From Bryum argenteum (lineage: Eukaryota; Streptophyta; Bryopsida; Bryales; Bryaceae), in NCBI GenBank assembly GCA_037043015.1, contig CM073321.1:3105001-3169000 (forward strand): a stretch of 64,000 nucleotides of DNA, written 5' to 3'. This document shows, in pieces, positions 1-64,000 of the stretch. The position numbers and the translations under genes are program-made. The notes beneath the pieces were generated by a model that saw nothing but the letters and a program-made list of their open reading frames with translations, did no database searches and had not been told where the DNA came from. Every line of letters starts with the position of its first letter. The first letter of the stretch is position 1.

Positions 1-1587
1 GTTCCTCAAGCCTACTCTCACATCGAAGAAGGTCACCGTCATCAACGTTTGGAATGGCGGAAACGTCACCGAGCTTGGATTGGTAAGGCATCCTCTCCTT
101 TACTTTGTATCGGCTGCCAACCGACACCTTGTTATATTGGTTTACTCTACCTTATTTGTTATCCAGTACTTGTTTGGTTTCCCATGGGTCTCGGCTGCCA
201 GCCGACATTGACTTACTCCTGTTCATGGTCATGCAGAAACATGGGAGGTCCGTGATCGAGTTTGTCAGGAGTCAGGAGCATGTCAAGTTGGTTGTCCAAC
301 GTGTCAAGGAACTCAATCTCGATAGGGTTGAGCTTCCACCGTCGTCTTCCGAGGACATGGAGACCGACGCTGGTCCCTGAGTTTTGTCCCGGGAGCCTGT
401 AAACCCTGGACGACGTCCCGCCTCTGGTGTTAGGATTCAGGAAGTCGTGGAGGAGATAGATCTTACTCCAATGTCACTCACACCTGCTACCATGCCCACC
501 GCTCCGCCTGTATCGGCTGCCACGCTTATCGCTCTGCCTGTATCGGCTCCCGGCCGACACAATGTCCCCGTGTCAGCACCGCCTCCTGATACTAGAGCAG
601 ATCTGCCTTTCTCTGCAAGGACTACGATGCAGCTTGATTTGCAACATCCCCCGGAGGACGAGGTGATTGTTGTTGAGCAGGTGCCACCGTCTTGTCGCCC
701 CCCAGAGGCCTTCCCAGTCCGTTCCTGCCCCTATCGCTCGGCAGCCAACAACTCCGGCTTCTTCCTGTAGGGAAGTTCAGAGGGCTCAATCGTCAGTGGA
801 GGCGTTTTATACTCAAAGGGAGGACGCAGTTGATTCGGCGGCCCTTCTGGAGGACGACGCATACGACATTAACGCCCCGAACGAGGAGGCTCTCCAGGAG
901 GACGACGTAGACGACATCAGCGCCCCGAACGAGGCGACCCTCGTGGACGATATCGTATACGCCATCGACGCCGTGAACGAGGCTCTCTCTCCAGCTGCGT
1001 CGGATCATGGTTCCCCGCAGCAACAACAATTACCTGAAGGTTTGTCCTGAACGACGGCGTTTCTTGTATATAGTTTCTTCTCACCATTGCATCAGCATTT
1101 TAGGTTCTAGAATGGTTCTGCTATAAGAGTTTCCTGGTTGCAACGTGCTCGGCGAGTTCGTTCCCCTGTAAGACTGTATCGGTTGCGAGCCGACTCCCTA
1201 TTATCGTTTCACGTTTTCGCCTTTATCCCTTGTCTCCTCTGTCGATTTCTCTCAACAGTGTTCTCTCGGCTTATCGGCTCCCAGCCAACAAGTCCTTATG
1301 TCATTTTTTTGCACTTTTCCTCTCCCTTTCATCATGGAGTTGGATCTTATGTGTTTTCACTGCCACCATTCTCACTTTCTGTGATTCGTCTCATTCACAT
1401 TGTGTGATTTGTTGGGTTGGCCATCTGTCGGCTGTCAGCCGTCAGATGTTCACTTGTCGGCTGCTAGCTGATTCACTCTCAGCCCATTAGTCTTTAGCCA
1501 CACTCCTCTGCCTCGCTCTTACCTCACTCTGTTGCATACTTCTTGCTGTTCTTTCGCTCATTGTACAAATGCTCTAATCTCTTGCAG

Positions 1588-2347
1588 AGATAGGTGATTC
1601 TGTGAACGAGGAGTTCGTGGACTCCGCTTCTCATGGATCGCAGCATGGCACCTCCATTGCGATTCATCTCTCACCTTGAGGGCACGTAGCCTCGCTTAAA
1701 TATTCTGATCTCTTCAACGTGAATGGCACTCTCATTCACTTCGTTCCTCGTAGGATCGTTCCCGGTGGGGATCGTCCCCGGTGGTTGAAGCAGGAGGCAA
1801 GGGCAAGACCTGGCCTTGCGGAGTTAATAACCTTTTGCCTTAATGCAAGGTTTGAAATTTGTTTCTGGTCCTTGGTCTATAAGAAGAACCTTACTCCAAC
1901 GATTGAATTTATTCGAACCATTTGTCCCAACCTCCCTAAGGACTGCTTGGAGTTTGATCAGAGATATTGCTTCCGGGGTTGCTACCGGAAGCCTGGAAAT
2001 CCTGACCGGCCCATCTTTCTAAAGTCAATTGCTCACCGGTGGATATGAGTCCTGAGCTGGTTGCTTGTGGTGCCAATCCCGATAACATGCTTCTCATTGT
2101 CGCCTCCCCCAACAAGAACGTTTTGAACAATCCGTTCAATGCGTTCCACCCCTCCACCTGCACTATGACCTCGGACCAGAATTTGAGTGGGAAGCCTTAC
2201 TTTCAGAGGATTCTGCAGCCTCTATTGTACAAACTCTATTCCTCTGGGAAAACTATTCCTCAGTTTTTTGAGGAGCACGCAAGGTTAGGGCAACGCCGTA
2301 TGCTCCCGACTCATCCGCTGTACGAGAAGTACAAGAAGATTGATTTG
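1588..2347 (+). pseudogene. Exon with first FCP1-like HAD domain
   Basis: Acceptor TTGCAG before 1588, donor GTAGGA at 2348. The reading frame gives a first strand 'LFNVNGTLIHF' (the nucleophile Asp of DxDGT is Asn), 'RPGLAELITFCLNARFEICF' (the usual 'RPGLREFL...VGIWSS' block), 'PIFLKSIAHRW' and 'NMLLIVASPNKNVLNNPFNA' (equivalent of 'NTLLVDDSPYKALCNPP', with the second Asp pair also lost). Order and spacing match the plant FCP1-homology fold. One frame change falls near 2039, between the Lys-containing strand and the last motif. Confidence 0.55.
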
Positions 2348-3029
2348 GTAGGAAGGAGTAATCATGGATTGATTACTCCTTGTCCTTTTTTTTTGCCTAC
2401 GAGGTGTTCAAAATGTTGGAGCAAGTTCAAGAGGCTCCAGTTGTCGGCTGCCAGCCGATACACCTCTTGTTAGCCTATATAGAATACCATCTTAGTACAC
2501 GTCCTTAGCGTGGGTGTATAGATTTTGAAATCATCGTATTTGATGATCTAGGGAACTAGAACTTAAAGATCACTTAGATTTTCTTCTAGTTCTGTAAATT
2601 TTCTAGTGTTCTACTCGAGACTTTTTCTTAATTGTATATTATGAGGATGTTTAATATGCGAAGAATCTCTTTATCTCAACATGTAGAGTTTTCTATCATA
2701 TTCCCTTTCTTGGTATCGGTTCTTATATTTGGTGTTTGCTGATTTTTTCCTTTTAGCTTAAGGATCCATGGCTTCTTCTTGTTATTGTTTCGTTGATATT
2801 TCTACTCATGGACTGTCTAGTTTGTTTTCTTCTCCTGTCAGTTGCCAGCCGATACTTCAATGTTTGTATTGTTTTTGTTTTCTTGTCGGCTGCCAGCCGA
2901 TATGCCTGCCCTTATCATTCTATTCCTGTGTATGGCATTTCTATCCTTTGATCTGACTTATTTTAGGCTTGTATTGTTCAGGGTGACTGCCGTTTGGATT
3001 ATGACACTGCTGGTACTTCTTCATCCTAG

Positions 3030-3638
3030 AAGTGTATCATCCTATGCGTATCTGGATTGCTATGCTACATCAACCCCAATATTCCAAAGGATCGTTGGAA
3101 TGCTCACCGTAATGTTATCAAGCGACCATGTCTAACAAAGTTATTTGCCATGTTGTTGGAGCGCTCCCATGTTGGTCTCTGGTGTACGATGCCGATCCGT
3201 GACTTGAGGGCTCTCCTATCTTACATTCTACCTTCTGGCGTCATGGACAGGCTATCATTTTTTTTTGGTAGAGAATATTGTGATCGTCATATGAATTTTC
3301 TGTGGTGTTACAAGCTCCTGAAGACTCTCTATTGCAAGCGTCGTTCCCATGAGGTGTGCAGGCCCGACCAGCTTCTCCTCGTTGATGTTTCTCCACTGGC
3401 GTTAAGGTTGGCGCCGGATGCTGCGTGCTACATGTCTTATCCTTTTCGAGGCGATTTGACGTCTTCAAGTACTACTATTCCAAATGTAGCTACAGAGATC
3501 CTTCCGTTCATCTACCCCTTACACCAGTTCGAATCTGTTAGTGAATATATGAGTCTTTCTAATAGACCCGGTCAACTTCATTATGAAGTTGCTCATTCCC
3601 TCAAGTACGGTGTTCCTCTCAGATGGCAATGTTCCTAG
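3030..3638 (+). CDS. Exon with second FCP1-like HAD domain and gene 3' end
   Basis: Open throughout. It starts after a CCTAG acceptor at 3029 in the phase left by the previous exon, and ends at TAG 3636-3638. The first strand reads 'KCIILCVSGLLCYINPN', where family members have 'LDLNGLL' (Asp to Val). Then come 'RPCLTKLFAMLLERSHVGLW' and 'DQLLLVDVSPLALRLAP', the latter keeping one Asp of the 'VDDSP' motif. About 202 residues. A tandem second copy of the preceding domain, diverged. Enzymatic activity is unlikely from the missing Asp; a binding role would be inference. Confidence 0.55.
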   Translation, partial: KCIILCVSGLLCYINPNIPKDRWNAHRNVIKRPCLTKLFAMLLERSHVGLWCTMPIRDLRALLSYILPSGVMDRLSFFFGREYCDRHMNFLWCYKLLKTLYCKRRSHEVCRPDQLLLVDVSPLALRLAPDAACYMSYPFRGDLTSSSTTIPNVATEILPFIYPLHQFESVSEYMSLSNRPGQLHYEVAHSLKYGVPLRWQCS

Positions 3639-4124
3639 GTTTTACTTATTCTGCATGCCTATCGGCTGCGAGCTGACACTTCAAGCGATGAGCCGGTGCA
3701 GCACAACCTGCGATGAGCCGGTCAGCACTCGCACTCTTCGATGGAGTCGCGTTGCTGCTTATCGGCTACGAGCCGACACCATTGCAGTTCACCTATGTTA
3801 TATTTATATTCTGCTTCAATACCTGGTGTTGCTGTATTTTGTATAGGGTGTTGTAATATTTATTGATGCGAAGTTAGTGCAGTCGGCTGCGCGCCGATAC
3901 CACATGCTAGTGGGTCGAGCTTCGTTTGGAATATTCGTATATTCTTTTAATGAAACGGATTTGTTTCCTACTCTAACAGTGTATTCATCTTTAATATTTG
4001 CGAATTGCTAATATATTCAATCATTCTGTTTTTTTGCCTTGCTTTGTTTGCGCCTTTGAGGTGTGTCAAACGGAAGCCAATTGATTTCTGGACTGTCAAA
4101 TTGTCCATAATTAGTTAAATACTT

Positions 4125-4690
4125 GTTCAATTGAGATTGGAAAAAAAAGTGATTCTTAAACACTCAACCTAACGGGGAGACCAAGAAGGATGAAGAATTT
4201 GACTATCACTAAAAAAACTACTACACAATTGAGATGAGGAAATGGAATTTTCAAACAATTGGATACTACTAAGGATGGGAAATTTGACTGAGTATCACTA
4301 TTGAAAGTTTGAAACTACAACACCGTCTGAGATCGGGAAATGTGATCTTTAAACAGTTGACTAGAAGGCTGGCCAACAAGGATTAAATTTGATCGTCACT
4401 ATCAAGACTATACCATCAACTCAGATTGGGAAAATGACGTGATTTTCCAATCGTGGACTAAAAGACCATCGGCAGTAAAACTTGATTAATTTTTGTAATT
4501 GGGACTACTACACCAACTAAGATGAGGAAATATTATTTTCTAATATTATTATGAACAAAAAACCAGTAAGGATGGAATTTTAAATGTAACCATTTAGACT
4601 ACAACACCATCTCACATTAGATTATGTGATTGTAAAACATTGGGGTACAAGACCATTTAATATTTGGTGATAACCAATAAACCAATTTAC
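4125..4690. repeat. Diverged ~95-bp tandem repeat, about six units
   Basis: Successive blocks share the order 'ACTACACCATCTGAGAT..GGAAAT.TGATTTT', 'AAACA.TTGGACTA..AAGACC', 'AAGGAT..AAATTTGA'. Unit starts near 4130, 4217, 4313, 4406, 4503 and 4601. Units are strongly diverged, so this is an old array. No coding potential. Confidence 0.6.
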
Positions 4691-4968
4691 CAAATGAGAT
4701 CTAATAATTTTGTTTTAACCATTCAATTGTAAAACTAAAAAGGATCAAGGAATGTGATTGTTAACAACAAACCACAAGACCAACTTAGAATTTTTCGAAG
4801 TGAAGGACGATGTCCATGCAGATCCTCATTTCCCACGAAGCAGATATCAATGAAGTATATGCCTCCTGGCACATGCTATCCATGACGCTGTTATTTGGAA
4901 AACTTGTGCAAAAGTTTGCGCAATCACATAATGCACAGCCACAATGACCCCAATTGCAACAATATAAA

Positions 4969-5720
4969 GCCCAAGCACCCTCGCCTGCATCCTAACTACT
5001 TCATTCTTCATTCTCAGCTTTCTAGCAGGTCTCCATTACGAGCTCTGGTTTCTCCATGATAGAAGATCGTTTGGAGTGTTTTTTGAAATCTTCATGTTCT
5101 GGTCTCTTTAAACTTCTGATTCTGAGTATTCTTTCAATGTGGTCTTACATCAACAGGGTGATCAGTGTGGAGCTTTCTTGCACGTTTGTCGAAGCCATGG
5201 CTCGTCTTTCGGCATGTTTTGTGGCTTCTGTCACCATCGCTCTAGTTCAATTCGCAGCTGCCATGGATCTTTCGAGGCCATTCGACCCCGCCCACAACAT
5301 CGAAGTGGTCATCTAGAACAACTTCCTAGGCTTCAATCTTTCTATCCAATGTGATTCTAACGTCTTCAAGCATCCCGACATGCATCTCATTCATCCTAGG
5401 CAATGTCCGTTTCGATCGACACCCTGTTTTTCATACCACATTCAACTGAGTCTTTCGGATCGAGAACTGTTTCTTGCACATCTAGTCGGTTGTAGCATAA
5501 AGCTTCTCTTCAATATTGCTTCAAATTGAGTAACATTCTCGGTGTATTGTAGTTTGGATCTTTCTTAGAGGTTAAAAGTTTTGTTGATGTGGCCAAGGGA
5601 CACTACGAGTTCTCCTTGAACTCACAGCTCCAATTCTAGTGGACGTGCGCCATCGCGGCAGAGAAGAAGAATGGCAATCTGTGCAGCAAGGTGTACAACG
5701 GCAAGTTTATAATGTGGCAG
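4969..5720 (+). pseudogene. Decayed secreted-protein gene, weakly S1/SPH-like
   Basis: A TATA-like 'TATAAAG' at about 4971 precedes an ATG at 5197 that opens a clear signal peptide ('MARLSACFVASVTIALVQFA'). The mature part reads '...NIEVVI', a TAG at 5314-5316, then 'NNFLGFNLSIQCDSNVF' and 'HPDMHLIHPRQ', which resembles the 'V.I.NNL..L..HCKS...D.G.H.L..G' start of plant self-incompatibility S1-type peptides. After broken sequence, 'GHYEFSLNSQLQF' and 'WTCAIAAEKKNGNLC' near 5598-5680 could be the 'F.F......FxCxxxW' end. The likeness is motif-level only. Confidence 0.35.
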
Positions 5721-5849
5721 AATTCTATGCCTCGTTATAGCAGGTGTAGTGCCCTCCCGAGTTGCAATTGACCGGCATTTAAGGAGACAATGTCTAAGTT
5801 CGGTAAACGTGGGCAACCATTCCAACCTTGTAAGCATCTTTACTATGTC

Positions 5850-7200
5850 TATGTACAAGTCTGCAAACTAGAAGCCGACTATGACCTCTTCATGCATGCA
5901 CCTACCCTTAGTTTCAATGAGGTGAAAACTATTCTTGAGAGTGGGATCTTAGCCCATGCTTTTGTTTAGAGTCATGATTTGTCCTTATTAGTCTTCTACA
6001 TACGTTCTTCTACATTCATGAGTATGAAGTACGCAACTCTATGTAAATTCACAATTTAGTGAATACATTTATATACATATATATATATATATTTATATAT
6101 TTATTTATTTATTTATAGCTATGTTTGAATTTCTTAATCATTTGTCATAAACCTTCACTTTTGGTCCTTCCAAAAACATGTGGCTGTTTAATCCTCTTCA
6201 ATGAAGTCTTCTATTCCCTTTAAAACTTGGTCAGAGATCAATTTTTTCCTAATCTCAAGCCCATTTTGCACGGTTATGGGTACTAAATTCCACGGTCATC
6301 AGGCAAGAATATTCGAATAATTTGTAGAATATACCCTTTTTATTATTAAAAAAATTTATTTTTAGAATTTTATTTTGTAAAAACAATATCTCAATGCTCA
6401 AAAATCTGAAATTGTACGCTCTACGCTCTACGCTCTACACTCATGCCATAGAAACGCTCAACAAAGTTCATCGCGTTATTGCCGGTTCACGTTTCATACA
6501 TTGCGTTTACCTCTAGGGGATTACTATGGAGTGTAACCACATCTACAGTTTTTGTGTCTAGGTAGAATGTCGATACCCGGGGGACCACGTTGATTTGTAT
6601 TCAGTAACTCCGTCAGTTAAGTACAATGGACAGGACCAAAGTTGCTACAACCTCCTTAAGAGCTTGCTGCATGTCTGATTTCACTGATGTGACCTGCTCA
6701 TCACAATTACATTCTACCACTATCGCAACTGGAGGACTACTTAAATCTAATACACATATAAGTAGAATAGATCACTAAGATTCAATACTCTTGGATGTGA
6801 AACAATACTCGCTAATGCATTTGGCGGTAATCGTGTGTCGTTGCATGTTGTGGTTAAGATTGCCTATGACTCAAATAAGTTGGTTTCAGGGTCGTCTTGG
6901 TACTCATTATCGTCGTAGTGGAAATCATCTTCCTCTCTTGTCAGGTTCATCTCCAGCTCTGCTACACGGGATGAAGGCACCTCACGTTGAATTCCTCCTC
7001 CGTTCAGACCAGAGTTTATGTGAGTAGAGCCGTGTCAGCCGCGTCTACAGTGATCTAGAAAGCTGTCGTCAGGGCCGTATTCAAACGCAGCTGTGGAGCT
7101 CCCTACCACGCGACGCGCCCTAGGTTCATGGCGTAAGACAACATGCCATCATGGTGTTATAATGTCTTCCATGAACAAGATTTTCTCTACGTTGAGTGGT
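5850..7200. other. AT-rich spacer, no gene seen
   Basis: Contains an (AT)n/(TTTA)n low-complexity tract at about 6065-6118 and a short CGCTCTA triplicate at 6419-6440. Some decayed 3' CACTA sequence may extend in from 7200, but I could not align it. Confidence 0.5.
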
Positions 7201-7213
7201 AAAATGTAGGTGT

Positions 7214-7666
7214 TCAATTGCCTACGATCCTCTCGCTTGTCCAGCTTGCAAGTCCAAAAACCATTCTGTCTCTCCTAAGCATGTCTCGCTTCACCCACTC
7301 CGCTTTCATGATTATCATTGACCAGCCAGAGAACGATACACGATATATTATTTTCACCAAACCAACCTCTATGCTCTCTGCAGTTCTTTCGCTGACTGCT
7401 CTGCATATTCTAGAGTCATATGTGGCATATGCCCAGCTTGACTCATTCTCAACGCATCTAAAAAGAGCTCCATACGCCCACATGTATGAGTATGCCTCCG
7501 CAGTCGACAACGATGGCTTAGACAGTTGCATCGATTTCTCCTCCACCGAGAATTCAGAGTGGATTAATGAACGTACGTGAACTTTGACCCATTTGGAAAA
7601 GGAAAGATGCATTTGTAGGTGCGCAAGATATACTACGGGTCGTCTAGAATGCCGACACAACTCCAT
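7214..7666 (-). pseudogene. DUF4216 part of the TNP2 remnant
   Basis: An open 150-codon minus-strand frame with 'FRCVENESSWAYATYDSR' and 'VGLVKIIYRVSFSGWSMIIM' then 'KAEWVKRD', matching the 'YYG.l..I.eldY.g...v.lFkC.W' pattern of DUF4216, the usual C-terminal module of TNP2. It lies directly downstream of the DUF4218 segment. Confidence 0.65.
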
Positions 7667-8119
7667 GGTTCTGTAAGTCTGTAGACTTGTCTTTACAACG
7701 ACGTTCAGTCGCAGCTATGTGTTCTCTGATTTGCATTCACACTTGTCATCCCATACAGTACCGCAAGGTATAGAACTACCAATTCGTTATCTAATTAAAT
7801 TGATAGATTTAATTCACTGAAAGCTCAATCTCTAAATTCAAGTGTACATGACATAAATATAGATTAGGGGTAACCGAACTTACTCTAGTAGCTCAGCAGT
7901 GTACTCTGAATGGGGAGTGACATACTTGTGTATGTCGCTAAGGTCTTCACTTGATAGTGTAACATTTTCATTTTTCCCATCACAAGCTCACCAGAGTCCC
8001 TAAGCTCCTCCAATGCGTCCCAGATACGTCTACTGGAGTAATGGAAGTCCGCGAAGTATTCCGTGGCAAATCCTAACGCCTCATTGTCTTTCTATCGTGA
8101 AGCCATGCCAGCCTCCGGC

Positions 8120-8790
8120 CTAGCCATATTTCGCACGTATCCCTGCGAGAATTCCCATGTACCGTTCCACAGGGTAACACCATCCGGCATGTACGGGGCC
8201 ACACTGTTTAAGTTCTTCAACTATATGTACTGTAAGATGGACCATAATGTCAAAGAAACTTGGCGGGAAATGCTGCTCACACAGGCAGAGAGTCTCTGTA
8301 GCATAATCCATGAGCTCAGAGATCTCCAATGGATTGATTACTTTGGTTGTTATCCGCTGAAAGAGGAATACTATTTGAACCACTGCATTACGAGGTCCAT
8401 TGTGCAAACTTCCTCTGATCGCAGCTGGCATTATCTGCTGCATGAGCACGTGGTGGTCATGCGTTTAAGACCTTATAGACGATCTTTACTAGCATGTTTC
8501 TGTGATGTCGAGGAGAACCCCGTTTGCACAGATGTCTCTGATACGACTCGTAGGAATGATCTACACTCTGACTCTGATAACACATAAGGAGCTCTAGGCA
8601 TAATAAAACAGTGCGTATTGGGATGTGCCTGTAGCCAAAGATTTTCCATAACCTTTGCTTGTTCCATGTCCTTCCTGACGTCCTCTGTGTCGTTCTCCCC
8701 AAATATGTGTTTCAGTATATTTGCTGATATATTGCGTTCGGTGTGCATCACGTCTACAAGGTGTCGTATGGAAAGATCCTGGGGCTCCAA
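8120..8790 (-). pseudogene. DUF4218 part of the TNP2 remnant
   Basis: Minus-strand frames give 'HVLMQQIMPAAIRG'-type sequence followed by 'ISELMDYATETLCLCEQHFP' and 'PSFFDIMVHLTVHIVEELKQ', then 'CGPVHAGWCYPVERYMGILA'. 'PPSFFDIMVHL...E...CGPV...W.YPVERYM' is the signature of DUF4218, which follows Transposase_21 in plant CACTA proteins. It overlaps at least two frames. Confidence 0.85.
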
Positions 8791-10999
8791 AAGGATATTA
8801 CACGGTTATTAGTAATCTGAAGACATACTACTGTTATGACTTAGTAGAAATAAATTTATCACACTTGGAGCTAGAAAGAGATGAATTAGGCAAAAGTTTC
8901 ATGGATTAAGATTGAAATCATGGAAAGAGAACGCAGAATTGATGGTAAAAGGCCTTACCTTCCAGTAAGGGAGTTGGAATTAGGTAGACACCCTATTCAC
9001 ACCGTACTTCCGTGCAGGGTGAGCACTCTTTAGAGTTCCCCTGTTGTACATAAATGTGTGTCTCATCATCCCATGTCGGATGATTTGGGCACCAATTGGA
9101 CGAGACGGTGCTGAAGTATGGTCTTTTGACCCATCAAAAATCAAAGTGTCCCGTCTAAGTGGGTGATTCTGAGATAGCCACTTCTGATATTGCTGGCATC
9201 AGTAAATATTTTTTCCAAGTGCTATTGATTGTCTCGACACCGTGAACTTTCCGGAGCATGGGCATCCTACGTACCCTTTGGTCACACAACCTGAAACGAC
9301 ACCGTAGGCTGGAAAATCGTGAAGAGTCCATATAAGAACCGCACGCGGGTTAAAGGTAGGCATCTCCTGATACCGAGCTGCATCCACAGTCTCTATCCCG
9401 GCAAGCTGCCAAAGCAGTAACAACTCTTCCAGAAGAGGCTGCAGGTATACATCAAAAGAAAAACCTGTTACGGATTGTGGACCTGGGATGATCCTGCTCA
9501 AAATCATGAAGTGCTTTCTAATACTCATCCAGGGGGGTACATCATAGTTGATGAGCACCACATGCCAAGTAGACCAGGTGGATCTCTTCATAGAGAAGGG
9601 ATTTAGACCATCGGTGGCTAGCCCAAGCAAACATTCTGATGCTCCGAGGTAAATGTTGCGTCTAGGGAATCCACGAAAGCCCATTGCTTCTTGTCCGCCG
9701 CATGTCTAATCAGGCCGTCTTGGCTTTTGTTTGCAATGTGCCATGTCTACAATGACGCTAGTTTAGGTGTACTGTATATGCGTTGGACACGAGGGATTAG
9801 TGGAAAAAATCTAAGTACCTTGCATGGTACTCTGGATGATCTAGCACGCTTGTACCTTGGGGCCCTACATGATTGTTTGGTGCAGAACTCCTTATCTTTA
9901 TCCTCGCCTCTGTACGGCATGCAGCTATTCAGACATACATCGATGTCTTTGTGTTGCAATCTAAGTCTCCCCAACAATTTAGAGGCCGCGTACTCTGTTG
10001 GTAGAAGAGTGTTGATCTTCGGAAGAATGGCGTTCTTGAGCACAAGGAAAAGTTCGGTGATGAATTCACTCATGCATTTGTGCGTCCCGCACGTCTGCAG
10101 AAGTATCATGGTGGCACTTAGGCTACTCAGCCTTGCTCCAGCATGAAGGAGCGCGTGAGAGCTTTCTTCTAATATTCTTTGTGCATCTGACAAAGTATCG
10201 ACTGTTGGTCCCGTCATATGTCGATGAAACAAATCTTCCCCATCGTCTTCCTCGTCAGTGCTTTCTCCCTCCATGTCTGCAGCTAGCTTATATCGCACAT
10301 GTTCACCTCCTCCTTTAGTTCCCCCAGTAATATTATCGTAATGGTTGAATGTGTTTTGCACCAGTTCGGCCATATCCAAATTTGCATCTGTCTCCGAGGC
10401 TGCCTCTTTAAGGAGTCTCTGGATGTTCGTCAAAATAATGTGTCGACGTATAAGGCCAAAATAATGATAGTGAGATATCTCAATTTCAACATAGTATACT
10501 CGCTTAACAAATGAGCTGCGGCAAGACAATATACCGATGGAGAAATATTCAAATTTTATGAATTAAGGCCAAATAGCTCAAAAATTATTGCAATGTTTTG
10601 ATTACAGGAGTATGGGAAACATACTCGTGTTCGTCCCTGTAATATGAAAGAAGACCGAAGTCTAATATGTGCTTCGCAGACATAGAAGAGGAACGCTTGG
10701 AGGATGGTGAGCCTACGCAGATGATGCACTTGCAATGCACCAGGTAGAAGTTTTTCGCTTTCGCCGACGAGCATTCCTGCAGCAACAGCTTACCATCACG
10801 TTCTACCATACGTTCCTGGCTCGTGATGGCATGTCTGGCGACAGGCTCCATGTCAAATAGACTGCCCGATTGCTTGTGCATGTTTCTAAAGCGAAGTCAG
10901 AAAGCTCATGTGAACACAGTCCAAAATCGAGGAGGAAACAACATTGTTTAAACAGATTCAACAACATGAGTATACAAGAGAGTCATAGGGAAATTTGTC

Positions 11000-12430
11000 A
11001 GAACCGGTGAACATACTTACAGTCTATTTGGTGTAATTGAGAGTGTCGAAGGACGTTGATATGCGCCGTCCTTCTTCCTAAGCCCTACAAGGATCTGCGT
11101 TTGTTTCTAGTCCGAGGTTGCTATGGGACTGGAAATCTTACTCTCTGCAATATTTGGGACAAGACAATTGATAGATGAAAATAGGAGGGGTATATAACCA
11201 ATGACACTGAGAGCGGAACCGAGGACATCGATACCAAATCTGAGTCGACGTATCTATACAAGACTGATAGCGAAGCGGATTCGGGAATATGGTAGCGTAG
11301 GTTCAATGGGAAGGGCTGAAAACTTGGTCCGATTGCCAATGTAAATGGTAATCCAATCAGTGCAATTTGTAAAGCCTGTACTATTCAAGAAATTAATTGT
11401 GAGCTCGCTACTGTGAAAGCTATTTCTGAAAGCATATATTGTTTACAATCTTAAAAAACCCCTTCTTCTTCCTCTACATTGTTGGAACTATTCGCAGCGG
11501 AAGGTGACGACGTTGTTGCATTTTGTATTATGTGCACTTTGCACTAGAGATGTTAAGCTCATGACGCATTTGGAGGCTTGCGTCAAAGGGGTGCGTCCGT
11601 TAAGAGATAGACAAGAGCCATGATTAAGCAACCGATCCTCATTAAAAGTGAAGAGTACTCCGCGTTATGCAATTAGAATCATTAATACAAATGATCTCGA
11701 TAATAGCACTAAGAACAGACTTCCATGAGATATTGTCTTTTGGCAGCAATCGATACTGCCAGTGCTCTGACTTCAGAGTAGGATCCTTGAACCACTGTTT
11801 GAGTGGATGGAAAAGGATCAACCCCCCTTAACTGTTACTCTGGGTGATGTACATGTCCACGGTCGGCACTAAAGTTGTGTACTTGACGCTTTGTTTTAAG
11901 ATCCTCGACACTAGAGATTGCATATGAATCGGCAACCCCACGTGCACACCAGCTCTGTTCTTCCACTTATAGAATTGCATGTACTCCTTGCACATCGCGT
12001 CTCTCCTATTGATGAGGAGGGACATAATGGCAAACTTTCAGTCATGAATTTTGTGAAAATGGTCAGGACTAGACTAGTCCCGCCGCATTCCCTCGCATTC
12101 CGACCTAAATGATATGCAAGGGCAGCCCACCCAACGCCTCGCCCTCTTTCGTGGAGTTGGTACCCAAAGATGGAAGTACACTAATTCGGAATATGCGTTG
12201 TTCTAGGTCACCTTCGCCGCATCAAAGGACGTGATCATCGTGATCCCTAATCCTTTCAATGGCATCCTTCTCCAAATGTGGGAGATGCTCCGGCGAGTCA
12301 AACTCCGATGAGTACTTATCTCGAGAAATCGAGATTTGTAACACTCTCCTCCCATGCACCTCAAGTCCGTGCTTTGAATTGTTGTGGAGGACAGTCATGG
12401 CATCGGCTCCTCGGAGTCCAAGCAACATCG
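11000..12430 (-). other. Unassigned minus-strand coding-like remnants
   Basis: Between the TNP2 start and the plus-strand gene at 13 kb are short minus-strand frames with protein-like composition: 12428-12222 ('HGLEVHGRRVLQISISRDKY', 'FDSPEHLPHLEKDAIERI') and 12025-11828 ('MCKEYMQFYKWKNRAGVHVG'). They could be exons of another CACTA cargo gene such as a Ulp1-type protease, but I see no catalytic motif and make no functional call. Confidence 0.25.
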
Positions 12431-12812
12431 TGTTTCGTGCATCAGCCCCAACTACATCTCAGGCATGCCGTCATCGCACCTTTACACCCATTACATTATC
12501 CCTTTTCCATACAGAGGACCTCTTTAACACCATTGTAGGTTGTGAATCATCACGCACTCCACATTCCGGATTAGGGTTTCTGTACTCTTGGTTTATGCAC
12601 CCTTTGCCACATTTTTCATATCTTAATTATGTTGGTACCCACGATGCACGCCCTTACCGCATTGTTCATTTTCACCATATCCGCTTATCGAATAATACAA
12701 GTATATTTCATTGCTTCTTGCAGATTGGGATGTCACAAGCTCCATCAAGGGAGTAGTTACTGCAAATGCCAAGAACAGGTGCCCTATCTCCCGGCTGGTC
12801 TACATACCTTCA

Positions 12813-12897
12813 CTATGATCCTCCAATTTGGCAAGCATAAGAGACACTCTCCTAGCTATGATCCTCCAATTTGGCAAGCATAAAAGACACTCTCCAC
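12813..12897. repeat. 43-bp tandem duplication
   Basis: 'CTATGATCCTCCAATTTGGC' and the following bases occur at 12813-12855 and again at 12856-12897 with almost no change, so the duplication is recent. Confidence 0.85.
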
Positions 12898-12975
12898 GCC
12901 TCCACAGAAATCCTAGGCACTGATCTTCGGACCTGAAGGCGGCCGAGGAGCCCTGCAACAAAGGAACATGAAGCC

Positions 12976-15035
12976 ATGGCTAAAAGGAGGGCTCGAAGCT
13001 TGCAGAATGAGGCTTACAAAATGCAAAGAATTGCTCACGCTGAAGGTCGTCAATTAAGGAATCCCATACTAACAAACCCTGAGGGCGAGATTATAGGAAA
13101 TCAAGGGAAGTGGCAGGCTGCAGTTAGATCTATTTGTAGAACTAACTCTGGATCGCTCCATACGAGAGTAGAGGAAAGAACCGACAGAGTGGAAATGGTT
13201 GCAGAAAACCATTCAAAGAGAGCTAGACCTTAGATTTTCATTTGTTTATCCTGTTGAGCCAGAGATTTTGTCTTCCGATCTATCTATGATTCTGAGCAAC
13301 GACAGATACAAGTTGTACAAGCACTACGTTCATACCTCAGGTGGCCATGAGGGGGATTTGGTCTAAGGTGGGTAAGGATGTATCATTCTGCAGTGAAAAG
13401 GACATCGAGGTAACCCCTACACGGTCCCGACCAAGCAGGTCAGCATCAGCGGATTTCCACACTCCAGTATCTGAGCAGGTGCAGGTATAGGTTCACGAGC
13501 ATTTTTATCATGTGTTATTTTTTCTCAAATGAATTCATGTAATCCGCGTATATAATACACAATACGTGTGGAATTTAGCAGCCTTTCATTATCTTTTATG
13601 CCCTCAGCAGTAGCTCCTGCGCGTGATGATTCAGTAATTACATTTGACTATCTATACTCTTGTGCCTTGGTTGTATGCAAACCCTTGTAGAACACCCACT
13701 TACAGCGACTGGGTCATAGATGCTCCCACTGAGTACAAAGCCATAGAAACATTTGCGCCGCAGACACATTCACCCGAAGTGGTAAATTCAACATCCATGC
13801 AGTTGGTACGACAAGTTCAGTGCACATGAGTCGTTTATCTTGTGAAATGTTCTTGGTTATGACATTCCTGCCTCATGACGTGCTCAGACATCGTGATGTT
13901 GATAAACAATGCAATTTCCTCAAATGACCAGGAGCTGCAACCAATCCACTACCCTTGAGAAAGTAATCGATGCGTGGAAGGAAGGAATGGAGTTGCGGAT
14001 GGACTTTCTCCAGACAAACTTGATTGAGTTCCTCCAACTCCTAAAATAGGGCGTAACATCGGTCTCCAAGCGCCTTGTTGAGGTACTGCCCAAAGCCCAT
14101 GCAGTCAACACGATAGCAGACCTGCCGGAGATAAATTTTTGTCTTGACTCCGTCCCCCCGATTGATGGAATGGTTGAACACATGTATCCGGATAGCACAC
14201 TACAGTGCTCTGGTTTCCTACTCATTCCATTACAGTGAAGCGTAGTATTATATGATATTTAAATTTTTTTGGAAGTCTACTATATGCACCAACCGTTCAC
14301 CAGAGTGTAGAGATATCCAAGTTTGTTGATGGTCTCATTGTATTTGCAGTTTTGATCAGGGAGATAGAACGTCAACAGCCCGCATATCCTAATTCACAAT
14401 CGCCATAAAGTGGTGAAACGGTCCTACTATCATCGATCTTCTGCAGTCAAGTTGAATTATTGAATTCCGGCACCTCTTCACAACTCACATCGCCAGAGAG
14501 TAGCCGCGGCACGATCACAGGACATCAAACTCTTGTCGACACGGGTCCCACGATCCACACCACCCTGCCGGACGTCGAGCAACCAGTGACCATTGCTCCA
14601 CCTATAGGTCCACTATTATCGGAAGAGTGCATTGTTACAAGAGGAGTTTGAGCCAAGAAATCGACTTCATGCTCTAAAATACCAGCAGAGTTTTAACCCG
14701 CGAAAGAGAAAGACACACTCGTCGCAGCCAAGAAAATAGTGTGGATACTACACCCAGAGCACGGAGAGGTAGTTGTTGCCGCAGGCAAAACTGGCCCTCG
14801 ACCCCGATCGAAGATCATGAAGGAAGGTCCTCCATGTCTAAACGGAGTACATTGGATTCACGTTCTCCGCATATTCAAGCCATCGGTTAGGGTGATGCAC
14901 CCAAGCCCAGAGGACGAGAGAAATACGCTTGAGAGTGCTCTCCCTCCAAAGCAGGGACGGCATTCCCTTCTTCGATGGGCCTCAAAGTACCTGGTCCCTT
15001 ATAAGGTGGATGAGTCTACATGCACGTCGTCTTAA
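12976..15035 (+). pseudogene. Possible second CACTA gene (TNPA/Ptta-like), decayed
   Basis: From ATG 12976: a basic N-terminus ('MAKRRARSLQNEAYKMQRIA'), then 'LTNPEGEIIGNQGKWQA' and, in another frame near 13200-13370, 'WLQKTIQRELDLRFSFVYPV' and 'SNDRYKLYKHYVHTSGG', recalling the 'F.ld......v...l...YR.yK..L...Y' block of plant En/Spm-type Ptta proteins. Later open pieces at 13924-14236 ('TLEKVIDAWKEGMELRMDFL') and 14460-15035 may be further exons. It is divergently placed to the TNP2 remnant, as many two-gene CACTA elements are. Assignment is weak. Confidence 0.35.
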
Positions 15036-15639
15036 ACGACGTCTAACCGCATTAGGAGACAGACAGCCTAATAGATATTATATTGCTCCAACAATTCGAT
15101 ATTGAACGAGTGCGTTATTTCCACATGTATGTAAGGATATTCTGGCAAGAATAAAAATGAAAATCTCTACATAAATCTATACCGAGAACACTTTGCATGC
15201 ATTGCCGATATGGTCTTTTACGTATCGAAATTGTAGATACAATTCTTCTAAATACACTGACCGGTACCGACACAAATTTACTCCATTAGTATTTGCTATT
15301 TTTGCTAACCTAATATTGACACCCGAATAAGCTAATGACTTAGTGCAATTAGACTGTTACAATTCCACATCAAAGAAGCATAGAATAAATTATCCGAATT
15401 ACCTACACGCAGGAGACCGGATGATGCATCCGTGTTCAATGTCCATCCAATTGTATTGGTTTGGAGGTATGGGCAGGACCTTTTTCCCAAGCAGTGCTTG
15501 CCCTCGCGGAACCACGGACCCATCAGACTCAGTGGACAACCTGCCTTTGCGGAAGCGGTCCTGACATGAGGCCAAAACGACGCAACCCCGACTCTAAGAC
15601 TACGCGCCTTGAACGATTGGCGGGCACTCGTTTCCGCCC

Positions 15640-17491
15640 TCAAACTGAGCCCCCTTATGTACTCTAATTCCACTAGTGGAACAACATTCTCTAAGTATTC
15701 TAAGAAAGCACCCGGTGATAATTTTGCACGATGCGCTACTTGTGATAAACTTGAATCCATGATCAAGTCTGTGGTGCCAGATTCATCGGAAGAGAATATG
15801 TGGATCAAGAAGCTTAAACTCCACTTGGATCATCAACAAACGCATCTAGAGTATTATTATACAAACCGGTTGTTGTCTATTCAGAGACCCAAAGATGTTC
15901 TATGCATTATTCACGACAAGATGGATCATGCAAAGATCGCTTGCCCATTGTTTCTCATAAAACAAAAACAAACGGTGCGTTAGTGAAACTTCCAATTGCC
16001 GTAACTAGAATAATTGCTCATGGGCACAGTGATGTCTAATACGCTCATTACGGACTTGACATTTATCCTAGTGATTGCAATCACACTGTTGGTACTATAC
16101 TGAAGCTTCTGCGAGATCTAGAACAGGTTCCGATATCGCATTTCAGGTCATTGTTTGCTGGATCTTGAACGCATCCATTGTTTGAGGCGTTGCTTGACGG
16201 AAAAGATGCTTATTTGAACTCTCTTTTACCTGAAACTGAGACATCTGGGGTTGCAGAGTCCTTATCTCCCGTTTTACATGTTCAACTTGACAACGCGGCG
16301 TCTGATAACAAAACCAGTTCATGTTTTGCTTTTTGTCTCTTCTGGTATACATGGGCGTGTTTTGTGAAATTTATATCAATTTTCTTTTGGTTAGACATAC
16401 TCATGAAGATATTTGCGCTCTCTTTGAACGTTGGAGTATGACTTTCAACGTGATTTTCAAGGAGAATGACTATTTGGCAATTCCTCTTTTGATGAAGTCA
16501 TTTATGGATGCAGAGGCACTTCCAGTTATTCCTCATTTGATTCAAGAGTTTCTGATTTCAAGGGTTTATCAAGAATTTTATTGTCTCTAAAGCCAAAATT
16601 CTTGTTGGTCATTTTGAAGGGCAACAATTTTAGTTTTTCAAACATGACAATGGATGGCCTATGACGAATTACAAATTGTTATGTTCTGACGATGAGTGTC
16701 TTCTATCGACCAGTGAAGGTATTTAATTGTGGAAGGAAAATGCAAATACAGGGATGCTTTTGATGCATACGGGAGAAATGAAACCTTTGGCGTCAATTCC
16801 TATGAAGAATCTGGATGAAATTGTAAAGGGCATATGAAGTTTTATTAAGTTGTGGGAGACTTCCCGTACTCAAGACTTATCTGGAAAATATCGACAACGT
16901 CACGGTTCCGTTTAACGCTACAAGCACGCTGTTAATCTTGCATTGGTGGCGCCCATGGAGGTTTCTTCATCTTTAAAGAATGGTTGTTGGGCTTTGACCC
17001 GAGTACCTTTGACTCAAGAATTTCTAAACACAGGCGAATTACACGAGAAATATGGGCAAGATCCCCATTTATTGGTCGCTTGTGTGATAGACCAAGAGAG
17101 TCATTTCGTGTTGGTCGAGATGCTTTTGCTGGATACTTTCTAGCTTTACGTCCTATAGATGGAGATGCTCAACCTTTTTTGGATTGCGAGGGCTTTGACC
17201 AATTTTGGTATTGATCGCAACAATCCGGGATGTATTCATATCCAATTTTTTGAACCTTTTAGCAAGCGCACTGTTGTTTATGATACCTATGTCGGTTGGG
17301 ATACGCAAAAGAATTTCAAATGGGTATTTGATGACAGCCAGGACCCGGTTTGGCTTTATGCAGATGCTATTTTTACGTTATGGAAATCTAGTGCAAAAGC
17401 TAGCTCTCAACGTCCAACAATCTTAATATCAGAGCAAGAGGTTAATATCATCAAACAAAGTATTGTGCAATTTGAGGCGGACGAGGATTAA
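15640..17491 (+). pseudogene. DUF7869-like gene, copy A, decayed
   Basis: In order: 'FARCATCDKLESMIK' (Cys pair), 'LLSIQRPKDVLCIIHDKMDH' plus 'AKIACPLF' (the family's 'I.DGMDqaKt.lP'), 'HYGLDIYPSDCNHTVGTIL', 'SPVLHVQLDNAASDNKT' ('QlDN...dNKNr'), 'LLVYMGVFCEIYINFLLV' plus 'RHTHEDICALFERWS' ('GHTHEDID.lF'), 'DAEALPVIPHLIQEF', then a C-terminal part with 'LFWIARALTNFGI...IHIQFFEPFSK' that looks BAH-like. The frame changes at least five times and stops are present. The second copy of this gene flanks the hAT element at 32 and 45 kb. I know the family only as a domain widespread in plant and oomycete repeats; its role is unknown and the family name is from memory. Confidence 0.6.
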
Positions 17492-17499
17492 GATGACAA

Positions 17500-20460
17500 T
17501 TTGAGATCATTCAAGACATTGTTATTTAGCTCTAGTCGAGCTAAATAGTCAATCGCGGTTTTAGCTAAGATCGAGGACGAGGACAAGGGCTCTTCCAGAT
17601 CTTTTCTCGCATTGGATTTTAGCTCGTTGAGAGCTTAATTTATATTGAAGTTGTTTAGAGCTTTCTTCGTTATAGACGCAATTAAATTTGTAGTTTGATG
17701 TAATTTTTTTTTATGCGGCACCCTATTGTAACATTTACTTTAAATGTAATCCTTTACGTTTGAAACTATACTTAGTATGTAACATTGTGCTTATTTCTCA
17801 ATTTAATGTGGTTACCGTTTGAATGTGCAGTTACTTTGAAATTGGTTTTTAAATGTGTTTTGACCGTTCTAAATTGGACTCTCAATTTATTTGAGTTTAT
17901 TGTTTTATTGATATGTTTTTTTTCTATTTCAAAGTTTTGACTTTCCTGGTTTGCACTTTAGCTCTAAATTAAGTCTATTTTGCCAGATTTAGATTGGTGA
18001 TAGTATAACAATATTACACTTTAACAAAATATGTTCTTTGACGATAGTTGAATATTCCCATTATAATGAAATACTTATTTGTAAAATTTTGTGCACAAGA
18101 TACAAAGTAGAGAAGTCATTCAAATCACACTAGAATAACTTACAACCCCGATCAAACTCCTTCAATCACCTAGAACCTCATTCTCGTTATATACTCTGCA
18201 AACCCTTACTTGAGACCCCAACTTACCGTTCTAATGCGCACATTAAGGTACTTCAACTGGGACCCATAACGCAGATACTCAGAATGCGTAAGTAGCTGCA
18301 CGATCAGACCTCATCTTCTTCCCTCGCCCATTGCCCTCATCTCCTAGCGCCATCTCTACAGTGTAAGAAGTAGGAAGTCTGCGCGCTTGAGATGCAAAAA
18401 ACACAAAGTGGCGGCAAGTGCTGAAGGTAAGGAAGAGCGAGATGAAGGTAACCGGCTATCTTTTCAAGGTATCCTTTTTGCCTCATTATATCTATTACTT
18501 CTCATCACCGGTCGCACGACCTACAACCACCGGTTACCCCTTTCTCACGGGCTAAAACTAGCCTCCCTAAACCTTGACCAAACACATCTTTTTATGATGT
18601 GAATTGAATAAAGCACCAATGAATACAAATTAGATACAGACTTTGTTCAATGCGTATAAATCATGTCAATAAATGATTCCAAGTCTTGAAGAAGCAATGT
18701 CATGAAATAAAAATCATTTTAAAATAGTAAATGACTTGTATGAAATGATTAATTATCAAGCATATTACAAAATTAATATGCAGTTATTTCATAATGTATA
18801 CAAATTGTGTAGAACATATCGTTGCTATTATTAAAGTGATGAAGGAGTTATGACATGAAACGAATGAAAGTGATCATGATAAATGATCCATTTGACGCTA
18901 GTAAGCATATTAAATGTATTAAAAACGATTACATTTATAAAATTATTCATTGAAAAAAAGAAATTAGGCATGAAGAATGTACGCCATGAAACACTTCATG
19001 AATCAAATAAATGAATTATGAATTCGTTTAATTGTTTAACTAGTCAATACTTTGAATCTTTTGTATCTAAATATAACTATTTATATTAGTTATATATCAT
19101 ATCAATAGGTTTAATAGAACAATATTAATTATTCTAAGTGCCATATTTCCAAGAGAGATTGGATTGGTCTACCAATATGATATTGAAGCTATTTTGTGTT
19201 ATTTCTATATATAATAGAATTTTTCTATACGTAAGATCCCTAAATATGTTACTAGAAAGCTCAACCAATGTAACATGAAACAGGTTGAGCTCTCAAATGT
19301 AATAGAATACCCAATCTTTTTTATTTTTTATATGGTGATTCTAATAAAGTACATAGGAGTATAACTACAATAACTTGGATGTAAGTATACGTATGGGTGT
19401 ATACACTTTTTCCTCCTCAAAAAGTTATGTATGAAATTGTAATATCCATATGAGATAAATGAGGGAATAATTTCTAATACCAAATTAAAGAAGGAACTAG
19501 AGTAAAAGTGTAAAATATTAAATATAATTTGTCAAGCTTCCCATTAATTTTTAACTATAGCAAGTTGATTGATAATTGGTGTGCTTACATGAATATGTTC
19601 GGAAAATAGTACGAATATATTGCAAATTTCAGTAATAAGACCATACCAATTGAACGCGAGTATATGAAGGTATTTGCAAGTACACAAGGACCCTAAATTC
19701 TATACTCGAAACCCTAAACCGATTACTTTAAACCGATTGCTCTAAAGTCAATATCCTGAACCTGTGTTTCTTCAAAATGAAGACCTCTAAGGTCCTCTAT
19801 TCAGTCATGAACCTAACTAGCACCAACATACCAATAAAGCAATTTGCTTTCCTACCCGGGGTGTGAGAGCGTGAAATCGCCTTCTTGTTTAAATCTCGTT
19901 TGTTGTTGCTTTTATGAGTGAATTGTTAACAAGCAAATGCAACCTTGGAGCAATTTGGTGAAATTAAGCTAATTAGGTTGTGGACACAATATGTATGTTG
20001 AAGGACAATTGTTGTAAAGCCTTTGATAGCTCATCTATCCTCAATTTCAAGTTTAGATCACGTTAAGATGGGCAAGGACTAAAAGAGGGATTATCCCCCT
20101 TAGTGAATCCAATGATGACGGAGAAGGACTAGGGGAGGGAAGATCTCCCCTAGTGAATTCGAAAATTAGAAGTAGGATTAGTTGCTTGACTTTGAGTTAA
20201 ATGTTTTACCATTGCCTTCCACAATTAACTTTTGATATCCATGATTGTTTGTATAACTTGATGACCTTGGTTTTGCCTATTTGACTTTGTGGTGGTGTTT
20301 GCAAGTTACATTCATTCATGGAGGTAGTGGAGTGCTTCAAGGATGGGGCGTCATGGAGGTTGAGAGCAACATTCATCCATAGAGGCCTAGTTAGGGCTTG
20401 AGCCTTAGTTAGGGCTAGGGTGAGCCGCTTCTTTGGCGGCTCCGATTTTGTACTTAATAG
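17500..20460. other. AT-rich spacer, no gene seen
   Basis: Low GC, no convincing exon. Only short frames (for example 18387-18602) with no recognisable motif. No terminal repeats were noticed. Confidence 0.5.
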
Positions 20461-20469
20461 CTTGTTTCC

Positions 20470-20720
20470 AAGCTATCTTGACCACTCAATCTAGTTAGAG
20501 TAGGATAAGGAAGGTCATGGGCCTCCTTCTCCTCCATCTTGTTTGTCTCATCAATCTCTTGTTTGTCTACCTCTTCTTCTTTGTAATGCTTAGTTAGAGT
20601 AGGAGTAGAGAGGTAGGTGGACCTCTCTCTCAATTTCGTTTGTCTTGATCTCTTTTTGAATTGCTTAGTTGTTGGTAGAAGGAGGCCGTGGGCCGCTTCT
20701 ATCAATTCTCTCAATCCCCA
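20470..20720. repeat. Degenerate ~80-110 bp repeat, three units
   Basis: Units begin 'CTTAGTTAGAGTAGG' or similar near 20490, 20588 and 20660, each followed by 'GG..GGCCTCTC' and a T/C-rich 'TTGTTTGTCT' stretch. Directly precedes the 188-bp repeat. Confidence 0.5.
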
Positions 20721-20754
20721 TTAAATGCCTCTCAGTTTTTTTCCGCCTCAGTAC

Positions 20755-21260
20755 CTCAATTTTTGTCCAAATACTGAAAGATTACAGATGATGGTAGATC
20801 TCCTCAGTAGCTTTCTATTAGTATATGGCATGCCCAAATCCGAGTTGTAGAGAGGGAGAAATAGGCTCCCAAAGTTGGGGTGTTGGAAGAGTTCCCACCC
20901 CGGCACTGAACAAATCAGCGGTATTCAAATGACAATTAGTCACAGAGTTTTTGTCCAATGCTTCTGAGATTTCTAGGATAGGTAGAACTCTAAGAGAGCT
21001 TTCTAGGGGTATATGGCATGCTCCTATCCAATTGTTGGAGAGGGAGAAATCGGCTCTCAAAGTTGGAGTGTTGAAAACGGTTTCCCCCCGGCAGTGGCGA
21101 AAAAGAGCCATAGTCAAATGGCAATCAGTTCTGGGTTTTCAACCCTATTCTTTTGAGATTTTAGAGGTGCGTGCAAAATGAAGTCAGCTTTCTAAAAAGC
21201 TATGACACGCCCCGTTTGGAGTTACAATGAAGAAATGGTGATCAAAAGACTAGAGGTCTC
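20755..21260. repeat. 188/189-bp tandem repeat, nearly three units
   Basis: Units start 'GCTTTCTA..GGTATATGGC' at 20811, 20999 and 21188, each with 'GAGAGGGAGAAAT.GGCTC', 'AAAGTTGG.GTGTTG' and 'TTTTGTCCAA/TTTTGAGATTTCTA'. The upstream partial unit starts near 20755 and the last unit is truncated near 21260. Clearly diverged between units, with no coding content. Confidence 0.8.
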
Positions 21261-21264
21261 TTCC

Positions 21265-22250
21265 AAGGCATCCGGCCGGTGGTTCTTTCCTTCTTCTTTT
21301 CTTTTTCCCTCATTTTCTTCTTTTCTCCTCTTCTCTCTTCTTGTTTCGTTCATGTAATCTCGTTCCCACAATCCCTTGTGACCAAAGGCCACTCCATGGT
21401 GGTTTTTTGGTTCACACGGGGTGATCTACACAGTCACCTATTGTCTTTCACATTTTCAACAATCAAGCCCAGGGGCTATATACAATGTCCGTAGTCCTCA
21501 ACCAAACCTTGAGGAGTAATGAGCTAGTTGTACGCCCGTGTTGTACCAAACTATACTAAAGTGTTAAGGATACAACTAAAGGATGACTAAAACCAGACCC
21601 TAAACTCAAACGATAGGAACCCGAAGTGAGTTGCATCGAAACGCAACCTCTACTCTTAACAACCGGAACCCCTAGTGAATGCCACTAAAACTAAACATCT
21701 AGTTCAAAGAGTTTGTTAAAAAATTGAACAATATAGTACAAACGATAACCAGGTTGCATGAATAATCAACTAATACATTTAATGAAAGAAGTTTGTTCCG
21801 ACTACATAAACAACATCAATTTAATTTCCATACTCACTAATAGATCACATTCAACTTGTATGAATCAAAAAGATGAAAAGATCATCTTTTCTCAACTGTT
21901 TGTAATTTTATAGTAGTAACACGAAATCGCACAAACTGCACTGAATTGTACAAAACTTCCTATGTCTCACAAACATGATACTATCAACGCCGATTCTTCT
22001 TAAACCTTTTGCTCTTCTTCTTTTCTTCCTCAGCCTTCTTATCTTCAGCAACAATCTCACTTGTAGTCTTCCATTTGGTTGGATATTGAGCATCAATTGG
22101 TGGTAGGAGAGGCATAGGTGGCACCCTCAAAACCGCCCGAGGCAACTTACTCTGTTTTTATGCTTCTATATCAAACTCCTCCCCATGAGCCTCTTCTCTC
22201 AATTGCTCAAGGAGTTCTAGAATAGCAGCTTCTTCACTCAAAGCCCATAT
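21265..22250. other. AT-rich spacer, no gene seen
   Basis: A T/C-rich run at 21280-21360. A minus-strand Lys/Arg-rich frame near 22050-21950 ('LRKKRRRAKGLRRIGVDS') could belong to the exon fragment just upstream at 22254-22655, but the joining frame is closed. Confidence 0.35.
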
Positions 22251-22253
22251 ACT

Positions 22254-22655
22254 TTAATACTTAGCAGCTTCTTCTCTTAGCTTCTTGATACAATCTGCAA
22301 GCTCCGTTTCCACAGTGACGTTCATGGATGGTTCTCTAAGGTTTCCTTTAGTAGCATCTACAACCAAAGGTGTTACTCCATCCCTCCTAACATCCTCAGC
22401 CGCCTTGATGCCAACATCCACCGCTGCTTTGTCAACAACAACATTCTTCACTTTTTTAGGCGAGTCCACCCCATCAATGGATGTCAAACCTAGAGAAGGT
22501 TCGGACCGTAGTAGGTGCCTCGGAACTTGAACCTTGTAGTCATCACCCATTGAAAGTGTCCAATTGTTTCTAGGGCTTTGAGGTCCACGACATCCGCTAT
22601 AGCTACCCCCAAAACCCGCACTATCCATGATAGTCGTTCCACCCGCACTTTGAGT
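22254..22655 (-). pseudogene. Minus-strand exon-like fragment cut by hAT insertion
   Basis: An open minus-strand frame ('SAGGTTIMDSAGFGGSYSGC', 'MGDDYKVQVPRHLL', 'VETELADCIKKLREEAAKY', stop at 22252) runs straight into the left end of the hAT derivative at 22656, so the insertion probably interrupted it. No family recognised. The C-terminal helix has coiled-coil character. Continuation on the far side of the element was not found with confidence. Confidence 0.3.
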
Positions 22656-23148
22656 CAAGGTTGTCATACCGGGCGGGCACGCAGATCGCCCGTCCGTCCG
22701 CCTTGTCCGTCTTATTGAGCTCTCGCTCGGCCGATATGGTCAAACCTCTGTTGACTTTTAGTTTAGGTAAAACAACAAGGACTTGGTAAGGATTTGGGTA
22801 AAAACCAAGCCACTTGGCCGCCACGTACGCGCAACGTAGGATTGACGACAAGGCGGGTGAAAAGTGTTAGGGGCGGGTGAGAGGGGGCCGGAGCGTATAA
22901 AGGATGGCCGGGGCGGGTGAGGGAGGGCCGGGGCGGATAAAGGGGGGCGGGTTACCGCAAGGTGGGGGGGTACGAGGGGGCAGGGAAGGGTACGGGGGGG
23001 AGGGGGGGTACGAGGGGGCTAGGGCGGGTGAGAGGGGGGCTAGGGCGGGGGAGGGGGGAGGGTCGGGGCGGAGGAAGAGGGGGTTAGGCCGGAGGAAGAG
23101 GGGGTTAGGGCGGGGGAAGGGGAGGTCAGGGTGGGGAAGGGGTTTAAT

Positions 23149-23379
23149 CACCATCGAAACATTGATTTTCTGATAGAACAACATAGTCCCCAAACCGGAC
23201 GCATGCTTCGAGCCATGCAACAATCACAATTCTTAAGGGATATTCTTGAAGAAGACGGGCCTGCGAGGAGGACTCGATCAGCAGTTTGTAGACTTCAATT
23301 GGGCGGGGGTGAAGATTTGCCGGAGGGTACGAATGATGCCGATGCCGGCCCAAGCGGTGCAGCGACAGATGAGAACTAA
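23149..23379 (+). pseudogene. Gene-3 tail in the hAT derivative
   Basis: Encodes 'IDFLIEQHSPQTGRMLRAMQ', 'SQFLRDILEEDGPARRTRSA' and an acidic Gly-rich C-terminus, collinear with 38,719-38,967 in the large element. It retains CAA (Gln) at the codon that is a TAA stop at 38,755-38,757 there, so that stop arose by C-to-T change after the copies split. It lacks the RING domain because the internal deletion joins it to the left G-rich tract. Confidence 0.8.
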
Positions 23380-23842
23380 TTGAAGATTTTTGTAGTTGTG
23401 TAGCAACCAAGATATATTTTTCTTTTTTGTATCGTTAAACCATACTAAAATACATATGCTTTTCTATTGCAAACTTGTTGGCACACTCTATGCATGTGTT
23501 TATAATCATATGATCATGTGAATGTTAATTATCATGGTGTCATTGTATGGTTAGCTTGATAAGTAGGTTAAGTGGGAGAAAAAATAATTTTAAATGTTGT
23601 TACAACTAATAAATATCTTATAAACATAATAGAACAATAAAAAAAGAAACATACGGGTAGGAGATGTCAATCCAAAGTGACGGGGGAGAGAGGGGAAGTG
23701 TGGGTGAGGGGAGGTGGCGGGTGAAAGAGGGTGGAGAGGGGAGGAGAAGAAAAGAAAGGGAGGAGTAGGGAGAGAAGGGGAGGGAAGAGGAGAGAAGGGG
23801 AGGAAGGAGAAGAGGAGTGGAGGGATGGTCGGTCCAATCATT

Positions 23843-23917
23843 GCAAATCCAAACATTCTCCCACTTTATCCGGGATACTCCAAATCCCGGCTTTAGTGAG
23901 GGAATGTTTGGATTTGC
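23843..23917. repeat. hAT hairpin module, copy 1
   Basis: Arms GCAAATCCAAACATT and AATGTTTGGATTTGC are perfect complements at the outer ends. Inner ATCCGGGAT/ATCCCGGCT also pairs. It is followed by 'TAATTCTATTAATGATGCTT'. The same module is at 39,426-39,500 and 41,290-41,362. Confidence 0.85.
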
Positions 23918-24683
23918 TAATTCTATTAATGATGCTTCTTTGCAAAATATAAGATTGGTGAGAGCGAAAAGAAAAACCTTCGCAAACTTTTTCACAAAAC
24001 TACGTGGGGTGGGTGAGAGAGGAGGGGCAGGTTGGGGGGGGCGGTTTAGGGGGGGAGGGGCGGATTATGGGGGATAGGGGCGAGTTACGAGGGGTAGAGG
24101 CGGGGATCCGGGGGGTAAGGGTGGGTACCTGGGGGGTAGGGGCGAGTACCGGGGGGTAGGGGGGCGGATACCGGAGGGTTAGAGGCGGGTACCGGGGGTA
24201 GCAGCGGGTACTACTACAGCTAGGGGGAAGAAGGGCGGGTATCTGGGGGCCATGGTGGAGAGGGTAAGGGAGAGTGAGGGGAGAGTGAGGAGAGAGAGGG
24301 TGAAGAAGGTGAAGGGAGTGTGAAGGTGAGCGGGGGTGAGGGGGAGGTGAGGGTGAGTGGGGGGTGAGGGTGAGCGGAGGGTGAGAGTGAGGGGGCGGGT
24401 GAGGGTGAGTGGGGGGTGAGGGTGAGCGGAGGGTGAGAGTGAGGGGGCGGGTGAGGGGGAGGTGAGGGTGAGAGTGAGGGGGCGGGAGAGGGGGAGGTGA
24501 GGGGGGGTGCGGGTGAGGGGGCGGGTGAGGGTGAGGGGGGGGTGTGGGTGAGAAGGCGGGTGAGGGTGAGGGGGGGGTTGGGTGAGTGTGAGGAGGGAAT
24601 GGAGAGGGGAGGAGAAGAAAAGAAAGAGAGGAGTGGAGAGAGAAGAGGGGGGAAATGAAGACATAGTCAATCCAATCATAGAA

Positions 24684-24752
24684 AAGTCAAACATTCCCCC
24701 ACTATATCTAGGAAAGTCCAAATCTCGGCTTTAGTGAGGAATGTTTGGACTT
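24684..24752. repeat. hAT hairpin module, variant type
   Basis: Arms AAGTCAAACATTCC and GGAATGTTTGGACTT, one base of difference. A diverged relative of the 23,843 hairpin, standing at the junction of the G-rich tract and the AT-rich block. Its counterpart in the large element is 41,877-41,952. Confidence 0.75.
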
Positions 24753-25159
24753 CATTACCTTAAAAATACCTGGTGTTTGGAAGAAGCGGTCAAGAGGGGA
24801 TCCATAGAAAGATAGAATTGAAGTATCCGTACTTCCCCCTCTTATTCAAATTTGCCCCACCACACACCAATTCTCCCCTCTATTTCAAATTCGAGCTACC
24901 ACATCCCAAATGAATGATCTTAAAATTTGTGCTATTTCTCTCCAATCCCACCTTCTATTATGTTTATTTGATTCTTTTCTTCTCAATGCTATATTACAAA
25001 TAAATTAATCATCCTATTGGTTTAATCATATATTTGATTTTACGATCAAAATTTATATTAAGACTTAAAACTATACTGATGGGTGGTAGTATGGTTATTT
25101 CATTCTTCTTTAAATAACATTTTTATTTTAAAATTAAAAAAAATTTAAAATTAAAAAAA

Positions 25160-25620
25160 CGGAGCAACCCCCTTACGCCCCCTTACCCCCTCCCCTATCC
25201 CACCTACCCCCCCTTACTCCCTCCTATACCCCCCTACCCCCCCTTACTCCCGTACCCTCCCTTACTCCCGTACCCCCCCTTACTCCTGTACCCCCCCTAC
25301 TCCTGTACCCCCCTTACTCCCGTACCCCCTTCCCCCACCCCCGCCCCTCTTCCTTCCCCGCCCCCCCCCCCACTCTCCCGCTCCCGCCCCCCTTCCTTCC
25401 CCCCCCCGCCCCCCTCTCTCCCCGCTCCCCGCCTCTTCCACCCCTTCCATCCTTCCCCCGCCCCCCCCTCCTCACCCGCCCCGCACCTCGCCACCCGCTC
25501 CCCTCTCCTCCTCACCCGCCTCGCCACCAATGTCACCCGCCCCCTCAAAAGTTCACCCACCCTAACAAAAGTTCACCCGCCCTAGCACAATCTCACCCGC
25601 CCTGACGCCACGATGGACTT
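25160..25620. repeat. C-rich spacer of the hAT derivative
   Basis: Pyrimidine tract of CCCCTTACTCCCGTACCC-like units changing to CACCCGCC units near its end. The end piece 'GTCACATCCTACGTGGC' (25,625-25,641) is an inverted version of the left subterminal 'GCCACGTAGGA' sequence. Confidence 0.8.
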
Positions 25621-25689
25621 CACGTCACATCCTACGTGGCTTTTTATTGCAAAGTTTGTTACCTATGAAAAAATTACACCCTCCCTAAA

Positions 25690-27215
25690 CCAAACAGGAG
25701 CCCAAAGTTGAAGCAAGAAAATCTATCTTCATAGAACAACGGTAAGCTATAGAAAAAAGAATTTTCATAGTGAAGCAACACAACAGCAACCGCCACCAAA
25801 ATTCCAAAATGAAACAACATCCACTAATTGTCCTCTAATTATGTCAATGTTACATACGACACTCTAGCAAGAATGTTCAATCCTTGAGGAACCAACCCTA
25901 CCATCTCAAAATTCAATTTATAGGGGTCAACCCTAAGCAAACAATGACATGTCGTGGAAATCTCAAATAGAAGTAAGAAAAGACACATGGATCTCTTGTA
26001 CATATCCATGACACTTTTCCAGATCTCGTATATTCTGTACAAATGAATATCAAAAGCACAGTAAAAAAAGGTAGATATCTAGGGCACATACCAATGCTTA
26101 AACAAGAGCTCATGATTCTTGCTGTCAAGGTGCCAAGGAGAGTCTCTTGCTCCTTCTCTAACTCCAAAGTTTGTGCAAGCTCTTGAAGAACAGCATGCAA
26201 TTGTCCAAATCCAAAACTTCGGAACCAAGAGAGGTGAGCCAATGTCCCACAATCTACACCCGCACACATGCTTGACAACCTAATTAAACTAAAAAGCAGC
26301 ATAAGAAGGGTGGTATAAATGCCCACAAGTACTAACCACAATGTCCTTAAATGGCTCAAGCACAAGGCACATGGCTGCATCACTATTGGGTAAGACACTT
26401 GGATGTTCCATTAGGATCAAATAGTGAGCAATGGAGAGTAGGTCTCATAGTGATTCCAACTTCTCCCCTCTTGACATGCGTAAGTTAGAACACCAAAGTA
26501 TCCAACTGTTTCCTCAAACAAAAGTGCCTACCTCAGAACTTTTCACACCTCACAGAACACGCATTGAGCTCAACCACAGCAGTTTTATAGTTAAGCTTTG
26601 CATCCTTCAGAATCTCCTAAAAAAACTTCTTCTTTCTTCAAATGGTCGGCTTCTGCATAAACTTCAGTTGTATATCACGTGGTACAGAATGTACCTTGCC
26701 CAGTACAGAATTGACCTTGTGCACTTGTGCGATCTTCTCTTCGGTATGGTGGAGGACCCCTTCTTCCTGAGAAACATTACTCTGTAGCTCAGCCTTGAGT
26801 TTGTTGCCGGTAAGGCAATTCAAAGTAATGACATGAAGTTGCATGGCAACTGACTTTACCAAGGTTGACAATTCTTCTACAATTTTCTCTCTCTTAAGGC
26901 CAGACTATTGGTCAAGGAGGACCTCTTCCTTTATATATTTCGGCACTACAAAACTTCTAGCCTTAGGATCATGAAAAGGCTCATGAATGCCCTCCTCCTT
27001 AAAGAGTTTGTCCTTAGTTTTGCCAATTATTTTGCCTAGAGCCCTCAAAGACAACTCCACTTTTTTTAACCACTTGCTTCTTTGGTTTCTATTAGACACA
27101 GCAACAAACTCAGGTTTCTTTTTGACCTTCAAAGATGTCAACAAGAGATCGTAGCTTTTGTGGATTCTTGCCTTTGTTGGAGTGTTGTAACGTGTTTTCC
27201 TAGTTCTCACCCAGA
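25690..27215 (-). other. Minus-strand exon-like fragments, unassigned
   Basis: Protein-like minus-strand frames: 27210-26905 (Lys-rich, 'KWLKKVELSLRALGKIIGKT', 'EGIHEPFHDPKARSFVVP'), 26871-26638 ('SVAMQLHVITLNCLTGNKLK', 'VSQEEGVLHHTEEKIAQVHK'), 26280-26090 ('FGFGQLHAVLQELAQTLELE'). Helical, charged, compatible with coiled-coil exons of one gene broken by the hAT derivative on one side and the GC-rich island on the other. No family recognised, and no splice-consistent model was built. Confidence 0.25.
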
Positions 27216-27229
27216 TAGCCTTTTCATGT

Positions 27230-30200
27230 GGTAAAAAGGCGCTTTTCAGGACAACAACCCGAGTACTCGTTCCACGGAGACATTATGAAGTGCAGGGACA
27301 GCAGTACCTACCAGTTAGCAAACCCGGACTTACCCTATCTTGGTATCCACGAACCAACCACGTATCCTGCCTCTTGTCCGGGTATTGATACGCTGACAAG
27401 AAGAGGGTTTGGTTTAGTTTAACCTCTGTATACACCTCCGAGGGGTTTCCCCGGACTTGATTAGGTGGGGGGATTAAGCCACCCTTTACGTTGATTATCG
27501 TAACCGGAAATGTCACCTAGTTATTTATCTCTTCTTTATCTCTTGTCTAGGTGCTTCCCTTACATTGCCCTCTACGCCTAGGAGTTCAAACCCGTGCGCA
27601 TGTCACTAAGGGGTGTGCAGTTCTCCTATTACCCGGTTATAACGACTCACTACTCATGACAGTAGGTACCGGGTTTCCAGTATGGAGGTAGTGCAACCAG
27701 TCTAAAGTTCACCCCTAGCACCTTATAGTCAGCCTCCCTACTTGGAGTATCAGCAATCCCGGGGATCTCAACCGGGTCAATCCCCGGGAGTTGGTTAGGC
27801 GACGGAAATCCCCTCCTAGTCGCTGTTATCTCGGAAAGCTGCTGGGGCAGACATGACTTCCTTTCCAGTGCGAGATGCTGTTCACCGGCCGCACTCCTTT
27901 CACTCGACTTCTCTTCCTTTCTCTCCCCTCTCTGCTCAACCACAAAACCGCTACCTCACTTGTCGGAACAGCAAGGGCTCTCTGCCCTATCTACACTACC
28001 CCGACCCACCATGCAACCCAAGAAACAAGAAGACAAATACACAAGGAAAATGGGGGAAGAAACGTACTTGCAACTGAATTAGGGGAGATGAAAGCACAAA
28101 AAGACCCTGAGGGAGTCGCCCTCCCCCGACTAATTAGCGGATCCATCCTGGGTATACCCGGAAGAGGACAAAACTCCGCGAATCTAGGATCTTCTAAAGA
28201 TTTAACCTTGTTGGTCGTGCGCAGCTATTCTCCTACCCGCATTTAAGACAATCTAATCTACTTAGGTTCTTACCATGCCTGGCCATAGTTACCTACTGGA
28301 AGTTACCCGGGCCTAGTCGTCTCTCTTCCTCTTCGCGGACATCGCAGCGTCAGGAACTCCAGACATGCTGACATCCTCCGTCTTCAATCTGAGCCGTGAA
28401 GTGACCTCCTCGTCGCTTTCTGGCCTCTCGATTGTAGGGCAAAGTACTCCTTCCTCCATGATATCTGTATCCCTAGAGAATACTGAAGCGGAGGTATCCT
28501 GCAGTGCTTCTCCGGTATGCGGTATATCTACCATTTCCTCAGGAATAAGGAGGGGAATTTTGGGGTGTCGTTGAATCACGGTGAATGCTTCTCTGTCAGG
28601 AGACTCTGACAGGAGGATCACGTCTCGACCGTGCTGAGAAGTGAGTACCACCTGCTCCTGTCCGGGGCTCTGGACATCAAGTCACATTCCTCCCTCTGGT
28701 TGGATTGTGGCCTCAACGATGGGAGCAGGGCCCCCATCCATGGCAACCACAACCCTGTCCGGTGGGTTGGGCAAGGGGGACAATGCCTGGCTCCCTTCTT
28801 TTTGCTGGGTGAGTGGTAGGGCTTCAGGTTCAAGCAATGCCATCTCCGAGTTTGAGGCCACTGTCGTGGTCAGATCCTCCATTGCCACCGGGCTGGCTAA
28901 CTCCTCCTTGTCCACCTGGACGATCTCAGGTACTCCAGGATTAGCCACGCTAGGCGGTTCTACCGGAGCCTCCAGTTGGGGTGCCTCTCCCGAAAAGGAT
29001 TTGGCCATCTCCCTTCTTCTTGCTGGACTTTGGTGCCGGTTTGGGCTCTCCCCACATATCCCCCTCCGGGATTGGAGCCTGTTCTTGGCCCTCCGCAGGA
29101 TTGTCAGCCAGGAGAAGAGCCGCTATGGGCTGGCCGAGAGCGGAGCTCCCTCGGCTTCCTGTACTCCCTTGGCAGCTGCAAGAACTCCATCCGCGGGGAT
29201 TACCTCTCCTAGAAAGAGATCCCGCCTGTGCTCCATGACTATCCGGAGGTAAGTTTTCTCCCCGAGTTTAGACACTCATAGTGAGCGTACAAGTTTAGAT
29301 CGATACAGGAAGGGCGCCAGGGGGCAGACCTTTGTGCTGGTGGTCTTCTTCGCTGCCCGGGTGATTACCTCCTTGAGGATGATTCCCCATCCTATCCTCT
29401 TCTTGGCCCAGTAGGACTCTATGATCGCCTTCAAGAGCCTGTTAGTGACAAACGCCGGCTTCTCAGGGTTGAAGATCAGTGCCAGGAACCTTAGTAGGCG
29501 CCGTTCCCTGGCAGCCTTGCAATCCTCCATCCGGTACTCATCGTGCTCGTGCGCCGGGTTGTGAAACATGTCACTGAGCGTCGTATCATTCCGCACCTGG
29601 ATGTAAGTCGTGGCCGAATTTGGGAAGTTGTAGGTAGCTCTCTAGCAAGCCTCCTGCCAGAACTCTAGTTTTGCAAGGACTGGGTTGTCCGCGAAGTTGG
29701 GCGGATCCGGTTCGGCCACAAACTTCTCGATGATCCCTTGCGTCCTCTATGTTTTAGGCCACCCAGTACACTCCCATGCATTCCATCATGGTGAGGTCCT
29801 GGACTAGCTGTGCCCGGGCATCCTCCTACAGCAGGATGCGGACTTTGATGACTTTCCTCCGGGTACGCGCCATTCTGTCTACACGCGCTGCTCCGCGTAC
29901 CTCGTTTCCTGGCTATGGCATTCCTGACGAACGCCGTGAGGGAGATGAATTGTGCGTGCGAGAAACCGGATGCAGCGGAGTCGGCGAGCACGGAAAACGA
30001 GGAAGATGAAAAGAAGGCGGTATCCTGGCCGTAACCGCGCTAAAGTTAAAACGGGGAGGGACTCGTCCAGGTCGTTGGCGGCGCGTCATAAACACAATCA
30101 TGTCAGTCCTGGTCTGTCGGCGCCGCCGCCACTGTTTCCGTACCCGGCCCGACCCAAGCTCCCATATCTGGGTAGATCTATACCCGGCCGGACGGTATCC

Positions 30201-30440
30201 GGCCCGGGTTTGCATCCGGGGTTTCAGAGTTCCCGGACAAACCCTGTCCGGGTCTCGCACAGCCGGAATACGGCTGGCTTGGTTGAACGCGGGTTGCTAA
30301 CAAAACAAAAAAAAGTTTTAAAAATTTACCTAAATTAATCCTGCCTCCTAAGCTTAAGGATGTAACCGAGTAGGCACGTCCCTAGCTAAACTATCTTTAC
30401 CCTGTCTTTACCTGGATAGGCTATTGTATAAGCCTTTATT
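27230..30440. other. GC-rich, CCGG-dense island, unclassified
   Basis: About 3.2 kb of clearly higher GC than both flanks, dense in CCGG/CCCGG(G) tetramers and short palindromes (for example 'ACCCGGCCGGACGGTATCCG' at 30,173). Minus-strand frames at 29596-29276 ('MRNDTTLSDMFHNPAHEHDE', 'KPAFVTNRLLKAIIESYWAK'), 29008-28682 (acidic, Pro-rich) and 28651-28313 look protein-like but match no family I recognise. AGCCTTT occurs at both edges (about 27,219 and 30,433), which might be a target duplication. No long terminal repeats were seen. Confidence 0.35.
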
Positions 30441-30442
30441 CT

Positions 30443-30760
30443 TTACAAGCTCCTACTCCTAATTACTATCCGGATCCAAGTAAGTGAATGCGGAAAAACA
30501 GGGTTTGATATGGGAAGCCCATATGTCTCGAATTCCTCATCTGTAACAGCACAAGGAGGAAGATGAAGCTTCAGTGATGCCAACTTCTCCACCTCCTTCT
30601 CTGTAGCACTCTTCTTAACATTTTCATTGCTACGACCATCACCAATGGGAGGTACGGGAGCATCATTGTCGTCCTCAAAGTCGCAGACTCCTGGTTTGAC
30701 GTCTCTCAAAGCGTAATTGAACGGCTTATTGTTGGTGGGGAACGTCGCACTGCTCACCAA
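30443..30760 (-). other. Minus-strand exon-like fragment, unassigned
   Basis: An open 105-codon frame with 'VTDEEFETYGLPISNPVFPH' and 'ATEKEVEKLASLKLHLPPC'. AT-rich context, adjoining the right edge of the GC-rich island, and possibly upstream of the fragments at 27.2-25.9 kb. No family recognised. Confidence 0.25.
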
Positions 30761-30769
30761 TCAGTCTTG

Positions 30770-31980
30770 TTCTTTGATCTAAAATCTGTGCAAAAATTCC
30801 ATATTTTCCGCTGCAAATACAACAACAGAATGATTAACAAACTGTACAACGTTGCATGAAAGTATAACATTGACTGTTTAGTACTAATTGTATTGTAATT
30901 AAGTACGTGATGAAACCCTCATGCAAATTTTTGAGGAAATCTGGCTTTGCGTCTACCTTAGTATTGAACTTCTAGAGTTAGTACTGAAACCCTGTGGTTA
31001 TTTAAGTGTACTTATATTTGATAAGACACGTAAAGGAACCATGCAAAAACACAAACACCGCCACCCAACTCAAATATGATCGAAGGTTCAAAACGGCAAA
31101 GTCGACGAAGATTGCTACGAGCCTCTGACTTGCTATCGACAACGTACGGTGAACACAAATTCGAACGTCGAAGGAGCCATTGTGCTCTATCGTGCTCCAC
31201 AAAGGACAAAATAATGAAAGTCCTTCAATTTTGGTAGTGCAAGAGAAATTCTTGCTGAAAAGATAAGAAGTATGTATTAGCTAGACAATGACCAGAATAG
31301 AAACCAAAAAGGGCTCCTCTCACTGATTGATGTAGTACAAACAAGTACGAATCCTACAAACCCAGTACAATGAAGTTTACAAGGAAGTCAATTAGGATTT
31401 CAGGAGAATGAGGCAATATATAGACCTACATCTCCGTTGCAACAAACGGCAGGGTATTTTTTGCCTTCCCCAAAATATAATAGTTATTCAATCAAGACAT
31501 ATAGTAATTATATGCTACTAATAAATAAAAATTGACAAAAAAGCTTTTAAACTCATATATCAGATTACTGAACCTTTGAGCCAAATTTCTTACATTTTTT
31601 TATCTTTGGCGATGAGTTTATCTTCGCCTAGAGCAAGATATGGTAGACAATGAATTGTAACTTATATATAGCTATTCAAAACGTATACTTCATAAAAACA
31701 AACATTCGTAATGAGTACATACGTGCAAAACCTGTCACTGTGCAGTACAAACTTTTAATGTTGGTACTCATTTTAAGGTTCCATTCTTTAGCAATGAGGA
31801 ATTAGTTGTTCAATCTCAAATGTAGACAAGGTGCACTACTATACCTACAAATTATTTTCTAGAAAATGTAAAAACATCTAGTCTAAAATGGGGTCTAAAC
31901 TTTCACCTCACCCGGAAATTATGCCATGACTATGATTTTGTACAAGTGTAGTGTGAGTTTTCTTTTGAAGAAACCCTCTC
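30770..31980. other. AT-rich spacer, no gene seen
   Basis: Only short shadow frames on both strands. The 5' part of DUF7869-like copy B would be expected here, but I could not recognise it, so it is lost or too decayed. Confidence 0.45.
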
Positions 31981-31989
31981 TCTGAAAGT

Positions 31990-32320
31990 CTGAAGTTGCT
32001 TTCGATGGTGTAGAGATGTATATGGATTCGCTCATTCTTCTTCCGGCAGCACCAATCTCGACTACGACTCTTCCTCCGGTGCTGCACATGCAACTTGATA
32101 ATGCTTGCTAGAATAGTAACGAATCGGCTTGTTTTTGCATTCATTTTACTGCTGCATATAAGGGCGTATTTTAAAAAAATACTTTCACATTGTGAGTCCC
32201 ACCGATGAAGATATTGCTGCTCTAGTCGAGCGAAGGAGTAATAAGCTCAAGAGCACGAGCGACCCTGCCGTTCCCCTTCTCATAAGATCCTTTCTAGACT
32301 CTAAAGATGAGCCGGTATTT
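31990..32320 (+). pseudogene. DUF7869-like gene, copy B, 5' segment
   Basis: Frames give 'EMYMDSLILLPAAPISTTTL', 'PPVLHMQLDNAC', 'FHFTAAYKGVF'-type sequence and 'SPTDEDIAALVERRSNKLKS', 'DPAVPLLIRSFLDSKDEPV', aligning with copy A ('SPVLHVQLDNAASDNKT', 'RHTHEDICALFERWS', 'PLLMKSFMDAEALPV'). Several stops. The sequence stops exactly at the hAT left end and resumes at 45,416. The 8 bp next to the element, CGGTATTT (32,313-32,320), is the left target duplication. Confidence 0.75.
32313..32320. repeat. Left target-site duplication of the hAT
   Basis: CGGTATTT, paired with CGGTTATT at 45,416-45,423 (one-base slip). The uninterrupted reading of the split gene, '..DEPV' then 'IFYLIEEALDFE', agrees with one duplicated octamer. 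Confidence 0.75.
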
Positions 32321-32524
32321 CAAGGTTGTCATACCGGGCGGGCACGCAGCCCGCCCGTTCGCCTTGTCCGTCCGATTGAGCTCTCGCTCACCCAATACGG
32401 TCAAACCTCCGTTGACTTTTCGTTCAGGTAAAAAAATGAGGATGTGGCAAGGGTTTGGGTAAAAACCAAGCCACTTGGCCGCCACGTACGCGCCACGTAC
32501 GCGCCACGTAGGACTGAGGACAGG

Positions 32525-32930
32525 GCGGGTGAAAGAAGGTAGGGGCGGGTGAAGGGGGGCCAGGGCGGGTAAGAGGGGTTCGGGGCGGAGGAGGGGGCCG
32601 AGCGGGGAAGGGGGGGGAGAGGGACGGGGAGCGGGGCGGGGAAGGGGTGTAGGGCGAGGAAGGGGGTGTAGGGCGAGGAAGGGGGGGCAAGGTGGGGCAA
32701 GGGGGGGGCAAGGGGGGGAGAGGGAGCAAGGGGGGGGAGGGCAAGGAGGGGGGGGGGGGGGGGGGGAGGGGGCAAGCGGGGGGGGGGGGGGGGCGAGGAG
32801 GGGGGGGGGGGGCAAGCGAGGAGGGGGCAAGGCGGAGAGAGGAGGGCAGGGTGGGGGAGGGCAGGGTGGAGGAGGGGGGGCAAGGGGGGGAGGGGGGGCA
32901 AGGAGGAGGGGTTGGGCCCACCCTGCTTTT
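32525..32930. repeat. G-rich tract after hAT left end
   Basis: GGGCGGGTGA-type units pass into long G-runs (up to 16 or more G near 32,750-32,810) with GGCAAG interruptions. Strongly strand-asymmetric and able in principle to form G-quadruplexes. Long Pro-rich minus-strand frames here are composition artefacts. Confidence 0.85.
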
Positions 32931-32967
32931 CCTTTTCCACACTCCAAGTGTCCCCACACCCCTCCCC

Positions 32968-33112
32968 TATAAAAGCCAAGTTGTTTCATTATTCACCTCA
33001 CTCCGCTAGTTGCCAGGAACTACTTCTTCATTGAGTTAGTGTGGGCACTCGGTGGGGTGTTTTTTCAGCACGAGGGAGGAGCTTTTGCCGTTTTTTTCTT
33101 AGATTCAAAATG
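32968..33112 (+). promoter_or_regulatory. Promoter/leader cassette of hAT gene 1
   Basis: TATAAAAG at 32,968, then 'ATTCACCTCACTCC', 'TTTTCAGCACGAGGGAGGAG' and a T-run just before ATG 33,110. TATA to ATG is 142 bp, identical to genes 2 and 4. The leader is related to theirs ('TTT(C/T)AGCACA..GGA.GG..TTTT..TTTTTT') but more diverged. Confidence 0.7.
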
Positions 33113-34196
33113 GAGGGTGAAGGGAGCCAAGGTTTGAGTATGCGACACGGAAATCAAGATTTAGAAACCCCCGATGACAGTCCTGAGGAAACAGAGGAAA
33201 TTCCAAAGGAGACAGAATCTACAAACCCTTCTTCATAGGGATCACGGAAAAAAAAAGGAAAAAAGAAAAAAAGTAAGGGGTCAAAAAAGAACAATTTGAT
33301 CTTGCTACGGGAGGAAGAGACACCACTTATGCCAATCGAGGAGTATCTCGAATTTGCTCGACGGAGTGGTATACATTTCTATGAGATACGAACTATGCCA
33401 GATTTGCATAGGTCTTATATTGGGGCGAATGAGGAAGGATACTACAATTTGTGTCAGGAGCTTCACCAATACCTGGAGCGTTGTTTTGAAAACAATTACG
33501 AACTTTGTGATTGAACCAACTTCTACGACCACGGTGCATGGTTGGACCTCAGACTCGAGGCTATCCGATTTACAACTACGTTGGGTTGTAGCATTCCGTA
33601 AACGACGACATGACTTGGCATTGACGTTACTTGTCATTGTGGAAAAGTGTCATAAACAAAATTATCTACACAACGACATTACTCCAACCAATGTTCTATT
33701 GCATTTCGATGATTGGAAACCAAATACGGTTTAGATCGAGCTTTGTGATTGGGGGATTTCAAGTCGAGTGGTAGAAGAAGTGCCATCCAAGTATGGATAT
33801 GTGAAGCAATAGGAGTTGGATGAAGAACGCACTTGGCGAAAATTTGTGGCACCGGAATTATGGTTTTTGTATGGTCCACGCGGTTCTGACAATCCCCTTG
33901 AGGTTATGGAATGCAAACTTATATATTCCAAGGCAGCTGATGCATTCTCCGCCGGGTGGTTAGCACAACACATTTGGCAAGAAGAGTACGATATGAAGTA
34001 CTTTATGCCACACCGCACAGACTGCGCCATGAAAAAGGAGTATCTCAAGTTCAAATTAAAAGCCCTCCAGGACCCAGATGTATCTAAAAGATTGACCGTG
34101 TCTGATATTATTGTGGCCTTGGAAAAGTATCCATTTAGTTGGACCATGCCCATGTGTTTTTTCCGTAATTCAGCTATTTTGTTTAGCGGTCTCTAA
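33110..34196 (+). pseudogene. Protein-kinase-like gene carried by hAT (gene 1)
   Basis: ATG 33,110 opens an acidic, then Lys-rich N-terminus ('EETEEIPKETES', 'KKKGKKKKSKGSKK'). The C-terminal half has kinase motifs in order: catalytic loop 'YLHNDITPTNVLLHFD' (H-x-D....N), 'ELCDWGISS' (DWG for DFG), 'VAPELWF' (APE), 'DAFSAGWLAQHIW' (D.WS.G) and 'DPDVSKRLTVSDIIV' (DP..R.T). No glycine loop or clear VAIK lysine is visible upstream, so the N-lobe is diverged or lost. Defects: TAG at 33,236, 33,732 and about 33,810, and a frame change near 33,500. About 360 residues if continuous. I recognise it as kinase-like but not its subfamily. A captured host gene or a long-term element gene are both possible. 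Confidence 0.7.
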
Positions 34197-34439
34197 AGTT
34201 AGCGTGTGCCTATTGTATGTAGAAGGATTGCATGGATAATTAAAATACTATATGTACTTCCAATTGTGCACATACATATAATATACGCGACAACTTCTCT
34301 TATTCGATGCATTTCTACATCTTTGTATGATATATTTAATTGCATTGTTTTGGTTTGGGTGCACATATTTATTGGTTCTATACCTTGCCAAATACCACTC
34401 AACCTATGCATGAATCGGTTTGTAAATACCACGAAAAGA

Positions 34440-35225
34440 AATATTTTAAAAAATCAAAAAAAAAATTTAAACAATTAAACAAAAAGTTAAAAAAAAGTAT
34501 AAAAAAGTGAAAATAAGTAAAGAACGCTGCTACCCCCCTTACCCCCCCCCCCGCTACCCCCTTAACCTTTCTTCTACCCCCTCTACCTCGCCCCTATCCT
34601 CGCCCCCCCTAACCCCCCTCCTCCTAACCCCCCTCCCCTTCTCTATAAAATTTTTTAAAAATATTTAAATATATTTAAAAATTTATATAAAAATTTATAA
34701 AAAAAAATTTTAAAAATTTTAAAAAATTTTAAATTTTTTTTTAAAAAAGTCCAAAAAAATTTTAAAAATATTACAACCCCCCCATTCCCCCCTATCCCCC
34801 TTAATCCCTCTCTTACCCCCTCTACCCTCGCCCCCTACTCCCTCTACCCCTCCCTAACCACCCTCCCCCACCCCTAACCTCCCCCCCCGCCCCCTACCCC
34901 CGCCCCCTACTCCCTCTACCCCTCCCTAACCACCCTCCCCCACCCCTAACCTCCCCTTCCGCCCCTACCCCTCTACCTCCCCCCCTAACCCCCCCCCCCC
35001 GCCCCCTCCCTCCCCCTCTCTCTCACCCCCCTACTCCGCCCTAGCCTCCCCTACCCCCCCCGCTCCCTCCCTTGCCCTATCACTCCCCCTACCCCGCCCT
35101 AGCCTCTCCCTCTTCCGCCCTGGCCCCCTCCTCCCCAGCCCTGGCCCCCCCCCCCCGTGTCCCCCCCCTCGGCCCGATCCCCCCTCTCGTTTTGGAGAAT
35201 CCGCACTAGCTTGGTGCTAGGGTCG
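34440..35225. repeat. A/T-rich then C-rich spacer upstream of hAT gene 2
   Basis: Poly(A)/AAATTTT tracts at 34,440-34,770 alternate with CCCCCTACC/CCCCTCC pyrimidine tracts at 34,535-34,640 and 34,775-35,180. A ~60-bp piece ('CCCCCTACTCCCTCTACCCC' and on) is duplicated at about 34,830 and 34,905. The same kind of AT-plus-C spacer precedes the transposase gene at 42,300-42,770. Confidence 0.75.
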
Positions 35226-35233
35226 GTTGGGGG

Positions 35234-35391
35234 GGGGTCCAACCACTATATAAGAGGCGGACCCTCCATTTGTAACCCGTCCTTCCTAGCTCCAACGATT
35301 CACTCCTCCTCACAAGGGTTGGATTCAGGATTGAGGAAGGCGTTTCAGCACATTTGGGGAAGATTTTCGAATTTTTTTGTCTACAACGATG
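35234..35391 (+). promoter_or_regulatory. Promoter/leader cassette of hAT gene 2
   Basis: GGTCCAACCACTATATAAG with TATA at 35,247, then 'CATTTGTAACCCG', 'CCTAGCTCCAACGATTCACT', 'TTTCAGCACATTTGGGGAAG' and ATG 35,389. It is near-identical block by block to the cassette at 42,798-42,954, and the TATA-ATG distance is 142 bp in both. Confidence 0.85.
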
Positions 35392-36875
35392 GCGACACCA
35401 GGTGCGATCCGCAAGGGAGAGAAAGACAAAGATCGAGTGCGACAAGGAAAACAGCATCGGGCCCGTCTTCATGTGTTAAATACTCCGTTAAAATTGGCAT
35501 TCAGAGGCTGGGAAGATGTAGCTGACCCATGGGATATTGACCATGCAAAGCAATACATTGAGTGGTGCCACATCGACAAATCCTTCCAGCCTGAACGCCA
35601 TATTTTACACTTGAGAAGCAACAAGGCCAATTTGCGCTACTTCACCAACCCGGAGTTCCTTTCCTAATGTCTTCAAATTTACCAACTCTTTTACGCCACG
35701 AAGTTACCAAAGAAGAACCAGGTCAGATTATATTTAGTGCGCGGCGTTCATGTGGAGATCATTTTGAAGAAGAGGTTCGATTGGTCTACTGTGAAGAATT
35801 TAGAAGGCAAGGCTCAAGCACCACGAGTACAAAATGGTTTCCCTGGCTTTGGAATTTGGGCGGTAGGGGATCCTGGGTGGTTTCCCTTGGCCGTCAGACC
35901 TATGGATTTATACCCTCATAACCATATGTCTAACTCCCCGCCTGATTCCGACTCCAATGGCTCCCACGAGATAGTTTTACCTCGACGCAAAATGATGGAA
36001 AGGAATAAGCGGAAGAAGCTAGCTCGATCATTAGAGCCTATGCCCATGGCTTTATTGGTCCAAGTAAGACAACCAATTCCGGTGCAGCTACTTCTCGACA
36101 TAGTAGATGTAGAGATGGTTCATGCAGTTGGTAGAAATATTGAGCCCCAAGAAGTGGAGGTTGTTGTGGCTGGAGGCGTGCCGGATAAAATTCCACCAGT
36201 AGATTTGTCCGTCGAGATGGAGCATTTGATACAAGAGAAGGCCAGATTCAGCAATTGATGGGAGAAAATCAACACTTGAAGGAAGAGAATCAACGGCTGA
36301 AAGAGGACATGCAAAGATCTAGCGGCGAGATCTCATCCCAGCAACGACGTATCATGGAGCTTGAGGGGGCCATGGCAAAGGGGAAGGGGGCTTCTACATC
36401 ACAAACACGACCTAGTACATCGACTAGTCCAAACATATTGGTCATAGGAAGTGTGCTTGACTCCTTGGCATTCGATAATGCAGATTTCAACGAAGTATTA
36501 GGCTCGCTTGCAACACCCCTTGAAGTTGATTTGGTAGATGTTTGACGAGATAATGAGGTCTTGAAGAGTCGAATGAATCATATGGCTGAGCAATACTACT
36601 AGTGGAAGTTGACATGCATTTTATCCGTTGCCAAGGGTGACCAAATAGCTGAGGAGTTGAGGAAGATCGATAGGACATGGAAGGATCATAATAAAGAGCA
36701 GGTATTTGGTTTGACATCATGGGCAATTGTAGACGAGATGTTTCCGGATGAATTGCCAAAGAAACCGGATGGAACCAGCGTTCGGGAAGTTTTTTGGAAT
36801 ATTAAGGTTAATTGCCTACATCCAAAAAAGGGCATAGCTTATTTCTCCAAGAGCATAGGCTACATCCTACAATGA
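35389..36875 (+). pseudogene. Unknown coiled-coil gene carried by hAT (gene 2)
   Basis: Starts 'MATPGAIRKGEKDKDRVRQG' (the first three codons ATG GCG AC are shared with the transposase gene). Then an N-terminal domain with 'AFRGWEDVADPWDIDHAKQY' and 'FPGFGIWAVGDPGWFPLAVR', a basic patch ('RRKMMERNKRKKLARSLE'), and a heptad-rich coiled coil ('QHLKEENQRLKEDMQR', 'RRIMELEGAMAKG'). Its C-terminal domain has 'WKDHNKEQVFGLTSWAIVDE' and 'NIKVNCLHPKKGIAYF'. Defects: TAA 35,665, a frame change near 36,245, TGA 36,543 and TAG 36,598. About 495 residues if continuous. No family recognised. Coiled coil plus basic patch suggest DNA or protein binding, perhaps a transposition accessory factor, which is inference. 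Confidence 0.6.
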
Positions 36876-38022
36876 TGAAAATTTGTAGGTTGAAAATTTG
36901 TAATACTTCTAAGTTACTGGCCAATTGCCTTTAAATCAAAATTTGAGTAGGTTGTAATCCTTCAAAAAATTTATGTAATAGGTTTTGGATTCAATATTAA
37001 TTCATTAAATAATTAATATCTTTGGCAGGAATTGAACCTGGTAGCCAGGGTTTTACATCATATTTTTTGCTGTTAGATGAGGTGCAATAAAAAAAAAATG
37101 GTGCAACGATTTCAGAAACGGTTACTAAACCCATATTCCCATCATCTCATCAACGGCACAGGAGAGATGAGAGCAAGAAAGCCGAAGAAGCGAATGATAC
37201 ATGGGGAAGATGACAAAATGTGAAGAATGTGTTAGTTCCTGACTAACAGGAAAGAAGGTGGTGAAGGGTGCACACACACTCACTTTGAGATTGGGATACA
37301 TGTGGAACGGGGGAGGTTTGACAAACTACCCAATGTGTTTTAAATGCACAGCTAGTTCGCCATCCTCCACAACAGAAGCCAAATCCTTCCGCCTCGAAGC
37401 AGATCTTGATCGATCTCCAACACGTAAGACGTCGTCTCGGCCCAAGTTCAAGCGGCAATTAATATTTGCAAGCGCCCCTAAGTCCTCCAGATCTGCCTTT
37501 TGTTCAAGGTTTCAAAGATCAAAAAGAAGAACTACACCATGTGTGCTACCAGAAGCTAGTGTGAGAAGAAGTGGCTTCTAGGGTGGTAGAGTTAGATATC
37601 GAGAATGCGATAAGCCAAGAACAATTTGCAAGATCGCGGCTGAAACAAGCGGGAGAAGGAAGCTGGCAGGGGGGACGAAAATAGGGCAACGTTGTTGCAA
37701 GTGACCAGGGGTAGGTTGTTAGGGTTTCTAGTTACTAGGGTTTCATTGATATTGATGTCCATGGCACACCCAATAGCCCCAGGTATGAGCCTAGGGATCC
37801 ATATGTAGACAAGTTGATTTTCTACATTGGAGAATTATAATTGGCTAGAATCCTCTCTTCTGTAATATCTATAGGCAAAAAATCCTACATTTTTTTTATT
37901 GGAGAGGCTAAAATCAAATGCTTCTAAATTTCCTTAGGTTTTACGTCCTATACTTTCAAAAAATTTAGGCTATTTCACAAGTTTCATAGGCTGCATTTAT
38001 ATTAGACTTAGGTTCTTCCCGG
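36876..38022. other. Spacer between hAT genes 2 and 3
   Basis: AT-rich with some GC-richer pieces. A tRNA box-B-like GGTTCAATTCC is on the minus strand at about 37,030-37,042, without a matching box A. The usual element cassette (CCACTATATAA..) is absent, so gene 3 seems to have lost its promoter or first exon, or to be spliced from upstream. Confidence 0.45.
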
Positions 38023-38967
38023 ATGCTGGATGGAACAATTGACTGGGCCCAATACGAGTGGGATTTTGAAAACACGACGGACATCAAGAAAGCAGCCAAA
38101 CTGTGGCCTACACCAGCAACGTTCGTGACGGATGGTGAAAATTGTGCGACGTGTTGCAACCCCTTTGGACCTGAAGGAGGATTTTGCGTAGGCACTTGCC
38201 GCCACGTGTTTCATCTGATTTGCCTCATTGGCTTCATGGTTGTTTGACGACAATGTCTACTATGTAAATCTCCCTTCCACAAGCGCTTGTACAACCTTTT
38301 TGGATTAGAGGATTACATGCCACCGCATTGGGTGTATAATAAAACCAATGCAAAAGACCACAAAGGGAAATGGGGAGAAGACTTGGTATGGAGTTGGAAA
38401 TTGTCTTGCACTTCTATACAGAAGCAATTGGCTGCCCTTGAATTCGGCTGTGAAAGGGATCCGGAGGCAATTACGAGGGCGTGTCATCATTTAATTCCAT
38501 CAAATGTCTCAAATGCCAATGGCAAGCAAAACTTCTTCTACCAGGTTTACAGCGGGTATTGGGACGAAGCGCACAAGGAGTTTCGATTTGGGATTCATCC
38601 AGCAGGGCTAAGATGGAAGTCAAATGGAATAATGTATTCGTCGGAAGAGCGTTCCGACTGCGATTATGAGATGAACTGGGCAACAGATCAATCCAAATGG
38701 ACAGACCTTTTACATCATCAAAGCATTGATTTTCTGATGGAACAACATAGTCCCTAAACCGGACGCATGCTTCGAGCCATGCAACAATCACAATTCATGA
38801 GGAATATTCTTGAAGAAGACGGGTCTGCGAGGAGGACTCGATCAGCAGTTTGTAGACTTCAATTGGGCGGGGGTGAAGATATGCCGGAGGGTACGAATGA
38901 TGCCGAGGCCGGCCCAAGCGGTGCAGCGATGGACAAGAACAAATTGAAGATTTTTGTGGTTGTGTAG
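38023..38967 (+). pseudogene. RING-H2-like gene carried by hAT (gene 3)
   Basis: One reading frame of about 315 codons interrupted only by TGA 38,245 and TAA 38,755. It shows C-x2-C ('CATC'), then 'CRHVFHLIC' (C-x-H-x2-H-x2-C) and 'CLLC', the C3H2C3 ligand pattern of RING-H2 E3 ubiquitin ligases, followed by 'KSPFHKRLYNLFGLEDYMPP'. The rest ('WSWKLSCTSIQKQLAALEFG', 'FRFGIHPAGLRWKSNGIMYS') is unknown, and the tail is acidic and Gly-rich. The derivative at 23.2 kb has CAA in place of the second stop. The upstream sequence lacks the shared cassette, so the true start is uncertain. An E3 ligase role in transposition or host defence is inference. Confidence 0.65.
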
Positions 38968-39239
38968 CAACCAAGATATACTTTTCTTTTTCTGTATCGT
39001 TAAACACTATTGAAATACATATGCTTTTCTATTGCAAACTTGTTGGCACACTCTATGCATGTGTTTATAATCATATGATCATGTGAATGCTAATTATCAT
39101 GGTGTCATTGTATGGTTAGCTTGATAAGTAGTTAAGTGGGAGAAGAAATAATTTTAAATGTTGTTACAACTAATAAATATCTTATAAACATGATAGGACA
39201 ATAAAAAAAAATAAACATATGGGTAGGGGATGTCAATCC

Positions 39240-39422
39240 AAAGTGCCGGGGAAGAAAGGGGAAGTGAGGGTGAGGAGGGGGTGAGGGTGAGGGGGGGGCG
39301 CGGGTGAGGGGGGGTGGAGAGGGGAGGAGAACAAAAGAAAGGGAGGAGTGGGGAGAGAAGGGGAGGGAAGAGGAGAGAAGGGGAGGAAGGGGAAGAGGAG
39401 TGGATGGATGGTCAATCCAATC
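39240..39422. repeat. Purine-rich tract after hAT gene 3
   Basis: GGGGAGGAGA/GGGTGAGG units. The same block recurs at 23,680-23,830 in the derivative and at 41,175-41,270 within this element, each time just before a hairpin module. Confidence 0.8.
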
Positions 39423-39425
39423 ATT

Positions 39426-39500
39426 GCAAATCCAAACATTCCCCCACTTTATCCGGGATACTCAAAATCCCGGCTTTAGTAAGGCAATGTTTGGATTTGC
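39426..39500. repeat. hAT hairpin module, copy 2
   Basis: Arms GCAAATCCAAACATT and AATGTTTGGATTTGC pair perfectly, as does most of ATCCGGGAT/ATCCCGGCT. The following ~60 bp ('TAATTCTATTAATGATGCTT', 'TGCAAAACATAAGATTCGTG') is shared with the copies at 23.8 and 41.3 kb. Confidence 0.85.
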
Positions 39501-39599
39501 TAATTCTATTAATGATGCTTCTTTGCAAAACATAAGATTCGTGAGAGAGATGGAAAAAAACCTTTGCAAAAATTTTCAAAAAAACAACATGGGGTGGGT

Positions 39600-41170
39600 G
39601 AGAAGGGAGAGGCGGGTTACGGGGGGTAGGGGGGCGGGTTATGGGGAGGGGCGGGTTACGGGGGTAGGGCGGGTGCTGCGCGGGGTAGGACGGGTACGAG
39701 GAGGGGGAAGAGCGGAGAGGGTGAGGGGAGTGAGGATGAGGGGGTGAGGGGTGAGATGGTGAGGGGTCGGGGGTCAAGGGGTCAAGGGGTCGGGCGTCGT
39801 CAGTCGGGGGGTCGGGCGTCGAGGGTCGGGGGGTCAAGGCGTCGAGGGTCGGGCGTCGGGCGTCGCGGGTCGAGAGTCCGGAGTGGGTAAGGGGTCGGGG
39901 GTCGGGGTGACGACGGACGGGGGTCAGGGGGTCAAGGAGTGCGGGGGTCAAGCGGTCAGAGGTTCAAAGGGTCAGGGGGTCAAGAGGCCGGGGGTCGGGG
40001 TCAAGGAGTGAGGGGGTCAAGGGGTCGGGGTTCAAAGGGTCGGGGGTCAAGAGGTCGGGGGTCAGTCGGGGTGAGGAGGAGAGGGGTGAGGAGGTGAGAG
40101 GTTAGAGGGTGAGGTGGTGAGAGGGTGAGGTGGTGAGAGGGTGAGGTGGTGAGGGGGTCGAGGGTGAGGGGGTGAGGGGTGAGGTGGTGAGGAGGTTAGG
40201 AGGTCGGGGTCGGGGGTCGGGAGGTCGGGGGGGGAGGAGAAGGGGTGAGGGGACGGGGAGTCGAGGGTCGGGGAGTGAGGGGGTCGGGGTCGGGGAGGTG
40301 AGGGGGACAGGAGTGAGGGGTCGGGGGGTCGGGAGGTGAGGGGGACAGTCGAGTCGGGGGTCGGGTGGTGAGGGGTTCGAGGGGTCGGGAGGTCGGGAGT
40401 CGGGGGTGAGGAGGTGAGGGGACAGGGGAGTCAGGAGGTCAAGGGGTCATGGGGTCAGGGGGTCAGGGGTCGGGGAGAGGCGATTAGGGGGTGCGGGGGT
40501 CACGGGGTCAGGGGTTAGAGAGTTAGGGGGTCAGAGGGTCAGGGGGTCAGAGGGTCAGGGGGTCAAGGGGTCAAGGGGTCAGGGGTCAGGGGGTCAGGGA
40601 GTCAGGGAGTGAGGGGGTCAAGGGGTCAGGGATTCAGGGGGTCAGTGAGTGGGTGAGGGGGTGAGGTGGTGAGGGGATGAGGGGGTCAGGAGGTCAGGGA
40701 GTGAGGGGGTCAAAGGGTCAAGGGGTCAGGGGGTCAGGAGGTGAGGGGGTCAGGAGGTGAGGTGGTGAGGGGGTCAGGGCGTCAGGAGGTCAGAGGGTTA
40801 GGGAGTGGGTGAGAGGGTCATAGGGTCAGGGGGTCAGGGGGTCAGGGGGTCAGACGGTCAGGGAATGGGTGAGAGGGTCAGGGGGTTAGGGGGTGAGGGA
40901 GTGAGGGGGTCAAGGGGTCAGGGGGTCGGGGGGTCAAGGGGTGAGGAGGTGAGGGGGTGAGGAGGTGAGGGGGCAAGGTGTTGAGGTGGTGAGGGAGTCA
41001 GGGAGTTAGAGGGTCCAGGGGTCGGGGGGTCAGGGGGTGAGGAGGTGAGGGAGTCAGGGAGTCAGGGGGTAAGGGGGTGAGAGGGTGAGAGGTTGAGAGG
41101 AGGTGCGTGTGAGGTGGGTGAGGGTGAGGTGGGGGTGAGGGTGAGGGGAGGTGAGGATCAGGGGGCATGT
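39600..41170. repeat. 1.6-kb G-rich minisatellite (GGGGTCA / GGGGTGA)
   Basis: Imperfect head-to-tail heptamer and octamer words GGGGTCA, GGTCAGG and GGTGAGG with clusters of GTCGGGG. Nearly free of C except in GTC. Absent in this expanded form from the 22.7-kb derivative, which has only a shorter GGGTGAG tract, so it has expanded in one copy. Confidence 0.85.
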
Positions 41171-41289
41171 GAGGGTGAGGGGGGGGGAGGAGAAGAAAAA
41201 AAAGGGAGGAGTGGGGAGAGAAGGGGAGGGAAGAGGAGAGAAGGGGAAGAAGGAGAAGCGGAGTGGATGGATGGTCAATCCAAATATTG

Positions 41290-41362
41290 CCAATCCAAAC
41301 ATTCCCTCACTTTATCCGGGATACTCCAAATCCTAGCTTTAATGAGGGAATGTTTGGATTTG
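41290..41362. repeat. hAT hairpin module, copy 3
   Basis: AATCCAAACATTCCCTCA and TGAGGGAATGTTTGGATT form 18-bp perfect arms. Duplicate of the 39,426 module together with its purine-rich lead-in, indicating a segmental duplication within the element that flanks the expanded G-rich array. Confidence 0.85.
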
Positions 41363-41876
41363 CTTATTCTATTAATGATGCTTCTTTGCAAAACATAAGA
41401 TTCGTAAGAGAGATGAGAAAAACCTTTGCAAAAAATTTCGAAAAACTACGTGGGGTAAGTGAAAGCGGAAAGGTGGGTCACGGGGGGGATGGGCGGGTTA
41501 CAGGGGTTAGGGCGGGTGCGACGTGGGGTAGGGCGGGTACGACGGGGGTAGGGGCGGGTGCGACGGGGGGTAGGGCGGATACCACGTGGGGTAGGGGCGG
41601 GTTTTGGGGGTAGGGCAAATACCGGGGGATAGGGCGGGTGCTCGGGGGATAGGGCGGGTCTTGGGGGGGTAGGGCGGGTATCGGGAGGTAGGGTGGAGGG
41701 GGTAAGGGGGAGTGAGGGGAGAGTAAGGGAAGTGAGGGTGAGGGGGGTGGGGGTGAGGGGGGTGAGGGGAAGGTGGAGGGTGAGGGGGGGGTGAAGGGGG
41801 GGAGGAGAAGAAAAGAAAGAAGGGAGTGGGATAGAAGGGGAGGGTAGGGAAGGCATAGTCAATTCAATTGTAGAAA

Positions 41877-41952
41877 AGTCAAACATTTAGTCCACTATAT
41901 CCGGGAAAGTCCAAATTCCGGCTTTAGTAAGGAACGATTGGACTTCATTACT
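41877..41952. repeat. hAT hairpin module, variant type, copy 2
   Basis: 'AAAGTCAAACATTTAGTCCA' on the left and 'AAGGAACGATTGGACTT' on the right form an imperfect stem around 'ATATCCGGGAAAGTCCAAAT'. Counterpart of 24,684-24,752, followed by the same AT-rich block. Confidence 0.65.
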
Positions 41953-42359
41953 TTAAATATACCCGGTAGGTGGAAGAAGGGGCCAAGGGGGGATCCAAGG
42001 AAAGAGAGAATTGAAGTTTCCGTACTTCCCCCTCTTATTCAAATTGCCCCACCACAAACCAATTCCTCCCTCTATTTCAAATTCGAGCTACCATATCCCA
42101 AATGAATGATCTTAAATGTGTGCTATTTCTCTCTAATCCCACCTTGTATTATGTTTATTTGATTCTTTTCTTCCCAATGCTATATTACAAATAAATTTAT
42201 CATCCTAATGGTTTAATCATATATTTGATTTTACGCTCAAAATTTATATTACCACTAAAGAATATACTGGTGGGTGGTATTATGTTTATTTGATTCTTCT
42301 TCAAATAACATTTTATTTTAAAAAAATTAAAAAAAATTAATAAAATTAATAAAAATAAA

Positions 42360-42770
42360 AAAAACGCAGCAACCCTCCTTATACCCCCTTACCCCCTCTC
42401 CTATCCCACCTCCCCCCCTTTCCCCCTCCCCTACTCCACCTTTCCCTCTCCCCCTACCCCCCCCCCTTATCCCTCTCCCTACCTTCGCTTACTCCCCTAC
42501 CCCCCCTCTTATCCCTACTCCCCCTTACCCCTCCATCTACCCCCCATTACTCCCGTACCACCCCCTTCCCCCTACCCCCCATTACTCCCGTACCACCCCC
42601 TTCCCCTACCCCCCCTTTCTTCCTCCTTCCCCCTACCCCCTTCCTTCCTCCTTCCCCCTACCCCCTTCCTTCCTCCTTCCCCTACCCCCCTTCCTTCCTC
42701 CTACCCCCGTAACCCGCCCCCCCCCTTAACCCGCCCCCCCCCGTAACCCGCCCCTCCCCCCATAGAAATC
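42360..42770. repeat. C-rich spacer upstream of hAT transposase gene
   Basis: CCCCTTACCCCC/CCTTCCTTCCTCC pyrimidine tract following an A-rich run. A 'CCCTTCCTTCCTCCTTCCCC' unit is repeated about four times at 42,605-42,705. It ends in CCGCCCC units before the promoter cassette. Confidence 0.8.
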
Positions 42771-42797
42771 CCCATCTTCCCATCCATGTACCATGGG

Positions 42798-42954
42798 GGG
42801 TCCAACCACTATATAAAGGGCAAACTTCTCATTTGTAATCCGCCCCTCCTAGCTGCCAAGATTCACTTCTCTTCGTGAGGGTCGGATTGGGGATTGGGGA
42901 AGGGCGTTTTAGCACATTGGAAGGAGGTTTTTGAATTTTTTTTCTACAAGGATG
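42798..42954 (+). promoter_or_regulatory. Promoter/leader cassette of hAT transposase gene
   Basis: GGTCCAACCACTATATAAAG with TATA at 42,810, 'CATTTGTAATCCG', 'CCTAGCTGCCAAGATTCACT', 'GTTTTAGCACATTGGAAGG' and ATG 42,952. TATA-ATG 142 bp. Paralogous to the gene-2 cassette. Confidence 0.85.
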
Positions 42955-45300
42955 GCGACCAGCGCTAGCTGACAGCGGAGCTAATGTCAAAATTGGTTCA
43001 CGCAAGACAATAGAACAAAGAATTATTACGAGGGTTTACATGATATACCAAATTGGCCACTAAAGCCTTCATCTTTTAGACTCGAATGCGATAGGAAGCT
43101 AACGGAGGACAACAAGAGAGTGGAATTTGTGGTATGAATTTCATGATGATGGGAACATTACTTGTGTTTTTTGCAACACAACATTCACCTACAAACGAAT
43201 TGGAGCATTCATGCACTTAGCCTACATGCCGAAATCCGAGAAGAGTGTGTATTCCCTTGTACCGCATCGTGTTCGCAGCAGGTTTGAAAATTGTAGGGAC
43301 ATAGTTCTCGCCAGAATGAGTGATGAAGACATGTACGGTGGAGATTCTACTATAGATGGTTCCTCTACAGGAATTCCTAGTGGTTCTTCATGCCATGTAG
43401 GTGTTGATACAAACACAGGGGTTGGAGTGAGGGGTGGAAGTCCTCATAGAGGAGGCCGTGATGCGTGCGTGGTAGAGGGACGTGAGAATCTACACTCCAT
43501 GTCAGCTGTCCGAGGCGCATCAAATTCTACGAGGTCCGTAGCAGTACGCCAACGTAGCATGGAGGAATCTTTGAACACCGCGAAGAGGAGAGAATTGGAT
43601 AAAAAGTGGGCAGATTGTTTATATAAGGCAAATATCCCATTCAACGTGGCCAGGAACCCGTTTTTTATTGAAGCGGTTTTAGCTACTTCCAAGGCGAGGT
43701 TTGACTATGTTCCTCCATCTTATCACCAATTCAGGACTAATCTCATAGAACCCAGCAGATTGCGAGTCGAGAAGGAGATTGAATCAAGAACTAGATTTGC
43801 AAAATCTGCGTATGGGGTGTCCATATGCACCGATGATTGGGACGATGTTAATCGTAGGCCCCTCATGAATGTGATGATGACGTGCCCACCTGGAGATGTG
43901 TTTCTAGGAAGCATTGACACCACTGGGCAGACAAAATCTGCGACGTATATAGCAGACAAACTCAAAGTATTCATTGAAAAGGTGGGACCTAAGAATGTGA
44001 CTGCAGTGTGTACGGATAACGCTGCAAGCATGCTTGGAGCAATGAAATGTATCATCGAGGAGTATCCATGGATTTTCTCGCAAGGATGCATAGCTTATAC
44101 TTTGGATCTCCTATTGGAAGATTGGACAAAAATCAACATCTTCGAGGACCTTATCAAGAGGGCAAGAAAGTTGTGCTATTATAGTAGGAACCATCATGCA
44201 ACAATGGCAACATTTTGTGAATTGAGTCCGAAACTGACAATCTTGGTGCCAGAGGAGACGCGCTTTGCATGCAATATGTTGATGCAGGACCGACTCATCA
44301 AACTCAAGCCTGTCCAAGAGGAATTGAAAGACCATCCCCGAGTTCAGAACTATTCCAATACATCGAGGGACAGAATGAGAGGGGAGCGGGCAGCCACCGC
44401 CATGCGCAATATCGTGCGCACCATTGAGGATGGGGCCTTCTGGCAGCGGTGCAAGAATTTCATTTATATGACGGAGGAGGTTTTAAGAGCAGTACGCGTG
44501 TTTGATGGCCGAGAACCCGCAATGGGTAAGGCATGGCTCATACCACAAGGATTGCATCAACATGTGACGTCATTCAGGGATCCACCATTTAGCGTCCGAC
44601 CAGATATTGCAACAATATTGGAGGATTCATTCAAAGCGAGGAGGGCCATGTGTTTTACGGATCTTCACTACGCAGCTGCCCTCTTGAATCCATATCTCAA
44701 GGAGAATGCAGCGCTAAAGCAAGACGGCGTAGCCCTCAGTGCGCTATATCGTGTAATTCACAAATTAAAAGACGTGGTGGTGTGAAGTACAAAGACGTCA
44801 TGTCCGAATTACAAGAGTATAACGAAGGTACAGGGCCATATAGCCCCGACATTGCCTTCAACATCCGTGCAACAAACATACTCCCTCATCAATGGTGGTA
44901 TAGGATTGAAAATCAGTACCTTTCCGAAATGGCTGTACGCATATTGTCTCTCACATGTTCAGCTAGTTCATGTAAGCGTAATTGGAGTGCTTACCCATTT
45001 GTGCAAAATAAGAGCCGAAATCCATTAGCCCCAGAAAAGGCAGAGACATTGGTGTATATCTATACCAATGGCCGTGTATTACAAAAAATACCAGGGCCCG
45101 AACTACTTCGCTAGTATGAAGAGAATGTCAACTCAGAGAATTCTGACCTAGATGCCCTCGGCCCAATTCGAGTAGATGAGCCCAACCGAGAGTTCCTACA
45201 AGAGGAGGACGATAGTGACATGGAAGCCAATTGGGAAGGTAGAGAGTACCGACCAAATCCAGATCTCTGGGCTTTTTACTGCAAAGTTTCTTACCCATGA
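42952..45300 (+). pseudogene. hAT transposase (BED / DUF659 / hATC)
   Basis: Begins with ATG 42,952 but meets TGA 42,970 and TAA 42,979, and shifts frame near 43,120. From 43,127 it is open for 552 codons. BED-like finger 'WYEFHDDGNITCVFCN..F', DUF659 region with 'SICTDDWDDVNRRPLMNVMM' (first catalytic Asp), 'NVTAVCTDNAASM' (second Asp) and 'GCIAYTLDLLLEDW'. After a frame change near 44,760 comes the hATC dimerisation part 'MAVRILSLTCSASSCKRNWS' and 'APEKAETLVYIYTNGRV', then TAG 45,112 and an acidic tail ending at TGA 45,298. About 780 residues if continuous, normal for this plant hAT branch. It lies nearest the right end and is the only gene that defines the superfamily. Confidence 0.9.
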
Positions 45301-45415
45301 AAAAATTACACACCCCCTACAATGAAGGTGGGCGGGCACGCCCGTCCGTCCGGGACAACTCGTACGTCCCTTTTGTCCACTCGATTACCTCAACATGCCT
45401 GATATGACAACCTTG

Positions 45416-46325
45416 CGGTTATTTTCTACTTGATTGAGGAAGCATTGGATTTCGAGATGTTCATCAAAGGTTACCCGTGTCATGGCGTTGAGGCGTTATC
45501 GGGGCATATTAGTGCTCAACAATTCAGGTTCTTTAAAGGTGCTTCCATTTGGCCTTTGATGCAGTATAAGATTCTATGTACGGATAGCGAGTGGCTTCTT
45601 CAAGATAGTGAACGGGTTAGGTTGTGGAAAGTATTGTCTAGTGGTCAACCTCAGGTTTGTCCTGGAGATCCAACGTTACTAGTTCCAAATAAAATAACAA
45701 ATATTGATGACATCCGAAAAAGAGTAAGTGGTTTTATGAGCTTTTGGGAGTCTTTGGCGGATGCAGATCCGACATGCGACTACCGTAGACATCATGAGCA
45801 ATTCATTTACTATTGGAAAGCAGTTTGTGAGGCTTTAGACTTACTTGTTCCTACTCCTATACTTAGGAATGAATCTTGGCCTACTTCTATCTACTGTCCA
45901 AGTGAAGAAGATCAAGTTGAAGATAATGAGTAAAGCAGTTTGTTGTTGACCCTCTGTTCGTGGAACAAAGGAGATTGTCCACATGCATCATTCGGAGGGA
46001 TACCTACTTGTGCTTTGTTCGGCTCATGAAGACCTCAAGAAGTTTTGGATTGCTCGTGCGTTGAGCAACCCTAATGCTACTGTAAAGCATCCTCAAGAAA
46101 TGCTCATTGAGTATTGAAAGCCCGTATCTTCTAAACATGTCAATCCTGACACTTACCAAGGGTAGAATACAATGAGAGGTAACTCTTGGAATAAAGATAC
46201 GGAGTATGATCCAACTTGAGTAGCTACAAGTTTAATAATGGGAGCTTGGAAGCCAAGATTTCGTCTTGAAATCGTCAATCCCAAGATGTGCATACTGGAG
46301 CTACAAAGGATAATTATTAAAGCCT
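45416..46325 (+). pseudogene. DUF7869-like gene, copy B, 3' segment
   Basis: Continues the 32-kb segment: 'IFYLIEEALDFEMFIKGYPC', 'LSGHISAQQFRFFKGASIWP', 'MQYKILCTDSEWLLQDSERV', open to a TAA at 45,931-45,933. Then, in another frame, 'HEDLKKFWIARALSNPNATV' and 'AWKPRFRLEIVNPKMCILEL', matching copy A's 'LFWIARALTNFGI' C-terminal domain. Before the insertion this was a single gene. The right target duplication CGGTTATT is at 45,416-45,423. Confidence 0.75.
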
Positions 46326-48090
46326 CCATTACTAATTTTTGTGACTAGTTTTTCCGGCATATTATAATATACTAGTTACAATAGTATACCCTTTCTTATT
46401 GCATTGTAGCTTTATTCCACGCAAATTAGAGTAGTATGCCTCTACTATTTAATATGTTATATCTATTTATGGTATTAGTAAGATGATTATACCTATTTCA
46501 ATGTACTTCCATCGTATTATTTTCTTCCATTTGTTTTGCGATATATTTATTTATGTAATTATGACCTTTTGTCGAATTACTCCTAATATAAAGTTTTGTA
46601 TGGAGTTAATCTTTTTGAATGCAAAATGCTTCTTTGGTCCTTCAAGCATTCTATCTATGACCGTAGTAGTGGGATGTAAGATAGTCTTAATATACTTGAC
46701 GTCTCAAAAGACTCAAGTATAGATATTAACGAATGTATTAATAGTATTTCTGGTATCAGAGGTGCATCTTACATCCCATTATGTTGAGGAGGATGGAGTC
46801 TCATTTTTATTATAGTCTCATTTTACTTGACACCAATTCAACTATTTTCATCCACTGTTTTAAAATGAGATTGCAAATTCTCTCAAAATAATGAATATTC
46901 CATTCAATGATTTGTCCCTTTAATGTCAATGCAATGGAATCGACCCTAGAACGCACCGAAATGAAGACAAAGCGTTGAAGGACTACAACCACTAAAGTGG
47001 GGAGCAACGTCAGTTTTGTGAACTAGTCTTTGGTCAGAACCTAGGAGGATGTAGAGTAGGCACATAATGTGCTATCATAATACAAATCGATATAGCATTG
47101 ATGACATAGCTTGCATATTACTATACCAACTCGAAAAATGGTAGGCACTAGCATTAGACAGGCAAAAATCCAATAGTATAGCCATTGCATCTTAATGATC
47201 TCCTTCACAACTAATTCAATATTGAACATGCATGTGCACTACCTGAAGTTAAAATTCTTCAATACCTTAGACACAAACATACACTGATTTTACACAAAAG
47301 CTAGAACATGAATATAATGTTGAGACAATTTCATTGAAAATATAGAAATATTCGTGAACAAAAGTGGTAAATGTAATAATTTGAGTAGAACCACAAATAG
47401 TTTCCACGTATAAGAAGTTTAGTGGTGGTTATGTGTAAGCATCTATTTTTCATAAATTTGGTACTAGTCAATATTTGAACTCTCTATTTAGGCCTTATCT
47501 TGTCCGCATTTAATGGCCTATATTATCTGTCGTGCTTTCAGAAATTACTCCATCGTTGTGTATCTATTTTAGTACTACTTGTTATTAAAAGACACTTTGC
47601 TTAAACAACTCATTCTATTATTGACTATTTATGTTTGACACCCTTGAATTAGGATTGGAGTATAATTATATCATAATTTAAATATTTGTACTTATTTTGC
47701 ATTTTTTAAATAATTAATTATAGCAATTTTCTAATTGTATTGATTTGAATAATTATTTATTTACCTCGTACAAAGCGAATAGAAATACGTTTCTATCGTT
47801 TACTATCTCATGACAAGTCCTAACGCGTGTCCTCCGAAGTCTGCACACGAACATCAAAAAGGTAAGATCAAAATTTATAAAAACATGTAAAATTTCAAGT
47901 TCTGGTCATCATAAAATAATTATACCCTATTGAGAATCCTCCAACTACGTATTTATTTTTACACCTACATTTGGATTATTTACATGTTTTTTTTTTTTAA
48001 ATTCCATAAAACCTTTCTAATGTTTGAGTCCAAAGAATACAGGTTAGGACTTCTATATACCGATGTCATGTAGACAAAATTAAAATAAAA
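46326..48090. other. AT-rich spacer with one foldback
   Basis: No gene seen. TGGGATGTAAGAT (about 46,670) and ATCTTACATCCCA (about 46,766) form a ~110-bp foldback with an inner TATACTTGA/TCAAGTATA stem, possibly a small MITE remnant. Confidence 0.45.
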
Positions 48091-48097
48091 AAAATAT

Positions 48098-49330
48098 ATA
48101 ATTAATTTATGAACGAGGTCCTCCTCGTCCCCATAGGTAAGCTATTTATTTGGTGCTTTTCAAAAACTACCCCCTATCCTCGGTTCCCTCATCGATGGTC
48201 CTCCTTCTTATTAAGATTTATAGCATGTACTCCGTTCCCTTTCTCTCGGTTACCCATGCTTTGGGTCGTTCCTTGTTTCCATCATTTCTTGTGAATTCCC
48301 ACAACTTTCCTTTTTGGTTTCTGTCATTCGTTTCCGATTCCCAGCATTTGTTTGTAGTTCCTATCATGCATTTTTGGTTCTTATTATTTGTTAGTAGTTC
48401 TCATTCTCCTTTTGTAATTCTTATCATTTAATCCTAATTCCTAGTTCTCCTCCGATTGTTCCCTTGATCTCTCTTTCACTCTTTCTTTGCTTCCATTTTC
48501 ATGTTCCATATTCCTTGTCCCTTTAACTCCTTGTATTCTTATTATTGGAATTTAATAAACTCTTGATAACAATCAAATACCATTTAAACTCTTCAAAATC
48601 TTGAAAACTCTTCATGTCGTGTATACATGACCAAATGATGATGGCCATGACCATGACCATGATCAGGACCAAACATGTATATGATTAATTTGTGACTAAG
48701 ATTCTCCACATCCCAATGGGTGGTCTCTGTATTTGGTGCTCTTCAAAAAGGACCCTTCATCCTTAATTCTCTCGTTCATTGTGTTCCCTTGTTTTGTAAG
48801 AATTATAGCATACATGTCGCTCCCTTTGTCTCTGTACCTTGTGCTTTTAAATATTTGTCCTTAAATTCCATAGATTCCTACTTCCTGGTTCTTTGTCCTC
48901 TATTATGATTCTCCATTCTCTTTTTCTTTATTAATTGTTCCTATCTTTAAATTCCCGTTCTCGATTTCCAGCCTTTGTTCCCGATACCCAGTTACCCATC
49001 CCCCAGTTCCCCTTCTTGGTTTCCATCATTTGTTCCCAATCTCCATAATTTGTTTCTAGTTCCTATCATTCATTCACGGTTCTCATTGTTTGTTCCTGGT
49101 TTCCATTCTCCGTTCCCAATTCCTAGTTCTTGTCCCATGTTCCCTTGATCTCTTCTTCACTCCTTACTTTGCTCCAGTTTTACATGTTCCACATTCCTTA
49201 TCCTCGACTCCTTCCTATATGAATGAAATCTTATAAATTATTAATAACAATCAAATACCACATACGGAAATCCTTCCAAATCTTTAAAGCTCTTCATATC
49301 GTGTATACATAAGCAAACCAAACTCTCACC
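48098..49330. repeat. Two-copy ~585-bp tandem duplication, T/C-rich
   Basis: Unit starts near 48,098 ('AATTAATTTATGAACGAGGT') and 48,682 ('GATTAATTTGTGACTAAGAT'). Both contain 'TATTTGGTGCT(T/C)TTCAAAAA', 'AAG(A/G)(T/A)TTATAGCAT' and end with 'AATCAAATACCA' and 'CTCTTCAT(G/A)TCGTGTATACAT'. The interior is itself a degenerate array of 'TTCC(C/T)A(T/G)CATTTGTTCC' words. Diverged, so not recent. Confidence 0.7.
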
Positions 49331-50190
49331 GCCAACCCTCCTACTACCAGGAAGGATGGCCAAGGACGGACAGACAAAACCCTAATCGTGTCCTTTTATA
49401 TATAGAGATCATAAATATTGAGAACTACAAGGGGAGACAAATAAATTTAGGAAAATACCTCACTCTATAATTTTTTAACATATCGCATCAACTTATAAAC
49501 ATATTTGATCTTGTACACATATAGTAATCAGATATTATGTTAAATAAAATTGATTATTCTCACTATAGAACCTTCAATTGATTGATTTGGGGATATAATC
49601 TTTTGAGGATCCCTCACTTCTACATTCAAAGTTTGTCTTGGATAAAATCACTTGCTTTGAGGACTTACGGTTTAAGGTTTAGGATTTAGGGTCTAGGATT
49701 TAGGATCTTGGGAATTTAGAATGCATTTCATTTTAACTTTAGTTTTGGTATTAGAAACCTTTGCAAACTCAATTATGTGTGGACAAAAAATATTGGAATC
49801 TAGTGCAAAAGATGTAGTTTTGAAGTATACTTTTAATGGATAATAATGGCAGCTTTCCCTGGCATTGCATAGTCATTACTTGCAAAAACATCTTTTTTGC
49901 ATTCATTATTATTGTTTTAAGATGTTATTGACATTAAATAAGATACATTTTTATTACAAAAAATAGATTGGTAGTATTTTCAACATTCAACATAGGATCT
50001 AAACCCCTAAACTTTACAGCCTAATTTTTAGCCAAATGACAAATTTTCAAATATAAGGTCATATATGAAAATGAGATTTCAATTGTACAATCTTCTATTT
50101 TTGAATTTTGTCACCATTTTGCGAGTTTGACTTTTGGTACCAAAATCATTGCCATTATTTGTTGTTTTTTAGGAGGCACCGGTGACCCTT
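49331..50190. other. AT-rich spacer, no gene seen
   Basis: Contains GGTTTAGGATTTAGGGTCTAGG-like words near 49,670-49,700 (plant telomere-like but too few and irregular to call). Nothing coding. Confidence 0.45.
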
Positions 50191-50197
50191 TATATTC

Positions 50198-50428
50198 GGT
50201 GATTACCTTCGGTGCTGTCTCACCGTCAATATGAAGGCTGTCCAGATCGACCTTTGATGATGCGGTTCGATGGCGGTGATTACCTTCGGTGCTGTCTCAC
50301 CATCGTTGTGAAGGCTGTCCAGATCGACCTTTGATGACGCGGTTCGATGACGGTGATTACCTTCGGTGCTGTCTCACCGTCGTTGTAAAGGCTGTCAAGA
50401 ACGATCTTTGATGACGCTGTTATTTCAT
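50198..50428. repeat. 77-bp tandem repeat, three units
   Basis: Units at 50,198, 50,275 and 50,352, each 'GGTGATTACCTTCGGTGCTG' followed by 'TCTCACC.TC..T.T.AAGGCT' and 'GA(C/T)CTTTGATGA(T/C)GCGGTT'. The first two are almost identical and the third diverges at its end. It lies upstream of the mariner remnant. Confidence 0.9.
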
Positions 50429-50439
50429 GACGCGGTTTT

Positions 50440-51269
50440 CGATGGCGCAGTGAATCAACATGGTGCGGAACGATTGTCAAGAGGCAGCGTCACAGACTCA
50501 TCATGGATTTCATGGATCAGTGAAGCTCAAGCTCCATAAATAGAGTTCTCTGCACTCTCGTACCATCACCACCCTTCACCGGCGAGCTTCTCTGCCTTTC
50601 GGCAAGCTTGAGAGCGAGCAGATTCACAACATTCAAGCATTACGATAACTACTTCTGGGCTTTGAGAGAGGTACAGGGTTGGGGCAGCAGTGTAAGTCAG
50701 TATGCTGCAACCACTCAAATTAGTGTAGGCACAGTAGAGCATCGTCATTTTTAAGCCCGCAGAAAACGCCGACTGCAAGTGCTGCGGGATTCTGCAAGAG
50801 CAGCTTGAAGTAAGTGAAGGATTTCTTGTTGCAATCAGTTTTCTGCATTCCTTTTGCAATCATGGTGATGAGGGGTGGGAGCGTGGTGTTGTCCATAGTG
50901 CTTTGTTTGAATCACCAATTTCATTGAACGCATCATCTCAATAATGGTAGCCAATAGAATCAGCTTTCACGAGGAACTTCGAGCTCTGACTTGACTTGTG
51001 AGTGATTCAGAAGCTTGATCAAGCGAGAGCTTTGCAGTACATATTCTAAATTGTTGTTATGGTGTTTGATTTAAGAGTTGCTTGATTGCATATTTTAGAG
51101 GAGTATGTTCGGTGTACCATCTGGGTTGATGATTCTCTGTTGAAAGTATGGGCTTGAGCAACTTTGAGCTTTGTGAAGATTGTGTGAGTTTTGTAATGGT
51201 GGTTGATATGCAAGCAATTCTTTATGCTTAAAACTCCATGCTTGATGTTGTTAGGATCCATCGATCTCG
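50440..51269. other. Possible 5' leader of the mariner element
   Basis: No gene seen. Plant mariner elements often have a long leader with an intron, so this could be leader, but the expected left terminal repeat (TACTCCCTCCGTCCC...) was not found, so the 5' boundary is unknown. Confidence 0.3.
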
Positions 51270-52570
51270 ATGCCGGAGCAAAAGAATTTGACAGAGGGAC
51301 AACGGCGAGCGGGGTACGAATTTTTGTTGCAACGCTTTCAACATGGAAAGCTTTAATACGGCTGATTGAAAGCAGTTGCGGAGGAATTCGATGTCAGTGC
51401 GCGTACAATCAATCTTGTATGGACTCGCGGTAGGGAATAGCTAGCGAGTGGTGGTGTGGACGCCAACGTATCATTGCGAATGGCAAGCAACGTAGGGTGC
51501 GAAAAGATGGTCGTCGACATGGAGAAGTTCAAGGCAATTGATAGACGTAAGCGAAAGAATATTTGCTCGGCAACGAGCGCCATCAGCGTATCAAAGTCAA
51601 CTCTCCATTGGCGCATCATCGAAGGAATCATCAAGTGAATCACAAATGAATTGAAGCCGTTTCTAATTGATGCGAATAAGAAGTCTCGACTCGCCTATGC
51701 TGTTGAACAAATCAACAAATCTACGCTCACTGGTGACGATCCTCATTTCTACAGTCAATTGGATCGTGTTTATGTTGATGAGAAATGGTTTTATCTGACC
51801 GAAGAATGTGGGACATTCTATCTTGCATCTGATGAGAAAGCACCACATCGAACTGGAAAGAGCAATTGTTTTATCCTTAAAGTGATGTACATGGCTGTGG
51901 TGGCTCTTCTGCGTTTCAATCGAATCAAAAACCAATGGTTTACAGGAAGGATTGGGACTATTCCCTTCGTCTACAAAGAGGCAGCAAAGCGTTCATCTAA
52001 GAATCGTCCAGCGAGAACAATGGAGACGAAACCAATCGAATCGGTGAACAAGGATTATATGAAGCACTATTTGAACCAACATGTGTTTTCGGCCATTCGA
52101 GCATGTTGGCCTCAGCAACCAACTCGCAACTCCGGTCCCATCAGAATTTTTGTCCAACAGGACAATGCCAAGCCTCACTCGAAACCCAATGACCCGGAGC
52201 TGATCGAAGAAGGAGATAAACATGGCTTTTGGTGTGTCAGCCGCCAAATAGCCCTGACATGAACGTGCTCGATCTTGGATTCTTCCGAGCAATTCAATCA
52301 CTTCAACATCAGGAGGCGCCAAACAATATCGATGAGCTTATAGTAGTCGTCGTGGATTCCTTCAATGCAATGGGCCACTACAAGCTGAAGAATGTGTTTC
52401 TTTCGTTACAGCAGTGCCTTATCGAAGTTATGAAATGCGGCGGCGGAAATGATTACAAACTTCCACACATGGACAAGGACAAGTTAGCTCGACAAGACCT
52501 TCTTCCAGACACCATTGCTTGTCCATTGGCGCTCTACAACAACACATGTGAGCGTTTAAACATTGCCTAA
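51270..52570 (+). pseudogene. Plant mariner-like (DD39D) transposase, decayed
   Basis: ATG 51,270: 'MPEQKNLTEGQRRAGYEFLL' and 'AVAEEFDVSARTINLVW' (helix-turn-helix), 'RKNICSATSAISVSKSTLHW' (second HTH), catalytic 'RVYVDEKWFYLTEE' (Asp 1), 'IFVQQDNAKPH' (Asp 2) and 'QPPNSPDMNVLDLGFFRAIQ' (Asp 3), with about 39 residues between the last two Asp. C-terminus 'LKNVFLSLQQCLIEVMKCGG', 'NDYKLPHMDKDKL'. Near full length. Defects: stops TAA and TGA near 51,352-51,363, TAG near 51,436 and TGA near 51,639, and a frame change near 52,225. Fits the Soymar/Osmar-type plant mariners. Flanked on the right by a matching terminal repeat. Confidence 0.9.
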
Positions 52571-52613
52571 TAACAACTAGACAATATAAATAGGACGCAA
52601 AAAACCATGAATT

Positions 52614-52641
52614 GGACAATATCTTTGGGACGGAGGGAGTA
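52614..52641. repeat. Mariner/Stowaway 3' terminal repeat and TA
   Basis: GGACAATATCTTTGGGACGG followed by AGGGAG and TA. The reverse complement begins TACTCCCTCCGTCCCAAAG, the classic plant mariner/Stowaway terminus. 44 bp past the transposase stop. Confidence 0.85.
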
Positions 52642-52854
52642 CTATATAGAATAGACTCTAAATGGTTTCTATCTCAGAAAATAAAGTTAAGATCTATCCG
52701 TGAATGAAGAAGATATAGCTTTTCAAAAATCATTCATTTGATTTTGTTTTCATTGTAGAAAAATCATTGGAAATCTAATAACACAAATATTAGGAAAAAA
52801 CAACTTCGAACAAAAACTTGTCTGATTTCATCAAAATATTAGAAAAAAAAAAAA

Positions 52855-53110
52855 AAACATCGAGGCCTCTTCGCCTGGGCGGAAGGCGCGGACCCTTAAC
52901 CGGTCAGCGGCGCCCGCCGGAGGCTCTGCCCGACTTTTGGACAGCCGTTCGGGTGCGGGACCCGGCCGAAGACCGGCCACACGGGTCGACGGTCATCCAG
53001 GAGGCCGGTTGCTCGGGCCGATGCCATCCGGGAGGTCGGGCATTAGATTGGCGGCCATCCCGGAGGCCGGTTGTGAATGCGGTCCGGCCAATGGACGCAC
53101 CCTAATGGCT
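52855..53110. repeat. GC-rich patch with short repeats
   Basis: A sharp GC rise in AT-rich surroundings. 'CATCC(A/G)GGAGGCCGGTTG'-type words recur three times (about 52,995, 53,026 and 53,068). Frames through it are Gly/Arg/Pro-rich and not convincing as protein. Confidence 0.6.
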
Positions 53111-54761
53111 ATTTACCCTTTGTAAAAAGTCCAAAATCTCTAAGTCAAGGAGGCTCCTTTAACCTACATCGGCCGTCCGACGGACATCCAGACGCCGTAA
53201 CATCGGTGGTACGTCTGCCAAGCCAAAAAATGTAAGGACGAGTTCGTTTCCTACAATGTTTTCAATAAGTTCCTGTGAAAATATGACTACAATATAACTG
53301 GAATATGTCATATTTGCTCCCGTCATATGACCACATGCATTTTAGTCATCAAAGCGGTTAGAGATGACTATTTTTTTTGCAAAAGTGACTGATAGTGATC
53401 TAGTTTTAGTCATGATTGCACTGTTTTCTTAGTAGTAAAGATAGAAATGGTGGACTTTTGAGTATCTAGTCGTAGGATTTCCGCGGTGAATTTGAAAGTA
53501 AGAGAGCTCAAGGCACGTAGTGAAATAGCTCCAAAAAGAAATCAGAATGTAAGAAGGAAATACACCGTGCTTATCTAGGTGAATAAGAACCCTACTTGTA
53601 CAAGGGGAATCTTTTAAGAAGGTATTTTTGATAGAGTAAGAAGTTCATAAGTCATCCCTGATAAGTATGGAGAATGTAGGGTTTGTAGAGAGTAAGGATT
53701 ATGGCTCCTTGACTATGGCATTCACTGATAACAAGAAATACATTGGGAGTCCGTGAGCCAAAACTCAAAATACTATTGTAATTTCCAAGGGGCTAAAACA
53801 AAATCTATACTCTCTGTATTCTACTTATTAATAAACCTACGTCGCTACACTAAATTTGATAATTAGTGTTGAATGATATTTAATGTTGTCCCTTGAACTT
53901 ATCTTCCAATTCTAATTTTCCTTTGGTGTAAATTTAATGTTACACAATCAATGCGAGCCGTCATGTGCTAACTTTTGATTTCCTTTCCAACCTGTTGCCA
54001 CCGCATGAGCACCGCTCAACACACCGCTCGAGTAAGTTCTATTACTCATTTTTGTTTCTCATGTGGTTTAGTTAGCATGATTTCGGTGTTATGTTGCGGC
54101 GTGTCGTGGACTGTTTGTGTTGTTTGTATCGTGGATGGAACCGAGCTGTCATTGAGGAGGACGAGCGACCGCATTCACAATCGGGAACTGTTCGAGGTGA
54201 AAGCATGCACACACTGTTCGTGTTGTTTGTATCGTAGATGTAATCTCCAATTGGAACTCGTTGCTTCAATACGATTGGTGGTTGGTCGATTTGACTCCAC
54301 ATATCTCGGGATTGAACTGATTGTGGAGAATGCATTTCTCTTTGTGGTGACAGTGAGGTAGACGAAATATACAGGATCTGTGCTGTGATTGGGTCTCCAA
54401 ACGAACAGACATGGTCCGATGGACTGAAGCTGGCAGGTTCTTTGAACTTTCAGTTCCCTCAAGTACACATTTGATTTTGATCCAAAATCTCTGGTCTATT
54501 GCACCTTGAATGGCTATTTCCATCATTGTAAGGACGAGACCGTGGCCTAGTTATCAAAGCAATCTTGACGACACAACTCGTTGAGGAATGAATATACTAA
54601 TTGCTCATGTAGAGGTGCTTAATCTAAGATCAAGCATCATGTAGGTTCTTGTTCTTTAGCGTGGGCAATACGGAATTGTTCAAAAGGAATGAAAGAGTAG
54701 AGTTCCGGGTTTATTCATGATAAGCATAAAGTTGACCGTTCGCTTCCTCTTGATAACGCAG

Positions 54762-54896
54762 CTCGCACCAGCCAATTTGGCGCACCTAATATCATCTGCG
54801 AGCCCAGAAGCGCTTGACTTAATTCAGGCGATGTACGTCTAGGACCCTAGTAAAAGACCTACTGCAGCTCAGGCTTTGCAGCATCCATTTTTCCAC
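54762..54896 (+). pseudogene. MHK: Captured exon of a MAK/MHK-type protein kinase
   Basis: Exactly 135 nt in phase 0 between an AG acceptor (ACGCAG) and a GT donor (GTAAAA). Reads 'LAPANLAHLISSASPEALDL', 'IQAMYV', TAG where the family has Trp, then 'DPSKRPTAAQALQHPFFH'. This is the C-lobe end (subdomains X-XI, 'W/DP.KRPTA..ALQHPFF') of plant MHK/MAK-like kinases. No other exon of the gene is present and it lies inside the pogo element, so it looks like a transduplicated host exon that later gained a stop. Confidence 0.75.
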
Positions 54897-54920
54897 GTAA
54901 AACATCTAACTATATCCTGT

Positions 54921-54993
54921 ATAAAGAATGAATGGCATAATTGGAGATTTAGATTTTGCTACTAAATCTCCAATTATGCCATTCATTCTTTAT
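54921..54993. repeat. Perfect hairpin, 32-bp arms, 9-nt loop
   Basis: The left arm begins ATAAAGAATGAATGGCATAA and its exact complement ends at 54,993. Loop ATTTTGCTA at 54,953-54,961. It lies 24 bp after the captured exon, in what would be its downstream intron. No mismatch in 32 pairs, while the nearby transposase is heavily decayed, so the inverted copy is recent or maintained. Confidence 0.95.
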
Positions 54994-55490
54994 TGTTTAT
55001 AATACCTTGTCACTTGCATGTGGGATGTTTTTGTGCCTCAGATTTGAAATTTTGATTGAAGTTGTATATGCACATTCAAGACGTTGCTCAAATCGATAGG
55101 CTGGTCTTTGCAACTTACGTCCACTTTGGCTCAATCAAATACTTGTGGCTTTGAACAAGTAAGATTTGAACCTACGGTCTAGTTTAGAGTACAGTGAATG
55201 GATCTTTTCATGAAATTCACAGTTGTGAGAATCACATGAGTATCTCAAAGTAATACATAGGTTCAAGTAATTTGTTTTCCTTGAGCTTCTTGATCAATGT
55301 GTAGGAGTTTGACTTTAGGGATAGCTTTGTATCTTAAATTGCTTATTTTGAAGAAAAATATGATATCTTCCAATTCAAGTATCCATTTGAAGTATAAACC
55401 ATATGATTAAGTTGTATTCTTCTCTTCTATTTCTTCTAAATTTTTTAATTTTATTTATTTTTACTCATTTTACATGTAAATTTTTCCAGA

Positions 55491-57011
55491 TGGATCGCCC
55501 ACTACTTGCCAAAATTCCACCCAACAAACCGCCCTAAAGTCTTCAACAAGTCAGCACCCTTGGCTCTCGCAAGAGTGTCATTTCTTGGATGATTGAAGAC
55601 GAAGCATTGCATGGACCAACCGAACTCAATGCCGTACCATTTCGATATTTCCAGAGCACTTCCGTAGTAAACGCTCTGCAATCCTAATAAAAGCAAATCG
55701 TTGGTGGCAACAATGAGACAATTTCAGCAGAGAAGATGTGAACGACACAACCCAATACTCTTGCAGCCGAAGTCGACTTGGCGTAGGAAAACGTCATTCT
55801 CCTAAAGCACAACAAGGTTGTGGCAATAAAAAGAGTAATTCGGTACAATATTTGTAACCTAAATTGCTTGAGGCTTTCGACCGCTTTAAAAAAACAGGTG
55901 TCAAACTTTCCTCCAAACTGCTTAGTGAGTTGGCCCTTTCTATTCTCGTGGCTCCTGATTCTATTTTCACCAACCGCTCACTTGATCCCAAAGACAATGT
56001 TTTGTTAATTAACAAGATAACCAGCAGTTGGATCACTCAATTTATGGACACCCAGAACATTATTCTCTTATCTCAACGGGGCCGCTCGACTTGCAGCCCC
56101 GAAAAGGAAATGCAAACTGCATTTCATTTATGAATCTTACAAAGAGGTTTTGCATCTCAGGAGTTCAATGAGAATCTCATGGAAAACCTAGATGAATCCC
56201 ATTTTGTTGTCAATTTTGACAATGGACAAACTTTAGGGTTCAGGGGAGACACAACTCTCAAATATGCTGAAGTTGTGTCCTGAGGGGAGTCAATGACCAT
56301 GGTTGTCCCTATTTCACGTGGACGTCGTGCCACAATAGAAGCTCCTATGCTCATTTTTTCAAATGAAGATAGAAGCTATCCAATACGGGGTGTACTTGAT
56401 GACATTCCCGGGATTTTCTAAAGAATAGGCCCCAAAGGTTGGATGGATCAAGCCATCTTTCTTAAATATTTTTCCGAATCTCGTGCATATCAAGCCGATC
56501 TTCATAACCGCATGAAAATCATATGGCTTGATAATTGTTGCGGCCATGCTATGACCCCTGCATTGTCTACTGGCCTAGCTGCCAAAAATACTATTCTCAA
56601 GTATTTGCCTCCATGTACTACTCACCTGTGCCAACCAGCAGATACGTTTTTATTTCTAAAATCAAGGATGCATGGACAAGGCGTTGGGAGGCCAAGAAAA
56701 TAGAACTGATACAACAAAATGCTTGGCAAAATACACCACGGGCGGATGGTCAATGGTCAGGAAAGTTAATAAACCCTCGTAAACGTTTCTTTCTCCAGTT
56801 AGCAGCGGATAGTGTAGAAGATGTAAACCAACAGGTGGATTGTAATAACATTTCCCACGGTAGGAAAGCAATGATACGCTGTGGATTATCGTTAGGGCTT
56901 GATGGTTCTTAGAGTGTGGGACAATTGGTTCCACATCTCCAAGAAATTATTGCAAAATATTTGCAATATTTCCAAGGAGAAAGGGTGCCCTTTCTCAATA
57001 TGCCAATTTAA
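55491..57011 (+). pseudogene. pogo/Tigger-like transposase, decayed
   Basis: An N-terminal region with 'GSRKSVISWMIEDEALHGPT' and 'VPFRYFQSTSVVNAL' (DNA-binding part), then 'LDESHFVVNFDNGQTLGF'-type sequence (Asp 1 in 'NFDNG'), 'KIIWLDNCCGHAMTPAL' (Asp 2), 'YLPPCTTHLCQPADTF' (Asp 3, about 36 residues later) and 'SKIKDAWTRRWEAKKIE', ending '..YFQGERVPFLNMPI' at TAA 57,009. This is the DDE_1 layout of pogo/Tigger proteins. Multiple stops in the N-terminal third, frame changes near 56,110 and 56,660, and TAG near 56,910. Confidence 0.8.
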
Positions 57012-57359
57012 ATACACTTTTGAGTATTTTGCTTTGCTTTTCTGTTAACTGCTATATTTAGTAATCTGTATATTTAGACTGCTGCTATACTTAGCAGTTC
57101 ATATTTAGTTCTTGTTTTCATTCAATTTCTATATGTACACACACAATTATTGATTTCAAGTATTTTATCCAATTTCTACATCTTGGTTCCATCAAACACT
57201 AAATTTACTCTTGTAAATTGGTGAAGTGCCTAAATTTTACTGCAAAGCGAATATAGTGTCAGATTTCTCATTTACCAATCTAACATTAACTTGAAAAATT
57301 AAAATTAGTGTTGTGGTTGATAATTAGTGTATCCAACACTAATTATCAAATTTAGTGTA

Positions 57360-58164
57360 GTGGATGCTAAGCTCGCCCCAGATCTCCAAATAGTGGGTTT
57401 ATCTTGGCACTGTGGTCAGCATTGGCTGCCTCTACATTATTTGAGTAATTAAATAAAATAACATAGGAGGATGGACGGCACGGGGTTTCGTCTCATGTGC
57501 GAAGGCCTAGAATTACCTTGAGCAACATGAAGCATGCGGGTAGGCAATTCGCTTGGCTCGATAGACATGGCCGGCCCCCACTATGCAATCACATGTGGGC
57601 ATGCGGCAAGAAGAAAATCCAATGTTGAATGAAAGAGGTAGGCAATTTGAGTGCCCAAGGAATTTGCTTGGAAGCTCTCCTCTCTCTTCCCGCACCGCAC
57701 TGATACACTCACTCGTACAAAGCAAACTGGTCTAGATTCACGCTTGTAAGCAAAATGCGTATATATATTGTTTTACTGTTCAGTCTCGCAGATGATAGGT
57801 TAGGCGAGTTGGGGGAGTGATAAGTCGACGGTAAATAGACGGCAGTCGCAGACGGCAACGCACGGCAAGGTCGGACTCCTCCGTCTTCCGTCCGTCTTCT
57901 GTCTGCCTCCGTTCGAGCAAATCTCCTAAGGTCGGAGGGCACTTGTTAAAGCTCCGTTTACCTCACGTGCGCACGCTAAATGTCCTCCCTATTCGTTGTT
58001 CTGAGTTGAGTTTGGCGGATGCTTGTTGCTGAGGACGCTCAAGAAATTTTCACAATAATCTGATTGAAGGACATCAAGATCTCTTCTTACTCTGGGAGTT
58101 CATCGGTTGTCATGGACACACCCAACTGCCGCCGCTGACGTTCTCCTCATCCACCTCCACCATC
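57360..58164 (+). promoter_or_regulatory. Upstream region of the tcdA-like gene
   Basis: Non-coding. A GC-richer zone at 57,820-57,970 with short GACGGCA(A/G) words and 'TCCGTCTTCCGTCCGTCTTC' lies 200-350 bp upstream of the start and could be the promoter. No clear TATA box at a standard distance. Confidence 0.35.
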
Positions 58165-61100
58165 ATGGTAGGCGGATCTTCCTCGTCCACCTCGTCACTG
58201 CTGTTGCAGCTGGGTGCTGGCGCGTTGTTGGGTTCCGCACTTACACTCGCGCTCATTTCGTGGCGCACCGCCTCGAAGAATCTCGCCATCTCTACCTCTC
58301 CCGCCCGGTACAGTTTTGGTTATTTTCTCTTACAGCATCAAGCTTGTTTTGCGACCGGTCGTTAGTTGAATTTCCTGACGTTGTTCTTTCTGTTGTCCAG
58401 GGAGAAACTGATTATCCCGTCTCTAGTCAAGAATCCTACATTTGAACCCTATTCAGAGCCTAATGAAACGAACAATGGCGAAATCGGTACGTCGTACTTG
58501 TCACTTTAATCACAAGTGAATCTCTCCACATTATCTGGATTCTTATGCTGTTAAGTATTATCCATCAACCTGTTTAAATAGTCACAGCAAGCAGAGTCCT
58601 GTGTCAATGACTGTAATTAGTAATTATGTCCAGCAACTGTAAATGAACGAGTTCTAAATGAATGAATAGTGGGACTGGGACTAGAATCATTCTGTTCCAA
58701 AAATTCATGGAGATGCTTCGAAGTTTCACAGCGTACTGTTATCTCATTCCATTAGATTGAAAAGTTTAAGCCCCATTGTGTTGAGAATATGTCACTATAA
58801 CCTACTCATGATTCATGATGTCAGAACCCTTTTGAGGCGATGTTGTTTTGCGTTCTGGCGAAGAATCTCATTAATTAAATACGTGAGCAGTCAAGGCATG
58901 GTCAAGACAGTGCTGCGCTTTAGAAATAGAGTCTGTGTCCATGTATCGTTTTGCAATGTAGTACTTCATCTGAAACTTGTTCAACTCTTCTTTTAACTTC
59001 ATAGTTCAACTTTTTGGTACCTTTGCTTGTTTATTAGCTGTGATTGCGTGCGCTGATGAACTGACTCTGTTTTTTATGCAGAAATAATCTATGATAAGCT
59101 ATCTTCGTTGCCAAAACTAAGTTATAATGTTCCAGTCGAAGATTTTTTGCTTGATGATGTAGTCAACGAGCAATTCACCAGGTTAAGTTCTGCACTAACA
59201 GCTTTTTGTGTGTTATTATTTTGCGAAGCTATTCTTGGCCCGGCCCGGGTATCTGCAACTTCTTATCGACCTGCTCTTGGCCTTGTCTTGCCAATTTCAG
59301 TGTCGCGCTTTTCAAACCCTTGGTAGGAAAACGATAGCCTTGACCACGAAGTTCATGCATTTTTTGCAGGAATGTACAGTTTTTTGGAGACGCCGGTCAG
59401 TTGAATGTGCACCGCGCTTTTGTAGTGGTAGTTGGACTTGGTGGCGTAGGGAGTCATGCAGCCGCTATGCTCCTGCGGTCTGGAGTAACCAAGTTGCGGT
59501 TGATTGACTTTGATCAGGTCCGTGGCTTGAGGCAGGATACCCCTCTCTTGTTCTTTATTATTGGTACTCGTTTCTATTGGCTGAAGCAAATCTGAACTGC
59601 ACGCATTTGCAACACAATGAAGATCTTGGCATCTGCTTAATTTTTAACATCGTACTGCCTGTTGATAGCCTTAAGCACTTCAATCGACTGTTTTTATTTA
59701 ACATTGCTGCCTTGACCGAATTTGCCTATTATCCCACAGGTTTCACTTTCATCATTGAATCGTCATGCGGTCGCTACACGGGCAGATGTCGGCATGTCTA
59801 AGGCCGTATGTTTGCAGAACCACTTTCAGCGAATTTTTCCGGAATGTCAAGTGGAGGCTCGAGGGCAAATGTTCAATGCATCTGTTCAAGACGAGCTTCT
59901 TTCTGGCTCTCCTGACTACGTCCTTGATTGTATCGACAACATTGATACCAAGGTTTTTTCCTACTTAGATCTTGTTTCGCCAAAGTCCAAGTTGCTTCGG
60001 TGGACATGTGACTCCTTGTTATTCCATCTCGTTCAATCAGCAGTCACTCGCACATTAGTCGGTTTACCAAGTCAAGTTTGAATAGGTTTTTCATATCACA
60101 CGTATTTTGTTGTCTACTCGAAGCACTGGTTCAGTATTCCGAGAGACATAGCAGTTTTAAGCTAGGGACGAACACATGAAGAGTTTATATATATGTACGC
60201 ATGCAATCCGCCAGCCGATATACGGAGCTTCTCTGTTGTGGTCCATGTGCACAGGTCGCCCTTCTGGCAGCTTGTGTGAAGAAGGGTTTGAAAGTTCTGT
60301 CAGCAACAGGAGCTGGTGCTCGGCTGGACCCCACTCGTATTCGCATCGCAGATATAAAGGAGTCATCGAATGATCCTCTTTCTCGATCTGTAAGTTCTGT
60401 AGCATAGTATCACCAAAGTCTTGACCTTGGAAATAGATTCAGATTTATGAGTGCTGAAACTTGAAGTGGATTGTGACAGGTAAGGCATCGTTTGAGACGA
60501 GAGCATGATATACAGGGAGGGATTCCAGTAGTTTTCTCTCTTGAGAAGCCTAAAGTGAAGTTGCTGCCTTTTAAAGCCCCCAATGGAGACGACGCACAGC
60601 CAGCGGATTATCAGGTTCCGAATACCAGAGAGTTTACTGGAGGGCGTGGAGTTAGCAGGCTTGTTAATTGCTCTTAAGTGAACACTATTTTGATTTATTC
60701 TGCATTAAGTAGTCTCTATACGCTTGATCTATTAGTTCCTATCAAGGATTGAATTAAGCGGACGTAATGCAGGTGGTTCCAGGGTTCAGGGTGCGTATCA
60801 TTCCAGTGATGGGCACCATCCCAGCCATTTTTGGTCAAGTTATGGCCACATATGTGGTTTCTCAAGTTGCAGGCATGCCTGTGCAGACAGAGCCTGTGGT
60901 CAATCTGGATTTGGAACACTATGGTATTCTGCACCGGCGACTGATGGAGCGAGAAGAGGTCCAGTTTGGCTCTGCTGAAGCTGTTGAGGTACTCTCATGC
61001 ACTGGTCTAGAAAAGTACTAGAAAAATCAATGATACTATTTAAATCTTAAAATTTCAGGAGCCAATATAGTCCAAATACACTTAAAGACCCAGACCATCG

Positions 61101-62646
61101 CAACAATATTTTCGTGATGCAGGTAGACAGAGAAGAAGTTGCTTACATAGTAAGAGAGCTTTGGCGGGGCCGCAGTGCTAGAGACCAAAATTCTACCCGT
61201 GTTGGTAGAGGCATGTGGCGCTCTATGAACAATCTCACTCTTACTAGGTAGAACTTTCGCTCTCATTCTTCGTCTCTTTTGGTTTTATTCACTTTTCTTT
61301 GTTTTTATCCCCTGCCATCTTTGCTAAGATGGACTACTTGCCATACCATATGAAATTAATGGCCAATTTACAGCCCTTACACTCTTTTCATTGGTTTTTA
61401 TTGACATTTTACACATCTATAGTTTATTTTGCATTTGAACTTATCATATTTATCTTGTATTTTACATGTACCCTTTAATGATTGTTATATTAATCTTGTA
61501 TTTCATACCACACCTTATCTTCGTCAAATTATATGATGTACGTAGATGAGAAGTAATGTGAAGTGACATTGTGAATTTAGTGCTTTCCTAACATCAAATT
61601 TCAAATATCAAATATTAAATTTCAAATTTCACAATTTTTCCAATTTTGTTGTAGGTGTGGGCATGGTGGTTGTCGTGGGGCATGGTTGTTGTCGTGGGTC
61701 GTGGTGGATGTCGTGGGGCATGGTGGATGTCGTGGGGCATGGTGGATGTCGTGGGGCATGGTGGATGTCGTGGGGCATGGTGGATGTCGTGGGGCATGGT
61801 GGATGTCGTGGGGCATGGTGGATGTCGTGGGGCATGGTGGTTGTCGTGGGGCATGGTGGTTGTCGTGGGGCATGGTGGTTGTCGTGGGGCATGGTGGTTG
61901 TCGTGGGGCATGGTGGTTGTCGTGGGGCATGGTGGTTGTCGTAAGGCATGGTGGTTGTCGTAAGGCATGGTGGTTGTCGTAAGGCATGGTGGTTGTCGTG
62001 GGGCAAGGTCGTTGATGTGGGGCAATTTTTTTCTAATTTGCTTCAATCCATTGACAAAAATACAGGAAAACAGGTCTATAGTTCGAGATTGACTTGAGAA
62101 CTCGCGTATTTTGTATTGAATAGCAGATAGTGCATGCTAACCTATTGTTTACTCTGTATCTTGTTTGATGCGATACCTATTGTTTACTCTGTATCTTGTC
62201 TGATGCGATATTTTATGGCTTGAGTGGGGAAGCAGATGGGACAAAGCGCGGCCACCTTCTATTGACAATTTGATTTTGTTAACTTTTGACGAGGTTAGTG
62301 GTTCTTAATTTGTTTGCCACTTATTTTGCTCATGCAAAGTTCTATGAACCTGTCTTGATTTTTTTTTCGTTTTCATTTGTATTCGTTTTCATTCGTACTC
62401 TAATTATGTTTAATCATATAGTATTGGGTCTCGCTATTTATTGGAACGTATTATGATCTGTACTGGTCATTATTTATCAGCACCTTCAAGGCTATGTTGG
62501 CATATTAGGTTGGGTTAAATTGAACTGGTATATTGCAGGCGGAATCTCATGAATTAACGACCCTGGAGGATTTAGCCTTCGACGAATGGGAATATTATTC
62601 AATGGTCCAGTCTGTGTTCGCTCGTGCAGCGAAGGATTTGATCTAA
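58165..62646 (+). CDS. tcdA: tRNA threonylcarbamoyladenosine dehydratase, 11 exons, intact
   Basis: Exons 58165-58307, 58401-58486, 59082-59181, 59370-59517, 59740-59952, 60255-60389, 60480-60614, 60773-60988, 61123-61247, 62236-62293, 62539-62646. All introns are GT-AG, phases agree, and the sum is 1,467 nt (488 residues plus TAA). E1-like Rossmann fold: 'VVVVGLGGVGSHAAAMLLRS' (nucleotide loop), 'KLRLIDFDQVSLSSLNRHA', 'YVLDCIDNIDTKVALLAACV', 'VLSATGAGARLDPTRIRIAD', 'FRVRIIPVMGTIPAIFGQVM'. The enzyme converts t6A37 of ANN-decoding tRNAs to cyclic t6A using ATP (E. coli TcdA, yeast Tcd1/Tcd2). The N-terminal 'LLLQLGAGALLGSALTLALI' is a membrane anchor, as in the yeast proteins of the mitochondrial outer membrane. 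The C-terminal extension ('FDEWEYYSMVQSVFARAAKD') is typical of the eukaryotic branch. The start is chosen by the anchor and the exon-1 phase; the upstream ATG at 58107 is out of frame. Confidence 0.93.
61662..62022. repeat. Minisatellite in intron 9: nineteen 19-bp units
   Basis: Unit CATGGTGGATGTCGTGGGG, exactly 361 bp with no length change. Three sub-types lie in blocks: GGATGTCGTGGGG (early units), GGTTGTCGTGGGG (middle) and GGTTGTCGTAAGG (late), with a degenerate final unit. The block order shows local expansion. Long open frames on both strands here are periodicity artefacts. Confidence 0.95.
62140..62209. repeat. 35-bp tandem duplication in intron 9
   Basis: 'ACCTATTGTTTACTCTGTAT' and on at 62,140-62,174 and 62,175-62,209 with one difference; recent. 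Confidence 0.9.
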
Positions 62647-62649
62647 TTG

Positions 62650-64000
62650 CAGGTTCGCCGTTGGCTTTTACTTGTTTTTGACCTTTGCACGCCTAATTAC
62701 ATCACCAAGCATTTTAGGGACCTCAGAGTGAGGCTCCTCTTACCGTTACTTCAGAAACTCTGTACATTGAGCTGATAGCTTATGCAATTTGAATGGATTC
62801 TGAAGCCGGTTTGCGGATTATGCAATGGCCAATTCAAATACTCTCGGCATATTGAGAAAGTTTTCACTTCCGGTGAACGATGCCATTTATATACCACGAC
62901 GAATTGTAGCCACTTCAAAGTACAATTCCTAGGTAACCCTCGAAAGAGAGACGATTGTAGCCACTGTAAAAGATAATCATCGAAAGAGAGAAACTCGTTT
63001 TGAGTCGTTTTGACCCTGTTCAGGTTCACAGTTACCAAATATAGGTCGTGTGAAGATCGAAGTTTCTGAGGATCGTTGAGGTAATTCATACCTTTCCAAC
63101 GGGGATCAGAGCGATGAGCAGGCTAGAATTGAACCATGAGTAGATGCTATTCTAACGAAGTACAACGTAGGTGGATTGTCAGTGAAGCACTTCGACCCCA
63201 AGTAAAGTGAAGCCTTCCGGCCGAATTTCGGGGCTAAATTTGCAATTCGTGTGCTCTTGGATTCGCAAAGCTTAAGTGGACATCAGAAAAATATTTATTT
63301 GTTTATTTTTTTCTTTTCTCTTCTTTATTTGTACTTCAAGAATAAGAGATTCTTATAAAATTTAAAACATTATTTTAATTTAATAAAACGTCGAAAACAA
63401 AAATGACAAAGTAGTACTTTACATGTAAAACATTATTATAAATTTTTATTTTCTAATTTTTATTTATTTAAAACAATTATAATATGTCGCCAAAGCATGA
63501 TTAACGTATTCCCTTGTATAGGAACTTCTACTTTCTGATTTCTTGTGTCTATACCAAACATACTATATACAAATCATTTGACTATAACTTCTCATTCTCA
63601 TATTTTGAAGTACAAATATCTTCTATTTCATTTACGCGAAATTATTCTAATTTGCTGGACTTAAGTACTCCTTTTACATTTTCAGAATCATATTTGGATT
63701 CAAAATGTTGACACTTCTTTCTAGATTCACATTTATATATTTTATTCTCTTTTTACTTCATTATGATTTTTGTATTCGGTTTAGGATATAACACTGTTTC
63801 GAATTTTGTATCACTCTACTTTTTCAATATGGTGACCACTCATATGGCCCAGGTGCGCAGGCTTAGTGCCTCCATCTTGCGGTTGAGCTAGTTTTGACTG
63901 CTATCATCTTCCTTAAACTTCAATTCTTTTCCTTCCTTCCAACGTTTCTTTTGGGGCTCAATGACGAGTACTTCAATTGTGATCAATCGAGTCTACTATA
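62650..64000. other. 3' flank of tcdA-like gene and AT-rich spacer
   Basis: A short repeat 'CGAAAGAGAGA(C/A)' with 'GATTGTAGCCACT' at 62,900-62,990, then strongly AT-rich DNA. Near 63,845-63,892 the minus strand reads TAGCTCAACCG, a box-A-like match, with no box B, so not called as a SINE or tRNA. No gene seen. Confidence 0.45.

Follow-up and report, generated by a model that had tools for sequence, protein, structure and literature searches.

A giant hAT transposon family with protein kinase and RING-H2 genes, seen through an old, defective copy in Bryum argenteum

Relation to hATs and other large elements

The hATs (Ac, Tam3, Hermes and the DUF659-type hATs of plants) are textbook one-gene cut-and-paste elements, and elsewhere they are mobile with the transposase alone. 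Of the other systems that our elements recall, VANDALs belong to a superfamily other than hAT, and Starships have a tyrosine-recombinase captain at one end. In a survey (PMC6027215), the longest consensus among 276 plant hAT sequences is 7,144 bp, the terminal inverted repeats (TIRs) of hATs start with [T/C]AGNGNNG, and no hATs were detected in the moss Physcomitrella. The elements described here come from a 64-kb window, the whole stretch of DNA that we analysed, and from elsewhere in the same genome. They share with known hATs the DUF659 and Dimer_Tnp_hAT domains, short TIRs, 8-bp target site duplications (TSDs) and the presence of deletion derivatives, but they are 12.8-13.1 kb (family 1) and 19.8 kb (family 2) long and carry conserved extra genes. 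No comparable giant hAT with kinase and RING genes was found in the literature searched.

The transposase of the window element matches DUF659 (3.1e-34) and Dimer_Tnp_hAT (1.3e-6) in Pfam, as do those of a second family-1 copy, copy A (C10:15913000-15927000), and of family 2. We take the acidic catalytic residues of hATs to be the D of C(T/S)DGW, the D of CTDNA and the E of SCERNWS. In an alignment of 6 of the 66 transposase homologues, all three are present in copy A, family 2 and the grass relative P0169; in a second relative from grasses, P0172, the C-terminal stretch is missing, and the window copy, whose C-terminus is shorter than that of copy A, reads SCKRNWS where copy A reads SCERNWS, with K for the last E. 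Exact 8-bp TSDs surround all four other family-1 copies for which both flanks are available (GTCTCCGG, GCCGAGAT, GCGGTGAG and GCTTTGAC) and all three family-2 copies checked, while that of the window copy is imperfect. Set against the consensus given in the survey, the start of the family-2 TIR (CAGGGTTG, from CAGGGTTGTCTTRYTAGACA) fits, the left end of family-2 element B being a diverged form, and the start of the family-1 TIR (CAAGGTTG) departs at its third base.

Three other kinds of element invite comparison. The VANDAL (MULE) elements of Arabidopsis with their VANC anti-silencing proteins (PMC10398659) are similar in having an element-encoded accessory protein and noncoding tandem repeats, but a kinase and a RING protein take that place here, and the likeness is one of description rather than of compared VANC sequences. 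Pack-TYPE elements (PMC8903248) also hold host-like coding sequence within TIRs; they are, however, non-autonomous carriers of captured fragments, whereas our elements have long open frames together with a transposase, and whole genes under constraint recur as one set in two families. Starships and other giant cargo transposons (PMC11623301) are likewise very large and carry extra genes, but the gene set here is fixed rather than variable, and the Pfam-scanned open reading frames (ORFs) contained no tyrosine-recombinase domain and a hAT transposase instead.

The window element and its genes

The element at 32321-45415 (+ strand; 13,095 bp), recognised by its TIRs, its TSD and its alignment with copy A, is one old, dead copy of a multi-copy giant hAT family. 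Its ends match as the earlier note had claimed: the left TIR (CAAGGTTGTCATACCGGGC, 32321-32339, + strand) agrees at 17/19 positions with the reverse complement of the right TIR (45397-45415, - strand), and the imperfect 8-bp duplication reported in that note consists of CGGTATTT at 32313-32320 and CGGTTATTT at 45416-45424. Copy A, which aligns with it, is 12,794 bp long and lies within the exact duplication GTCTCCGG. With up to three mismatches allowed, the 23-base left end occurs at two sites in the window, 32321 and 22656 (0/100 shuffles). The second site begins a deletion derivative (22656-25687, + strand), in which the left end, the spacers and the tail of the RING gene survive, as had been described; the match stops at about 25,687 and lacks the final ~97 bp of the element's right end, including the right terminus.

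The kinase-like, coiled-coil, RING-like and hAT transposase frames do all lie on the + strand, but they amount to three genes rather than the four first counted. Gene 1 (33110-34196, + strand) is kinase-like and broken, with the loop motif HND...N and CDWG still legible. Gene 2 (35389-38967, + strand) encodes a novel N-terminal domain, a coiled coil (CC), a RING-H2 domain and a C-terminal domain, and is split by a nested hAT-like insertion of 1,253 bp (36776-38028). This insertion has TIR-like ends (CAGCGTTCGGGAAG and CAGCATCCGGGAAG), is flanked by the duplication GATGGAAC at 36768-36775 and 38029-38036, and has seven further full-length or nearly full-length copies in the genome. Copy A has the uninterrupted, empty site, with the end of the CC and the RING contiguous, and in family 2 the two lie within a single open frame of 777 aa, which rules out separate coiled-coil and RING genes. 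Gene 3 (43103-45300, + strand) encodes the hAT transposase (DUF659 and Dimer_Tnp_hAT). The window copy carries in-frame stops and frame shifts in the kinase gene and in gene 2, the latter with several stops and one shift.

A promoter cassette common to three of the genes and the transposase had been proposed from the window, and this holds for one pair. The promoter-like cassette of gene 2, from TATATAA to ATG (35230-35391, + strand), is identical at 132/163 positions to that of the transposase gene (42793-42954, + strand). The TATA-containing cassette of the kinase gene (32960-33112, + strand) is weakly related: in the window it exceeds shuffled sequences against the transposase cassette (score 73; shuffle maximum 49) and is at chance level against that of gene 2 (40; shuffle maximum 42); the kinase cassette comparisons in copy A scored 62 against a shuffle value of 39 and 56 against 38. 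The RING frame, being the 3' half of gene 2, lacks a separate cassette. Several tandem arrays are present: a left subterminal G-rich array (32521-32911), a C-rich array before gene 2 (34818-35101), G-rich arrays and a duplicated spacer unit in the stretch from gene 2 to the transposase gene (39264-41798), and a C-rich array before the transposase gene (42384-42759). Separately, a match to the model of MIR1023, a moss microRNA family, scored 1.7e-9, below the model's cut-off.

Recurrence of the gene set in two families

The two ends and the protein frames were searched genome-wide and their co-occurrence was tabulated, as the earlier note had suggested. The resulting lists hold the best-scored candidates, for example the best 40 of 416, 40 of 432 and 78 of 984, and the lack of a listed part at a locus does not show its absence. 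Extra rows at a locus listed earlier, or within ~2 kb of one, were left out (15/150, 19/150, 9/150 and 16/90), rows were assigned to a close or a diverged family by visual inspection, and clustering demanded a single strand. The outcome named beforehand as contrary to a multi-gene element, a majority of copies enclosing the transposase alone, did not appear. Among the matches listed, 14 family-1 clusters have both ends; six contain kinase, CC-RING and transposase, one contains kinase and CC-RING without the transposase, seven contain no listed gene, and 0/14 contain the transposase as sole gene. Sole-transposase content is usual for hATs, not defining.

Across all same-strand family-1 clusters among the matches listed, 80/149 have at least two parts, and in all 80 the order left end, kinase, CC, RING, transposase, right end is unbroken. 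Where a transposase is present in these listed clusters, it is accompanied by kinase and RING in 30/52 cases and by at least one accessory part in 42/52. Single-part clusters among the same matches comprise 10/149 with transposase only and 29/149 with kinase only; these are probably for the most part old fragments, though some elements with the transposase alone may be among them. Seen from the kinase, 46/80 listed family-1 matches have a CC or RING match on the same strand within 12 kb. For another 6/80, all on C1, the CC or RING match is on the opposite strand, and the family-1 arrangement is therefore not universal.

The second family, from the same genome, has the same three genes in a 19.8-kb element, together with further paralogues of the novel N-terminal domain, which occurs at least four times within one copy. 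Its proteins are ~30-43% identical in amino acids to those of family 1, and its kinase gene is in divergent orientation. At least three parts are found in 24/129 family-2 clusters among the matches listed, in a single order. The ends of the 19.8-kb element did not align with a second sequenced copy (copy C). A repeat motif, picked after inspection of the sequence, lies at 81 places in this element and at none within its listed ORFs, which cover 10,385 of 19,816 bp; the arrays adjoin internal genes as well as sitting just inside both ends.

The proteins themselves are under selection. The kinase residues K, E, HND, N and CD(W/F)G are kept in 19/19 aligned sequences (the query and 18 of 93 homologues), and the RING ligands in 12/13 rows that reach the domain. 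The dN/dS values are 0.22 and 0.34 for the RING protein, 0.38 for the transposase and 0.38-0.60 for the kinase. Constraint is weak on some parts, since the family-1 kinase has a median of 0.60 (382 pairs) and the family-2 paralogue Npar1 has 0.83. Resting on ends, TSDs, gene set, gene order, two families, active-site residues and selection, our structural reading is held with great confidence: this is a giant hAT family whose full form has three genes, encoding a protein kinase, an N-domain/coiled-coil/RING-H2 protein and a DUF659-type transposase. The extra genes belong to the standing equipment of these giant hATs, because they co-occur in one order, recur as the same set in a second, diverged family and are under purifying selection.

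Possible roles of the accessory proteins

We propose a tentative scheme for what the extra genes may do. The transposase would carry out ordinary hAT cut-and-paste. The accessory proteins would be expressed with it and may regulate the element's own expression or counter its silencing. The noncoding tandem arrays, which lie between the genes and close to both ends, would be bound by proteins with the N-terminal domain; the RING would direct ubiquitination to a bound silencing factor, and modulation of the complex would fall to the kinase. That these three activities together aid the element is conceivable, and we put it somewhat below an even chance. We would give the same guarded weight to the wider suggestion of a giant hAT lineage with its own regulatory machine, in which a kinase and a RING-type ubiquitin ligase, brought to the arrays by a putative new DNA-binding domain, counter host silencing or time transposition. 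Taken as a whole, a dead giant-hAT copy, a three-gene family, a second family and accessory proteins of regulatory kind form the best explanation, and we consider it likely.

The closest competitor has the accessory proteins act as transposition co-factors, in synapsis, excision or cell-cycle timing, rather than as anti-silencing or regulatory factors. The kinase could time excision, and arrays lie just inside both ends, where other hATs have transposase binding sites; however, arrays near internal genes and the mobility of other hATs by transposase alone tell against it, and we regard this as rather unlikely. The further idea that host genes were captured once, as in Pack-TYPE elements, and are carried without benefit to the element is improbable. 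Host genomes commonly encode kinase and RING folds, the family-1 kinase value is moderately below 1 with Npar1 higher still, and the gene-less half of the both-end clusters among the matches listed means that mobility in trans needs no accessory genes on board. Against this, the genes are kept in both families despite their divergence, the active-site residues are invariant in every aligned kinase, and the RING values do not exceed that of the transposase. The original suggestion of standing cargo or accessory factors is thus upheld in its accessory part by co-occurrence, the second family and selection, though not in its gene count or in the cassette shared by three genes on which it drew; the genes are better described as functional parts of the element than as cargo.

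A composite, in which a small hAT was hit by chance by unrelated genes or elements, could point to the one true nested insertion at 36776-38028 and to the ten transposase-only clusters among the matches listed. The co-occurrence tables rule out such chance or nested cargo: the same set and order are found at dozens of loci and a second time in family 2, and the full-length copies, with different exact TSDs at several sites, are therefore separate insertions and not duplicates of one locus, which leaves this reading with a negligible share. Equally slight is the chance that the element is a remnant of a large DNA virus, or of a virus-transposon fusion, with kinase and RING genes. One kinase fragment weakly resembles a poxvirus kinase (E 0.0089, under the cut-off) and such fusions exist (Teratorn), but 0 viral structural or replication genes were seen in the Pfam-scanned subset of ORFs, and two scans of viral contigs for RING-protein relatives, with small alignments, gave pattern matches and 0 confirmed relatives.

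If the regulatory reading of the accessory proteins is right, these would be the first known hATs for which a transposase is not enough, and they would offer an analogue of VANC anti-silencing based on ubiquitin and phosphorylation. They also provide a natural system in which to ask whether ubiquitination and phosphorylation serve transposons in overcoming silencing by the host. Two old, deeply separated families with the same kinase and RING genes indicate that a hAT lineage is able to evolve and maintain a multi-gene toolkit, like some MULE elements. Annotators should note that, in genomes of this kind, some of the apparent kinase and RING "genes" belong to transposons.

The analysis also defines a conserved protein domain, the N-terminal domain of gene 2, for which a Pfam scan matched no family. 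The structure model of the 777-aa protein is poor (mean pLDDT 50.8, pTM 0.26). Homologues with graded identities occur outside the source genome for the kinase (93), the RING protein (14) and the transposase (66), and one named land-plant relative of the kinase belongs to a moss, Ceratodon purpureus (P0066, 32%). Searches of solved structures gave no match for the transposase, a weak likeness to MAP kinases for the kinase (best 5e-4), and a likeness to RNF24 for the RING (0.0024).

Anatomy of the window element

The window corresponds to C1:3105001-3169000 of the genome assembly (G000; 258.8 Mb, 25 contigs). The inverted ends described in the earlier note for the 13.1-kb element (32321-45415, plus strand, 13,095 bp) are confirmed by a match of 17/19 bases at 32321 and 45415, and CGGTATTT and CGGTTATTT flank the element as the imperfect 8-bp target duplication noted there. 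The left end occurs twice within the window (0/100 shuffles). The four genes of that note are instead three, since its coiled-coil and RING frames belong to one gene (gene 2), split by a 1,253-bp hAT-like insertion (36776-38028; target duplication GATGGAAC; ends CAGCGTTCGGGAAG and CAGCATCCGGGAAG). In copy A, a 12,794-bp element of the same family (family 1) at C10:15913000-15927000 with the exact 8-bp duplication GTCTCCGG, the empty site for this insertion is present, and the end of the coiled coil and the RING are contiguous in the same frame; in a second family (family 2), one open frame of 777 aa encodes the whole N-domain/coiled-coil/RING protein. Because 7 other copies of the insertion lie elsewhere in the genome at 91-95% identity (six whole-length, one spanning bases 1-1248), it is an independent element. 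Further genomic loci share mainly both of its ends.

The window copy of family 1 is old. Its kinase gene and gene 2 are interrupted by stops and frame shifts, and its transposase is shortened, with K replacing the E of copy A's SCERNWS; copy A is also partly damaged, its gene 2 being spread over several frames. Elsewhere in the window, a 19-bp tandem array (GGTGGTTGTCGTGGGGCAT-like; 61646-62024) is without relation to the hAT element.

Co-occurrence and copies of family 1

A genome search with both ends and the proteins, as the earlier note had proposed, was tabulated by chaining the close-family matches (left end 40, kinase 80, coiled coil 63, RING 68, transposase 52, right end 40, among the matches listed). 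This gave 149 clusters, same-strand by construction, 80 of which hold two or more different parts, and the order left end, kinase, coiled coil, RING, transposase, right end is broken in 0 of these 80 (among the matches listed). Among the same matches, 42 of the 52 transposase-bearing clusters have an accessory part, and 30/52 have both kinase and RING. Of the 14 listed clusters with both ends, 6 hold all parts, 1 holds kinase, coiled coil and RING without transposase, and 7 (3.2-6.7 kb) have no gene match; transposase-only content, which the earlier note would have expected of most copies of a composite insertion, was found in 0 of the 14. Against this stand 10 transposase-only and 29 kinase-only clusters among the matches listed, for which both ends are not listed. 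Strand relation was examined separately: within 12 kb, 46/80 listed kinases lie on the same strand as the coiled coil/RING and 6/80 on the opposite strand. All 6 are on C1 (e.g., C1:39091435-39095773) in the arrangement of family 2; they may be rearranged copies or represent an intermediate subfamily.

Family 1 is multi-copy. Genome-wide, first-look candidates numbered 416 for its 300-bp left end and 432 for its 146-bp right end; the best 40 of each were scored, and all matched. Exact 8-bp duplications surround 4/4 other copies where both flanks were available (copy A's, GCCGAGAT, GCGGTGAG and GCTTTGAC). Since 17 of 29 retrieved right ends (the window's excluded) share their full 146 bp exactly with one or more of the others, parts of family 1 appear to have moved recently. 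Contig C1 (44.1 Mb, 17% of the genome) holds 59/80 kinase matches but only 9/40 best right ends, among the matches listed; old copies would accumulate on C1 while young ones are scattered, as expected for a poorly recombining, possibly sex, chromosome.

A second family and the proteins encoded

Every family-1 protein also had diverged relatives in these searches, mostly at 30-43% identity and again clustered together. Element B, on C1, is 19,816 bp long; its right TIR is CAGGGTTGTCTTATTAGACA, its left TIR has diverged, and its target duplication, ATATAAGT, is exact. Two further family-2 elements have exact duplications CACGCCAC and GACTGCGT. Element B carries a kinase on the opposite strand, the N-domain/coiled-coil/RING gene, additional N-domain genes and a transposase. 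A second copy, C, is ~96% identical across B 3528-20664, and no alignment to C was obtained for either of B's outer ends. Clustering in family 2 took the kinase in reversed orientation; of the 129 clusters formed, 24 have three or more parts, in a single order (among the matches listed), and the ends recur (314 and 250 candidates; best 40 of each scored). About 2.5 kb of N lies beside one family-2 element (C1:4667500-4670000, the end of locus L073).

Pfam identifies DUF659 and the hAT dimerisation region in the transposase, and Pkinase, above cut-off (1.4e-10), in the family-2 kinase. In the kinase alignment, all 19 sequences (the query plus 18 out of 93 homologues) keep the residues K, E, HND, N and CD(W/F)G. 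Several Pfam RING models matched, all below their cut-offs; the 13 aligned rows reaching the RING (2 more end before it) show C3H2C3 in 10, C4HC3 in 2 and disruption in 1. No Pfam family matched the N-terminal domain, and the predicted structure model of its protein is poor. At least 3 further family-2 genes, on both strands, contain it (copies L071-L073, L076-L078), which hints that a family of putative DNA-binding proteins has expanded.

Outside this genome, homologues number 93 for the kinase, one of them from Ceratodon purpureus, 14 for the RING protein and 66 for the transposase. On this evidence the host is probably a moss; a match to MIR1023, a moss microRNA family, fell below its cut-off. 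For kinase relative P0067 and transposase relative P0158, the records are metagenome assemblies labelled "Bacilli bacterium", in which plant DNA may be a contaminant. Between family-2 copies, dN/dS was 0.22 and 0.34 for the RING protein, 0.60, 0.60 and 0.38 for the kinase, 0.38 for the transposase and, from few changes, 0.83 for the N-domain paralogue Npar1; the family-1 kinase C-terminal half gave a median of 0.60 (382 pairs). Because dead copies raise these values, they would be upper bounds for active lineages.

Taking these together, the multi-gene elements are a variant form of hAT with strong anatomy; the function of their accessory genes is one that we infer. They span 12,794-19,816 bp, against 7,144 bp for the longest consensus in a plant hAT survey, which also states that hATs were not detected in Physcomitrella (PMC6027215). 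Searches of the open-access literature on giant hATs, on hATs of mosses and on hATs that bear accessory, kinase or RING genes showed no element of this kind among the matches listed.

Control regions and repeat arrays

The promoter cassette that the earlier note had described as common to three genes and the transposase holds in part: those of gene 2 and the transposase are identical at 132/163 positions, and the window kinase cassette scores 73 against that of the transposase, above the shuffle maximum of 49, and 40 against that of gene 2, where shuffles reach 42. Copy A's kinase cassette is above shuffles against both (transposase, 62 vs 39; gene 2, 56 vs 38).

In family 2, a GGTCGC/GCGACC-type motif, picked after inspecting the sequence, is present at 81 sites. 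They lie towards the two ends and in the intergenic spaces other than the 150-bp gap that follows the RING gene, where two genes meet tail to tail, and 0 of the 81 fall inside the ORFs listed. In family 1, comparable positions hold G- or C-rich arrays. This arrangement recalls VANDAL elements, whose noncoding tandem repeats are bound by VANC proteins that induce loss of silent marks (PMC10398659). By analogy, we propose that N-domain proteins may bind the arrays of giant hATs. Spacer units beside the arrays (39431-39494, 41290-41360 and 23840-23912) contain, by eye, a near-palindrome (CCAAACATTCCC...GGGAATGTTTGG) that might serve as a terminator, as a source of small RNA or as a binding site.
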